Shown one piece after another: positions 1 to 64,000 of a stretch of 64,000 nt of DNA (the stretch's first letter is position 1; every line of letters starts with the position of its first letter). The stretch covers positions 62,001 through 126,000 of the forward strand of contig WION01000044.1 in the NCBI GenBank assembly GCA_015039365.1. Direction: 5' to 3'. The stretch comes from Amanita rubescens. Taxonomy: Eukaryota; Basidiomycota; Agaricomycetes; Agaricales; Amanitaceae. Below the pieces are notes generated by a model. That model was not told where the DNA came from. It ran no database searches and was given only the letters and a program-made list of their open reading frames with translations. The translations under genes and the position numbers were made by a program.

Positions 1-1
1 C

Positions 2-1673
2 CTCGTGACCAACAACCGACTACGACCCCTGGCGGGTAAAGGAAAGGTCAAGGAAGAAAAATTCGATGGCGTGGTCTTGAACAAAACCAAAATATCTCTC
101 TCTCGACAGCCTCTCCGCACAGTTGCAAGCACTAGGCAAGGCGCAAAAACATCTATCGTCGCGACCCGGGTCGAAAGTCTGGAAGGCGTGACAGAACATA
201 GCAACGTTCATCGAGGACGAGATGAAAATGCAATGGTTATAGATCCTCCGCAGCGCTTGCCAGGTTTGACTGTGCGGCGATCATCGGTGAAGATTCCCGA
301 TGTCGGCTCCAAAGCCGCGACGCATCATCGTATATCTTCTGTATCTGGTGTTCCTGTCAGGCAGGAGAAGGACGAGGAAGAGGCTAACAGGGCCTGCAAG
401 AAGGTTCGCACATCATCGGAGCCCCCCGAAGAGGAACCTCCTGCAGTTAATACCGCTCAATTGCATGCAAAAGAGGAAGAAGCGACTGCCAAAATTGCCG
501 CTCAATTTGAAGCTGACTTCGAGGAGGTCGAGGCAGATCCTGACGGCCCTGACTGGGAAGACTTAGACGCAGATGACATAGACGATCCCCTCATGGTCAG
601 CGAGTACGTCAACGAGATCTTGAATTATATGAAGCAACTGGAGGTTCGTGAGACGCTGCTTCTTATTCGCTGTCTTTGATCTGGACACATCGTAGTTGAC
701 CACTCTACCAAATCCCAATTACATGGAAAACCAAAAAGAACTTGCATGGAGAATGCGCGGGGTCCTCGCTGATTGGTTGATCCAAGTTCATTACCGCTTC
801 CAGCTGCAAGCCGAGACTCTTTTCTTGTGCGTCAACATTATGGATCGCTTTTTGTCAGCCCGCGTTGTCTCGCTTGCAAAACTCCAACTTGTGGGCATAA
901 CGTGTATGTTCATTGCCGCCAAGGTGGAAGAGATCCTTGCTCCTTCAGTCACGCATTTTCTCATGTGTGCTGAATCAACATATACCGAGGGGGAGATTCT
1001 GCAAGCGGAAAGATACATTCTCAAGACACTGGACTGGAACTTGAGCTACCCTAGTCCTATGCACTATCTCAGACGTGTCAGTAAAGCTGATCACTACAAC
1101 GTTGAAGTCAGGACGCTCGCGAAGTACTTTTTGGAAATTCAGTGTGTCGAGTGGCGCTTGGTCGCGGCGCCTCCTTCATTAATTGCCGCAACATCAATAT
1201 GGCTAGCTCGAGTTGTAATGGGATACGATTATTGGGTATGAATTACGGTGGTCCGTTGAATTACATTCACTAATATGCCTCGTATAGACTCCAAATTTAG
1301 CCCACTACTCATCATATCCTGAGAGCGCATTGGTTCCAACTGCCAATATTATTCTCAACTATTGTTTGCGGCCTATTCGACATGAATCATTGTATAAGAA
1401 ATTTGCAGCGAAACGATATATGAAAGTGAGTATATCTGCGATGCTTATCTGTCGCATCGTTCTGACGATATATCTTCGCAGGTCAGTGCAAGGATGAGGC
1501 ATTGGGTGCTCGAGCGTTGGCCCGAAGATACACAGGTCGATCTCGTTGGAGAATTGCCCACACTGAAGGCTGAAAATCGGATGTTGCGCCAAGCAGCGGC
1601 CCTTCGAAAAGGGGGAGTTATTGAAGCTGCAGACGACGCTGAAGTTGAAAAAGCTTTGGTCGGAGGTCAATAG
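2..1673 (+). CDS. B-type (mitotic) cyclin, 5'-partial
   Basis: Regulatory partner of the mitotic cyclin-dependent kinase. Four exons: 2-643, 696-1235, 1288-1425 and 1482-1673 (TAG stop), with introns 644-695, 1236-1287 and 1426-1481, all GT-AG and phase 0. Exon 2 begins the cyclin box with NPNYMENQKELAWRMRGVLA followed by DWLIQVHYRF, the signature of A/B cyclins; the second cyclin fold runs through exons 3-4. The N-terminal ~210 residues are disordered, with an acidic EVEADPDGPDWEDLDADDID stretch. RQPLRTVAS near residue 35 could be a destruction box (RxxL). The frame is open to the left edge and no ATG precedes the cyclin-like text, so the true start lies outside the window. About 500 residues are visible. 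Family assignment is sure; which B-type cyclin is not resolved. Confidence 0.93.
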
Positions 1674-3131
1674 GTCACCGCCGATATAAATCGTCCAACT
1701 TTATTCCCAAATACCGCTGGCTCCGACGTCAGTTTTTACGACCGCATCTTTCCACCTGCATTATACTATTACAATCAACCAAGCTGCACTCCATTGTTTC
1801 ATTAAAGTTCAAGCAATCACGTTATTTTCATCGACAAGCACAATCTAATACTAATGTTCTGATTCTTATACCTCGATTCAAACGTTCTGGCACATGTTAT
1901 CACCGGATAATCTGGACTCTCCAAGTCTTTTTGTATCTCGCAAATTGTTCTTAGATCGCATCTGCCGTTTCCACCGCTCGTTTTGTGATCCGTAGATGAC
2001 CAGAACAGTCATTTCAGCAAACTACCCCGGAATCTGCGGATTCACGTCCTTCTTGATTTACACCGTTCTCTTTCACCACACTTCGTGTTTATAATGTTCT
2101 GACTATGTGTTGGTACAAATTACGAGAGTATCCATAAATTTGAATCTGTATCTTTGACTCACCAGTTCCTGATTAAGATTCGTGGAGCTACTTGTTGGCG
2201 TAGACGAAAGTGCCACCGAACAACGCTCGAGCCGACGCTTTGCCCACTTTTCTCTCGATGTCATTGAGAAGGTCATCTCAAATCTCGGGTTCCGTCTGCC
2301 CAGGAAATCATACGTCTTTGAGGACGAAATCTGAGTTTAGGTCTTTCACCTGGGAGACTAGAATCGCCCATTCAACAATTTGTGTGTGCAGGATAATTTA
2401 TCGTGTTTCATACTAAGTTTGATTCCCAAATGATTTCGTATTGTATGTCTTTCCCAACAAGTATGGGTTTTACGGTCTCGTCCCATCCGAGATCCAACTT
2501 GGGTAGCATAAGTGAAGGAGGGAGGAATGTAGATCAGAAGTTGGGGAAACTTGCGGTAAATCAGCTCAATGAACGAGGTGAGCCACAATACGCACCACAT
2601 TAAGATTCTCGCTAGCTACCGTCGCGGAGCGAGAACAGAACCGTAACCTTGTGTCTCTGTTCTCAATGGTTAAGACAAAAGCAGATCTGCGGCAAGCGTC
2701 GTATGTCATCACTTGTTGCAGGTCTGAATTCGATCAACAAGCGTATAAATCGGTTACTACTGAGGTGCGATGAACATCTGAGTGAGATCAGACTCATCGC
2801 TCTTCCTCCCAATAGTCACCTTCGCTAGCACCACCCGTTCAAAATCATGAATACGTCAGGTCGAGTTCGAAGCGCTAGCCTTGTATCGGCTTGATTGTCT
2901 TTGGGTGCATTGCGTATGACTGCGTCATAGATCCAACGAATGTAGAGCTGGCTATAGTATACATCATGCTGAAAAGCTGTCGAGAATAAGGCGCGAAATC
3001 GTCCAGTAGTCCCGCATGTCATGCGAGTGGACATGGTTTGATCCGGAGTCCGGACCGAAGGACGTGAGAAAATGGACGCGCGTCGCGTCAAGTAGCGGGA
3101 GCCACATACGAATACTCTACTCCGAGCATCA
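1674..3131. other. Intergenic region, no intact gene seen
   Basis: 1.46 kb between the cyclin and RPN1, holding the cyclin 3' UTR and the RPN1 promoter side. Open frames such as 2825-3238 on the minus strand are short, have no recognisable motif, and run antisense into RPN1 exon 1. The only structured trace is the possible decayed coding stretch at 2188-2376 (separate entry). Confidence 0.5.
2188..2376 (-). pseudogene. Possible decayed coding fragment, unknown family
   Basis: On the minus strand one frame reads protein-like text ending in ARALFGGTFVYANK and a TAG stop at 2188-2190, but is broken by two TGA codons about 40 bases apart. Both stops sit where CGA (Arg) would keep the text sensible, which fits C-to-T decay as in the other relics of this window. 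I do not recognise the family. It could also be a chance open stretch; no upstream exon could be joined with confidence. Confidence 0.25.
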
Positions 3132-6100
3132 ATGACACGGCCTACAGATTTCTCAATCCAGGTCTCGTCTGAGGACCCCAAGAAGAAGGAAAAGGCCCAA
3201 GATAAGGACAAACTAGAGGGCCCATCTAAACCTCTCAAAGGTGCAAAGAAAGACGGGGAGGCGGAGGAGGGCGAGGAATTGGTGCGGTTTGCTTATACAT
3301 ATATATCTGAGCTCATTTCTAACTGCTGTCCAGTCAGAAGAAGACCAGCAGCTGAAAAATGAGCTGGAAATGCTGGTAGAACGGCTAAAGGTGCCCTTCT
3401 TCCGGCGTGCACCGCGATCATCATTGAATGAATGATTAGGAATCCAATACGAGCCTCTATCGTCCTGCGTTAGAAACACTACGGACTTTGATTAGAACAT
3501 CGACGTCGTCGATGACTTCTGTGCCCAAACCTTTGAAATTCCTCAGACCTCATTATCCGACCCTCCAAGCTCTGTACGAGACGTGGCCACCATCCGAGGA
3601 CAAAGTAAGGCAGACTTTCACCCTTTTTTCGTGATTTGTTCTGAATTATTATAGTCACTATTTGCAGATATATTATCTGTGCTCGCAATGACTTACTCGG
3701 ACACAGAACCTCGGGGCACTCTCAAGTACCGTCTCCTGGCTGCATCCCTCCGCCCTTCGGATTCGCCTCTGGCAGATCCAGGAGCATGGGGTCATGAATA
3801 TGTTCGTCATCTTGCCGCTGAGCTGGGAGAGGAATATGCCCATCGGGAGCAAGAATTCCCTCTGGAATCTGGGAAGGAGAGAAAAACACCACAACTAACG
3901 CTGCCCGGTACCATAGATGATCTGCGTAGCCTAGCGAAACAATGTGCCACGTTCTTTTTGAGCCACAATGCAGAACCAGATGCAGTTGATCTTCTAGACG
4001 AACTGGAAATGGTCGACGAGATTGCACATTTGGTCGATGAAAATACTTTCAACCGTGTTTGCCTATACATGATCAGGCGAGCTTTCAGCCTAGTGTATGT
4101 CATACATCGAACTTATTCTCCGCCACAGATGCGTTACGCTTCTCCCACCACCGGATGATATTGCTTTCTTACGGACGGCACATACGATCTACGTGCAGTA
4201 TCACAAATTCCCAGAAGCTCTTGCGCTGGCGATACGGTTAAGTGATTCAGATCTAATTCGAGAAGATTTTAACGCTCCTGGAAACCCGTATGCTTCTGCT
4301 TTGACTGAAAGTGACCAGCCTAATGCATATCTAGCTTGATGAAGCGCCAGCTTGCATATCTCATTGCTCGCGCTCAGATACCGATAGAATGGTTACATTC
4401 ACATGTGACCGACGAGGATGGTGACGTAGATGTGGAGGGCGACGGCGATTATGATGAGGAAGAATTTCCGGACGATATCATGGAATGCCTGAGCAATGTG
4501 CACCTCAGTCAATGTTTCCGGGAGTTTGGGAAGGAGCTGGGCGTCTATGAACCAAAGAGCCTCGAAGATGTCTACAAATCACACCTTGAAAATACACGTG
4601 GGTTACTTTCCCGTCTTATCGAGGGGTATTAGGCCTCATGTTCGTGTTGCAGGGGCCGGTACAAATGCTAATGTGGATTCTGCTCGAGCTAATCTCGCGG
4701 GCACTTTTGTCAATGCTTTCGCTAACGCAGGTTTTGGGAATGACAAGCTTATGGTGGAAGCAGAGGAAGGTAGCAGTTGGATATATAAGAACAAGGACCA
4801 TGGTACGTTATGTGTTTCCTCGGGCTTTCAATTAGACCTTGAGTTCATATCAGGGATGATAAGCGCCGCTGCGTCTCTCGGTCTTAGCTTATTGTGGGAT
4901 ACGGAACTTGGGCTCAGTCAAGTGGACAAGTATACGTATTCTTCAGAGGAGTACATCAAGGTCCGTTCCGTTTATCGCTTCACTAGTGCGTGAAATGAGT
5001 TTCAGAGTTAGGCTGGTGCACTGCTTGCCACTGGGATCCTCAATACCAATGTGCGCACGGAAGCTGACGCAGCCATAGCACTTCTTGGTGATCAAGTAGA
5101 AAACAAGTCAATGCTATTGAAGATCAGCGCCATTGTTGGCCTTGGCTTTGCCTATGTCGGTTCTCACCGCGAAGAGCTTCTTGCGCTGTTGCTGCCTATA
5201 GTAGCCGATGATAACCTCACGATGGAGTTGGCCAGCATGGCGGCGCTGTCATTGGGGTTTGTCTTTGTGGGTAGCGAGAACGGCGAGGTTACGGGTACTA
5301 TTCTGCAAGCTCTCATGGACAGATTCGAACGAAATGATAAATCGCTGGACGAGAAATGGGCGCGATTCTTGGCGCTTGGATTAGGGCTACTTTACCTAGG
5401 TACGGTGTTAAACGTTCTAGAGGGTGCGATGACTTACTAGCCGATACAGGCCTACAGGATGCATCGGACGCAACAATAGAGACGTTGAAAGCTATCCCTC
5501 ATCCCATCGCCAAAACGGCTCAGATTATCGTCGAAGCTTGTGCGTTCGCCGGATCTGGAAATGTTTTGAAAGTTCAAGCGATGCTACACTATTGTGATGA
5601 ACATATAGACACCTCATCCAAAGATAAAGAGAAGGAGAAGGAGAAAGAGAAGGAGAAGGATGGCAAGGAGGGTGAACAAAAGCGAGATGACCTCTTCCAA
5701 GCATTTGCTGTGATTGGGATCGCTTTGATAGCGATGGGAGAAGATATTGGTGCTGAAATGTCGTTGAGGCAATTTAACCATCTCGTAAGTTGTAGTTATT
5801 GTCACGTTTGATTCAGTGCTGACTTGCGTGCAGATGCATTATGGTGATCCTATTATCAGAAAATCGATTCCACTCGCCATCGGCCTTGTCAGCGCGTCCA
5901 ATCCCCAGCTTCCTATTCTTGATACACTGTCAAAATACAGTCACGACAGCGACCTACCCGTTGCCATTAATGCTATTTTTGCCATGGGGCTTGTCGGTGC
6001 CGGTACGAACAATGCACGACTGGCACAGATGCTTCGACAACTAGCTGGTTACTACTACAAAGAACCTGATTGTTTGTTCATGGTCCGGATTGCCCAAGGT

Positions 6101-6651
6101 CTTGTGCATATGGGCAAAGGCACGATTGGTATTAATCCGTTCTTCTGCGATCGGAGTATCATGAGTCGGGTGGCCGTCGCGGGGCTGATGGCCACACTTA
6201 CTGCATTCACGGACTCGAAAGGCTGTAAGTTCTTGTCTACCCCTTAGTTTGTAGGACTATCTGACAGGTCATTTACAGTCATATTGGACAAATATCACTG
6301 GATGCTATTTTTCCTAGCTCCAGCGATGTATCCCCAGTTCTTAATTACCCTTGACGAAGACCGGAATAATTTGCCTGTGACAGTACGCGTTGGACAGGTC
6401 AGTTGCACTTTATTTCCCTGAATCTACACGGCTCTGATCGTGATTATTAGGCACTGGAGGTTGTAGGTCAGGCAGGGAAACCGAGAACGATCTCTGGATT
6501 CCAGACACATCAGACGCCTGTCCGGTTAGGGACGACGGAACGTGGGGAATTGGCGACAGAAGAGTACATTCCATTTGCACATGTACTCGAAGGTTTCGTG
6601 ATCCTGCAGAAGAATCCAGGCTGGGAGAAAGAGGATAAAATGGAGCTGTAG
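3132..6651 (+). CDS. RPN1: 26S proteasome regulatory subunit RPN1
   Basis: Largest non-ATPase subunit of the proteasome base, docking ubiquitin-like shuttle factors and Ubp6. Thirteen exons: 3132-3281, 3334-3390, 3440-3604, 3655-4076, 4129-4287, 4335-4597, 4653-4802, 4854-4960, 5012-5399, 5441-5784, 5834-6224, 6279-6397, 6451-6651; every junction keeps frame, giving 971 residues (family about 900-1000). Conserved text includes [22 protein letters not shown]-type repeats such as [16 protein letters not shown] and [13 protein letters not shown], and the C-terminal [16 protein letters not shown] and [20 protein letters not shown]. Intron 4 (4077-4128) appears to use a GC donor (CAG/GCGAGC); no GT donor there restores the frame. 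A Lys/Glu-rich stretch (residues coded near 5620-5690) varies in the family. SIN3 starts only 116 bp downstream on the same strand. Confidence 0.96.
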
Positions 6652-6767
6652 TGTAATACTAATAGAATTTTGTACAATGAAAAGACAAGGGTCGACCACG
6701 TGACTGACAGGATCGGTTGTTGTCGTCATCAGCTGCTGTCTTTGTACCGACACGGGTCTTTTCTTTG

Positions 6768-9700
6768 ATGGACGACGTCGACGTCGCAGCCATTGTTTAC
6801 CCGCCGCCGCCGCCAGACCAGACCAACGGCGCCAACGCTCCCGACGATGGCACAGACATTGCCCACGAACGCCCACCTTTGTCTCAGGAACCAGAACAAA
6901 CTTCCGACGATGGTCAGGTCCCTGCGCCAACCACAACTTCAAACTCGCTATTGGCATCCGGAGACAATGCAGAGGCAAACCCATTGCCGCACCTTGAAGA
7001 GGCCGGTCCCGCAGATCCCCGGGAAGCGCAGGGGACACAGACGCCTATGGCCACCGAGGACCCAGAGGCAGCGGACAATCCACCGCAGCATCAAACAAGG
7101 CCCCCCTCCGTCGACCCCCAAAATTATATGCATCCCAACAGGCCTCTAAACGTCACGGATGCATTAAGCTACCTAGACGCCGTCAAAGCTCAATTCCACG
7201 ACCAGCCGGATGTGTACAACCTCTTTCTCGACATAATGAAGGAGTTTAAAAACGAACTGTAAGTACCCCGTATTCCCATCGGTACATTTTATTGAGATTT
7301 TTGGTTACAGCATCGATACGCCGGGCGTGATCAAGCGCGTTTCCCAACTTTTTCACGGGCATCCATCATTGATTCAGAGCTTTAATACGTTTTTGCCTGT
7401 CGGATACCGAATAGAATGCAGTACCGATGCGGAAGATGCCAATTTTATCACTGTAACGACGCCTTCAGGAACGACGATGCAATCGACGGAGAGCCTTCAG
7501 CAGAAGAGCTCACTTCTATTTTCAAATGCGGCCACCAGCCGCGTAGGAGAACCCTCTGCGGCAGCAGCGATGGGTTAGTTTATCTTCAGACCATCTCGGC
7601 GTCTCTTAAATATCTCTTTCAGGTCATGATACTTTGGGACCTGCCTCACCCGATCCACGTTTGTATGTTGCAGATGAGCAAGCGATGGAACCGGCGGTCC
7701 AATATGTGCAGAAAATCAAGCAACGTTGTGATCCAGACACATATAGGCAGTTTCTGGATATTCTATCGCAATACCATCATAAACCTGGGACCATGGATGA
7801 AGTGAGTTTCAACAAGCGCCATTATTACTTTCAAATTGACATGTACCAGGAAGAGGTTTCAAAGCAGATCTCGAGGTTATTCAAAGACGCGCCAGATTTG
7901 CGCTCTGATTTCCGCGTCTTCATGCCCGAGAGAAGTCAGCAACTGCTTGATGACGACTACTCACCGCAGGGTCACAGAACAGAGACGCCGGGCGCGGAAA
8001 GCAGGTCGAGGAGACGGTTGGATACTGTTGCTACAGCCGCTGCAAGTAGCAGTGCATCCGCCGCTCAAAAACGAAAAAGGAAATTGTTGGAAAAGGAAAA
8101 GGAACTTGCCAGAACAGCACCTGCCAGTAAGGTCAGTGTCAAAAGCGTCCAAGTTGGAACGTGGTTTGAGAGATTTTCGGTCGGCAGAGGTTAAAAGCAA
8201 CGTCAAGCGCGCAAGACATTTCCGTATCATACTCTTCCAGATCTTTGCCTGGACCATCTTCGCCCAGGCGCGCGCAATATCCCCCATCCCAGATTGCAGT
8301 GGTACCCTCGAGAAGCGCGCCAGAGAATGATACTAATCAGTTCTTTGATCGCGTCAAGCGCGCCTTGGATAATCGTGAAACGTACAATGAGTTCCTTAAG
8401 CTGGTCAACCTGTTTACTCAGGGCTTCATCGATACAGCAAGACTGGTAAAAGAATCGCGGAACTTTCTCGGTGAAACCGAATTGCTCAGGCAATTTCGGG
8501 AAATACTTGGTTGGGACGAAAGGAAGGAGAGAGAGTATTACCTCTCGACACTTCAGAATGGCTGGACACAGCCGACCATCACATGCCTTCGAGATAGACC
8601 CGGTCGAATCAATATGAATGCTCAATTTGGCAGCTACAGAAGACTGCCTAGCACAGTACGTTATTTAATCTCCCGTTTGGACAACAATATCGAGTGCTTG
8701 TTTAGGAAGCTAACGTTGCTTGCTCTGGACGCGACGATATGTGCCGCTCGGTCTTAAATGACGAATGGGTATCTCATCCAACTTGGTCGAGCGAGGACTC
8801 TGGCTTCATAGCACATAAGAAGAACATCTACGAGGAGGCTCTTCACCGAAGCGAGGAAGAACGCCACGAATATGATTTTCATATAGAGGCGATCACACGT
8901 ACAATTGGAATGTTGGAACCCATTAACAACAAGATCGTCCAGCTAGCACCGGAGGAGCGTCCTAGTTTCAAGCTAAAGCCGAACTTGGGAGGTCCTCTGA
9001 AGAGCATTCACCAACGGGTAATCAAGAAAATATACGGTCGGGAGGCGGGGATTGAGGTAATTCAAGCCATGCAAGAAACTCCGGTTATGGCGATACCTGT
9101 AGTCTTGCATCGGCTAAAGCAGAAGGAAGAGGAATGGAAGAGGGCACAGAGGGAGTGGAACAAGGTATGGAGAGAGGTGGATGCTCGTAATTACCTCAAG
9201 AGCCTGGATCACCAGGCGATTACCTTCAAGATGACGGATAAGAAGGCAACCACTACAAAAACCCTTGCAGGTCAGATTGAGGCCTCAAGGGAGGAGCAAA
9301 TGGCGAAACGAGCCGCGCTGATTGATCCTTTATTTGCGAGGACTAGGCCAAGACACCAGCTCGAATATGTTGTAGATGACATGAGTGTGTTGCAAGACAC
9401 GCTCAAACTCACCTTTTCGTTCCTTGACCGGACTCAAGCACAAATCAATTTTGCTGAGAGGAGAAAAATTGAAGGATTCTTGAGGATTTTCGTTCCCTTG
9501 TTCTTTATGTTGGACGCAATCGCCTTCAACTCAGCTTTCGTGGTCGTGCAGGAGACTGCCGAGAGTGAGATGAGTGGGGACGATGCTCCAGAGGATGTCG
9601 AGATGTCCAGTGTGGCTAGCAACGGTTCACGAGGTGGAAGAGGTGGCCGAAAAGCAGGTTCGACCGTCATGAACGGAAATTACAGCGGAGGGGACTTGAG

Positions 9701-11041
9701 GAAGAAGCTGTTGAAGAGCGAACAAGCAAAGTTGGCTAGTAAGAAGACGAGGGGGCAGGATGGCGCAACTCCAGCGGGGTCCAGATTTGCTTCACCTGTT
9801 CCCGAAAACTTTGAGGCGATACAAGGAGTCCCCGGAGTACAACCGCGTCGGTTATCAAGACGAAACAATTTTTTCACCAATACGACTTTTTACGTTTTGC
9901 TGCGACAACTCGAGGTATGTTGGTTTGGATGTAGTTGGAATGGGATCTAATCGTTGTACAGTTATTGTTCTCTAGACTGCGACTTTTCAAGAGTCTTTCT
10001 GCCAAGAGAGCAGCCGAAGGATCTGATCGTGTATTCAAGGGAATTAATTCTACAACCGCAAGTTCGAGTAACCCGGAACGATTTTATGAGCTGTTACTTG
10101 AGACGTGCGAACGACTGTTCGATAACGAAATTGATCAGCATGTATTCGAGGACCAGGTGCGGCATTTGTTCGGACTTCAGGTCAGTCGAAATCCCAGAGA
10201 AGTTGGATCTATCATGACAATGTTGCAGGATGCGTATAAAGTATTCACGGCGGATAAAGTCATTGGTGCCATTATCAAACAGGTATGTAGGCCGGCTGTT
10301 TTCTCAGAGATAGAGACGAATGACCTATAGGTACAAGCCATTTTTGCGGACCCGAAAAACCAGGAATTGCTCGATATTCTAAAGAAAGATCGAGCCTTGG
10401 TCTCTCCAACAACGCAAGACCACGTAAACAGTCGGCGAAATGCAGAAAAGGTGCTGGGACCGGACGAGAATTTGTTCCGAATAGACTGGGCAAGTAATTT
10501 TTTGATTGCTGCGACAGAGTATTGACTTGAGGTGATAGATTCCCGAGTCTAAAGTGATGACCATCCAACTTCTTGGAAAGGATGATTCAGGATTGGAAGA
10601 TTCAGAGCTGCTGACGGGACGATGGCAGAACTACATAGACTCGTTTGTTGCGGTGAGTTGGTCTTTGATTGTTTGCGCTTCGATGCTCATTTGCTGTCTC
10701 AAGGATGAAAGCACCGTTGATGTGCCCCGCGCCCGGATTCGGTCGCCTTTCCTGCGCCGGTGAGTCGAGTGAGAATGTTATGATAGCTGAACTGATGGCG
10801 GCGGCACAGGAACCTGCCTCGCGATATTCGCGATACGGAAGCGTCCATCGTTGTTCGTCCTGGAATCGAGATCAAGGTTTGCATAAGGACGTATCGATTA
10901 TTTTATGTCACCAACTCGGAAGATTCGGCGTGGAAGAAGCATACACCGGAGGAATTGGCCCAGATGGTCAAGTGTTTAGAGACGAGGAACCGACGGCGGC
11001 ATAAATGGTTGCAGGACAGTTTACGGAGCAGACAGTCATGA
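6768..11041 (+). CDS. SIN3: SIN3 transcriptional co-repressor
   Basis: Scaffold of Sin3-HDAC chromatin complexes in the nucleus. Twelve exons: 6768-7258, 7311-7573, 7623-7801, 7850-8131, 8188-8655, 8706-9914, 9962-10180, 10229-10282, 10331-10489, 10539-10652, 10704-10759, 10810-11041; about 1241 residues, slightly short for the family. PAH1 lies near residues 125-195 ([16 protein letters not shown]), PAH2 near 271-345 ([20 protein letters not shown]), PAH3 near 457-525 ([18 protein letters not shown]). The Sin3 corepressor/HDAC-interaction region follows ([16 protein letters not shown], then the block after [20 protein letters not shown]). The C-terminal Sin3 domain includes [12 protein letters not shown] and [14 protein letters not shown]. 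The ATG at 6768 is the first in frame. Intron 9 (10490-10538) has a GC donor (TGG/GCAAGT). The intron at 10181-10228 is 48 bp and stop-free, so its retention would add 16 residues. The acceptor at 8187 is the least certain junction. Confidence 0.95.
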
Positions 11042-11100
11042 TATTGGTATTTATATAATATATATGTAGTTTCTCGTTGTTACCGGTTCATATAAGTATA

Positions 11101-12345
11101 TCAGTTGTCATCATTAGCAAATAGATAGTTCAAGGTATTGGCCAGTCTAACGCCTGCCTGCGCTAGCAACATCTCGACGAGCCTCCGCTTTGCGATCACA
11201 CCCGCGTATTCGGGGGTATCGAGTTGGGGACCTTCATGATGAGGAGGAGGGCGTCTGCCGCTCATAATCTCAGTGTCATCCTCGTCCTCATCGTGGTTGT
11301 GGTCGTCTTCATCGACATCTGCGGCGAGCCACTCTCTGTACGAGGACTTATCCAACGCTTCTGGCCAGACGATTTCGCAATTGAGCGCATGAGTGGGCTT
11401 TGCCCAAGCGTACGGGCACAGTACCTCGTCGTCTGTGCGCGCGCCGGGGTCACTTTCATCATCGCCGAGACGAACACCCACGCCTTTGAACCAGTTTCTG
11501 AAGACTTGTTGCCATCCGAAATATTTGTCCCCGAATGATGGCTCGTTTCGCGCGGGACATTGGAGCCAAGAGGGAATCTTGTCTGCCCACTCTTTGAGGA
11601 CGCCCTCTGTCATGATTTGGCGCACGTATGGATCGTAGATCGCGCCGCGCAAGGAATGTTCGATTCGATTGTCTGGAAGGCGGTGGTTGTACTTGGGCGG
11701 CGTATTGCGGATCGCTTTCGCGATCAGGAACGAGTCCCATACGGAGTGCAAGTCTGCGTGGGGGGAAACGGTCAGCGCAAAGAGGAGTTAAGCATACAAG
11801 GAAACATTACTTGTTTGTCGCTTGTCAAATACGACTTTATCGCTGTTCCCGCCTCTATCTCTTCCAGTGAGGTGAAGGGGCTGGTGAAGGTCACCTATAA
11901 AGTGGATCAAGAACTTGAGGGCTTCGTTCGCCACGTCTGTCTCCCGAGTTGATACGGATAGTCCACTCTTCGATTTGCTGACGTAGTCTGAGAGCAAATT
12001 GGTGACGTTCCGTGTTGCGCTGAGCACGTTAGCTTCGTTATCTTCCCAGCCGCGGTTGCCCGGGAAGAGGCAGGTATCACGCGGATGGTCACCAACTGAG
12101 CCAACAAAGTGCATGTGCGCGGACCAGTGCATTCTGAAGCGAACGCGGTCGGCCCAGGTTGCCACGGTGGCAAGGTAGCATGGGGGTCCGTCAGCGGAGG
12201 AAGTAGAGCCGAGGATGGAACATATGGCAGGATATGCGGAAGGGTGGAGGTGGATTTGAGCGATTGTTGCGACTATTTCATGGCCAGCAGCGCCCCAGGC
12301 GAGGACGCGGAGAGGAAGGAGGGCGAGTAGGAAGAAGGAAAGCAT
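11101..12345 (-). CDS. Secreted S1/P1-type zinc nuclease
   Basis: Zinc-dependent nuclease of the S1/P1 family, which cleaves single-stranded DNA and RNA and removes 3' phosphates. Two exons: 12345-11811 and 11753-11101, intron 11754-11810; 395 residues. A signal peptide (MLSFFLLALLPLRVLA) is followed directly by WGAAGHEIVA, where the mature N-terminal Trp and the first His are zinc ligands in the family. Further ligand motifs visible: ATWADRVR, HFIGDLHQPLHLTGRDRGGN, and NLHSVWDS across the splice junction. An acidic insert (DVDEDDHNHDEDEDDTE) lies near the C-terminus. It is convergent with SIN3: the stop codons are 59 bp apart, so the 3' UTRs must overlap or be very short. Confidence 0.94.
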
Positions 12346-12401
12346 TACAGTTCAAAACGGGTCATCAGCGGAGGTATCAGGGATTCCCACGGGGTGGTAC
12401 A

Positions 12402-14549
12402 ATGCTTCCTCACGAAGCGCTGCTCCGCCCTGTACACCCATTTACCGGGAAACTGCCTGCAATTCAAACTGCCAGGATTCCAGCCGCAAATCAACTCGGA
12501 TTACCATCTGTTTCTTTACGAGAAAGCCCAACTGTGGAGGATGTCGTGACTGACCTCTCAGTATGCTTGCGCCTGTGTCACCGAAAGAATATCGAGTGGT
12601 TTGAATCTACCCTATCACATCACACAACGCGAGTCACATTCATGCCATTCTGATGTATATGGAGCACTAATCAAGTGGTCCTCACAGGTGGTTAGAATAT
12701 ATTCATAATTACGTCATATCTCCTAACCTGCAGCTTTTTCAACAGCTGCGTGCCTGTGATATAACAGATGAGATGTTCTCTCATGCGGAACAAGATGACG
12801 AGGGTGAGTCTTATTCCAGATAATATTTTTCGTGTATAACCCTCAGATAAGGCATCCTGAAGATCTGGTTCACTAGTCGTGACTTTGACACCCGGAAGGA
12901 TCCCGTACATCCTCCTAAAATCTTCGTTACAGTATGTAGCAGCTTCACTCACGAAAGTTGCAAAGCCTCGACGTTTTCCCAATCTGATCACCACAGAAGC
13001 CGTTGCGCGCGCTGCTCCGCCGATCTTAGGTGATATCGGATCCGATTCAAAGGTTATTTTTACGGACCTCAAAACCGTCCTCGTTATTCATCCCAGTGGG
13101 TCGAAGCAAGTCGAGGTGGAGGTCGTGCCTCTGAAGGACGATCTTCGAGCATTTCGAATTATATCGGCAGCCTACTTGCTGGATGCAATGCCCCGATCCG
13201 CATATTTCAATCCGCCTCAAGAGCTTGAGGGAAAATATGTGTTTTGGCTGCCTCCGCGTCACTACAACGAAAAGCCGCTCACGGACGAAGAAGTATTCCG
13301 AACAAAGCACCGTATTTCAGACTTCGATATTTTGAAATTATTGGACGATCGAGAAGGTGCCTTCCAGTTCTTTCGATGGAAACGATATGTAGAGAAACAC
13401 GTTTCGCCCAACATCACGTGTGCTGGCGACACTTTGGAATGCACGACTAATGGGTTTGACCAACAATGCCACCCACCTCGAGGGCTTTTCTCAAAACCAA
13501 TTTCTCCGTCTACTTTACAACATATGGCAAGTATCTTTCGTTCGAATCCTCTCAGCCCTACACTCCATTCGGCCCTGAATGACTCGAGACGTTTTACCAT
13601 CAAGCTTGGAAGACCGCTGGGAGATAACAATGTCATGACGCGGATTCACCTCTGTCGCATTGAATGAATTGATGACCTTCCAATCGAAAACTGTCCCGAA
13701 TTGATAATGAAGATATATGATGACAGGTTTATGAAAATGGCCAGCCCATATGACGAGGACGAGGAACAGTTATACGATCAATCCGCCAGTACTCACGTCT
13801 GGTTCCAGTTCGCCCTAACGGCAGAATGGCATATGAGAGGAGAATTGACAGCATATGAGAAGATGGAGGTGGCACAAGGATCATTGATCCCTTATTTTTA
13901 TGGAGCTCACAAGGCATGAAACCTGTTTAACGCCACATTTTGCGATCTGACCATGCAACGTTTAGTTTCGGCTGCCTAACGGTCACGAAGTTTTCGGCAT
14001 ATTATTGGAGTATATACATGCACTATCGTTGGGTAGTGGCTGCACCAGCAAGTGGTCAGAATAACGCCAGGGTCAGCTGGTATGTTATGTGTCCCTTCGT
14101 TATAAACCACTGACGCCGTAACGCCGTAACATATTCTACATATTCTACAGATGACGAGTATTCGGCACGGTCTTCGAGTAATGCAATGCTCCGATGTCTC
14201 ACAGCTCGACTGGCATACAGGCCAAATTCTCTGCAACATCTCACCATCCACGTGTTCCTCCTCTCAGCCACAAGCACACGCCGTATTGATCGACTTTTCA
14301 GCCACGACACAAACTCTTGACCCTGATGTTAGTCTTGAAAGAGACGATTATGCACTTTGTGTAAATGCCATTGCACGTCAAGAACATACTGGCATGGATA
14401 TGAAATGGGTATTTGAATACTGGGATAGAGATGAGATGAAGAGAGAATGTTGGGACGCGAACAGGATGAGTGCATTCTTTCCGAATCGTGGGTATATCTG
14501 GTCATCAGATGGGGTGGATCCCTATAAGTTCGTGTACGATGATAACTGA
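12402..14549 (+). pseudogene. Decayed kinase-like gene (Agaricomycete-type)
   Basis: Remains of a protein resembling kinase-like proteins common in Agaricomycetes. The frame from 12864 to 13913 is continuous except for TGA at 13665-13667; text continues on both sides (VMTRIHLCRIE then LIMKIYDDRFMKMASPYDED). After an intron at 13914-13965 (GC donor, or a mutated GT) comes FRLPNGHEVFGILLEYIH, then TAA at 14062-14064, then an intron at 14080-14150, and the C-lobe text VSQLDWHTGQILCNISPS and AVLIDFSATTQTLDPD. Both stops fit single C-to-T changes (CGA to TGA, CAA to TAA). N-terminal text from 12402 (VEDVVTDLSVCLRLCHRKNI) cannot be joined cleanly to the rest because stops at 12796 and 12858 block each splice tried. 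I call it a recent pseudogene; sequencing error is the alternative. Confidence 0.6.
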
Positions 14550-14718
14550 CTACGTGACAAACTCTCCAAGCAGAATGCGGCACAGTCCTGCCGCCTGCAG
14601 ACGAGACTACCGACACTCGCTGCGCCTATGCTCGGACCCAGGGCTTTGTTCGCAGACTAAACACCCCCAAACAAAAACTTCGTCACGAGAGTGCGCTTCA
14701 CCGGAAGTCATACCCGCG

Positions 14719-15762
14719 ATGTCCGCTACACAGTCTAACAGGTATGCCACTCCCGCTGTTCGCGATCACGACACATCAGTTGAACATGTGTTGGACCAAG
14801 TTAAGGCCAAAACTGTCCGAGAAACACTAGAGTTGGACGAAAAATGCAAGTTCTTCCTCTTAAAACTGGGAGAAAATGACTACATCATTGGGAAGAAGCC
14901 GGCTTACGTGGGGATATCATCTCCTACGGGTCGTTCTACGCGTACTTTCTGTGCATTTTGCAAACAGAGCGACAAAACAGCATTTCTAAAAGATACTTGG
15001 TGCATCATTATTGCTGGACAGTTGCCCAAGCACCAAATCTATCCGAGATTACACGCGAAGAAGGTCAAAACATTGCTCGACTGAAGGAAAGGACTGATAT
15101 TTTGCCATGCAAGATGATCAGTCAGGAAGTGGCCAAAATCTTTTCTAGGGACTTTCCAAAATTCCGTAAATTCAAGCACTACCGATTAGCCCTTGACGAC
15201 ATGATTGGTCGTGATTTATGTGCCTTTTCCTCTGTGAAAGCACTTGTGAAAGCCATCCACAATGCAGCGATAGGTAAACACATGATTTGTAAACAGGAGA
15301 GAACAGATTATCTGACAAGTAATAAAGCACATGATGGTGCATTTTTCGAGGCAGACATTTTACACCAGGATATCAGTGTTGGGAATGTCATCATATTAAA
15401 CAATGGGACCGGCCTTCTCGTTGATTGGGACTTGTGCAAAATTATGAACCCTGAATCTAAGAATGAGGGACATACAATAGGATGTACTGTGAGTACACTG
15501 AGTAAGTGCCGTTAACTTGATACATAAAGCTGACTTTGAAAAGGGTACATGGCAATTTTCAGTGGCATGTGTGCTGTTTGGGTATGACCATGAGCCCCCA
15601 CATAACCATGAAGATAACTTGGAATCTTTTTATCATGTTCTGAACTGGATGGCTCTTTGATATTCATCACATTCTCTGAATTCATATAAACAACTTCCAG
15701 AATTAGTCTGGAACATTCAGCAAATGGTGCCGCACATGGAAAAACTGAGCAGTTGCTTATGA
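14719..15762 (+). pseudogene. Decayed FunK1-type fungal kinase
   Basis: FunK1 kinases are an expanded family in mushroom-forming fungi. The first frame from ATG 14719 carries EKCKFFLLKLGENDYIIGKK and GISSPTGRSTR, then ends at a TGA near 15083, while the matching text resumes in another frame near 15050 (EEGQNIARL), so an indel lies around 15045-15065. The catalytic region follows: ADILHQDISVGNVIILNNG and GLLVDWDLCKIM, a FunK1 form of the HRD and DFG motifs. An intron 15489-15543 leads to GTWQFSVACVLFGYDHEPPH and DNLESFYHVLNWMAL, then TGA at 15658-15660 where the family has Arg; the frame goes on with YSSHSLNSYKQLPELV to TGA 15760-15762. One frameshift and one nonsense change make a product unlikely. 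Confidence 0.75.
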
Positions 15763-15882
15763 ACCTGAGCAGGGCCTTCCCAGTTGCCATACTCCACCCT
15801 CCCTGACTAGCTTGCCAACTTCCAGGACACCTACTCCTCACAATCCACATCTACACAGAAATTATCACCCTGATGTATCAGT

Positions 15883-16703
15883 TAGTGTTTTAAAGTCCGG
15901 TTAAAGGACCGGCAAAAAACCGGTATCGGTTGCAACCAAACCGCGGTTGCCGGTTTTGCCACCTACAGCCTCAAAACGGTTTTGGTCTGAGGATTTGGGC
16001 CAGATGTCAAAGACCGGTTGCAAAACCGGTTGCAACCGGTCTTTTTCGGCAACCGTTTGGAGGGTTAGAGGGGTGGATTGGCCAGTGGGTAGTCGGATGA
16101 TGCTACTAAAATTAGAAGTTGCACTAATTTTAGCAACATCATCTGGGCTCCCATTTGTGCATCCACCTATGCAACCCCTTGTATTAATGTAATGACTGGC
16201 AGATCTCAAAAATTAACATATCTATTGCCTACAACATAGCCTCAAACCCCTTAGAATAAGCTTAGTGCACTTATATAACATATCAATGACATTGCTTGAT
16301 TTGCTTTAGTCTAATTTTAGTAAATGACATCACTTTAGCTAATTTTGGCAATGTCATCCAAGCGCTCATTTACGCATCCACCCATGCAGCCCCTTGTATT
16401 CCTTTAGTAACTGTCAGATCTTGAAAAATGACATATTCAATGCCCACAACATAGCCTACTTTGGCATTTTAGGATGTCATCTACTTATATATTATTAAAA
16501 TTCGATTTTTCACTATTACATAAGTGGTTTTGAGTGAAAACCGGTTGCAACCGGTTGCGCAGCCTGCTGGCAATGCTGCAAGACCGGTTTTCACCGGTTT
16601 TGGTCCAGTTGCACCCAAATGGGAAAGTCCGAAAAACTGGTTGGGGTCCGGTTGTGCCAAAAATAGCGTGAAAAACCGGACCGAACTGGACTTTTAAACA
16701 CTA
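15883..16703. mobile_element. hAT-like MITE (821 bp)
   Basis: Bounded by the 8-bp direct repeat GTATCAGT (15875-15882 and 16704-16711). Terminal inverted repeats match at 18 of 20 positions (TAGTGTTTTAAAGTCCGGTT on the left; the right end reads the same in reverse complement apart from two bases). TAGNG termini with 8-bp duplications are the mark of hAT transposons. No ORF, so non-autonomous. Subterminal zones are full of ACCGGTT and GGTTGCAACC motifs on both sides. The interior holds two related copies of a unit of about 220 bp, near 16085-16270 and 16300-16490, each containing a form of CAACCCCTTGTATT and ACAACATAGCCT. Confidence 0.85.
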
Positions 16704-16711
16704 GTATCAGT

Positions 16712-17160
16712 TGTCTCTCCCCAAAGATGAGCTCTCCCAGGCCCACCAGATCACCTCGAGGCACAGCCATACCATTTCCAAGCTCCAGGGACAGTTCTCA
16801 GACCTCACCACTGCCCAGGGTTCCCTATGCAGAGCAGGAGAAGGAGGAGACAGAGAGTATGAACTAGTGAAGGACAAATTCCATTGCCAGGTGCAGACCG
16901 TGCAGTACCTCTGCACCCTGGAGTCAATGAATATCTGAAGCGATGGTCTTGAGGAGTATTGAGGTCTTGAAGGAGGAGAAGCAGGGTTTGGAAACATGAG
17001 GCAAAGGTTGAAGCAGGTAGACAGGAATGTGAAGCCTGGCAGGTTATGGGTTTTCCTTTGTCTGTTCACTAATGAACCTCTCTACAGTACCAGTGCCAAG
17101 AAGGACAACTCCTCTCTGCCCTCCAAAAGTCCTATATCAATAGCAAAACACCTCTCCGAT
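16712..17160. other. Unrecognised coding-like remnant
   Basis: After the MITE, 16711-16938 on the plus strand is open and reads like a coiled coil (HTISKLQGQFSDLTTAQGSL), and similar Lys/Glu-rich text continues in broken frames to about 17000. Because the MITE duplication lies at 15875-15882, this stretch was once joined to sequence left of 15875. I cannot name the family; no intact gene is supported. Confidence 0.3.
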
Positions 17161-17860
17161 TAGGGTTGCCACAGTTCAGTTCAGTTCAGTTCTTCCACCC
17201 TCTGGGTGTTACAAACACGGTACGGACTCCTACATTATGATTACATGATATGTCGGACATGCTTACTTTTTTGTATATGCCTATCCCTCGCCCAATCCCC
17301 ATTATGTTCATCACATACGGACTACCTTGTTCTCTTATCGATCCCCATTCCGTTTACCCTATGCCCAATCCTTGTCCATACACGTATCATCCCTTATGCC
17401 CCCTGTTCTACCTATACTTGCTATCGCCTTTGTTCTACTTACGATACAGCTGTGTTTCTGTACATGTATATAAGACCGATGTACCGTAACGTCGAACCTT
17501 AAGTTCGACTTAGTTTGTTCTTGTCAATATCACATCTCATCTCACCAAAGAACGTCGTACACACTCCGTTCATTATCACTCTCAAGTATAAGACTTCTTC
17601 TAGTCGTCTTATTACTTAGCTTATTCATTCACCTATTGTTTGACTTGTCCGTTGGACTTAGTCTACTTTGTCAAGCGCTCATAGTGTGGACACACTGTAG
17701 GTGGAGATTGACGTGATCATAACACTGGGGGTGACTGAGAACTGAACTGACAATTGTCAGCCAGAACTGAACTGGAACTGGAACTGAACTGAATAGAACC
17801 AGTTCAGGCAGTTCAGTTCAGTTCAGTTCCAGTTCAAACTGAGAACCACTTGAAAATCAC
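17161..17860. repeat. CAGTT-rich repeat element split by a solo LTR
   Basis: Tandem CAGTT units at 17172-17191 and again at 17740-17840 (both orientations, with a CTGACAATTGTCAG palindrome near 17748) flank the solo LTR at 17207-17724. The left end begins TAGGGTTGCCA, which resembles a hAT-type terminus, and the right end in reverse complement reads AGTGGTTCTCAGTTTGAAC, only loosely similar. I found no matching 8-bp duplication, so a third MITE is possible but unproven. Confidence 0.35.
17207..17724. mobile_element. Solo LTR (518 bp)
   Basis: Starts TGTTA and ends TAACA, flanked by the 5-bp direct repeat CTGGG (17202-17206 and 17725-17729), as expected for a retrotransposon LTR. A TATA-like ATGTATATAAG near 17464 fits an LTR promoter read on the plus strand. 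There is no coding sequence or second LTR copy in the window, so this is the product of LTR-LTR recombination. Open frames inside it are not genes. Confidence 0.85.
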
Positions 17861-17899
17861 AAGGCACAGTGTGAATTAGATTGTATGTATATTCAAGTG

Positions 17900-18298
17900 T
17901 TACTAATCTAATTCTATCACTTTAAATGGTTCATAAGCTTCTGCTTCATCTGAAGGCTGTGGTGAGGGTATCAGGCAAATTGAGAGTCCTTGCCATGCAT
18001 CAATCACATCTGATTTAAGATCTAAATGCATAAGAGAGTAGGTAATACACTCACATTCGACAGACTCCAGGATGATCACCTTCTAATAAGGGTGATTCAG
18101 GATCATGAATCACAGTCTCTACCACAGATTTGATTGCTTTTTTGAGTTTTGTTGCTTTGAATTTTCCATCTGTGAAGACATTTTCCACCAGGCCAGCATG
18201 GTGTTTGATTGCATCATCTACATCCATCCGCAAGCACCCAAGCATCAGAGCAATTATCCTGTAATAAACAATTTTCATATATCATGTGAGTAATATGA
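17900..18298 (-). pseudogene. Patatin-like phospholipase gene remnant
   Basis: On the minus strand an exon begins after a TTATTACAG acceptor near 18264 and reads IIALMLGCLRMDVDDAIKHH then FTDGKFKATKLKKAIKSVV and SPLLEGDHPGVC, typical of the segment after the catalytic GxSxG motif of fungal patatin-like phospholipases. The preceding exon is now 27.6 kb away: minus-strand text ASTGG lies at about 45965-45985, just beyond the Gypsy-2 right LTR, and a donor GTGCGT follows it. So Gypsy-2 landed in an intron of this gene. The upstream exon carries stops and the gene was already decayed or decayed afterwards. Confidence 0.55.
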
Positions 18299-18303
18299 CC
18301 AAG

Positions 18304-18411
18304 TGTAAGGACACTGATCCTAAGTGGACGGAGTCCGGGAACCTAGTCGCAGACGGGAACGGATGGAGTAAGTCGGAGTCCGGGACGAGGTGGGGAAAGG
18401 CTCGGCTTCAG
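18304..18411 (-). repeat. Gypsy-2 left (3') LTR, first segment
   Basis: First 108 bp of the left LTR, starting TGTAAGGAC. It matches 45156-45263 with three differences, each CpG against TpG or CpA. It stops at the TTCAG duplication (18407-18411) where Gypsy-1 entered, and resumes at 34763. It holds CGGAGTCCG at 18329 and 18374. Confidence 0.95.
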
Positions 18412-18670
18412 TGTTAGGAGGTGATCCCGACACAACCACTAGGACACTCGAGACTAGAAACGCAGATGGGAAATGAGAATACGATTGCGTCTATGGACGA
18501 CAGAAACAATCATAAGACTAAGGGACAGTAACTAGCGTTCAGGTATATATACTCGGACTCGTCACTCCCATGTCGTCGTTCCGCGGAATTCTTAAGTAAG
18601 CGTGGGAATTTCTTGTAACTAAAAAGAAAAGAAAAAGAAAAGAAATAAAAACGAAATCTCGACCGTTACA
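18412..18670 (-). repeat. Gypsy-1 3' LTR
   Basis: 259 bp, TG...CA ends, apparently identical to 34499-34757. In the sense direction its first bases (TGTAACGG) supply the last A-TG of pol and the TAA stop (18666-18668). The polypurine tract GAAGAGGGGGTGA (18671-18683 on the minus strand) lies just before it and encodes the last residues of pol. Confidence 0.95.
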
Positions 18671-20024
18671 TCACCCCCTCTTCAAGATTCTCGTCTCGAG
18701 AATCATCATCTTCGTCTGCCATCTTCCGCATGTGTTTCCACTCGGCCCACTTCTTATTCATGTTCTTTAGATACCCTTCATCGAACTTTCCGTCTTCCCA
18801 TCCAAATAGTCGTCGAGGGACCTGTGGATCAGTATAGTTATGATACCTCTGGAAAAACTTGGCGGGCATCGCTAACGGTCTTGGTGCGCTCGGTTTCTTC
18901 TTGTGGAATGCCTGGACCTTGCGATGGGCGTTTTCGAGGTTATCCGCTGGTTCCCATGTTGCCTCCTCATTTGGGTATCCTTTCCACTTCACTAAATATT
19001 CTAGTCTCCCCGTTCGACTTCCTTTCTGCATCCTCTGTCTACTATCGATCACTTCTTCCACTTCAAACTCTTCATCTCTCTTGGTATAATCCTCTTCTTT
19101 CTTCTTATCCCATTCTTTTTCTAGCGCTTTCTGTTTCGGGAATTTGGCCGGTATATGGGGCTTCAATAATACTTCGTTGAAGACGTTATAGATTTTCCAG
19201 GATGCCGGTATCTTAACCCGATAAGCCGCTAATCCCACTTTCTCTATCACTTCGTAAGGCCCCACGAACTTCCCTTCCAACTTCTTGGTCACTCGTAGCG
19301 TAGGGAGGTTTTGCGCGCTAATGTATACTTTATCTCCCTTTCGATAATCTCGTGTTGGTTGTCTCTTTTTATCATACTGTTTTCGCATATTTTCCGCCGC
19401 TCTATTCAGTCCTCGTCGTGCTTGATCACATGCTTCTACCAATCGATCAACCCATTCGTCTACCGCTTGCACCTTCCGTTCTACCGTCAATTCGAGCCCT
19501 TTATTAGGATTTCGCCCATTATTCAAGAAGAAGGGAGAGAATCCCGTTGCCGAGTGCACTCGATCGTTATGGCAGAATTGGGCTACCGCCAACCAATCAC
19601 TCCAATCGTCTTGTTGATGATTTACGAACATCGTCAGGAATTCCTTTACTTCCTGATTTACTCGTTCGGTCTGTCCATCAGTTTGAGGGTGGTACGCCGT
19701 CGAAGGGTTGGCTTTGATCCGGAGCACATGGTGTAATTCCTTCATGAATTTCGATACGAATTGTGGTCCTCTATCACTAATTACTTTCTCCGGTATTCCA
19801 TGCTCTCTGAAAACATGATCTCGAAATAGTACCGCTACTCCTTCACTTGACAGTGTCGTATTCGTGGGTATGAAGTACGCCTTTTTGGTGAATCGGTCCA
19901 CTACTACAAGTATCGCGTTGAACCCTTTGGATTCGGGTAACGGTCCAATCATGTCTACGGATACGACGCTCCACGGTCCTCTAGGTACTTCGTTGGGATG
20001 GAGGGGTGCTGCCTTCTTTTGTCG
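18666..20024 (-). CDS. Gypsy-1 pol, 3' part: integrase core and chromodomain
   Basis: Second half of the pol frame, cut from its first half (30086-32882) by Copia. Reading from the junction: linker PLHPNEVPRGPWSVVSVDMI, the integrase catalytic core (ILVVVDRFTKKAYFIPTN, VISDRGPQFVSKFMKELH, PQTDGQTERVNQEVKEFL with the DDE triad), the GPY/F region (LEGKFVGPYEVIEKVG), then a chromodomain (EVEEVIDSRQRM, LEYLVKWKGYPNEEATWEP). A chromodomain on integrase defines chromoviruses and can direct insertion to marked chromatin. Removing one GTCCG copy restores a continuous frame with the first half. An acidic tail ends at a TAA supplied by the LTR. Confidence 0.92.
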   Translation of the reverse strand, partial: RQKKAAPLHPNEVPRGPWSVVSVDMIGPLPESKGFNAILVVVDRFTKKAYFIPTNTTLSSEGVAVLFRDHVFREHGIPEKVISDRGPQFVSKFMKELHHVLRIKANPSTAYHPQTDGQTERVNQEVKEFLTMFVNHQQDDWSDWLAVAQFCHNDRVHSATGFSPFFLNNGRNPNKGLELTVERKVQAVDEWVDRLVEACDQARRGLNRAAENMRKQYDKKRQPTRDYRKGDKVYISAQNLPTLRVTKKLEGKFVGPYEVIEKVGLAAYRVKIPASWKIYNVFNEVLLKPHIPAKFPKQKALEKEWDKKKEEDYTKRDEEFEVEEVIDSRQRMQKGSRTGRLEYLVKWKGYPNEEATWEPADNLENAHRKVQAFHKKKPSAPRPLAMPAKFFQRYHNYTDPQVPRRLFGWEDGKFDEGYLKNMNKKWAEWKHMRKMADEDDDSRDENLEEGVM

Positions 20025-20029
20025 GTCCG

Positions 20030-20734
20030 TGTTGAAACTAGGGGTAACAAGTCCCTAGCGAGCAGCGCAGTATAGTACATGGAATGTACTACTTACCGAG
20101 TGTGGTGTGGAGTTGTTAAGAGCTTACTGGAGCTGGGGCTCAACAGTAGACAGTAGAGAGGATAATAGGATAAGGATTGACGCTACTAGAGTACAGTTTA
20201 TATACTACTAAACTACAAATAAGTACAAAGAGTCTTATCAGTATGAGTCACAGGTATTTGACTCATAAGGCGTCATTCCACAGCAATGCACAGCTATTGT
20301 ACAGCAATGCATAGCTTTGCGCAGCACTTGACTCATCAATTATATTGACTGACTCATCACATTATCAATCTTCAATGTGATAGGTCGATAACCATAACGT
20401 ATATATGTCTTCTATTCTCATGTCAACATATATTCACATCATCAATAGTTCCACTATTATGATTGGATGATCTTATGAGAATATCGCTAGGATATTCTCA
20501 TGTCAGAATATGTTCTCATCATCAATCATCCACTATTATGATTGGTAGATGAGTATGAGAATATGTCGAATATATTCTCATGTCAATATATTATCTCACA
20601 CTCAATCATCCACTATTATGATTGGTTGAGAGACGAGTAAGTAACTGAGCGTTATTACATTAGTTAGTGTAAACTAATGATATCACTTATATTTACTATA
20701 TGCTGTATGTATATCGTATATTATAAGTTCAACA
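20030..20734 (-). repeat. Copia 3' LTR
   Basis: 705 bp with TGTTGAA...TTCAACA ends (7-bp terminal inverted repeats). Contains three tandem related units of about 85-90 bp near 20415-20630, each with TTCTCATGTCA and CCACTATTATGATTGG. The sense-strand purine tract (minus strand of 20735-20742, reading AAGGGGAG) adjoins it. Confidence 0.95.
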
Positions 20735-20749
20735 CTCCCCTTCGCTAAG

Positions 20750-23700
20750 TTATTTATTAGCTTTCAAAAGGGTAGTCAATTTATCATTTTCTCTTTCATA
20801 GTATTTAAAGATTTCTTCAAGATATCCTCGCACTTCAAGATCTTGAATTCTTTCAAATATTTTACTATGTTGTCCTGGGGACTTATTAAGGGTTTTACTT
20901 TTAATATAATTAGCAAAAGTTTGTGATGCCTTAATGTGATTAGTTAATGATATTTGACTATCATCTAGGATTAATCCCATCTTCATTCGGAATATTACAA
21001 ATTTTGAATATGGTAGATTTTTGGTCATTATATCCGCAACTTGTTCATTGGTAGGAATGTATGTGAGTTTAACTTTCTCACTTTCGACACATTCTCTAAT
21101 ATAGTGGAATCTTATGTCAATATGTTTTGAACGATGTTCTTGAGCAGGATTACTGGCTAAGAACATTGCACCTTGATTGTCACAACATAAGAAAATAGTT
21201 TTAATTGGAAAATCAAGTTCACTCATAAGTGACTCAATCCAAACTATTTGTCTTGATGTATCTGACATTGACATGTATTCTGCTTCAGTTGAAGACAGTG
21301 CCACTACTTTTTGTTTTCGTGAAACCCATGATATAGCACCTCCTGCGAGTTTTACTATATATCCAGTGACAGATTTTCTTGTAATCTTGTCAGCACCCCA
21401 GTCAGCATCAGTAAAGGCTACAAAGCCTTCTTTGTTTAAACCATTATAAACTATTTTAGTTTGTACAGTGGTATTAACATAGCGTACTATATATAATGCT
21501 TTCTGTATGTGTTCTTCATTTGGGTTTGCACAAAACTGAGACATTAATATTACTTGATAAGTAATATCAGGTCTTGTTCCTAATGCAAGATATAACAACG
21601 ATCCTATAATTTGTTGAAAATAAGATCGCATCTCTGCTGTACATTCTTTTGTAGCAGCAGTTGGAATATATCCTGTTGGTAAAGGTGTACGAGTTGGTTT
21701 ACAATTTTCTAAACCAAATCTTGTTACAACCTTCTTAGCGTATGCATGTTGATCAATAATAAGAGTACCCATGTTCTTATTGTAATTGATTTGCATACCT
21801 AAGTATTCTTTAACTTTTCCAAGATCATGACATTCCCATTTCTTCATAAAAGCATTTTTAACTTTATGAATTTCTGGTGTATTGTCACCCATGAAAAGCA
21901 TGTCATCGACATATACTATACACACTATTATAGTGTCGTCTTCTCTTCTGACGTATACGCCAGAATCAGATAAACAGCGTATAAATCCTAAATCCTCTAA
22001 GGATTTATTAGCTTGTTTATTCCAGGCATATGAGGCTTGTTTAAGTCCATATATTGCCTTTTTAAGTTGGTAAACTTTTTGTTCTTGGCCTTTGACTACA
22101 TAACCTTCTGGTTGTTGCATATAGATATCCGCTTCGAGATCTCCGTACAAGAAGGCTGTTTTAACATCTAGTGCTTCAATATCCCATTTTTCTAGCACAG
22201 ATATTGCTAACAAAAGGCGAATCGTTTCATATCTTGCCACTGGCGAAAACGTTTCATCATAGTCAAGTCCAGGTCTTTGAGAAAATCCTTTAGCGACAAG
22301 TCGAGCCTTCTTTCGACCGTCAGATTTAATATCATATACCCATCTACATTTAATAGGTGTACGATTGTGAGGTAATTCTGTAAGCTCCCAGATTTTTCTA
22401 TCATTCAATGATTTCATTTCATCATTCATTGCTGTCTCCCATTGTTCATAAGATTTGGGATCAGCAATTTTGACTTTTTGAATATCTTTGTATTGATAAT
22501 CTCTGATATTATCTCTTGAGATATCAATGGCAGGAATTGCTTGTGCGAGTAAGTAATTCAGAAAACCATTACCTTGCTCTTTAATGAGACATGACATTTC
22601 ATTGATTTGAGCATTGTGTAATGTTGAATAAAGTAATTTAACTTTATCAATATGTTGTCGTATTTTAGATCTAAGAGAATATCTGATTGTGACATCAAGT
22701 CTTGGATCAGATTTATCTTTTTCTTTAAGATCTTGAATCAATTCTCGAACAACATCTTGTTCTTCTGTAATTTCTTTTTCAATTTCTAATGGTGTTTTAT
22801 TACCATAAGCATTGTCTTTCTGTATAACCGGTTTTCTAGATCTTTCAGATCTTCGAGTAGGTTCTACAGGTTTTTTAGCAGTTCCTTTGCCTTTTCCTTT
22901 AGTAGGTTTATCTTTAAGACTTTGTACAGGTAGATCTAATTCAACGCCTGTAGGTTGATCCAATTCAACACCTTTGTCTTTTGAAGATGTATCTTTCTTT
23001 TCAAAGAAAGATTCTAATTTATCATCCCATTTATTGTCATCATCATCATCATCTGATGAATTAGAACTAGAATGATTTTCAAGGTTGAAATCAAAGAAAT
23101 CATTATCTGAATGCTGCTGTTCAGATGAAATATCTCCTTCATTATTTGGTTTACCATCAGAGATATTTTTATCTGAGTTTTCAGAATTATCCTGCTCAAT
23201 AGGCCTGATAGGGTCCAAGTTTTTTGTATAATTTTCATCTTGAGGTTTGGCTCTTGGAAATTTGGTTTCATCAAATTCAGCTTGGGTGGATACTCGAAGT
23301 TGATTTGTATTTGTCATGAAGCGGTATGCTTTTGCATTCGGTTCGTATCCAATAAAGGTCATTATTTCAGACCTTGGTGTTAATTTATTTTTGCGCGATT
23401 CATGTGGGATAAATACCCAAGCTTTAGATCCGAATATCTTAAAGTAAGAAACATCAGGTTTCTTTCCAGTAAGATTTTCAACAGGGGTCTTCCATTTGGT
23501 TCGTCTAAGTGGAGTACGATTATAAACATGTACGGCAGTTTCGATCGCAAAGTTCCACCAAGATTGAGGACATGAAGCATGTAATCTCAATGCTTCACTT
23601 TTTTCCCAAAGTGTTCTATTCATGCGTTCAACCTTTCCATTTTGTTGATGTATATATGGAGTAGATTTTTCATGAATAATTCCTACATCAGTTAAGTAAT

Positions 23701-26700
23701 CTTGTATATTGGTGGACATAAATTCGCCCCCTCGATCGGAACGAACGATTTTTATGTTATATCCATATTGGTTGTATATTTGTTTGTGCCAACCTTCAAA
23801 TACTACAGCGACGTTAGACTTTTTTTGTAATGGTTTTACCCATACATGTGATGTACAATCATCAAATATTACAAGTAAATATTTCTGTTTATGATAAGAT
23901 TGTATAGGAAAAGTCATCAAGTCACAGTGTATACGTTCAAAGGGTTGGGTAGCACGTTTTTCTGAAAGAGGAAAGCTTTGTGAAACAGCTTTTCCTTTTA
24001 GACAACCGTTACAAGGTTCTAAGTTTTTAGGAATTGTTAAGGGAGGGAAACCCTCTAAGTTTTTAGAGCCTAATTTTAATATTTGTTGGCTAGGATGACC
24101 CATCCGTTGATGCCAAATTTCATATCCAACAACATTAATAGTGGTCATCATTAATTTATAATTTGAAGGTTTAATTATTTGACCTTCTGTCCACATTAAT
24201 GTTTCGTTACCATCTCCTGGAAATCCTTCCAGTGATGCGTTTTCAGAGCCTTCTCTGTAGAAAGAAATCCTATCATTATCTTGTTTTGCAATAAAACCTT
24301 GTTTACACAATGTTCCATTGCTTATTAGTCGTAGTGTGGCACTTGGCATATGGAGGACTGGATAAAGTTTCAATCTTGAAACCGAACCATTTTTAAGAGT
24401 GTGATCCAAAATCACAGTCCCTATACCTAATATATCTGCTTGATTATCAGCTGTGAATACTGAAGTAGGAACTTCGTATTTTTTATAGCTGACAAAATCT
24501 TCTAAGTGTGCGGTAAAATGATGTGATGCACCTGAGTCACACATCCATATTGTAAGTCCTTTATTATTTTTATAACATTCAGGACATTTGCAAGAAGGTG
24601 ATTTATCACAAATTTGACTATATGGATCTTGAAGATGTCCAATGTTGATAACATTAGCACGTCTACGATTGTTTTCTTCTATTATGAATTCATCCAAGTT
24701 ATATTGATTATAAAGTTCATCTATATGATTCTGATCATAAAGACGAGCTATTCTTTGATGATTATTTAAGTTTTCACGCATATTGGCATCAAAATTATAT
24801 AAATTTCGAAGATCCGTAGATCTTCTTGGTGTAGGGTATACAATCGGTACATTAGATGGTATTACCGGTACAGTATCAATAGTACGATTAGTTGGATAAT
24901 CATATATATTGAAAAAATCTTCATAAGGCGTAATAGGCCTTGTTGGGATTTGAGATGATGCCATAGATTCTGGAGCCGTATGGTAATCAGAATCTTGATC
25001 AGATTGATAAAAGTAATTTAAATCTGATGAACTTACAGATTCTGGTCGGAGGGATACAGTGTCATGGTCATTTACCATCCCTCTCAACATATTTTGTAAG
25101 TGTTCTAAAGTGCGTGCATTAGTATTCATTCTTCGAGCTTCCAAATTAGCTCGTCGAACTTGATCCACATAATATTGTCTGGTATGTACATACCACCAAC
25201 TTATTTGTTCATCATCAAAGGAACCAGGCATTGGTCCCTCAGGCTCCTCATCGGTATAAAGTCCTTCATACCCTGAAGAATTGGCCTCAGATTGATGTGA
25301 TTCATTATCTGTTTGATATCCTTCATTATCGGTTTGATGATGGGATATACTAGAGGAAGCAAAGATAGGACTAGCAAGATCGTCCAAACTTTGAGTATCC
25401 TTAGTATCTGCAAATATTGCAGAATCAAAGATATCAGAGTAGTCCGTTGATTCAGTTCGTACTTTTTGTACATCTCTGGATACAGAATCTCCCGAATCTT
25501 CGGATATCTCATCAATTCTCCCCATGAAGTCGTCCGTGGGAACCGCACGAGTACCTTTGTACTTGTAAATCTTGGGGACAAATTCTTCATCAAAATCTGT
25601 CATTACCTGATCTCCAATTCTGGCAATCAGAGGTAAAGATGCTGATGTCGAAGATGCCATAGCATGCCCAGAACCAAGTGTTGATTGAGCTGCTGTGCGA
25701 GCAGCAAGTTTATTCGCACGATTCTTTGCTTTAGCTGCCTTATTGCGTTCCCAATTTGGTCCTTTAGACTGATTAGGGACTTGACCAGCCCATTGGGGTC
25801 TAAAAGGAGTCTGAGATTGGCCAGGTGTATGTTTTGGTCCATTAGATGGTCCACCTGTCGAAGTATGTTGTGTTGGGTTTCTTCGATTTCCCATTGGTTT
25901 TCTTCCACCTCTGCCTCGAAAGGATTTCCCACGATAGGAATTCCAAGGGGTGCGAGGTTGTCCTTGTTGCAATTGTTGGCGTGCCATATTTGCAACTACT
26001 TGAGAGTTAGAATGTTTATTCCCTCTCGTGACAACAGAAGTATTGGCATTGTTCCTGTTACCTTTCCTTCGGGACCATTCCTCAGATATGAGATTAAGGA
26101 ATTCATCTACAGTGTCATCATCTGCGGAATGTGCCAACAGATTTGCGACAAAGCTGTCCCATGAAGGAGGTAAGGCATGTAGGATCGTCATAATTTGCAT
26201 TTTGACGGTTAAGGTTACACCTTGGTTTGATACTCTATTAATCAAGTCCATAAGATGCGGAACTTGAGTGTTTGGATTGGAATTCTCTTTGAGTTTCCAG
26301 TCGACAATTTGTCTATAGAGTCCAAACGTAGCAGCCAGACCTTGTTTACCAAATTTATCCTTTAGAGATTTCCAAAGGACTTCGGCTTTATCATTTTTAT
26401 CGTCAACAAGGTGTACAAGATTAGGTGCTAGTTTTAAGGTAATGTAACCCTTGGCTTTCATATTGTCCTCTTTGAATTCGACATATTCTTTGCGAATTTC
26501 TTTAAGGGTTTTTAACTGATCTGGCTTTATATCAGATGTCTTGATCGCCTCTTTTTCAGATGGTTCAAGATCTCTGGGCCAATCAAGTTTAGGATCAATA
26601 TGTGCACCAAGACCTTGACTGTTCAAGTACGCAGTCATAAGTCTTTCGAATGCAAGCCAATTTGATCCGGTAAGAACAGGAACAATGGAGTTTATCGAAT

Positions 26701-26713
26701 TGGAAGAAGACAT
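20750..26713 (-). CDS. Copia gag-pol polyprotein (1987 aa)
   Basis: One uninterrupted frame from ATG 26713. Gag (residues ~1-230) resembles the UBN2/Retrotran_gag type (GSNWLAFERLMTAYLNSQGL, LATFGLYRQIVDWKLKENSN). An Arg/Gly/Asn-rich basic segment follows (GKSFRGRGGRKPMGNRR) with no CCHC knuckle, then a long acidic Ser/Asp-rich spacer to about residue 700. A cysteine cluster CDKSPSCKCPECYKN immediately precedes the protease (WMCDSGASHHFTAHL). Integrase: HQRMGHPSQQILKLG zinc motif, core with FDDCTSHVWVKPLQKK, RSDRGGEFMSTNIQDYL and HQQNGKVERMNRTLWEKS. RT: KCRWVYDIKSDGRKKARLVA, LDVKTAFLYGDLEADIYMQQ, YVDDMLFMGDN. RNase H: FTDADWGADKITRKSVTGY and LSSTEAEYMSMSDTSRQI. All key residues are present. 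Confidence 0.97.
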   Translation of the reverse strand: MSSSNSINSIVPVLTGSNWLAFERLMTAYLNSQGLGAHIDPKLDWPRDLEPSEKEAIKTSDIKPDQLKTLKEIRKEYVEFKEDNMKAKGYITLKLAPNLVHLVDDKNDKAEVLWKSLKDKFGKQGLAATFGLYRQIVDWKLKENSNPNTQVPHLMDLINRVSNQGVTLTVKMQIMTILHALPPSWDSFVANLLAHSADDDTVDEFLNLISEEWSRRKGNRNNANTSVVTRGNKHSNSQVVANMARQQLQQGQPRTPWNSYRGKSFRGRGGRKPMGNRRNPTQHTSTGGPSNGPKHTPGQSQTPFRPQWAGQVPNQSKGPNWERNKAAKAKNRANKLAARTAAQSTLGSGHAMASSTSASLPLIARIGDQVMTDFDEEFVPKIYKYKGTRAVPTDDFMGRIDEISEDSGDSVSRDVQKVRTESTDYSDIFDSAIFADTKDTQSLDDLASPIFASSSISHHQTDNEGYQTDNESHQSEANSSGYEGLYTDEEPEGPMPGSFDDEQISWWYVHTRQYYVDQVRRANLEARRMNTNARTLEHLQNMLRGMVNDHDTVSLRPESVSSSDLNYFYQSDQDSDYHTAPESMASSQIPTRPITPYEDFFNIYDYPTNRTIDTVPVIPSNVPIVYPTPRRSTDLRNLYNFDANMRENLNNHQRIARLYDQNHIDELYNQYNLDEFIIEENNRRRANVINIGHLQDPYSQICDKSPSCKCPECYKNNKGLTIWMCDSGASHHFTAHLEDFVSYKKYEVPTSVFTADNQADILGIGTVILDHTLKNGSVSRLKLYPVLHMPSATLRLISNGTLCKQGFIAKQDNDRISFYREGSENASLEGFPGDGNETLMWTEGQIIKPSNYKLMMTTINVVGYEIWHQRMGHPSQQILKLGSKNLEGFPPLTIPKNLEPCNGCLKGKAVSQSFPLSEKRATQPFERIHCDLMTFPIQSYHKQKYLLVIFDDCTSHVWVKPLQKKSNVAVVFEGWHKQIYNQYGYNIKIVRSDRGGEFMSTNIQDYLTDVGIIHEKSTPYIHQQNGKVERMNRTLWEKSEALRLHASCPQSWWNFAIETAVHVYNRTPLRRTKWKTPVENLTGKKPDVSYFKIFGSKAWVFIPHESRKNKLTPRSEIMTFIGYEPNAKAYRFMTNTNQLRVSTQAEFDETKFPRAKPQDENYTKNLDPIRPIEQDNSENSDKNISDGKPNNEGDISSEQQHSDNDFFDFNLENHSSSNSSDDDDDDNKWDDKLESFFEKKDTSSKDKGVELDQPTGVELDLPVQSLKDKPTKGKGKGTAKKPVEPTRRSERSRKPVIQKDNAYGNKTPLEIEKEITEEQDVVRELIQDLKEKDKSDPRLDVTIRYSLRSKIRQHIDKVKLLYSTLHNAQINEMSCLIKEQGNGFLNYLLAQAIPAIDISRDNIRDYQYKDIQKVKIADPKSYEQWETAMNDEMKSLNDRKIWELTELPHNRTPIKCRWVYDIKSDGRKKARLVAKGFSQRPGLDYDETFSPVARYETIRLLLAISVLEKWDIEALDVKTAFLYGDLEADIYMQQPEGYVVKGQEQKVYQLKKAIYGLKQASYAWNKQANKSLEDLGFIRCLSDSGVYVRREDDTIIVCIVYVDDMLFMGDNTPEIHKVKNAFMKKWECHDLGKVKEYLGMQINYNKNMGTLIIDQHAYAKKVVTRFGLENCKPTRTPLPTGYIPTAATKECTAEMRSYFQQIIGSLLYLALGTRPDITYQVILMSQFCANPNEEHIQKALYIVRYVNTTVQTKIVYNGLNKEGFVAFTDADWGADKITRKSVTGYIVKLAGGAISWVSRKQKVVALSSTEAEYMSMSDTSRQIVWIESLMSELDFPIKTIFLCCDNQGAMFLASNPAQEHRSKHIDIRFHYIRECVESEKVKLTYIPTNEQVADIMTKNLPYSKFVIFRMKMGLILDDSQISLTNHIKASQTFANYIKSKTLNKSPGQHSKIFERIQDLEVRGYLEEIFKYYERENDKLTTLLKANK

Positions 26714-26896
26714 TTTCTTACTTTAAGTTTGTTTAAAATCTAAGAAGATTTTTCGTAAGAAAAGGTTCAAATAATAAGGCATAAGAATATATGTGATGAT
26801 GTAATTTCCGTCCTGATTTTTTAAGCTTAATGTCGTTCATGATAAAATGACAAGAATATAGTATTTTACTATCTAGTGTCAATACTAGAAAGTAAA

Positions 26897-28213
26897 CTAG
26901 GGAATATCTTTTTTACACGTCCTTTCAGGTATGTAATATCGAATTTCCGTCACAGGGTTAGATGCGAATCTAGCCCTCCTATTGTCTCTATCATCGACAG
27001 GTTTGTCGAAAATAGATTCTTTGGGTAATTTTATGTGAGGAAAGTCTTTATACCGTCCAGGAAGCCTTCCAGTTTCCTGCCATATTCCCATGTCATTACT
27101 ATATTCGTCAACAACCCTTTTTACTTCGGTTCCCTCTTGATTTGAAGGAAACACTCCAGCCGCTCTGCTTTGGGCTCGAGTTTTAGATACGATATATCCC
27201 CAACTTGCAATGTTGGGGGCGCATCTACTCCAGGTAGGTGTTGTTGACTTTCGCCATCCTTTTTGTTCTGTATTACGTTTTAGTTGGGTCTTATATACAT
27301 TAAAAGGTATATTTACCTTTCCTTTTTTGTATATTTGAGTAATCTCCTCCGGAAGAGGAATTCTGCCCCTTTCGTCAGATGCGATGCCAAGGAAATGTTG
27401 GCGGTACGCATCCGAATCCAAAGCATTAGGGATATTCGTTTTATTTTTCCATTGACGATTACCCTTATGCCAGTCGTTTTTGGTGACTGGCCTGAATTGG
27501 ACATGGGCATTGTTTGGTGGTCCATAGGACCACTCTTCCGGTTTAGTGTTGTGGATCCAAGGCGATCCACGATCTTTGTTATATCGCCAACCTTCGTTGA
27601 CGATAGTAGGTCGTCCTTGTGGACGAGAGACTGGCCCAACAGCCTTCGCGGCCTTGGCGTATGAGACTAGATTATCTTTATGAGATAAAGATGCACACCT
27701 AGTATTTCTAGAAGACTGACCTGTTGGGCTCCGCATTGATTTGGGAGCCGTCGGGACTCCTTTATAGTCGAAGACGACTTTTTGTACACAGCGGTGTACA
27801 TGGTGTATCGCATCAGGATGCGAACAGTGGCAGCCTTTTGCTGCATGAGGCATATATGGGCGCGAGCCCATGGGAACAGGATACTTTTTATAGTTCCTAT
27901 TAAGCCTCACAGCTTGAGGCGCAGAAGTCGGAACAGGAAAACGTAATGAAGGTACCATTTCTGGTACCTGTGCCTTTGCAGGCGGCGGCGAGTTCTTTGG
28001 TAAGGCCCTAACGGGGGCCTGGAGATGCCGGGCGCCAGAGCCGGGCAAATTGTTCGGGGTAGTCCGAGAGGGGACTGTCCTCGAAGAAATCGGAGTGCCA
28101 AGGGCACCGCCAGCAGAAGACAACGGCGAGAAAGAGTTTACAAACGACATTTTTATATAAATTGAAAAAATTGATTTTAAAATTTTGCTGAAATCAGGAG
28201 GTTTAATCATCAC
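26897..28213 (-). CDS. Extra Copia ORF upstream of gag, unknown function
   Basis: About 418-438 residues, in the sense direction between the leader and gag-pol; the stop is 183 bp before the gag ATG. I do not recognise it. The N-terminal ~110 residues are Pro/Ser-rich. A Cys/His cluster HAAKGCHCSHPDAIHHVHRC lies near residues 125-145. The rest is basic and Trp-containing (VNEGWRYNKDRGSPWIHNT, NDWHKGNRQWKNK, EQKGWRKSTTPTW). No protease, RT or envelope hallmark is seen and there is no transmembrane segment. The basic charge and Cys/His cluster could mean nucleic-acid binding, perhaps replacing the knuckle missing from Gag; that is inference. Start could be the ATG before KPPDF or the one at MSFVNSF. 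Confidence 0.75.
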   Translation of the reverse strand: MMIKPPDFSKILKSIFSIYIKMSFVNSFSPLSSAGGALGTPISSRTVPSRTTPNNLPGSGARHLQAPVRALPKNSPPPAKAQVPEMVPSLRFPVPTSAPQAVRLNRNYKKYPVPMGSRPYMPHAAKGCHCSHPDAIHHVHRCVQKVVFDYKGVPTAPKSMRSPTGQSSRNTRCASLSHKDNLVSYAKAAKAVGPVSRPQGRPTIVNEGWRYNKDRGSPWIHNTKPEEWSYGPPNNAHVQFRPVTKNDWHKGNRQWKNKTNIPNALDSDAYRQHFLGIASDERGRIPLPEEITQIYKKGKVNIPFNVYKTQLKRNTEQKGWRKSTTPTWSRCAPNIASWGYIVSKTRAQSRAAGVFPSNQEGTEVKRVVDEYSNDMGIWQETGRLPGRYKDFPHIKLPKESIFDKPVDDRDNRRARFASNPVTEIRYYIPERTCKKDIP

Positions 28214-29356
28214 ATAGTTCTTTGGATAAGATCAAAAGAAAGGAATGGGCGTTCAGAGCCTTCAGCCCTTACTAATCCCAGAAAACAGATAATTTGTACG
28301 CAAATTGGATGTTTCGGCACAAGTTTCGCACATCATTGTTTCTTCTTGTCATGCATGTTGAATTTGGTACTAATCGTTATGAAAGGTGTTATATTAACCA
28401 AGATCTATGTCACATTGGTATCCACTTCGATGTTTTTAGCATCTAATAACGCAGCATAATATTTGCGTGGGATATGATCCAATGTAGGTAAGAATAGCCA
28501 ACCTAAGCGTCTGACAATAGATTAAAGACTCGGGGATCGGCCCTTGTCCCTTCTTAAACGATCAAATGATAACCGTTTAATCTCTGGAATAACCATGACG
28601 ATAACGACTGCATTCCCAAATGCATGAGATAAATCCATCACTTAGATGGTCTATGGGGTCTCAATCCCCCACTAGACGTGTATGTACAAGTATTAAGAAT
28701 TAATCTAGACACCGCTGGGTTACAGCTGAGTGTATTCCTAATCTAGAGAAGTCCCTAAGGGCGCATTCTCGATAGGCAGAGTGTACGGTCCACAATGTGA
28801 CCTCATCTCACCCCTTATACTAGAATCTATTATTACTTGTACATATATTAGGTATTTTACAGGATCGAAAATCCTGATGATGGTATAGCGTGGTTCAATA
28901 CGTCCAATCACATCACACTGCCCAAGCGGAATACAGTGTGGGACGTTACCCTTTTATACGGTAGGTAATAACCGGTGAAGTTCACACTTCACAAGTGAGC
29001 CAATTTCTATTGACGCAGTAATGGTCCACTGCGAGATTTTTAAGGCGATCTAGGCCGGTTTTTAACATCATCCAAGACTGTCCCTTGTACAGGGATACTC
29101 GTAATTTAGACCGCTGAGTAATTAACGGGGTCCCCTTAGCCCTGGGTCCGGGCGTATACAATCCAGGTAAGCGGATGACTCTGAGTCTATCCCTCACTTC
29201 CCAGAAGGGTTAGCCAAGTGCGGTGACTAATCTAACAAGAAAATGAAAACCACACTGGGCGCCTCGCCCAGTTACCTTTGTTTTACCTTTTCTCTCCGTC
29301 AATGACTTGAGAGTGTGCGTCGCTTGGCTTCACAACCAATAGCGCCAAAGGCGTCT
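28214..29356 (-). other. Copia untranslated leader
   Basis: About 1.1 kb between the primer site and the extra ORF. Only short frames without motifs (for example 28982-29197) are present. It is long for a 5' leader and may hold packaging or translation signals; nothing specific could be recognised. Confidence 0.6.
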
Positions 29357-29375
29357 GGTTTCGGGGCCCATAACC
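29357..29375 (-). promoter_or_regulatory. Copia primer-binding site, initiator tRNA-Met anticodon half
   Basis: Directly inside the 5' LTR the minus strand reads GGTTATGGGCCCCGAAACC. Its first 12 bases are complementary to GGGCCCATAACC, the anticodon stem-loop region of eukaryotic initiator tRNA-Met. Drosophila copia and yeast Ty5 are known to prime from this internal site rather than the tRNA 3' end. Placement at zero distance from the LTR supports the call; the exact tRNA of this fungus is not in the window. Confidence 0.8.
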
Positions 29376-30080
29376 TGTTGAAACTAGGGGTAACAAGTCC
29401 CTAGCGAGCAGCGCAGTATAGTACATGGAATGTACTACTTACCGAGTGTGGTGTGGAGTTGTTAAGAGCTTACTGGAGCTGGGGCTCAACAGTAGACAGT
29501 AGAGAGGATAATAGGATAAGGATTGACGCTACTAGAGTACAGTTTATATACTACTAAACTACAAATAAGTACAAAGAGTCTTATCAGTATGAGTCACAGG
29601 TATTTGACTCATAAGGCGTCATTCCACAGCAATGCACAGCTATTGTACAGCAATGCATAGCTTTGCGCAGCACTTGACTCATCAATTATATTGACTGACT
29701 CATCACATTATCAATCTTCAATGTGATAGGTCGATAACCATAACGTATATATGTCTTCTATTCTCATGTCAACATATATTCACATCATCAATAGTTCCAC
29801 TATTATGATTGGATGATCTTATGAGAATATCGCTAGGATATTCTCATGTCAGAATATGTTCTCATCATCAATCATCCACTATTATGATTGGTAGATGAGT
29901 ATGAGAATATGTCGAATATATTCTCATGTCAATATATTATCTCACACTCAATCATCCACTATTATGATTGGTTGAGAGACGAGTAAGTAACTGAGCGTTA
30001 TTACATTAGTTAGTGTAAACTAATGATATCACTTATATTTACTATATGCTGTATGTATATCGTATATTATAAGTTCAACA
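29376..30080 (-). repeat. Copia 5' LTR
   Basis: 705 bp, apparently identical to 20030-20734, followed by the GTCCG duplication at 30081-30085. Contains the same triple repeat of hairpin-forming units (29761-29975). In the sense direction its first bases create the false stop that ends the Gypsy-1 pol first half. Confidence 0.95.
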
Positions 30081-30085
30081 GTCCG

Positions 30086-34189
<4,104 letters not shown>

Positions 34190-34483
34190 TTATACTGTTC
34201 GTTTGGTTCTAGTTCGTCTTCTCCTATGGATCGTATAGGTACGCCCAAACTCGAACGAATCGTAGTTTTACAAGGTCTGCAACTCTAAGTTTAGAGCAGT
34301 CCCTGTTCTATCTCGTTAACCCTCGAGTCCGGGTTTATCAAGCGGTAGTGGATACGCGCGATATGCAGCGTGAGGAGGTACGTGTATCTGAAGTGGGCTA
34401 CTAGTGCTATCAAGCACAGTGACCGTCGAATGATTTGTACGTCCGTTGTGGGCAACGACGGACGAATGAGTGTGGTAGTGTTA

Positions 34484-34498
34484 AGAGTCTTATGATTT
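34484..34498 (-). promoter_or_regulatory. Gypsy-1 self-priming primer-binding site
   Basis: Directly inside the 5' LTR the minus strand reads AAATCATAAGACTCT. Twelve of these bases (AATCATAAGACT) are complementary to AGTCTTATGATT in the LTR at 34595-34606, which lies 32 bp downstream of a TATATATA box (34631-34638). That places it at the expected mRNA 5' end. This is the Tf1/sushi arrangement in which the transcript primes its own reverse transcription. No tRNA 3'-end complement (TGG start) is present. Confidence 0.72.
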
Positions 34499-34757
34499 TG
34501 TTAGGAGGTGATCCCGACACAACCACTAGGACACTCGAGACTAGAAACGCAGATGGGAAATGAGAATACGATTGCGTCTATGGACGACAGAAACAATCAT
34601 AAGACTAAGGGACAGTAACTAGCGTTCAGGTATATATACTCGGACTCGTCACTCCCATGTCGTCGTTCCGCGGAATTCTTAAGTAAGCGTGGGAATTTCT
34701 TGTAACTAAAAAGAAAAGAAAAAGAAAAGAAATAAAAACGAAATCTCGACCGTTACA
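34499..34757 (-). repeat. Gypsy-1 5' LTR with promoter
   Basis: 259 bp, apparently identical to the 3' LTR at 18412-18670. On the minus strand it holds an A/T-rich tract, TATATATA at 34638-34631, and the presumed transcription start near AGTCTTATG (34606). Flanked outside by the TTCAG duplication 34758-34762. Confidence 0.95.
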
Positions 34758-34762
34758 TTCAG

Positions 34763-35440
34763 CGTATAAGCTGCGCCACGCACGTACGCCTTGCCTAAAC
34801 TTGGGAGGAGCGGAGTATACGGAGTCCGAGGCTATGCCTGGGTGGAACGGAGCTCGGACAACCACGGGGGGTCAACAAAGGCGTAGCCCATGACCTGGTA
34901 GCACGTAGTGTCGGAACCAAGTACGGGCTCGACGTTCACGACGATGACAACAGGAGGGTTGGTAGGGAGGATGCGTATGAGGGGATTCTGGGAAGGAATA
35001 TTGGAGGGCAATCCAAGTTGATATTCGGACTACGGTATCAGTACAGGTGAGGCCTTATATACGTAGTCCGACAAGGGGATCAATGGCCGTGTTCTGATGT
35101 GAACTGGTTAAGCGAAGAAACTATGGAGATATAGAACAGGGAGTGGAGTTGAGCATATGGTACGAAGGGATGTTGATACCAGTGATGCCCGAGGTGAAAC
35201 GAGATATGTAACGAGTAATGTGTCATATAGAGAATACGTAGAAAAGGAGACTTAGCAAATGTCAGAAGTATACGGAGTCCGATGCATGTCCGGGTGACGG
35301 GGTTGTGACAGGGTTCACGGGGTTTGGATATGGAAGGATATGAGTCGTGGCACGAGTGGGGAATGGTCGAGGGGAATAGTCGGGTGTTCACCGGAGTCCG
35401 AGATACGGGGTTTGGGTGGAGTCCGGAACGGGATATGACA
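34763..35440 (-). repeat. Gypsy-2 left (3') LTR, second segment
   Basis: Remaining 678 bp of the left LTR after the Gypsy-1 insertion, ending GGATATGACA. It matches 45264-45941 with two differences, both CpG transitions. It holds CGGAGTCCG at 34820, 35273 and 35392. The sense-strand polypurine tract AAAGGGGGAATAC (minus strand of 35441-35453) adjoins it. Confidence 0.95.
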
Positions 35441-35609
35441 GTATTCCCCCTTTAAGGCCGAGCCCTCGAGGCCATTGTTGGTGAGAAGTGGGGACGTCCG
35501 GCAGGAGTAGTGATTAACGGTGTCGCGCAAGGCACGCTGGGATAAAAACGGTATCCGCTAGTAATCGTCCGGAGTCCAGGGCCTATCCAAACAAATCCAA
35601 ATGCGGTCA

Positions 35610-35684
35610 CGTTACCTATATAATCACCATCACGACCAAATCTTATCTTCTTTTATCAACCACCATTGTCGACAGCGAATTACC
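35610..35684 (+). promoter_or_regulatory. Putative promoter of the Gypsy-2 antisense gene
   Basis: CTATATAAT at about 35617-35625 lies some 60-70 bp before the ATG at 35685, followed by a pyrimidine-rich stretch and a fair start context (ACCATGTC). No binding-site evidence beyond this; CGGAGTCCA, one base off the repeated motif, sits at about 35570-35578. Confidence 0.4.
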
Positions 35685-37125
35685 ATGTCGTCCAAAAAAG
35701 CCGAACTTCAAGCCAAGCTCGCCGCGATCCAGAAGGAGAAGGAGGAGCGAGAGAGGTGGGAGAAGGAGTGGGTGAGGCTAGAGGGAGAATGACTGGTGGA
35801 GTTGACGCGGGAAATGGCAGAGGAGGAAGCTCGTGAAGCAGAGGAGGCGGCACGAGAGGCCAAACGGAAGAAGAAAGAGGAGGCCGAGAAGAAGTTGGCT
35901 GCCGAACGGCGAAAACGTGAGGAGGAAAGAAAAAGAGCATCGGAGGCCGAAAAGGCAGAAAAGGCGAAAACTAAGGCAAAAGGGAGCGTCAAGCCACGCC
36001 CAAAGGACAAGGGGAAGGAGAAGGCAAGGGAAGGGTCACCGATGGACCTGGCAACAAACCTTGAACAGTTTGGGGATGGGCCGTCGGACAGCGAAGACGC
36101 GATGTTGTTGGCGATGGAGGCGAGTCGCAACCAGGCGGAGACCGATAGGGTCCGTAAGAAGGCGGGGGAGTCGAGCAAAGGCAAGAGGAAAACGCGCGAG
36201 CCGTCCGTCGACGAGGAGTCGTCAACAAAGGAGCGGTTTAGCTGTGATAGGTAAGTTCTCCTCTTCTCGGCTCTGGGGTTTTCATACGGAGTCCGACAGT
36301 TGCATCGCGAAAGGACAAGTATGCGAGGAGCCCGTTGGGAGGGCTTCCACTTGTCCCGCCTGCCAGCGCTCAAAGACAGCTTGTAAGGTCAACGGGGTCC
36401 GGCGGGGTGACTTGGGGAAAGTTAAGAGGCGAAAAGTAGACGCGGAGACCGGCGGGGATATGGGCGCAATCCTCAGCATTTTCGAGAAGATGCTGGAGGA
36501 GAACCGGGAGTTCCACAAGGCGGTACTGGCGGAGTTTGCGGCCAACCGGAAGCACAACGCGAGGGTGCAGAGGCTGCTGACCGAAGTGGCGGATCCGACG
36601 TACGCGTATACGCCACCTTCAGAAGAGCACGTCGCGGAAGAGTGGAGACCGATAACGGTGGAAGAGATCGAGTTTACCAACAGGGCAATGTACGAGATTG
36701 AGAAGGCGGGGAAAGTGCCCGCGGCATGGGAGTACACAGGCCCGGGTCCGGTCCCAGACTCACAGGACGTGTGGAACTGGTTCCATCGTAAGGGCGTGAT
36801 CAATCGGCAGGGGAGGTACCTTGGGGGTCACCGAGACCTCTTGTCGAAAGCGGAGTCCGAAGAAGACGAAGAAGTGGAGGTAATCGAGGTGGATGGTCCC
36901 AAGGATGAAATGAGCGGGGCTGCGAACGAAGTCAGCGAGTCCGGGGGTCCGTCGGGGCCGTCAATCGATCCAGTGACCGAGTCTACGTCGGGGAAGAAGT
37001 CGGAAGATGAAGAGGGAGAAAAAGGTGAAGCGGAAGAAACGGGGGACGAAGGCGTTGAAGGAGAGGAGAGGGACCCAGAGGTCCGGGACGTCGAGAAGGG
37101 AGTAGGGGAAATGGTAGTGGATTGA
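35685..37125 (+). CDS. Antisense Zn(II)2Cys6-type regulator-like gene inside Gypsy-2
   Basis: Encoded opposite to gag-pol, between the chromodomain end and the 3' LTR. Exons 35685-36250 and 36300-37125, intron 36251-36299 (GT-AG) splitting the second cysteine codon region; about 463 residues. Layout: N-terminal Lys/Glu-rich coiled coil (~1-100), basic low-complexity region, then cysteines at ~187, 190, 197, 207, 210, 217 in the pattern C-x2-C-x6-C-x9-C-x2-C-x6-C, matching the GAL4-type zinc cluster. A basic linker (RRGDLGKVKRRK) and a short coiled coil (ILSIFEKMLEENREFHKAVL) follow, as in dimerising zinc-cluster factors, and the C-terminus is strongly acidic, like an activation domain. An in-frame TGA at 35790-35792, probably from CGA, truncates this copy after 35 residues unless translation starts again downstream at the ATG near 35814. 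DNA binding is inferred, not shown. Confidence 0.7.
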
Positions 37126-37250
37126 AGACGGAGACCGGCGGGGTCCGCTTCTCTAAAAAAAAAAATGTATATACTAAGTATGCGAATGTAGTGTCTGTTC
37201 TGCATTTTCTTTTATTATTTGGAAAACGGAGTCCGAGAAAGTGTGAAAAA
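37126..37250. other. Convergent 3' ends of the antisense gene and Gypsy-2 pol
   Basis: 125 bp between the antisense stop and the pol stop. Contains an A-run (37157-37167) followed by ATGTATATACTAAG and one CGGAGTCCG at 37227. Likely 3' UTR and polyadenylation signals for the antisense transcript. Confidence 0.4.
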
Positions 37251-37671
37251 TCATAGGGGATTAAGGGGTCCAGGCTTGGAAGGGTACCGGGTGTGAAAGT
37301 CCGTAACGACTTCTTGCGCGTGTTCGAGTTCAGTAGCAAGTACCCAAGAAGTTTCTTCATCAGTGCCTTCATAGCCAGACCAACGGACCAGATATAGGAG
37401 TTTACAAGTCCGGCGGCGATTGTCGATCTTAGAGTCTAAGACTTCTGCGATCTCATATTCAAGTTCACCGTCGACTGCTAACGGAGGCGGGGGAGACTGA
37501 GTCCGATTTGGAATGACGTTGGGTTTGAGAGGCTCTAATTGAGAGACGTGGAATACGGGGTGGATGCTACGGAGGTGTTGGGGAAGACGTAGGGTGTAGG
37601 CTTGTCTGCTGGGCTTGGCGATAATCTCAAAAGGTCCGAGGAATTTCTCTGCTAGCTTTCGGGAAGGTCGC
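37251..37671 (-). CDS. Gypsy-2 integrase C-terminus and chromodomain
   Basis: Minus-strand frame continuing the integrase after the solo LTR: KLAEKFLGPFEIIAKPSRQA (GPY/F region), LRSIHPVFHVSQLEPLKPNV, then a chromodomain (LEYEIAEVLDSKIDNRR, LLYLVRWSGYEGTDEETSWV) and TGA at 37251-37253. Removing the LTR and one TCGC copy restores the frame with the upstream integrase. It places Gypsy-2 among the chromoviruses. Confidence 0.88.
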
Positions 37672-38068
37672 TGAAACGATCAGAAGAAGGCCGATGCGGA
37701 AGTGTGTTCAGCCAAAGGGGCTTCGGAGGTCAGTCCTGGGGGTGCCTCGGAGGCAGAGAGGGTGCCGAATGCGAAGGTGAACGAGTGGAAGGTGTCCGAA
37801 GCACCGAGGAACGAAGGGAACGAAAGGAATCGAACTCGGAGCAGTAATGGGGTGATAATTCCCTAACTACAACTACGTACACAATGGTATATATACTACG
37901 GAGGCACGAGGTGACCATGTGATGAATCCTGCACCAAGTCCGAGGCCTGTGCATGCGTCCGAACACAAACGATCATCCTCCGGGGTCGAGTATAGGCTCG
38001 GAGTGCTTCGGGTAGCTTTGGAAGGCTTCGGAGATCGGTTCCAACGTAGCCGGAATCAGCTCGTTACA
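37672..38068 (-). mobile_element. Solo LTR (397 bp) in Gypsy-2 integrase
   Basis: Minus strand reads TGTAACGAG...GATCGTTTCA, flanked by the 4-bp duplication TCGC (37668-37671 and 38069-38072). It interrupts the integrase between TTR and PSRKLAEKF; the apparent integrase C-terminus CNELIPATLEP is LTR sequence. A TATA-like TATATATAC lies near 37890. It differs in sequence from the other LTRs of the window but shares the 4-bp duplication length with the element at 41449-43792. Confidence 0.85.
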
Positions 38069-38072
38069 TCGC

Positions 38073-39133
38073 GTTGTCCGGATGTGGTCCGACTTGATGA
38101 AGACTTGGTCACCAATCTGAATGTTAGGTGGTGGAGTCCATCGGGCATCCGCGGGTCCTTGATAGTGTTTCTGAGCGAGAGATATCTGTTCACGGAGTGT
38201 CTTGTGAAGTTCGTCCAAGTCCACTACAAAGTCCCTAGCGTGTTGGGAAGCAAGGTCTCGTTCGGGGTGTATGGAGATGTTGGGGTGGTAGCCCTTATTG
38301 GCAAAGAACGGGGAGACACCGGTAGAGGCGTTCGGGGAGTTGTTGTAAGCAAACTCTGTGAGAGGGAGAAGGTTCGACCAGTTGTCTTGCTGGTAGTTGA
38401 TGAAGATGCGGAGATATTGTTCAAGTGTCTGGTTGACGCGTTCCGTTTGACCATCGCCTTCAGGGTGATAACCGGAGGTGAAGTGTAGCTTCATGTCGAG
38501 AGCAGTACCCAAAGACCTAAAGAACCGGGAGACGAACTCCGAACCGCGGTCCAAAGTGACGTGCTCCGGAACTCCATGCTTTGAAAAGACGTGGATGACA
38601 AACAGTCGGGCAAGTTCCACGGAGTTGATAGTGTCCGTTGTCGGAATGAAGATCGCTTGTTTCGATAGACGATCGACCACTACCAAGATTGAAGTGAATC
38701 CAGAGGAAGCGGGAAGTTGCTCGATGAAGTCCATGGAGATCGAGTTCCAAGGTTTCTCGGGGATGGGCAGTTGCTGTAAAACTCCGTAAGGCTTATGGCG
38801 TTGTGATTTGGAGTGCATGCAAGTTGTACAGGATTTGCAATAGTTTTGAACGAAAGTCCGTAAATTCGGCCAGAAGTACTTTAGTCGAACGTGTTCTAGT
38901 GTCTTGTTCTGTCCGAAATGTCCGGAAAGGATGTGATCATGATTGTATTGAAGGATGCGTAAACGAAGGTCGTTAGAATTGGGGACGTAAATGCGGTCAT
39001 AGCGTCTAAGGAGTCCATCAGGGGCAAGTGTCCAGTTTGAATCAGAAGGTGTGGGCAGGTGAGCGGCTGATACGGGGTCCGAAGGGAGAGCGTCACGGAT
39101 GTCCGAATGAAGTTGTTCTAGGTCAATGATCAC
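38073..39133 (-). CDS. Gypsy-2 integrase (zinc finger and catalytic core)
   Basis: Minus frame with HDHILSGHFGQNKTLEHVRL and CKSCTTCMHSKSQRHKPYG (HHCC finger), then the core ILVVVDRLSKQAIFIPTTD, VTLDRGSEFVSRFFRSL, PEGDGQTERVNQTLEQYL, carrying the DDE triad. It is in a different frame from the RT ORF; conserved text of the join (TPVLRTAVIIDLEQLHSD) lies in this frame, so a 1-nt loss or 2-nt gain occurred near 39161-39170. Interrupted at its end by the solo LTR. Confidence 0.88.
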
Positions 39134-41339
39134 TGCAGTTCGGAGAACCGGAGTTGCGAGAGCTGATGCGCGTAGAGATGCAGTTGATCTTGGGTGAAAA
39201 CGGGTCTGTAGTTGTGTGGGTTGACTGCTGCGTAGTCGCTATTCCCCTCTTTTGGGTAGATGTCCCATCGTCTAGTCAAGGAGTCCGGTTTAGTACCGAG
39301 GCGACCGGGGCGAAAGCGAATGACGAGGTTGAATTGATTGAGGAACTCAGACCAGCGGACTTGTCGTCTAGTAAGTAGTTTAGTCGTCGAGAAGTATTCA
39401 AGGTTTTTGTGGTCCATAAAAACTTCCACGGGGTCCGCGGAGCCCTCAAGGTATTGTCGCCATTGCTGAAAAGCGCAGAAGATCGCCAATAGCTCTTTGT
39501 CGTGGGTGTCGTAGTTAAGTTCAGGAGGAGAAAAGGATCTAGAGTAGAAGGCTACAGGGTGTATTTTGCCGTCGTTCGTGATCAAGGAAAGGATAGCGCC
39601 AAGGGCGTAGTCCGAGGCATCAGTTTCAACAAGAAGTTTAGCGTCCGGAGTCCAGTGAACCAGGACCGGGGCTGTTGTGAACGCCGTCTTGAGCCGTTCA
39701 AATGCTGCGCGGCACTTGCTGTCGAAGTTCCAAGTAGTATGTTTGCGTGTGAGACGTGTCAAAGGGATAGTGATTTCAGAATAGTTTTCAATAAAGCGAC
39801 GATAGAAGTTGGCGAAACCGAGGAAGGATTGAATGTCTTTGATTTTGCGGGGTTCGGGCCACTCGAGGATAGTTTTGATTTTACCGGGGTCCATGGAAAG
39901 TCCGTTCGGGGAAAGGATATAGCCAAGATATTCGACCATGTCCTTGGAAAACTCACATTTCTCTAGTTTAGCAAAGAGCTTGTTCTTCCGTAGTCGTTCC
40001 AGTACTTCACGGACATGTTGTTCATGTTCCTCGGGGTTCTCGGAGTAAATGAGAATGTCGTCCAAGTACACAACAATGCATATGTTGAGCATGTCCGAGA
40101 GAACGTCGTTGACGAAACGCTGGAAGGAAGCTGGTGCATTGGTAAGTCCGAAGGGCATGACCATCCATTCGAAGGAACCATAGCGCGTGCGGAAAGTGGT
40201 TTTCCATTCATCACCGGCGGCGATGCGGACTAAATGATAAGCGTGTCGTAGGTCGATTTTGGTATAGATACGGGCTTTTCCGGGGCTGTCGAGTAAGTCC
40301 GAAACAAGGGGGAGAGGGTAACGATCCTTCTTTGTGATTCGGTTAAGACCTCTAAAGTCTACGCAGAGGCGGAGAGAGCCATCTTTCTTCTTGACGAATA
40401 GGACGGGTGCTCCATGGGGGGAAGAGGAAGGGCGGATAAAACCGAGAGAGAGGTGCTCATCCAAAAACTCACGGAGTGACTTGAGCTCTGAAGGAGACAA
40501 GGAGTAGATACGTCCGGGCGGAGGCCGAGTGCCTTCTTCAAGGTCAATTTTGAGGTCGTATGGCCGATGATCAGCTAGCGTGTCCGCCTTACTCTTACTG
40601 AATACGTCTGCATATTCCCTATACTCTTTAGGTATTTCGGAAAGATCCGGTGAGTCCTCGGGGAGCGATGAATGCCCGAAGACGGAGTTAAGGGACAGCG
40701 TAAACGAGTGAGAGCCGGGCAGTCGGCAAGCATGAGCAAAAGCCACAGCGTTAATCATAGAGATAGACGGGGTAGGTTGCGGAGTGTCAGGCGGTACCGA
40801 GGTCGGGGGGATAGGTGTAGAAGTCGCGGCCTTAGCGTTGACTTTGGGCAGAGAGGATCCTGGTGGTGTTGGCACCTTAATACGCTCAGAAGTCCGGAAG
40901 CTTATGATGCCCCATGTCCAGTCAATCAACGGATTGTGTTGGCGGAGCCATCGGTGTCCGATAACAAGTGGGCAGTTCGGGTCCAACGGAGTTACTAGAA
41001 ATTCCATAAGGAATTGGTTACCTGTGGGGAAGACGACCGGCAATTCGATCTTTCTGGTGATGAAAGTGGTGTCTGAACCATCCAGCAGGCGTAAACGGAG
41101 AGGAGATATATTTGTTGTAATGAGAGATAAGCGAGTTACAAAGGCTGAATCGATAAAGCAATGGGACGAGCCCGAGTCTATAAGAGCGGGGGTCGTCACG
41201 GAGTCCGAAACGGTAGGTAATTGTAAGGAAATGGTAAGAGAGTCCGGATCGTCGAAGGCGGCCGCGTTGAGGCGAACCATGGGTATAGCACAGCTGGAGT
41301 CGACGCAACCCTCAGCATGTGCACTCTGAGAGTTGCGGG
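39130..41339 (-). CDS. Gypsy-2 pol: protease, RT, RNase H
   Basis: Frame entered by a -1 shift from gag; the first ATG in frame is 41280, but the fusion protein should begin at the shift site. Domains: retropepsin (TPALIDSGSSHCFIDSAFVT), reverse transcriptase (GAPVLFVKKKDGSLRLCVDF, YLDDILIYSENPEEHEQHV), RNase H (LLVETDASDYALGAILSLI, DHKNLEYFSTTKLLTRRQV). Ends at a TGA that results from the indel near 39165 rather than at the natural end of pol. All RT and protease key residues are present. Confidence 0.92.
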
Positions 41340-44300
41340 CTATTTTTTTGAGCCAGACGACTCGGAAGTCGGAGGCTGCGTTGCGGAGTCCAAGGGAGTG
41401 GAGGAAGAAGCAACTGCTGAGCGGCCACGAGCGGAGGTCGCCTTGCGGTGTAACGTACCGATTCCGGGTACGTTGTACTCACTACCTCATCGCGGACTCG
41501 AACCCTCGACCTCGGGACCCTGTTCCGACAGTTCCGACAGCTCCGATGTGTCGGACTCAACCGTTTCGGATCGGACGGATGTAGTACACGAGGCATACAG
41601 TATATAGTCATGTCGTAGATAGTTTGATAAAAAAGCTTTTACTACCCCTCACTTGAGTTCACTATTCCCGAGCCCCGACGAGTGCGACCGAAGTGGACAA
41701 GCACCCTTTGGTGCTGCCGAACTCCATCGGCCGCATCGGATCATCGGAGACTGCACACCACAGTCTCCGTTTCGTTGTTACAACTGGAGCCCACCGCTCG
41801 GTCCATTTTGGATCGCACTCAACCCCGTTTTTCATTCATAAACGACCCCGGAGGTCTCATTCTACCTGGACGGCCCCACTGGCTCATTCCTATTCGCCGA
41901 TACACCTACTGGTCACGCCAAAGCGCACTGCCACTGCATTTCAGCCCGCTGAGCCCGCTATACGACGTCTACAGTCTGTCATGCCCTTATCAGATTCCAT
42001 CAGATACCATTGGAAGTCCGCCAAGCACACCACACGACGTCTACAGCCTGCCACACCGCTATCGGATGCCATCGCACCCCTGCTTCTGCATTCCAACCTT
42101 CCGACATGCACAGCGACACTCCCTCCTGCCCTTTGCACTCACCGACTCCGATCTGCTAGCCACATCGTTCCCCAGCTGCTCCTCTGACTCACCACTCGAT
42201 GCCTACACACCGCTGCTGCCTTATTGAAGCCATCGGATCCCATCAGTCATTACTGCAGACCGTCCGCATGCACCACCTTTCAGCACGTGTCATCCGCATG
42301 CACTACCCCTGTATCGCGTCCTGCCGCTTGACGCAGTCTTCGTCCCAGCCTTATCGGAGCACCCCAGCGCAGTCGCAGCCCATCGGAACCCATCCGCCAC
42401 TATCGCAGCTCATCCGCAGAAGCCGCCTTGCAGCACGCATTTCGCCATGCATCGGATACCTTCGGAGTACATCCCAGCCAGTCGTCATTATTCCACGCCA
42501 ACCCGACCCTTCATTATTCGGACTGCGCTCCTTGCCTTATCACCTCGTGTAGATCACGCTGCTGCCTCTCCTTTCACGTATCGCACTCGCTACAGCTGTC
42601 CGCCGCCACATCCTATGCCTTTCGGATGCCACCAGTACCCGGCATATGCTACCGCCATTCCTCCGACGCATGCGAGTCAAGATCTTTTTTTTTCAGCCTT
42701 TTTTTTCTTTCTACCCAGGATCGGGATACGGCGTAGCCGTATTCGTTCAGACGGCTACATCTCACGCTCATAGGACCCTCAAACACGTCTCATCACCATC
42801 GCCATCGCCTCCGCTCAGCCTTATCGCCTCAAATTGTTAACGGAGTGTGGGGGATGTTGGGACAGACTCGGATAACGGATATCAGTACGCACAACGCAGG
42901 ACTCACATTAGGCCCCTTATGACTCGACTAGCACCGCCAATTTTACCGACTTCGCCTCCGCCTTTCTTTAATACCGTATTGCGCCGACGGCGTCTCAGGA
43001 AACAACTTAGCAGCCTCAATGCAAGGGGTCAGTGCTTTTGATTGGATTACTGGGATGACCGCGATCGGGGGAGTTGCGCCCCTCCTCGCCGACATTTTCT
43101 ACCGCCTATGATGACCACCGCCGACACGCCATCTGCTATCCGCACCTCGACACGCCCCTCCTCCACATCCCGACAGCATCCGCAGCACGCCGACTGCCAC
43201 TGAGACCTCCGACACTTCCTGAACCCTATCGCCATCCCCGACTCCCCTGTTTGCGACTACCTACGCACAATCGGACGCCGTCGACACTACGTCTCACCTC
43301 CGATGCCCCTTCCGTCGACGCTGACATTCCGTCTTGTTCAATCACGGACTTCTGCTGCCCTTCCAACTCGGACACTCCGCTTCCGACACTTCACCTCGTT
43401 CATCCACCGACCCGATGCAGGTTGACGGTGACGTCAACATTCAAAACTGGTGAGCGGGTGTAACGTACCGATTCCGGGTACGTTGTACTCACTACCTCAT
43501 CGCGGACTCGAACCCTCGACCTCGGGACCCTGTTCCGACAGTTCCGACAGCTCCGATGTGTCGGACTCAACCGTTTCGGATCGGACGGATGTAGTACACG
43601 AGGCATACAGTATATAGTCATGTCGTAGATAGTTTGATAAAAAAGCTTTTACTACCCCTCACTTGAGTTCACTATTCCCGAGCCCCGACGAGTGCGACCG
43701 AAGTGGACGAGCACCCTTTGGTGCTGCCGAACTCCATCGGCCGCATCGGATCATCGGAGACTGCACACCACAGTCTCCGTTTCGTTGTTACAGCGGCAAT
43801 CTTTTGCAGAGTGTCCACCTGCACCGCAGTAGAGACATAAGTTCTTCTCCATACGACGTTTGCGTTCGTCGGTCCTCAGCTTTCCGTCTTTGCCCAGTTT
43901 TTCTGAGATATCCGGTTTTTTGGAGGAGGAAAATGGTTTGGAAGATGAAGAGTTGGCAGAGGTAGAAGTGTTATAACGAGAGCCGGAGGCCGAGTTGGTA
44001 GTGGACTTGTTGGAGCCCGGGTACGGATGTTTTTTGAATGGGGCGGGCTTGGAGTCGTCCTTCTTGGAGTCCGAGGAAGAATGTTTGGTGTCTTTGCTGA
44101 GTTTGTCCTTCGTCATCCAATAGGCTTGGTCAATCTGTTGGGCTTTGAGACGCATGCAAATGAGCGTCGTAGGTTTACCGCCACGGAGAAGTTCTGTCCG
44201 GATGCGGGCTGGGAGTCTGCGGTAAAAACGGTCACGTAGGGCCGGTTCGTTCCATTCAGTACGAGAAGCAAGTTTGTTGAAGTCGACAATGTATTTAGTG

Positions 44301-45124
44301 ATGTGGTGAAAGTCCTTCATGGCAAGGTTGCTGAGTGCAGTTTCGGCGTCCCCACGGAAATCGTAAGGCCCGAAATGGTCCGTAAGCTCTTTGACAAAAG
44401 CATTGAAATCGTAGAGCCAGTCAGGAATGTCATCAATATCACCCATAATAACGGGTTCAAACCAATCTAAAGCCGCGCCTTTGAGGTAAGAAATCACATA
44501 GCGGACCATCCTTTCATCTTTCTTGAAGGAGTCCGGACAGTCTGAGAACACGAGACTGCATGAGACCAGAAATTCACGGAGTTTGCTGGGGTTCGTGCCG
44601 TCAAATGGCTCGGGGTCCTTGACTTTGGTAGACGAAGGGTGCTGGAGTTTTTGGAGTCCGCGGTTGAGATTCAGAATGGCTTTGGCTAGTAGAAGGTTGG
44701 TATCGTGTTGCGGGTTGGGGTTGACGTTACCGCCATTGTCGTTTTGGTTGTTATCATGGTTATCATCATCATCACCACCGTCACCACCACCGCCACCACC
44801 ATCGCCACCACCACCACCACCATCCCCGGAATCGTCACCCTGATGGTTTTCAATTTCAGGTTCCTCATCTCCAGGAGGTCCGGATCCTTCGGGCTGAAGC
44901 GGGGGTTCTTCAGAGTCCGGGTTGTTGTCTGAGTGGTATTCCTGGTCTGAGTCTGGGTTTGATAGGCTGGGGGCGGCCTTTGCCTTTCCCTTGCCAAGCG
45001 GCGTAGTCGTTCCTCCGCCGCGGTTCCAAAGCTGTGAGATCGAGGTGGCATGGGATAGGGCGCTGCGGCCAGTGAGGTTGAGGGTGAGTTTGTTGTTTTT
45101 GTGTTGAGCACGAGTTTTTTGCAT
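41340..45124 (-). CDS. Gypsy-2 Gag, interrupted by a 2.3-kb LTR element
   Basis: Starts at ATG 45124 (MQKTRAQHKNNKLTLNLTG). A Gly/Asp/Asn-rich low-complexity tract lies around residues 95-130. The capsid-like region contains DPEPFDGTNPSKLREFLVSC and FRGDAETALSNLAMKDFHHI. One CCHC knuckle, CLYCGAGGHSAKDC, is at the point of insertion. The element at 41449-43792 with its 4-bp duplication GCGG splits the gene; removing it gives 478 residues in one frame, ending SESSGSKK and TAG at 41340-41342. Confidence 0.88.
41343..41349 (-). promoter_or_regulatory. Predicted -1 ribosomal frameshift site, Gypsy-2
   Basis: The minus strand reads TCA AAA AAA TAG in the gag frame, giving the slippery heptamer A_AAA_AAA directly before the gag stop. 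Pol lies in the -1 frame and is open from this point (ATA GCC CGC AAC). A stop right after a slippery run favours shifting. Frames and heptamer are seen; shifting is inferred. Confidence 0.7.
41449..41782 (+). repeat. Left LTR of the non-autonomous element
   Basis: 334 bp, TGTAACG...GTTACA. Contains GGACTCGAACC at 41494-41504, which on the minus strand is GGTTCGAGTCC, a perfect RNA polymerase III B-box consensus. One base differs from the right LTR (GACAAGC here, GACGAGC there), a CpG transition. Confidence 0.9.
43459..43792 (+). repeat. Right LTR of the non-autonomous element
   Basis: 334 bp, same ends and B-box-like sequence as the left copy, followed by the GCGG duplication and then the Gypsy-2 gag zinc-knuckle region on the minus strand. 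Confidence 0.9.
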
Positions 45125-45141
45125 GAATGACGCACGGGCGT

Positions 45142-45155
45142 AAGTCTGAATATAC
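45142..45155 (-). promoter_or_regulatory. Gypsy-2 primer-binding site, probable self-priming
   Basis: Inside the 5' LTR the minus strand reads GTATATTCAGACTTA. ATATTCAGACT pairs at 10 of 11 positions with AGTCCGAATAT in the LTR (45522-45532), which begins about 30 bp downstream of a TATATAA box near 45560, the expected mRNA start. No tRNA 3'-end complement is seen. This mirrors the Gypsy-1 arrangement but with one mismatch. Confidence 0.55.
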
Positions 45156-45941
45156 TGTAAGGACGCTGATCCTAAGTGGACGGAGTCCGGGAACCTAGTC
45201 GCAGACGGGAACGGACGGAGTAAGTTGGAGTCCGGGACGAGGTGGGGAAAGGCTCGGCTTCAGCGTATAAGCTGCGCCACGCACGTACGCCTTGCCTAAA
45301 CTTGGGAGGAGCAGAGTATACGGAGTCCGAGGCTATGCCTGGGTGGAACGGAGCTCGGACAACCACGGGGGGTCAACAAAGGCGTAGCCCATGACCTGGT
45401 AGCACGTAGTGTCGGAACCAAGTACGGGCTCGACGTTCACGACGATGACAACAGGAGGGTTGGTAGGGAGGATGCGTATGAGGGGATTCTGGGAAGGAAT
45501 ATTGGAGGGCAATCCAAGTTGATATTCGGACTACGGTATCAGTACAGGTGAGGCCTTATATACGTAGTCCGACAAGGGGATCAATGGCCGTGTTCTGATG
45601 TGAACTGGTTAAGCGAAGAAACTATGGAGATATAGAACAGGGAGTGGAGTTGAGCATATGGTACGAAGGGATGTTGATACCAGTGATGCCCGAGGTGAAA
45701 CGAGATATGTAACGAGTAATGTGTCATATAGAGAATACGTAGAAAAGGAGACTTAGCAAATGTCAGAAGTATACGGAGTCCGATGCATGTCCGGGTGACG
45801 GGGTTGTGACGGGGTTCACGGGGTTTGGATATGGAAGGATATGAGTCGTGGCACGAGTGGGGAATGGTCGAGGGGAATAGTCGGGTGTTCACCGGAGTCC
45901 GAGATACGGGGTTTGGGTGGAGTCCGGAACGGGATATGACA
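45156..45941 (-). repeat. Gypsy-2 right (5') LTR
   Basis: 786 bp, TGTAAGGAC...ATATGACA, followed by the CCAAG duplication (45942-45946). CGGAGTCCG occurs at 45181, 45321, 45774 and 45893; a fifth site is TTGGAGTCC here where the left LTR has TCGGAGTCC. TATATAAGG on the minus strand near 45560 is the likely promoter. Confidence 0.95.
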
Positions 45942-46048
45942 CCAAGTAAATATATGACGCACCCTCCAGTACTGGCAGTACATTGTCACATCTAACTACT
46001 GGGCACAAAGTCCCAGCATCTGCACATGCCCACGAGGGCACATGGAGC

Positions 46049-47014
46049 TAGAGTTTTAAAGTCTGGTCCAGTCCAGTTTTTATTGCCTTTTTTGGAAGGA
46101 CCAGAACCAGTGTCCCTGATATCAAAAGAACTGGAACCGGACCGTTTAAGACCAGTCTTGGACCAGTCTGGACCAGGACCAGTCTTCAATGTCAGAACTG
46201 ACTTGTGTAAACTATATGAAACCCAGTGTTGCTAACCCTCACCCTCCCACTGCTCAACTATGCTCCATTGGACCCCACTGCACCCTCTCATACCCTCTCA
46301 TACCCTCTCACACCCAGCTGCATGCCAGTTAAGTACATGAAAACCATTTTTGATGATGGCACGAGACTGCCAAACATTGCCAAAAAGAGATTGCCAAAGA
46401 GATCACCAAAGAGAGATGAGAGAATGAAACCCATTGTTTCTGACCCTTGCCCTCCCACTGCTCAACTAGTATGCCCCATTGGACCCACTGCCCTCACACA
46501 CACACTCTCACCCTAGCTGCACTCCAGGTAACCCACATGAAAACCATTTTTGATGAAACCGGGAGACTGCCAAACATTGCCAAAGAGATCACCAAAGAGA
46601 TCACCAAAGAGAGAATGAAACCCATTGTTGCTGACCCTTGCCCTCCCACTGATTAACTATGCCCAATTAAATTCACTGCACCCTCTCACACCCTCCCACA
46701 CCTGTACCTACATTAATCATGTTTAGATTATCTTAGAATTCAGATTTTATTTGATTTTATATGAAAAATGTCACTGTGAGCTGAAATCTTAACCATTTCC
46801 CACATTTCATGGCTCAAAAAATTGGTAAAATAGAGGGTAACAAAAGTAAAATAGGTTCCATGTATGTAAGGCTAAAAAAAAAAGTCCAAACCAGTTTTTT
46901 GCAGTTTTTTATTTTTAAAAATCTGAAAAAAGACCAGTCCCAGTCCAAATCCAGTCACAGTCTGGTCCAGTTCTGGTTTTTTTTGGTCCTAATGGACTGG
47001 ACTTTCAAACACTA
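46049..47014. mobile_element. Second hAT-like MITE (966 bp)
   Basis: Terminal inverted repeats match at about 17 of 21 positions (TAGAGTTTTAAAGTCTGGTC on the left; the right end reads TAGTGTTTGAAAGTCCAGTC in reverse complement). Flanking 8-mers CATGGAGC and TGCAGAGC agree only in part, so the duplication is worn or the end is off by a base or two. Subterminal zones are rich in GGACCAGT and CCAGTC motifs. The interior has two and a half tandem copies of a unit of about 200 bp (46205-46660) sharing CATGAAAACCATTTTTGATG and CTGCCAAACATTGCCAAA. No ORF of note. Confidence 0.7.
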
Positions 47015-47386
47015 TGCAGAGCACAGGGAGGCCGAAAATGAGGAGGAAAAGAAGGGGAGGGGAACATTTGGCAATCACCACTCGGAACATTCTGCGTCAG
47101 GGTCCAGCCCCATTTGGCAGGCACCCCTTTCAATCACTTATAAATCACTCCCACCACCAGAGTCACAGTAAATCAAGCACAATAATAGAATCTATGATGT
47201 TTCTTATTATTTATTTATTTATTTAATTTTTTAAGACCAACATTATATAGTATATTAAACATTAATTTTCAAAGATATTAAAACTATTGACAGAGAAAAT
47301 AATAATCTAACCAATAGATATAAAAATATTCATTTGCAAGGGTAGCGTGGGAGAATTTGATTTGTTATTTAAATATAACGTCCAGT
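47015..47386. other. Gap between MITE and HIS5
   Basis: Purine-rich at 47025-47065, then AT-rich 47170-47380. No gene or repeat recognised; the AT-rich part will include the HIS5 3' UTR. Confidence 0.4.
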
Positions 47387-48541
47387 CTACACCTCCTGCA
47401 AAACCTTGCGTAGTCTTTCTATCACGATTCTATTCTCCTCTTCTGTTCCTACAGTGATGCGCACACAGCCCACACAACCGGGTTCTTTTCCTCTGAACCT
47501 GATCACAACCCCGTTTTCCTCTGCCAGCAACTTGTAGACCTTGAACGCGCGTTCATTGTCTGGATGCTTATCATGGCCTAGAATACGAACTACGACAAAG
47601 TTGGCGTCGTTTGCGCCAACGTGCGAACCTACTCCGAGCGGCTCGAGGGCGGCGAGGGAATGCAAGAGGGTTGCGCGAGACGCAACAAGCTGGGCTACCT
47701 TGGCTTGCATGGAAGTGATAGCCTCGGGGGCAAGTGCGGCGAGGGCGATATGAGCGGACGGAGAGGATATATTGTAGGGGGCCTTTGTGTTTGAGAGGAT
47801 CTGGATGAGGGGAGGTTGGGCAAGGGCGATGCCGAGCCGGACGGCGGCCAGACCAAAGCCTTTAGAGAGGGTCTGCATCACAACGAGATTTGGGTAGCGG
47901 GCAATGAGCGACACGGCGGAAGTACCCGGACGGGCAAAGTCGATGTAGGCTTCGTCTACGGCGAGGATGCCGTCAAAGTTTTGTAGGATAGACTCGATAG
48001 CATTGAGAGAAACGAGTGTTCCGGTTGGGTTTCCGGGTGAGCATAAAAATATGAGTTTAATCGAGGGATCGTCTGCGATGGCGCGTTTAATGTCCTCTAC
48101 GGGAACGCTGAACCTGCCGTTTTCGCCTCCTTCACCATTTTCTGGAGTGAGACAAAGTGGGACCTTGACTACGCCGACGTCGTTAACGTTGGCAGCTACG
48201 GAATACATGCCATAGGTAGGTGGAGTGATGAGGATCTTTTCTTTGGAGGGGGTGACTGCGATACGAATGAGGAGATCGATGACCTCATCTGAACCGACGC
48301 CAAGGAAGACATGAGCGTGCGAAGGAAGACCGCGAAGTGCAGCGACGCGAGATTTGATTGTGGGATGTGACGGATCGGGGTACCGGTGAAGTGAGAGATC
48401 TGAATTTAGATCTACAGAAGAACCGAGTGCATTTTCATTCGCGTCTAGTAGAATCCCAGTCTGGTAATCATCTCGTGCACATCGATAGGGTACAAGCGAG
48501 AGTATGTTGGGTCGAATAGCGCGTTCGAGTTGAAATGGCAT
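47387..48541 (-). CDS. HIS5: Histidinol-phosphate aminotransferase
   Basis: PLP enzyme of histidine biosynthesis, converting imidazole-acetol phosphate and glutamate to histidinol phosphate. Single exon, 384 residues, normal length. The start MPFQLERAIRPNILSLVPYR is conserved. Motifs: LDANENALGSSVD, FLGVGSDEVIDLLIR, CSPGNPTGTLVSLNAIES, AVDEAYIDFARPG and SKGFGLAAVRLG, whose Lys binds PLP. Its ATG is 13 bp below the CIA1 stop on the same strand, so it either uses a promoter within CIA1 or shares a transcript with it. Confidence 0.96.
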   Translation of the reverse strand: MPFQLERAIRPNILSLVPYRCARDDYQTGILLDANENALGSSVDLNSDLSLHRYPDPSHPTIKSRVAALRGLPSHAHVFLGVGSDEVIDLLIRIAVTPSKEKILITPPTYGMYSVAANVNDVGVVKVPLCLTPENGEGGENGRFSVPVEDIKRAIADDPSIKLIFLCSPGNPTGTLVSLNAIESILQNFDGILAVDEAYIDFARPGTSAVSLIARYPNLVVMQTLSKGFGLAAVRLGIALAQPPLIQILSNTKAPYNISSPSAHIALAALAPEAITSMQAKVAQLVASRATLLHSLAALEPLGVGSHVGANDANFVVVRILGHDKHPDNERAFKVYKLLAEENGVVIRFRGKEPGCVGCVRITVGTEEENRIVIERLRKVLQEV

Positions 48542-48554
48542 GACTCGTATTATC

Positions 48555-49685
48555 TCACGCTATGATCTCCCACAATCGAATCCATCCATCATCACCAGCT
48601 GTCGCTAACAACCCCTCGAATCCCTCCCGTCCACAGAAACTGACAGTGTTTGCATCGTGCACCCCGTGACTTTCCCTCTCACACCAAATTTCCTTCGCAA
48701 CTGTCTTACCTTTTCGTTCCACAACCTCCCATACTCGTATCACCCCATCCCCGCCCACGCTCCCCAACCACCCCACGTACTCCTCTCCCTCCACCACAGC
48801 CCGACCTTTTCCTTTTCCCCACGAGACGCTATATACGCTCCGCTCGTGCCCTGATAGCACAAGCACGTTCTCCCATTTGTGCGCCGCCACCCTCTTCCAT
48901 ATCCGCACTGTCTGGTCATCAGACCCGCTGGCCAGGTAACTGCCCGAGGGTGACCACGCAACAGACCATACCGTAGATCCATGTCCTGTCAGCGTAGAGA
49001 AACAATACCAGTCGTCGGATGGATCGTCAATGTACAGTTTGATCGTATCGTCGTAAGATGCAGACGCGAGGATCTGCATTCAACGTTAAGCCCGAGAGAG
49101 AGATATATAAAAGCGTTGACGAACCTCTTCGCTCGGATGCCATGCAACACATTTGACGTCCTGAGTGTGCTCCATCAGCACAGACACACATTCAAATTCA
49201 TAGTCAGGTAGCACTAAAGTTCGATTTAGTTGCCCTTTCAACCAACCAACTCTTGGCACTCTCTGCTCACCTTCCCAGATCCACACCGTCTTGTCTCTGC
49301 TGCAACTTGCCAGCAGTGTTCCAGTGCACGAGTATCCAACGCTTTTACACTCCGTTTCATGCCCCTCTAGCGTGCTGACACATTCCCATTCTCCTTCCTC
49401 TGACACCCATACCCCAATCGTCGAGTCAAACGAAGCCGTAGTCAGCATCTCCCCAGAGGGTGACCACGCCACAGCTCTGACCGTCTTTGTGTGACCCGTA
49501 GACACCTCGCGTACCAGCGTAAATTCAATTTCTCCCGTCTCTTTTCGGTGGTATTGATACACCCGCACGTTCTTGTCCGCGGAACATGTCGCAAGCAGAG
49601 GACTGGTTGGGTTCCAAGCAACGTGCCAAGCGCGATCCTCGTGCGCTGCAAGTTGAGCCACCGGACGAATGGCGTACGTCGTCAT
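48555..49685 (-). CDS. CIA1: Cytosolic iron-sulfur assembly protein CIA1 (WD40)
   Basis: Seven-bladed WD40 protein of the CIA targeting complex, which hands Fe-S clusters to cytosolic and nuclear proteins. Exons 49685-49125 and 49073-48555, intron 49074-49124; 359 residues. Repeats read HEDRAWHVAWNPTSPLLATC, HTKTVRAVAWSPSGEMLTTA, HETECKSVGYSCTGTLLASC, HTQDVKCVAWHPSEEILASA, HGSTVWSVAWSPSGSYLASG and onward to GDDGWIRLWEI. ATG 49685 gives MTTYAIRPVAQL; a GCAG acceptor-like sequence just upstream suggests a 5' UTR intron. Divergent from snurportin with 70 bp between start codons. Confidence 0.93.
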
Positions 49686-49755
49686 AATCTGCAATCAGCC
49701 GCGGCACTGCACCTAATCTCATCATCGTAACCTTGTTGTAAGGTTAGGGTTCCAC
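49686..49755. promoter_or_regulatory. 70-bp bidirectional promoter, CIA1 / snurportin
   Basis: The whole interval between the two divergent start codons. It contains a perfect 7-bp inverted repeat TAACCTT-GTTGT-AAGGTTA (49728-49746). Both 5' UTRs and core promoters must fit here or overlap the neighbouring coding sequence. Confidence 0.5.
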
Positions 49756-51584
49756 ATGTTGGAGAGGAAGATCACCTTCAAGTTGCCGCCTACGACAATC
49801 CGAGATGTCAAGTTGACACAGGAGGCCAGAAGGTCCAAGGCAAGGTGTTCACTGTACTGTTTCACGTCCGGATGCTTGTACTGATGTTGCTCGTTTGCAG
49901 GCTTTGGAGGAACAGAAACGGGTGAGTTCCCCTGTTTTTCCCTCTTTTCTTTTATCTGATGAGCGAGATAGCGACGTGCACAAAAGTTTGATTCGGCTAG
50001 GCAGCTCGATGTCTTTGCGGATATGACATTGTCTGATGAGGACGAAGATGAAGACGAACAACTGGCTGCTATCGCTCCCTCGTCCGGCGTCGCCTCGTTT
50101 GTGCCTGCGATGAAAGAACAACAACAGATCATTATGCCTGTCCAAGTCGGCACTGTTAAAAAGAAGAGCAAGAAGAAGAAGCGCGGTGGTGGTCGCGGTG
50201 CCAAGAAGCCTAGCAAATGGGCAGACAAGTGCATGTATGCGGAGCTCTTGGAGATGGTCGATCCTTGCATATCTCCCTTTGACTCTGGCGATCAGGTGTT
50301 GGGCGATGGCTTGCCAACCGATTTGGAGACCGGTTGGGTGGCGGTTGGGCCCGTCCCGGTGGGCAAGCGGTGTCTAGCAGTAACCTACCAGTCATCCGGT
50401 GTAGCAGGTGTCGGTGAGTAATGCGCTCGCCCTTGAACGCGCCCTAATAAAGCGTTATCCCAAGCACCCAACACGACACTTCGCTCGCGTCTGCTAGGTA
50501 AAACTCTGATCACGCGCTTTCCTTCCGCACTGCCTCCTTTGACGATTCTGGACTGCATATTGGACGCAAACTGGAAAGACAATGGCATTTTACACGTCTT
50601 GGACGTGATCAAATGGAAAGGACAAGACGTGGCCGATTGCGAGGCACGGTTTAGGTGTGTTCTGTGGGTTTATTAAATAGTTGTCGATGACGGATCGATA
50701 GGTTCTGGTGGCGAGACACACGTTTGGCAGAGATTACCCAGTCCGTGCCGTCCATGACGGGATACCAAGCCACTGTACCGCTACCTATGGTATCTGTACC
50801 GCCGCCCATGTCCATTTTGACTACTCCTACTACTACTCTCAAATACCAATTCTCTCACCCGACAACGTTCCTTCCTGTTCCCTACCACACAGATACTTCT
50901 CTTTCTTATTTGTACGAGCAGATCATACCCTCAACTCGGACCATGCGAAGCATCATGATCAACGTCCCCGTCTTTAACTCGGATGGAGAAGATCGTGACG
51001 CAGGTGGAATGGACGTCGATGCCGCGAATGCAGGGCCGGCAAGTCCAAGTCTAGCGCCGACGCCGACTCAGCAGACCTTTTCCTTCTCTTTTGCTCACCA
51101 AAGCGCTAGCGCCGCATCACACTCACCACTACCACCACTGCCGCCGCCGCCTAGCAGCAAGCCTACTACGATGACATTTACTGCAGCGACGGCGGTTGCT
51201 TCCGTGCAAGTCGACACGTTTATCCAGCCGGATGGTTTATTGTTGTATGTTGCCGAGTCGAGTTATGAACCTGGAACGAGTCCATTGAGTAGTTGGATTC
51301 CGATCGTGGGGTATGAAAAGGAGGAGCGGGATGAAGGTGGGAAAACGAAAAACAACAAGAATGGGGTGAAGAGGGAGAAGGGTACTAATACCGATGTGGG
51401 CGGGAGTGGGAGCGGTCCGTTGAAAAGGGCGGGTGGGGAGAGTCCTTTGGATCTTTTTGAGAGGTGAGTGTCTCATCTGCCCATGAATGAGTACTTTGTG
51501 TTGATTTCTTGATGTGCTAGGCTCGTCAAGAGGAGGATGGAAAGGAAATTCTTGGGGCATAGAGGCATGGATATGGACTTGTAA
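49756..51584 (+). CDS. Snurportin-1-like nuclear import adaptor
   Basis: Snurportin binds the m3G cap of spliceosomal snRNPs and links them to importin beta. Six exons: 49756-49839, 49901-49921, 49972-50413, 50465-50654, 50702-51463, 51521-51584; 520 residues. The N-terminus is an IBB-like basic segment (EARRSK-ALEEQKR-RRAQKFD across exons 1-3) followed by acidic DEDEDEDE. The cap-binding fold shows GPVPVGKRCLAVTYQSSGV, TTLRSRLLGKTLITRFPSAL, TILDCILDANWKDNGILHVL, DVIKWKGQDVADCEARFRFW and WRDTRLAE. A Pro/Ser-rich insert precedes the C-terminal GLLLYVAESSYEPGTSPLSS. Intron 1 uses a GC donor (AAG/GCAAGG); exon 2 is only 21 bp. Confidence 0.88.
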
Positions 51585-51654
51585 AAAATTCTTCTTGCCT
51601 GACGCTCGTACTTCAACTGTATATACAAATACAAAGTAATGCACGGGTATGTTA

Positions 51655-54039
51655 TCATCCGTGGAGGGAGAAGCGGTGACGCAGATGTCGCCCTTTGGCC
51701 TGGATGACGGGCACAATAAGCAGGAATAGGCCTGCAATGATACTGGCACCTCGCAAGGTTAGCTCTCGCTTGGACCACGATTCAAGAAACTCACGCTGCC
51801 TCAACACCATACGTTTCTAGTGCACCCCTCTTGGCGGCCCATGGAACTTGAAAGTACGGGACAGCAAATCCTTTTCCGCGAATTGGCCCTCGTCAAGAAA
51901 GAAATGGAAGACTGGCACTCAAACACACCTCCAAGAACGCGTGCCAAGTTGATAAGGGCAGAAACTTCGCCTTGATGCCTCGGAAAGGCGTCATTGAGAT
52001 AGGCGTACACAGCCACGGTATTGATCATGATCGAGAACTCGGCGATTCCCCAGCCCATGATGACTGCTCCCAGGCTGAGGTGCTTCTGGAACGAAGCTCC
52101 GATGACAATGAATCCACAGACGAAGAAAGGAACCGCCAGATAGCATGCCCTGTCAACCAGGTCGTAAGATAAATTTTCGAGTGTACGATATGGACGTTAC
52201 CATAGACGATTCTCCGCTTCAAAGACGCCTTTATTTCTTTTAATGCTCACGTTCTGGATCCACTCGTTGGTGAAGCGGCCGGTCAACTCTCCGATAATGA
52301 CGGACACCTATGTAAATGTCGCTTTGTGTTTTTGTAAATGGGGTGCAAAACTTACGATAGGTGTTGCATACATGGCAGCGATAGCTATTGGACTCAGACC
52401 AAATCCGACGGGTGGAGGGCTCCCCAGGAAAACGACTGTCGTGACCTGCATACGAGTCAGGACGAGTATCGCGCTTGCTGGTAACACAAACATTGATTCC
52501 AATACCGAATCCAAAGATGGCACCCTGGTGAAGACTCGTCACGATCTCAAATGAGCAAGAAGCAGCATATTATACCGCGAATATAATCAGACTGAGGACG
52601 TGGGGTCGCCAAACGACGTCAAACGGTGACCAGATAGCTTCCTTCCACGATGGCCGATATTTTGCCATCCTGTAACCTGTTATGCCAACTAGTGTCTCGA
52701 TTCTGGCTCGAAGGCCAGTGGTTGGTGCTTCGGGTATATGTTTGAGGGCGCGATCGTACATGCTTCGCAAGAACATTCGTTAGTTCCAAGCTCGTCGTTG
52801 CTGTATAGTGATCTTACGTTTCTCGGAAGAAGAGCGCGATGAGAACAACCACGACGAAAGAATAAAAGCATCCAATACTGTACGCCCATCTCCAATTTTG
52901 TTTTGCGGCAAGGAAACCACATGCAAATGGGGAAAGGAATGGAGACATAATAAACCCCATCGTCCAGAGATTAAGCTTTTCAAAACTGTGAGTACAATCA
53001 AAGTAAAGAACTATCGGGTACGTACCTGCCTCGCTTGCAGATGGAAGGGATACATATCTGTGACAATGTAAAGACCCTATGACGACATTCAGAAGCGTTA
53101 ACCCAAGGTATCACCGTCGGATACTCACCGTTACCTGCGGTGCGGTGCTTCAGGGTAAATTAGCAGAGCGCGATATAAATGGGACTATTGCAGCATACCC
53201 GAAAAAAGCGGTTAGGCACCTCATCGCTTCGGAAGACAGTTAGCAGAGAAGTCGAAGGGTAGAAACTCTGCATCTATTCACCGGCAAAAGTCTTCAGATT
53301 AGGTGCAAGTGTTGCGCCAATCAAAAACCCTAAAGCTAGAACCTAGGATTGCACGTGGTATCAGCCAAAGAAGATCGTACAGATGATGTATGCAATACCT
53401 GAGACCAGAATAAGACTGGTAAACGACCATAACGCCGGACCACCATCACAGCGGCAATGCCACCCCAGCCTTACCGAAAATTAAATACGAAGTTAGCAAT
53501 GACGATCTCATTCCCACCTAACAGAAAGATACTCCAACTGTGATACGCTCAGTAGAATTACAGTGATGTCGAAGATCGGCTTACTTGGACGTGAGGTCGT
53601 TTATCATTCCAGGGGTAGTATGGTACTGTTCTGCAAGTGGAAAAATGGCAGCAATGCCTAATTCGCGCGTTTAGATTGAGCCGAGGACTATAAATTCACG
53701 CACCTATTCCAGAATCGAAGTCGGGCACAATAGCAGCAAGGGTGATAATGATGAGGTTGAGAGTTTTCTGAGAGTCGGACCAATTCTGCGGGTCATTTGG
53801 TGAGTCTGACGGCTGAGGCCAGAGGATTTTTGTTCCGTCGCTGGATAGTTTTAGACGAGATGCGAATTCTTCACCGAATTCTGCTCTGGCTTCGCTGTGG
53901 TGGGGCAAGTCAAGCGGTGAATGCATTTAAAAATTAATATGACATACGCTGGATCAATGACAAGGCGACCGGCATTCTTTTCGTGGAATGTCGCGAGGTC
54001 AATGTCAATCTCGCCCTGTTGTTTCTCGTCTAGGGACAT
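51655..54039 (-). CDS. MFS transporter (multi-intron)
   Basis: Twelve-helix major facilitator of a type common in Basidiomycota; substrate unknown. Exon 1 starts at ATG 54039 (MSLDEKQQGEIDIDLATFHE) and ends near 53947; further exons carry ILWPQPSDSPNDPQNWSD, LIIITLAAIVPDFDSGIG, AAIFPLAEQYHTTPGMINDL, MFLRSMYDRALKHIPEAPTT, YRMAKYRPSWKEAIWSPFDV, VVFLGSPPPVGFGLSPIAIA, MGWGIAEFSIMINTVAVYAY and FPRHQGEVSALINLARVLGG. The last exons give VPYFQVPWAAKRGALETYG and GLFLLIVPVIQAKGRHLRHR with TGA at 51655-51657. About ten short introns are needed; not all boundaries were resolved, particularly 52800-53650. Divergent from the uS8m gene (about 200 bp apart). Confidence 0.85.
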
Positions 54040-54240
54040 TAGGAATCTAACATGTGGGCTGCGCTAGGCCCTGTATATAGGGAGGTACGGCATTCCATTT
54101 CGCGCTAGTGGCCGATGGGACCTTCCGTGTCCATCGCAAAGTGATATTTCTACATGAGCGCGTTGAGTAAAAATACATGAACATCGTGGGAATGTACTCC
54201 GTAATTTTCTATACCGCCCACGCGGTTTCATTCATAGCAG

Positions 54241-54705
54241 ATGACTTTGCCTCATGATCTCTGTGCCCGCATCCAAAATGCCTTTCGTGCTCGGCATCAT
54301 AAGATAGCCGTTCACCACAACACCCAAAATCTCGCCATTCTTTCTATCTTACTTCGTTCCGGCTTCATCTCTAATATTACGCGTGGTACCATTCAAGAAC
54401 CCTCCCCAACAAAGTTTGACTCTGCGGGAGAGGCCCAGCGGAGGATATGGGTAGACCTCAAATACCGCGACGACCGTCCGGTGCTGAGTGCCATGTCGCT
54501 CATTAGCAAACCGAGCAAACGTATTTTCCTGGACCAATCAGAATTACGGCGGTTGTGTTCGGGGCGAAGAGCTCAGACAATAAAACCACTGGGGTTGGGA
54601 GAGATTGCAGTAGTAAAAACGAAGGACAAGGAAAATGAATGGCTAGAAGCACGGGAGGCTTTGCAATTAGGGTTGCCAGGAGAGGTGATTTGTCGAGCAC
54701 AGTGA
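54241..54705 (+). CDS. MRPS8: Mitochondrial ribosomal protein uS8m
   Basis: Small-subunit mitoribosome protein. Single exon, 154 residues, usual length. Conserved text: LPHDLCARIQNAFRARHHKI at the N-terminus, ILLRSGFISNITRGTIQ, RRIWVDLKYRDDRPVLSAMS, ISKPSKRIFLDQSELRRLCS, and EAREALQLGLPGEVICRA at the C-terminus. The HDAC gene begins 135 bp downstream on the same strand. Confidence 0.92.
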   Translation: MTLPHDLCARIQNAFRARHHKIAVHHNTQNLAILSILLRSGFISNITRGTIQEPSPTKFDSAGEAQRRIWVDLKYRDDRPVLSAMSLISKPSKRIFLDQSELRRLCSGRRAQTIKPLGLGEIAVVKTKDKENEWLEAREALQLGLPGEVICRAQ

Positions 54706-54840
54706 TGAGGTAAGGAACGTGTTGTATGTACTCTGCTGTTTTGGACTAATCAGCTTACCAGCTATATAACTATATATACGTAGACGAAACTTGTAGTAGC
54801 GTGCAACACGTTTCTTCTTGTTACATGATTGCGTGACAGA

Positions 54841-56457
54841 ATGTTTCAACCAGACGGAGCAGTGGCGTACGTTGTCTCTACAGAGCTCGTTAAAGTCCGT
54901 CTCGTTCAAATTCTTCGAACGTGTAATTGATATAATCCCCTAGATATCATCACTCCTTCCCTCCAACAGGAATAGATCATTACTCGTCCACACGCTTGCC
55001 AAGTCACTAGGCCTTCTTTCGCTAAACTTGGCCAACCAAAGGCGATTAGATCTCGTTAAGCCACAATTAGCCTCTCAGAAAGAACTTTCTCAGTACCACG
55101 ATCCAGAATACCTGGAATTCATCTTCTCGAATAACATCACAGAAGAGAGTGGAGGCCTTCTCTCAGAATGGGGATTGGAAGATGTACGTTGCCTTACTCA
55201 GCGTGAAGCGTATCGCCCAATTTATTCAATAGGATTGTCCTACGTTCCCTGGTCTCTCGGAGTACGTTCGTTCAATAGCGGGAGCGACCCTCGCCGCCGT
55301 ACAATGTCTGCAGCAGCCAAAGTATGAGATTGCCATATGCTGGGATGGAGGAAGGTATTCTTCCCTTATCTACTTTGACGTAGATCCATCCAATACGCCA
55401 CGGGTAGGCACCACGCGCTGAAATCTCGTGCGTCTGGCTACTGCTATGTAGCTGACTGTGTATTAGCCCTCATGACACTCCGGCGACCCACCGTTCCTCG
55501 AATTCTACCAAGCTCTCCCATTCACAGGCCGAGAGTCATGTATCTGGATTTGGATCTCCATTTCTCGGATGGGGTTTCTGAGGCCTTCTATGCGCCCGTT
55601 AGAAGCGGACCACCTCGTGTACTGGTAATCATCAATCGACCCGTAGTCTATCCGAAGGTTGAGCGCTGATGCACGATATTCCAGACGTTATCCATTCATC
55701 ACACTGCGCCGGGCTTCTTTCCCGTTTCGCATCTCAGTGGTCTACTTTCGGATGACGACGAGTCATTTGACCCTTTTACGTTGTCAATTCCATTGCGTGA
55801 AGGAGCGTCTGATTGCACTTATGCCCGGATATGGCCTATCGTCGAAAACGTGAAGGACGCCTTCGATCCGGATTATATCGTCGTACAGTGTGGGTGTGAT
55901 GGCTTGGTGGGGGACCCGTGTATGAAATTCAACTGGTCAATGACCGGTGGTGAAGGTTCGATGGGTTGGTGTATAGAGCGTATTACGAATAAGTGGAAAG
56001 GAAAGAAATTGCTGCTCGGGGGAGGTATGATTTGAAATGATATCGCTAGAGGCTCATCCTAATTCACGGTCAGGAGGCTACAATTCTCCCAACGTTGCGA
56101 GAGCATGGGCTTATCTCACATCTATAATGGTTCGTGTGCTGTATGTGCTTACTTACGGCGCTGCTTATCAGACAACTACAACTAGGTGGGACGACCACTC
56201 GATTCGGATACCCCAATTCCGGACCACGAAGCATTCCCGCTCTACGCGCCCTCCTTCACAGCAAGTTCATTATCTGATTGCATTTCTACCGGGCTGACTC
56301 ATTGCAGCTTGATGTTGCTGCGGGAATGATGCAAGATAAGAATTCTGAAGAATACCTGCATACGATTGAAGGGCATTATGAACGCGTGGTCCCGGCTATC
56401 AAGGATCGGCTTTCTGCCTCACGCAGATCGTCCTCGTGTACCAGGGATCTGCGTTAA
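54841..56457 (+). CDS. Class I (HDAC8/Hos1-like) histone deacetylase
   Basis: Zinc-dependent lysine deacetylase. Eight exons: 54841-54894, 54944-55183, 55233-55354, 55408-55624, 55685-56024, 56074-56129, 56186-56260, 56308-56457; 417 residues. Motifs: QYHDPEYLEFIFSN, GRHHALKSRASGYCYVADCV (catalytic His pair), YLDLDLHFSDGVSEAFY (Zn-binding Asp and His), SIHHTAPGFFPVSHLSG, VQCGCDGLVGDPCMKFNWSM (third Zn ligand Asp) and LLGGGGYNSPNVARAWAYLT (catalytic Tyr). The second His and Gly of the usual DLDLHHGD are Phe and Ser here, but known ligands are kept, so activity is expected. The intron at 56261-56307 has a GC donor (ACA/GCAAGT). Could act with the SIN3 encoded at 6.8 kb; not shown. Confidence 0.92.
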
Positions 56458-56732
56458 TTAATTGAAAGCACCCTGCTAGGAGTAGCATCCGATTTTGCCT
56501 GCCTTCGACCAAATGCAAAAGCGTTCAATGCTGTTACCTCTTGAAACTGTAATAACAAGAACTTTGGCATCCAAGTTACTTTCTTCAGAATAAATTGCCC
56601 GCTTGGGAAGATTTATTATTACTCTAAATTGCAAACCACGGAATTCCCGCTACCCAATCGCCTCTAATTATGAATATGCGATATCGCTGATGCCGCTAAG
56701 GTCTATTGAGAGATAAATAGGGCTTGCGCTAA
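56458..56732. other. Convergent interval between HDAC and SAM50
   Basis: 275 bp holding the two 3' UTRs. No repeat or gene recognised. Confidence 0.5.
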
Positions 56733-58591
56733 TCACAAGTACTCCAGTCCTATGCCCACTTGGACACCCCGTCTCATGGCATCGCTTTTGTTTGCGGCTA
56801 GAGGAACACCAAAGTTCACTTCGACACGAACGGGGTCAAACCGATATATTAGGCCAATACCAGCGGAAACCGAAGGACGGAGCAGTGTACGAGGAAGGGA
56901 TTGTGTGATCGGTCGAGCTGCGGCAAATGGCTTATCACATTGTTCCGTGGAGGATGATCAGACTTACTACGGTCAAGAGAATCAAGTTGGCCACAGTTAA
57001 CCCATACATGTGATTTGACGGGCCAGTGTGGTTTTTTAGGGATGTTGCTAATGACGCTTAAACCAAGGGAATAGTGAACGTCGCCTCCCAGGGAGTCGGC
57101 TATGAGAGGGTGAGCGAGGACGACAAATAAAATAATATTATACTTACGGCCGTCACGGGGGCCCATGCCGAATGCTTTAAATGCTCGAACGCTGGTTGGT
57201 CCACCGATTTGGAAACGATCAGAGAACAATGTGGGTTTTCCTTGAAGGCCCAATAATATACCGGATCGCAAAGCGAGCGAGAGAGACTGAGAAGATTCAG
57301 CATAGCTGACAAAGAAAGAATTGATAGACTGACGATGCCCTGTGAAATTGGCCTTGATACCTGAGCCTCAGTTTCGGCTTTATAGAAGGTGGCATCGCCG
57401 CCGAGACCAAGTCGAGTTGTTACGGCAGGTCGATCGGGAGTTGCAGCGGATACCGGGATGTTAACGCCTGCACCAGCGAGTTCGTGATAGAAGCGAAAGT
57501 AGAAACCACGGGTTGCCATGAATCGATCATCGCGAGTGTCGAGAACATAAGTATGGGAAAACGCCGATTTTACGCTGGGTCCTGCAGCGACGCGCATACT
57601 GCTTACATCAGTGTACAGTAGAGCAATACAAACGAGTAAGGTACCTGAGGGACGCAGTTGGAGCCAGACTACCGATATGACGGTGCACCGCTTCATACGC
57701 GAATTCATGATAGCCGCCATAGTTTGACTGGTTCTAGGAATAAACATTAATGGGCATAAAAAACTTGAGATTTGTTGCTGACCTAGCTCACCCTAACGAT
57801 AGCTTTGATTCCTTTGAAATCCTCTATGCAACTTGCATAGGATGTTTGGTCGCGTTCCAGACCGTAGGTAGAGAGCTCTCCATATGTATTAAGGTCAGAA
57901 GTTAGAGGAAGTGATAGAGCAGCACGGAACGACTTTTTAGTTTTTGTCCCTGCCGCAATATTGGCTTCGAAAGTCTCCGCGCCACCAAAGACATTTCTGA
58001 TGCGGGCAGTCGCCGACTTGAAAGGGATATAAGCAACAGGCTAGACACTGCGGAGTGCGACATACAGCGCTTCCTTCGTTATTTCCGAGTTCAGTAGACG
58101 TGTTCAAGTAATAACGGCCGTGTTCACGTGTTTTGAAAACCACGTCAACATCGTAGGGGTTGGCTAGATCACTGCTAGAGCGCTCCAACTTGGCTTCTAC
58201 GTGCTTGAAAATGTCTGCTTTGTTAAGGAGATGTGAAATATGACGTGTGGTATGCAGTACGTCGCCGAGGGTGTTAGCCGGTTTGCTCAAAACTGGGTTG
58301 ATGAGAGAGCTCAAGAAGGACTGTCGAGTGTTGAGTGCACCCTCGACGCGCACATCAGCGATTCGCAACGGAGCGTCTATGTTTTGATTGACCTATGCAC
58401 GTGGTGAACATGAATTCGTCTATTTTTTGAACGCGACTCACGAGCTCTGAGAGCCGGAGAAGTTGGGATTGATACTCTCCGCGCAGAATGCGTTCTCTAC
58501 GCGCTGCGTGCCATTGCAAAATTTTCTCAAAGTCGGCATCTGGTTCGCCGTCTCTTGGAGCGGCTGTGTTCTGGAGGGGCGGAGTCAGCAT
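56733..58591 (-). CDS. SAM50: Mitochondrial sorting and assembly protein SAM50/TOB55
   Basis: Outer-membrane beta-barrel that inserts other beta-barrel proteins. Exon 1 58591-58442 (MLTPPLQNTAAPRDGEPDAD), intron 58393-58441, exon 2 starting with NQNIDAPLRIADVRVEGALN, the single POTRA domain; later exons carry IRNVFGGAETFEANIAAGTK, SDLNTYGELSTYGLERDQTS, HEFAYEAVHRHIGSLAPTAS, SVKSAFSHTYVLDTRDDRFM, ATRGFYFRFYHELAGAG, PTLFSDRFQIGGPTSVRAFK, GGDVHYSLGLSVISNIPKKP and YRFDPVRVEVNFGVPLA. It ends VQVGIGLEYL with TGA at 56733-56735, the beta-signal recognised by the SAM machinery. Several introns in the barrel part were not placed exactly. The upstream GTG-start extension is not used; ATG 58591 fits best. 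Divergent from the MATE gene over 120 bp. Confidence 0.9.
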
Positions 58592-58711
58592 CGCCGAGAG
58601 ACGGAAGCGAAGTAGGCTCACGTGCTACTGAAGGAGATAAGATAGGAGACCGGCTTTTATTTACCTTTACATAAATTCAAAAAGGTTGTTGACTTTGTCC
58701 AAGGCTAAGTC

Positions 58712-61012
58712 ATGTCCTCCACTTACGCCCATTATCCGGGCCCTGCGTCCCTTCCTTCTAACTATGCAATTATCTCCAGTCTTTCAGACCGCAACGTTCC
58801 TCACGATTATCACGACGTCAATGAAGACGACGTACTCCGCCCTCGCCCTCGGAATCCAGTCATGGGCGTATATCCGCGCGACCACCCTCTACAGCCGTCG
58901 GAAACAACCCCTTTGCTTGTCAATAGCCAGCCTCCGGTGCCCCGCATCGAGGAGCAGGTCGATAAAGACCCGTCACACGACCATGACTCTACGCTTGTCA
59001 TGATCCGTGAAGAATTACTGATCCTTACAAAATACGCTTTGCCTGTTTTTCTGTCAGTTATTTTGATTAAATAGCAGTGATACAAAACTCAAACGCTTTT
59101 TAGCTCATTAATTCTAGAATACAGCCTCGTCATGGCCTCGGTCATTTCTATCGGACATATTTCCACAACGGCGCTGGCAGCAATAAGTCTAGGATCCATG
59201 ACTGCTAGTGTCACCGGTTTTAGCATTATTCAGGGCCTCGCTAGTGCCCTTGATACATTGCTTCCCCCTGCGTGGACCTCTTCGGAACCCCAGCTAGTAG
59301 GACTCTGGGCTCAGAGAATGAGTGAGAAAACTTGTTCATCGTTTTATTGCATATCATTCTGAACAACCTTCTGCAGCCGTGGTAGTGGCATTTGCACTTA
59401 TTGTACGTGTGTTATTCATTCCTATGCCTACCAGTGCTCACTACCCCAAAAGCCGATGTACCTAATATGGTTCAACGCCGAGGAGTTGCTCATCTTCCTT
59501 AAACAGGATCCGGATGTGGCTCACCTAGCAGCCGTTTATCTCCGCTGGATATCCGTTGGTTTGCCAGGTAAGATGCCATCCTTGGTCAAATGAATCCCGC
59601 TTATTTCGACCCTGTGAAAGCCTATGCTTTTAACTGTATTAGCCGGCAAGTTTTTACCTTGAGCGTATTTTTCAAAGTTACCTATCGCTTATAGGCGTTA
59701 TTTCCAATCCCAAGGCCTATTCGCGGCTCCTACACGCATTGTAACCATTGTTGCTCCTATAAATGTGTGTCTAAATTATTTGCTAGGTGAGTAACTTGGA
59801 GCGTTCCGTGACTCGATCGTGAATAAATTACGGCAATTAGTCTGGGGGCCGCCATCAATCCGGCTCGGCTTCATCGGTGCACCGATTGCGACAGCTATTT
59901 CATTCAATCTCGTTTCCATTGCGTCAATAATCTACGGCATATTTTATGTCCCACGTACTGCGTGGTATCCTCTGTCCGGGCGGATGTTTAGCGGTCTTGG
60001 TGTCCTTGTGCAACTAGGTCTTAGCGGTGTCGGTCAAACAGCATCTGAATGGTGGGCATGGGAACTCATATCCTTGGCTGCTTCTCTGTGAGTGAGCTAG
60101 TATCACCAGAATTGTAATTAACCATAGTGAAGATTGGGGCCTGTATCCCTAGCAACGCAAAGCGTCCTGTTGGTATCAGCATCGACTACTTTCCAAGCAC
60201 CATATGCCCTTGGGATCGCTACGTCTGTTCGGTAAATGCCTCTCTTCACAGCGCACTATCCCGGGCTTATACTTTCGCAGTATTGGAAACCTACTCGGGG
60301 AATACAAAGCAAGGAGAGCAGCAGCAGCCTCATATTCGAGCTTACTCATGGCATTGATGTTGGCTGCGTTTTTGAGGTAGGTTTGACTTGTAACCTATGT
60401 AATTTCATAGTTGCTGATCACGTCGAGTAGTATCTTGCTTGTAGCTTTCCGGAACAAATGGGCATACATTTTCAACGATGATCCTGGTGCGTGTTGATGC
60501 GAGTGGATATTGCCTATTGCTCTAAGGTCATCACGGCAGAGGTTGTGCTACTTGTTGGGGCGATTCTTCCAACCGTGGCCTTGTTCCAAGTGTTCGACGC
60601 AAACGCAGCAGTCACAGGTGGAATATTGAGAGCAAGAGGGAAACAAGTACGTTTGTCCTTTCTTGTCCTTGTTAGTTTGGCTTACATAGTTTCGAGTTTA
60701 CTGGTGCCCTGCTTAATGTCAGGTAAGCATGCGAGATTATTGAACGCACAAGATTGCTAAGTCTTACTGTCACGCAGCGCTTACTACGTGATTGGGATTC
60801 CGTTGGGTGTCTGGCTTGCTTTCAGCTGGCACATAGGTCTACATGGTCTCTGGTTGGGGTTAACCGCATCTCTCATATACTGCGCTGTTTTTGGCACATA
60901 TCTGTGCATCCATACTGATTGGGATCGGGAGGTAAAAAAGGCCGCAGAGAGGCTGAAAAAGGACGATGCGAAAGACCGTATGAATGTTCACGACCGCGAA
61001 GATGACTATTGA
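58712..61012 (+). CDS. MATE-family transporter
   Basis: Proton- or sodium-driven efflux carrier, twelve helices, with a hydrophilic N-terminal tail of about 105 residues typical of fungal members. Exons resolved: 58712-59052, 59104-59321, 59377-59402, 59453-59567, 59621-59645, 59695-59786, 59841-60086, 60133-60231, 60281-60376, then exons to TGA 61010-61012. Family text: IQGLASALDTLLPPAWTSSE, PQLVGLWAQRM, AYAFNCISRRYFQSQGLFAA, LGFIGAPIATAISFN, VGQTASEWWAWELISLAASL, QAPYALGIATSVRIGNLLGE and FQVFDANAAVTGGILRARGK. The intron at 59646-59694 has a GC donor (CCG/GCAAGT). The junction near 60486-60530 could not be fixed with standard splice sites. Substrate unknown. Confidence 0.88.
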
Positions 61013-61096
61013 CGCATCATATGGATGAAATTTATCCCCGCAACCTGAAAGGTGAAGGGTTTTAGGAAGCAGCCTCCGCCAGGCAAAAATCATCGA

Positions 61097-61400
61097 GCAC
61101 GTGCCGGCCTGTGATCTTTGTGACGTCCGTTAGCTAAGCCAGTAGACTGTAGCACGTCAAGCGAAATGTATCGAGCACGTGCCGCCGCGCCATGTACATT
61201 GCACGTCACGCCCACTAGTGCTGAGCCATATCCGAGTTCCGTTTCGTCTACTAATGCTCATAATCTGCAACTCCGACGCGAGTGAATTAGGGTCTTACTC
61301 GTAGTACTATCCGGTGCACGGCCTTTAGGAATCAGTGCCTCGAGCACCGCCCGCCCCATGAACCATAACCGAGTCACGCCGTTTCGTCCACTAAAGCGCA
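61097..61400. repeat. Degenerate repeats with GCACGTGC boxes
   Basis: ATCGAGCACGTGCCG occurs at 61093 and again (TATCGAGCACGTGCCG) at 61170; a worn third copy, CTCGAGCACCGCCCG, is near 61339. TTTCGTCTACTAATGCTCATA (61244) and TTTCGTCCACTAAAGCGCATA (61382) form a second repeated block, spaced about 140 bp. GCACGTGC (61097-61104, 61175-61182) is an extended E-box palindrome. This may be the promoter of the next gene or an old repeat. Confidence 0.4.
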
Positions 61401-61609
61401 TATAGCCAATGCATGTCTATCCGTCATTCTCATAAGCTTTGTCCACTGGACTTTGGAACCACTCGGTGGTGGCGCAATCCACGCGTCCATTTCCATTGAC
61501 GATTCCACCACTTCAATTTGGGTTTCAGCAGATATCTCCCTCACAAAAACAGGAACGGTCCGCGAGACGACGTGAGGTGAACTCGTCTGTGACAATATCG
61601 AAGGGAGAC

Positions 61610-62034
61610 ATGATCAGTATAATGTTTTGCAATGCAAAACTGTATTTGGGCCCTGGGGGAGAGATCGCAATGATTGGAACGATTCAAACAGCAAGTGCCA
61701 TGTTTACAACCAACATCGTCGTTTACGACCACGTACCAATTATCCGCCGAAGACTTGAAGAGGCTTTGCGGCGCAAAGGCGATGCAGACCCTGTATGAAT
61801 TCATTGTCACACTTTGATAGGATGTTGAAGTCGATCATGTAGCATGCGTTTCGTACAGGCATACTGTTTTACAATGGCCTGAAGTCTGCATTAACCGTAC
61901 CAGTACTCCGCAAACGATTTTCAAACGACACGCCAGTCGACGTCGGTGATTCTTTTTGGGATGTCGAGTCGTGGATAGCACCACCAGCCACAAGCGATGT
62001 CCCCCTCGTTCTCTGGACCAAGAGCAACAACTAA
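61610..62034 (+). CDS. Small unrecognised gene
   Basis: Two exons proposed: 61610-61792 and 61843-62034, intron 61793-61842 (GTATGA...GTAG), 124 residues. Text: MISIMFCNAKLYLGPGGEIA, TTNIVVYDHVPIIRRRLEEA, FRTGILFYNGLKSALTVPVL, and C-terminal WDVESWIAPPATSDVPLVLW. I do not recognise the family. The frame is open upstream of 61610 to 61439, so the start is a guess. Minus-strand text at 61440-61500 resembles its last exon (see findings). Confidence 0.4.
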
Positions 62035-62142
62035 CTCACGACGTCAGCACAGTATAGTCTAAACGGCAGCCCATAGAATTATGGACCACCGCCATTTTTT
62101 TTAAACAGTAGCGCGAAAAGAAACAATCGAAGAGTGTCCATG

Positions 62143-62760
62143 TCAAACGAGATTCATGTTATCCGTATCACGTTTCTTCCCGGCTTTCTTTGCCAAGGTC
62201 TTGGCCTGTTTGACGGGGGATGCCGGTGCCGTGCTACTAAAGGCAGAGGACATGGACGACTGCGAAAGGAATGGTGAGCAAAAGCAGGTGAACTAGACAA
62301 GATGTCCTTACCGCTGCATTATTTTGTACATCAGCGACAGGCATGACAGTGGCAAAAGCTCTTAAGCAATCATTGTCACTGTTGGATTCTTCGTTACTAG
62401 TGTAGTCGTTGATCGAGACACGTATAGAACGACGATTGATCGGTTCCTCCGCATGCATGATTACTTTGACTATGTCGGCGTAAATCTGATAGATCTGAGA
62501 GGGATCAATGGTCGTCAGGTCATCGGAAACGGAATAAGTACCTTTTTCTGTGTGTAACTTTGAGGAATAGAATATGTACGCAACGAGATCCTCATTAGAA
62601 CGACGGTTCCGGTGCGCAGTTTATCGTACTCAAGCCAAGGAGCCGTCAGATTATCATCTTTGTCGACAATGTTCCTTTGGACCAGTTTAGCCTGGTTATG
62701 ATTGAGCAATGGCCACCGCAGTCCGGAAGAAGACGAGGATCGTAATGGGCGCCCGTTTTA
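62143..62760 (-). CDS. Unrecognised basidiomycete protein, 5' end unclear
   Basis: Minus-strand exons: a last exon 62259-62143 (SSMSSAFSSTAPASPVKQAK, Lys-rich tail, TGA 62143-62145), intron 62260-62311, an exon from 62312 upward carrying INRRSIRVSINDYTSNEESN and IDPSQIYQIYADIVKVIMHA, and an N-terminal exon carrying KLVQRNIVDKDDNLTAPWLE and YDKLRTGTVVLMRISL. The join between the last two near 62560-62590 needs an intron of only about 33 bp and is uncertain. The layout (APWxxYDKLRxGT, then YQIYA) resembles short uncharacterised proteins of mushroom fungi. No function can be given. Confidence 0.45.
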
Positions 62761-62769
62761 ATTTCGGCA

Positions 62770-63304
62770 CCCCCGAGAAACCTCTGTTTTTCACGCGGCA
62801 CGTCTCCAACTCACGTTTCATCAACCAAAGATGAAGCAATTGCAAACAATTCTTAGCCTGCCCCGAGTGGTTTGTTTAATGACACGAACGGAAAGATGTA
62901 CTAGGACGTACCACGATGAACAACCCTAACCCAATCGAATTCCTCCACCATCCCATCCGGCAACGTCTCCAAACAATCAATACCAGAAAACAAAAACAAA
63001 AAAGGAAAATGGTTCGTAATAAGAATGAGTAGAAAAAAAATTTATAACGAAGAAAAACGTAAAAAAAAACCCTCTCTTTGGACTATTATTCTTTCTATGG
63101 CTTCATTGGCATGCCGCATAATGTATTCCTTTCTGTACAGCTTGACAAATCTGATTATGGAAAAGGCGTTGCGGGTACTGCCGCGCAGGCGGGCGTAAGA
63201 CTTAATTGCTACTATTCTAAAGTAGATCAGGATGTTACATATAGAATAGACATCACTATCTCGCTGAAAAACATTTTTTAATATTTTTTGACGGAAACAA
63301 AGAA
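62770..63304. other. AT-rich interval before tRNA-Tyr
   Basis: No gene supported. A-runs at 62985-63075 and a short open frame 63078-63281 on the plus strand without recognisable motif. Confidence 0.35.
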
Positions 63305-63390
63305 CCGACCTTAGCTCAGTTGGAAGAGCGCGAGACTGTAACTGGATACCAATCATCTTGAGGTCGCCTGTTCGAGCCAGGCAGGTCGGA
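63305..63390 (+). tRNA. tRNA-Tyr (GTA) with 13-nt intron
   Basis: Acceptor stem CCGACCT (63305-63311) pairs with AGGTCGG (63383-63389), discriminator A at 63390. The D-arm contains TTAGCTCAGTTGGAAGAGC (A box) and the T-arm contains TGTTCGAGCC (B box). Anticodon GTA at 63338-63340. Anticodon stem CGAGA pairs with TCTTG once a 13-nt intron (63342-63354, CTGGATACCAATC) after position 37 is removed, the usual place in eukaryotic tRNA-Tyr. A T-run at 63396-63399 can end transcription. Confidence 0.95.
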
Positions 63391-63677
63391 TAATAATTTT
63401 CTTTAAATTTCCTCCTACGAGCGGCGAGCTTGTATTCCGAGGCTTTTGTTTCTGCTTCTCGCCAGAGATATCTTGTCCTTGGTGGAAGTCATAAATTAAA
63501 GTTGTAACAGAAATTCCTATTGAGACGGCGTGATGAGGTAAGCCGCAGCTGGTTAAACGACTCCCAGTAATAATACGCCCATGCTATCCGATGGCCCTTA
63601 TCACTGACAGAGAGTGTGTGTATCACTTAAATGTCACTTCTCTTCTTCTGATGCCCGTGCAGTTTTCTTATTCACAG
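63391..63677. other. Interval between tRNA and edge gene
   Basis: No gene recognised; may hold upstream exons of the gene at the right edge (acceptor-like CGTGCAG near 63656-63662). Confidence 0.35.
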
Positions 63678-64000
63678 CTTACGGTTATCGTATCTGCGTG
63701 AAGTGGAAGATCCCTATGGACCTCGTCTGATAACTCTTGACCCATCCTATACATCCAACCCTTATGTCAATGCCACGTCTTTGGCAGACCCGGACAGATG
63801 GCCAGAATTGGCCATTACTTCTAGCCCTCAAATCAGTGAAGATGAGGCAGAACGACCCTTGGGGTATCCCGGTGCGCGCCTTAAATATACGCAAACTATC
63901 ACAGGCAATAAAGCAGGCGGCTTTGGGATACGTGTGAACGGGAAGCGCGTATCCACATCGAGGCGAATGTCGAGCTTCGTGAACCGAGCAGACCCACGTC
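63678..64000 (+). CDS. Partial unrecognised gene at right edge
   Basis: After a TTATTCACAG acceptor the plus frame is open for 323 bp to the window end: LRLSYLREVEDPYGPRLITL, then PSYTSNPYVNATSLADPDRW, EDEAERPLGYPGARLKYTQT and GKRVSTSRRMSSFVNRADPR. The text is even in composition and looks coding. No ATG starts it, so it is an internal exon. The family is not recognised. Confidence 0.5.

Follow-up and report, generated by a model that had tools for sequence, protein, structure and literature searches.

Whether a fungal retrotransposon can encode, on the strand opposite to its own genes, a zinc-cluster protein that regulates the element itself is the question raised by a 64,000-nt stretch of the Amanita rubescens genome (hereafter the window), which is part of contig C374; further copies of the gene in question lie on contigs C235, C599 and C330. 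Additional genes on the antisense strand, placed between pol and the 3′ LTR, have been described in plant Gypsy elements and in Boty of Botrytis (PMC7264820, PMC8365987), and one review, in the sections consulted, calls the functions of antisense genes in Gypsy elements unknown (PMC7264820). A sequence-only reading of the window had assigned an antisense frame of the element Gypsy-2 to a GAL4-class regulator encoded by the element and acting on its LTR or on host genes.

Gypsy-2 lies on the minus strand of the window (Table 1) and is flanked as a whole by the target-site duplication CCAAG (45942-45946 and 18299-18303). Its 3′ LTR is cut in two by a nested Gypsy element, itself host to a Copia element, which the sequence-only reading did not state. 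The nesting is three deep over 18304-45946, with Copia (20030-30084, 709-nt LTRs) inserted in Gypsy-1 (260-nt LTRs at 18412-18671 and 34499-34758) and the latter in the 3′ LTR of Gypsy-2. A 2.3-kb insertion at 41447-43792 looks like a small non-autonomous LTR element. In the full-length relative on C235, the LTRs measure about 786 nt and differ at two of the 683 positions compared, the duplication is CCACC, and the gag and pol frames are open from stop to stop (523 and 1324 aa, respectively). About 400 bp of the integrase part of pol (37671-38069) is missing from the C235 and C599 copies. According to the consulted part of a study of mycorrhizal genomes, a large share of the LTR insertions in A. 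rubescens took place within the last 5 million years (PMC7550596).

Table 1. Positions of Gypsy-2, its antisense gene and the repeated motif in the window.
Feature	Position	Strand	Remarks
5′ LTR, Gypsy-2	45156..45941	-	786 nt, TG...CA; four CGGAGTCCG inside
3′ LTR main part, Gypsy-2	34758..35440	-	683 nt, two differences from the 5′ LTR
Remainder of Gypsy-2 3′ LTR	18304..18411	-	displaced by the nested Gypsy element
pol, Gypsy-2	37251..41478	-	protease, RT, RNase H, integrase, chromodomain; interrupted in the window copy
Insertion nested in Gypsy-2	41447..43792	.	336-nt direct terminal repeats, 99.7% alike
CCGGAGTCC, motif copy	35569..35577	+	some 40 nt upstream of the TATA-like box; shared by the three close copies
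TATATAA, candidate promoter of antisense gene	35617..35623	+	61 nt upstream of the ATG; shared by the three close copies
Antisense gene, exon 1	35685..36250	+	encodes a charged coiled coil and, at the exon end, the first of the six cysteines
Intron	36251..36299	+	49 nt, GT-AG (GTAAGT...ACAG); splice sites kept in the diverged C330 copy
Antisense gene, exon 2	36300..37125	+	carries the five remaining cysteines, the basic linker, a conserved C-terminal region, the acidic tail and the stop
CGGAGTCCG in 3′ LTR	34820..34828	+	other starts there: 35273, 35392, 18329, 18374
CGGAGTCCG in intron	36287..36295	+	other starts outside LTRs: 36851, 37227, 41199
CGGAGTCCG in 5′ LTR	45893..45901	+	other starts there: 45181, 45321, 45774

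The two-exon antisense frame that had been proposed is present at 35685-37125, between pol and the 3′ LTR and on the strand opposite to gag-pol; it converges with pol, whose stop codon (37251-37253, minus strand) is separated from it by 125 nt. Splicing of the GT-AG intron yields CDSCIAKGQVCEEPVGRASTCPACQRSKTAC, i.e., C-x2-C-x6-C-x9-C-x2-C-x6-C, and the NCBI model P0001 (F5887DRAFT_919530), in which the cluster domain takes up about residues 165-225, has a splice identical to this one. The basic linker and the acidic C-terminus are likewise as described, with GKVKRRKV downstream of the cysteine cluster and 34 D/E against 8 K/R in the last 93 residues. Helices are predicted at residues 2-90, with high confidence, and at 233-276, so that the main coiled coil is N-terminal. 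Outside the cluster, the most conserved part of the product is the stretch WFHRKGVINR..GRYLGGHxDL, for which no family was matched in Pfam. The window copy has an in-frame stop at codon 36 of exon 1, a lesion absent from the sequence-only reading.

Fungal Zn2Cys6 domains follow the general spacing C-x2-C-x6-C-x5..12-C-x2-C-x6..8-C, and the spliced frame falls within this range. Contrary to the expectation of a Zn_clus match, a Pfam search with the spliced 238-aa stretch found no family, Zn_clus (PF00172) included, at E values of 10 or below; the Zn_clus profile matches 27 other places in this genome. A sequence search of solved structures with the family alignment gave three matches, none of them relevant, the best (E 0.47) being to an acidic stretch of an unrelated protein. 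Structural matches confined to the cysteine region were Zn2Cys6 domains in 7/7 cases, with weak scores. We also scored the two halves of the cluster, without their cysteines, as first or second halves of known clusters. Half 1 scored -1.9 bits as a second half and -6.3 as a first, and half 2 scored 0.1 bits as a first half and -9.9 as a second. In a leave-one-out control, first halves were assigned correctly in 9/9 cases and second halves in 7/8, with a small training set of four clusters from this genome (six loci tried, two of them lacking the pattern) and five further known ones. In GAL4, the DNA-contacting half, CxxCRxxKxKC, comes first and the weaker half second; in the antisense product, the half-motifs look swapped relative to the GAL4 cluster. 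The product is like the fungal Zn2Cys6 (GAL4-class) regulators in its six-cysteine spacing, basic linker, coiled coil, acidic tail and, going by weakly scoring structural matches, predicted fold, but differs from them in having no Pfam match, halves that look reversed, a long N-terminal helix and a retroelement as its carrier. A zinc-cluster-like domain with an acidic tail stands, whereas the GAL4-class label was too specific.

A search of the whole assembly with the exon 2 protein gave four matches among 11 scored candidates, namely the copies in the window, on C235 (98%), on C599 (95%) and on C330 (62% over 117 residues), and a search at the DNA level, covering the gene region, added none to these four; counts from these protein and DNA searches are lower bounds. 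In three of the four copies, the gene has the position and antisense orientation described above; the fourth, on C330, is interrupted and cut short, with its exon 1 side adjoining an LTR remnant. Exon 2 of this copy is truncated and its exon 1 is broken by an insert of about 8.5 kb (C330:11757-20257; L017, L058), whose inverted ends measure about 46 bp and whose 662-aa frame looks like a CACTA/Plavaka-type transposase. Each close copy carries a private lesion in exon 1 (a stop in the window, one-base frameshifts on C235 and C599), so none of the four is undamaged as assembled, and the NCBI models appear to skirt these lesions by extra introns or omissions.

In a database of 5.8 billion protein sequences, eight relatives were found among 918 candidates, with a sensitivity bounded by shared short words: four from the A. 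rubescens genome, three JGI proteins that are 51-58% identical and come from contigs of 1.4-6.4 kb, and one short ENA protein. All four named proteins among the eight derive from the four copies described here. A profile search for wider relatives returned only the same eight among 7997 candidates, and no host homologue was found in this database at that sensitivity. The cysteine domain alone, used as the query of a region search, retrieved three candidates, all of them its own close copies (3/3), and viral contigs gave 76 pattern matches and 0 relatives. One host locus (L003, C776:481226-484318) has several cysteine clusters in series, including CAACARKGYQC...CPEC. These are somewhat like the domain of the element, and such a protein is a possible kind of source for that domain.

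The comparison of C235 with the diverged C330 copy gave a dN/dS of 0.25 for exon 2 (114 codons, dS 1.0) and 0.17 for exon 1 (106 codons, dS 1.5), the alignment being less sure in the latter, which is a repetitive coiled coil. Fisher tests on rounded counts gave p values of 2e-8 and 8e-11, respectively, and the differences at the three codon positions were 27, 24 and 47 in exon 2 and 24, 29 and 43 in exon 1. Taken together, the ratios and the codon-position counts against C330 reject neutrality. A chance reading frame was also considered and is ruled out by these codon tests. Among the close copies, dN/dS was 0.37 for C235 and C599 (p 0.015) and 0.36 for the window and C599 (p 0.010); the youngest pair, the window and C235, differs by five nonsynonymous and one synonymous changes (dN/dS 1.48), too few to tell, and these changes are consistent with decay after insertion. 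Leaving out the splice sites, the intron is identical at 21/39 positions between C235 and C330, and the flanking exon sequence at 67/88 (exon 2 start) and 34/41 (exon 1 end). Once spliced, the C330 copy has all six cysteines with unchanged spacing; in P0005, the pattern is preserved from exon 2 onwards, and the fragments P0004 and P0006 keep the later cysteines within their reach, the middle spacer of P0006 being one residue longer. In summary, these comparisons support a spliced-looking gene that was under past purifying selection on its protein. The proposals that the gene belongs to the element, that its cysteines recur in other copies and that its dN/dS is not near 1 are borne out by the shared position, by the C330 and P0005 sequences and by the range of 0.17-0.37 outside the youngest pair.

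The element also carries a short word in one orientation, CGGACTCC on its sense strand and GGAGTCCG in reverse, with CGG as its core; CGG is the usual half-site of zinc clusters. In the non-redundant C235 copy (7,725 nt), GGAGTCCG occurs 18 times on the plus strand and 0 times on the other, with six occurrences in the LTR, three in the antisense gene region, four in pol, one in the pol/gag overlap and four in gag. For comparison, the commonest 8-mer of any kind, unfiltered, occurs seven times in the Copia element (9.3 kb), five times in Gypsy-1 (6.0 kb) and four to seven times in each of 28 other Gypsy loci (L020-L047, 4.4 kb each), and, with low-complexity words excluded, six or seven times in three stretches of 10-18 kb that are flanking or unrelated. 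The longer form CGGAGTCCG, first spotted by eye in the region and then tested on those same sequences, occurs five times in the LTR (shuffle mean 0.01), three times in the antisense gene region (0.02), three times in pol (0.06) and once in the rest of gag (0.01). In coding DNA, CGGACTCC exceeds the expectation from codon shuffling, with five occurrences in gag outside the LTR part (mean 0.31; 0/1000 shuffles as high) and four in pol outside the gag overlap (mean 0.41; 1/1000 as high).

Neither strand of any of the 28 other Gypsy loci has CGGAGTCCG, and the motif arrays are specific to the Gypsy-2 family among the loci tested. In the whole genome (75.7 Mb), the word is found at 800 places versus 514 for the reversed control word. 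Among the matches listed (C1-C35), same-strand clusters of at least three sites within 5 kb lie on C5, C13 and C25, all at loci that match the Gypsy-2 LTR or its inner edge; C16, also among the matches listed, has three sites in 5.15 kb. The palindrome CGG-N3-CCG is enriched as well (26 versus a shuffle mean of 3.3) and was tried as the site. It was rejected in its simple form, the sites having one fixed orientation and a CGG half that is less constant than the CCG half, and an asymmetric site would fit the motif better: the 24 GAGTCC sites of C235 are followed by G in 21 cases and preceded by CG in 13.

The motif extends to relatives that share the LTR. Of 40 scored matches to the Gypsy-2 LTR in the genome, eight stand close to it (97-100%), and the other 32 fall into a family that is 75-77% alike over LTR positions 244-683. 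One member of this family, L059 (C113:136600-140400), is a recent insertion without pol, related to Gypsy-2: its LTRs are identical (686/686), its 413-aa gag frame is 85% alike over 627 nt, and pol is reduced to fragments. It contains GGAGTCCG 11 times in 2.9 kb, with 0 reversed, and the unit CGGAGTTT 10 times in the same length. At another locus, L060 (C62:75300-82700), the LTR pair is 96.9% alike, the interior has no DNA match to the C235 element, and six of the seven CGGAGTCCG have the orientation of its LTR. Its interior has four open frames of 266-604 aa in sense orientation. Two further members of the LTR family (L056 and L057) have 0 CGGAGTCCG in the 3.4 kb covered. Relative to C235, the six LTR sites of GGAGTCCG keep 46/48 bases in L059 and 45/48 in L060, versus 518/666 and 512/667 for the whole LTR, and of 20,000 random sets of windows, 153 and 296, respectively, were as conserved. 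With a shorter or longer pattern, 309-668 sets were as conserved, so this conservation is somewhat dependent on the pattern (153-668 over six variants); L059 and L060 are related to each other, and the two tests are not independent.

Our preferred reading, to which we give an even chance, is that this Gypsy element encodes its own sequence-specific regulator on its reverse strand, which would bind the motif arrays of the element. The gene would be driven by its own promoter just inside the LTR and its transcript then spliced; since the genomic RNA is transcribed from the opposite strand, an intron can persist in an antisense gene. Two zinc ions would be held by the six cysteines of the product, which would oligomerise via its coiled coils, enter the nucleus and bind the CGG-containing word CGGACTCC, whose same-orientation copies are spread over the LTRs and the interior of the element. 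We infer its expression, its binding of metal and DNA, the motif as its target and the sign of its effect; the acidic tail would most likely raise LTR transcription or shield the element from silencing, and gag-only relatives that have the sites without the gene may be served in trans. As for the overall interpretation in the sequence-only reading, a spliced, selected and element-borne gene holds, the Zn_clus match does not, and an action of the product on its own LTR, which we also infer, gains indirect support from the dense, oriented CGG-containing motif in the LTRs of the family. The most complete version of our proposal is a self-recognition system in which a swapped-half zinc-cluster-like protein and its cognate oriented array would lift the silencing of, or activate, its own family, with gag-only relatives exploiting the array in trans. 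Such a retrotransposon counterpart of VANC or TnpA of DNA transposons, of independent origin, is possible, and we put it forward tentatively.

The readings set against this proposal are not mutually exclusive. The main rival takes the oriented word for an RNA signal. The gene and the motif would then be unrelated. The product would be some other sort of accessory protein (acting in nuclear import, or as a chromatin or capsid partner), whereas the motif would be a signal in the genomic RNA, e.g., for packaging by Gag, which would account for its restriction to one strand and for its occurrence within gag and pol. The strict 18-to-0 orientation, the excess in coding DNA (five in gag and four in pol), the retention of the motif in the gag-only L059 and a most conserved stretch (WFHRKGVINR..GRYLGGHxDL) that matches no Pfam family all speak for it. 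We nonetheless consider it unlikely, given that L060 retains the motif with an interior that has no DNA match to the gag and pol of C235 and that the motif core is the usual zinc-cluster half-site. Arrays in one orientation are, moreover, also found in the known DNA-binding case of VANC21, in the sections of its description consulted (PMC5735166). The arrays might instead be functionless by-products of short-repeat amplification beside a gene for a genuine zinc-cluster regulator with another target, a reading that can hold alongside parts of the others. The ten CGGAGTTT units of L059 look as if repeats multiply in this lineage, but the 24 GAGTCC sites of C235 have differing flanks and the LTR sites are better conserved than their surroundings, and we regard this possibility as distinctly unlikely.

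Two further readings concern the gene itself. It could be a captured host zinc-cluster gene that rides along with no use to the element, as the few copies and the apparent presence of host proteins with several clusters (L003) would allow; what makes this quite improbable is that none of the eight relatives found among 5.8 billion proteins, at the sensitivity of shared short words, is a host homologue, and that the gene was kept beside the LTR over a dS of about 1 under selection, which is not the behaviour of a passive recent passenger. Finally, the antisense transcript could outweigh the protein, pairing with the genomic RNA and adjusting silencing, with the reading frame secondary. The frames are damaged in 4/4 copies, and a review, in the sections consulted, discusses roles of this sort for the antisense transcripts of plant elements (PMC7264820), but dN/dS values of 0.17-0.37 and the third-position bias mark selection on the protein, and the three JGI proteins keep the frame at 51-58% identity, so that this reading is very improbable.

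A close fungal parallel is brtn of the Boty element in Botrytis cinerea, which was reportedly described by Zhao et al. 2011. It, too, is an additional gene of a fungal Gypsy element that runs antisense in the interval from pol to the 3′ LTR, but a zinc cluster or motif array goes without mention in the consulted parts of the sources (PMC7264820, PMC8365987). The plant aORF-3R genes (Grande gene23, RIRE2, Retand TRP28) are also antisense, lie between pol and the 3′ LTR and are present in most copies of their families (PMC7264820, PMC11963269). Grande gene23 has its own promoter and a nuclear product (PMC7264820), and the antisense gene of Retand encodes TRP28, for which DNA binding is predicted, and lies in a region that also has tandem repeats (PMC11963269). 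Their proteins are different, however (TRP28, Smc and others), and the sections consulted report no zinc cluster (PMC7264820, PMC11963269); the words intron and zinc are absent from the main text of the Retand paper (PMC11963269), as are antisense, zinc and accessory from that of a survey of fungal LTR elements (PMC3248453).

In its target, the system would closely resemble VANC21 of Arabidopsis VANDAL21, an element-encoded DNA-binding factor whose nine-base motif recurs at high density and in the same orientation within its own family and is rare elsewhere (PMC5735166, sections consulted). The Gypsy-2 array is likewise oriented, dense and specific to its own family (18 to 0 in C235; 0 CGGAGTCCG in 28/28 other Gypsy loci). 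In contrast, VANC21 is another protein in a plant element of another kind, its motifs lie mainly in non-coding DNA, and binding and methylation loss are shown there (PMC5735166, sections consulted), whereas binding and any effect on silencing are proposals for the A. rubescens element. By analogy, the Gypsy-2 antisense system may work in a manner resembling a VANC-type anti-silencing factor, without being a member of that group. None of the open-licence titles and abstracts searched deals with an LTR retrotransposon that carries a zinc-cluster gene, a weak absence. Antisense genes at this place are already known, and a zinc-cluster-type antisense gene accompanied by motif arrays looks new.

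With a recognisable type of DNA-binding domain and a dense candidate target, the old question of what such antisense genes do becomes a simple question of binding. If the proposal is true, retrotransposons join the elements that encode a sequence-specific regulator for their own family, and the A. rubescens elements would show how non-autonomous relatives can exploit such regulators.
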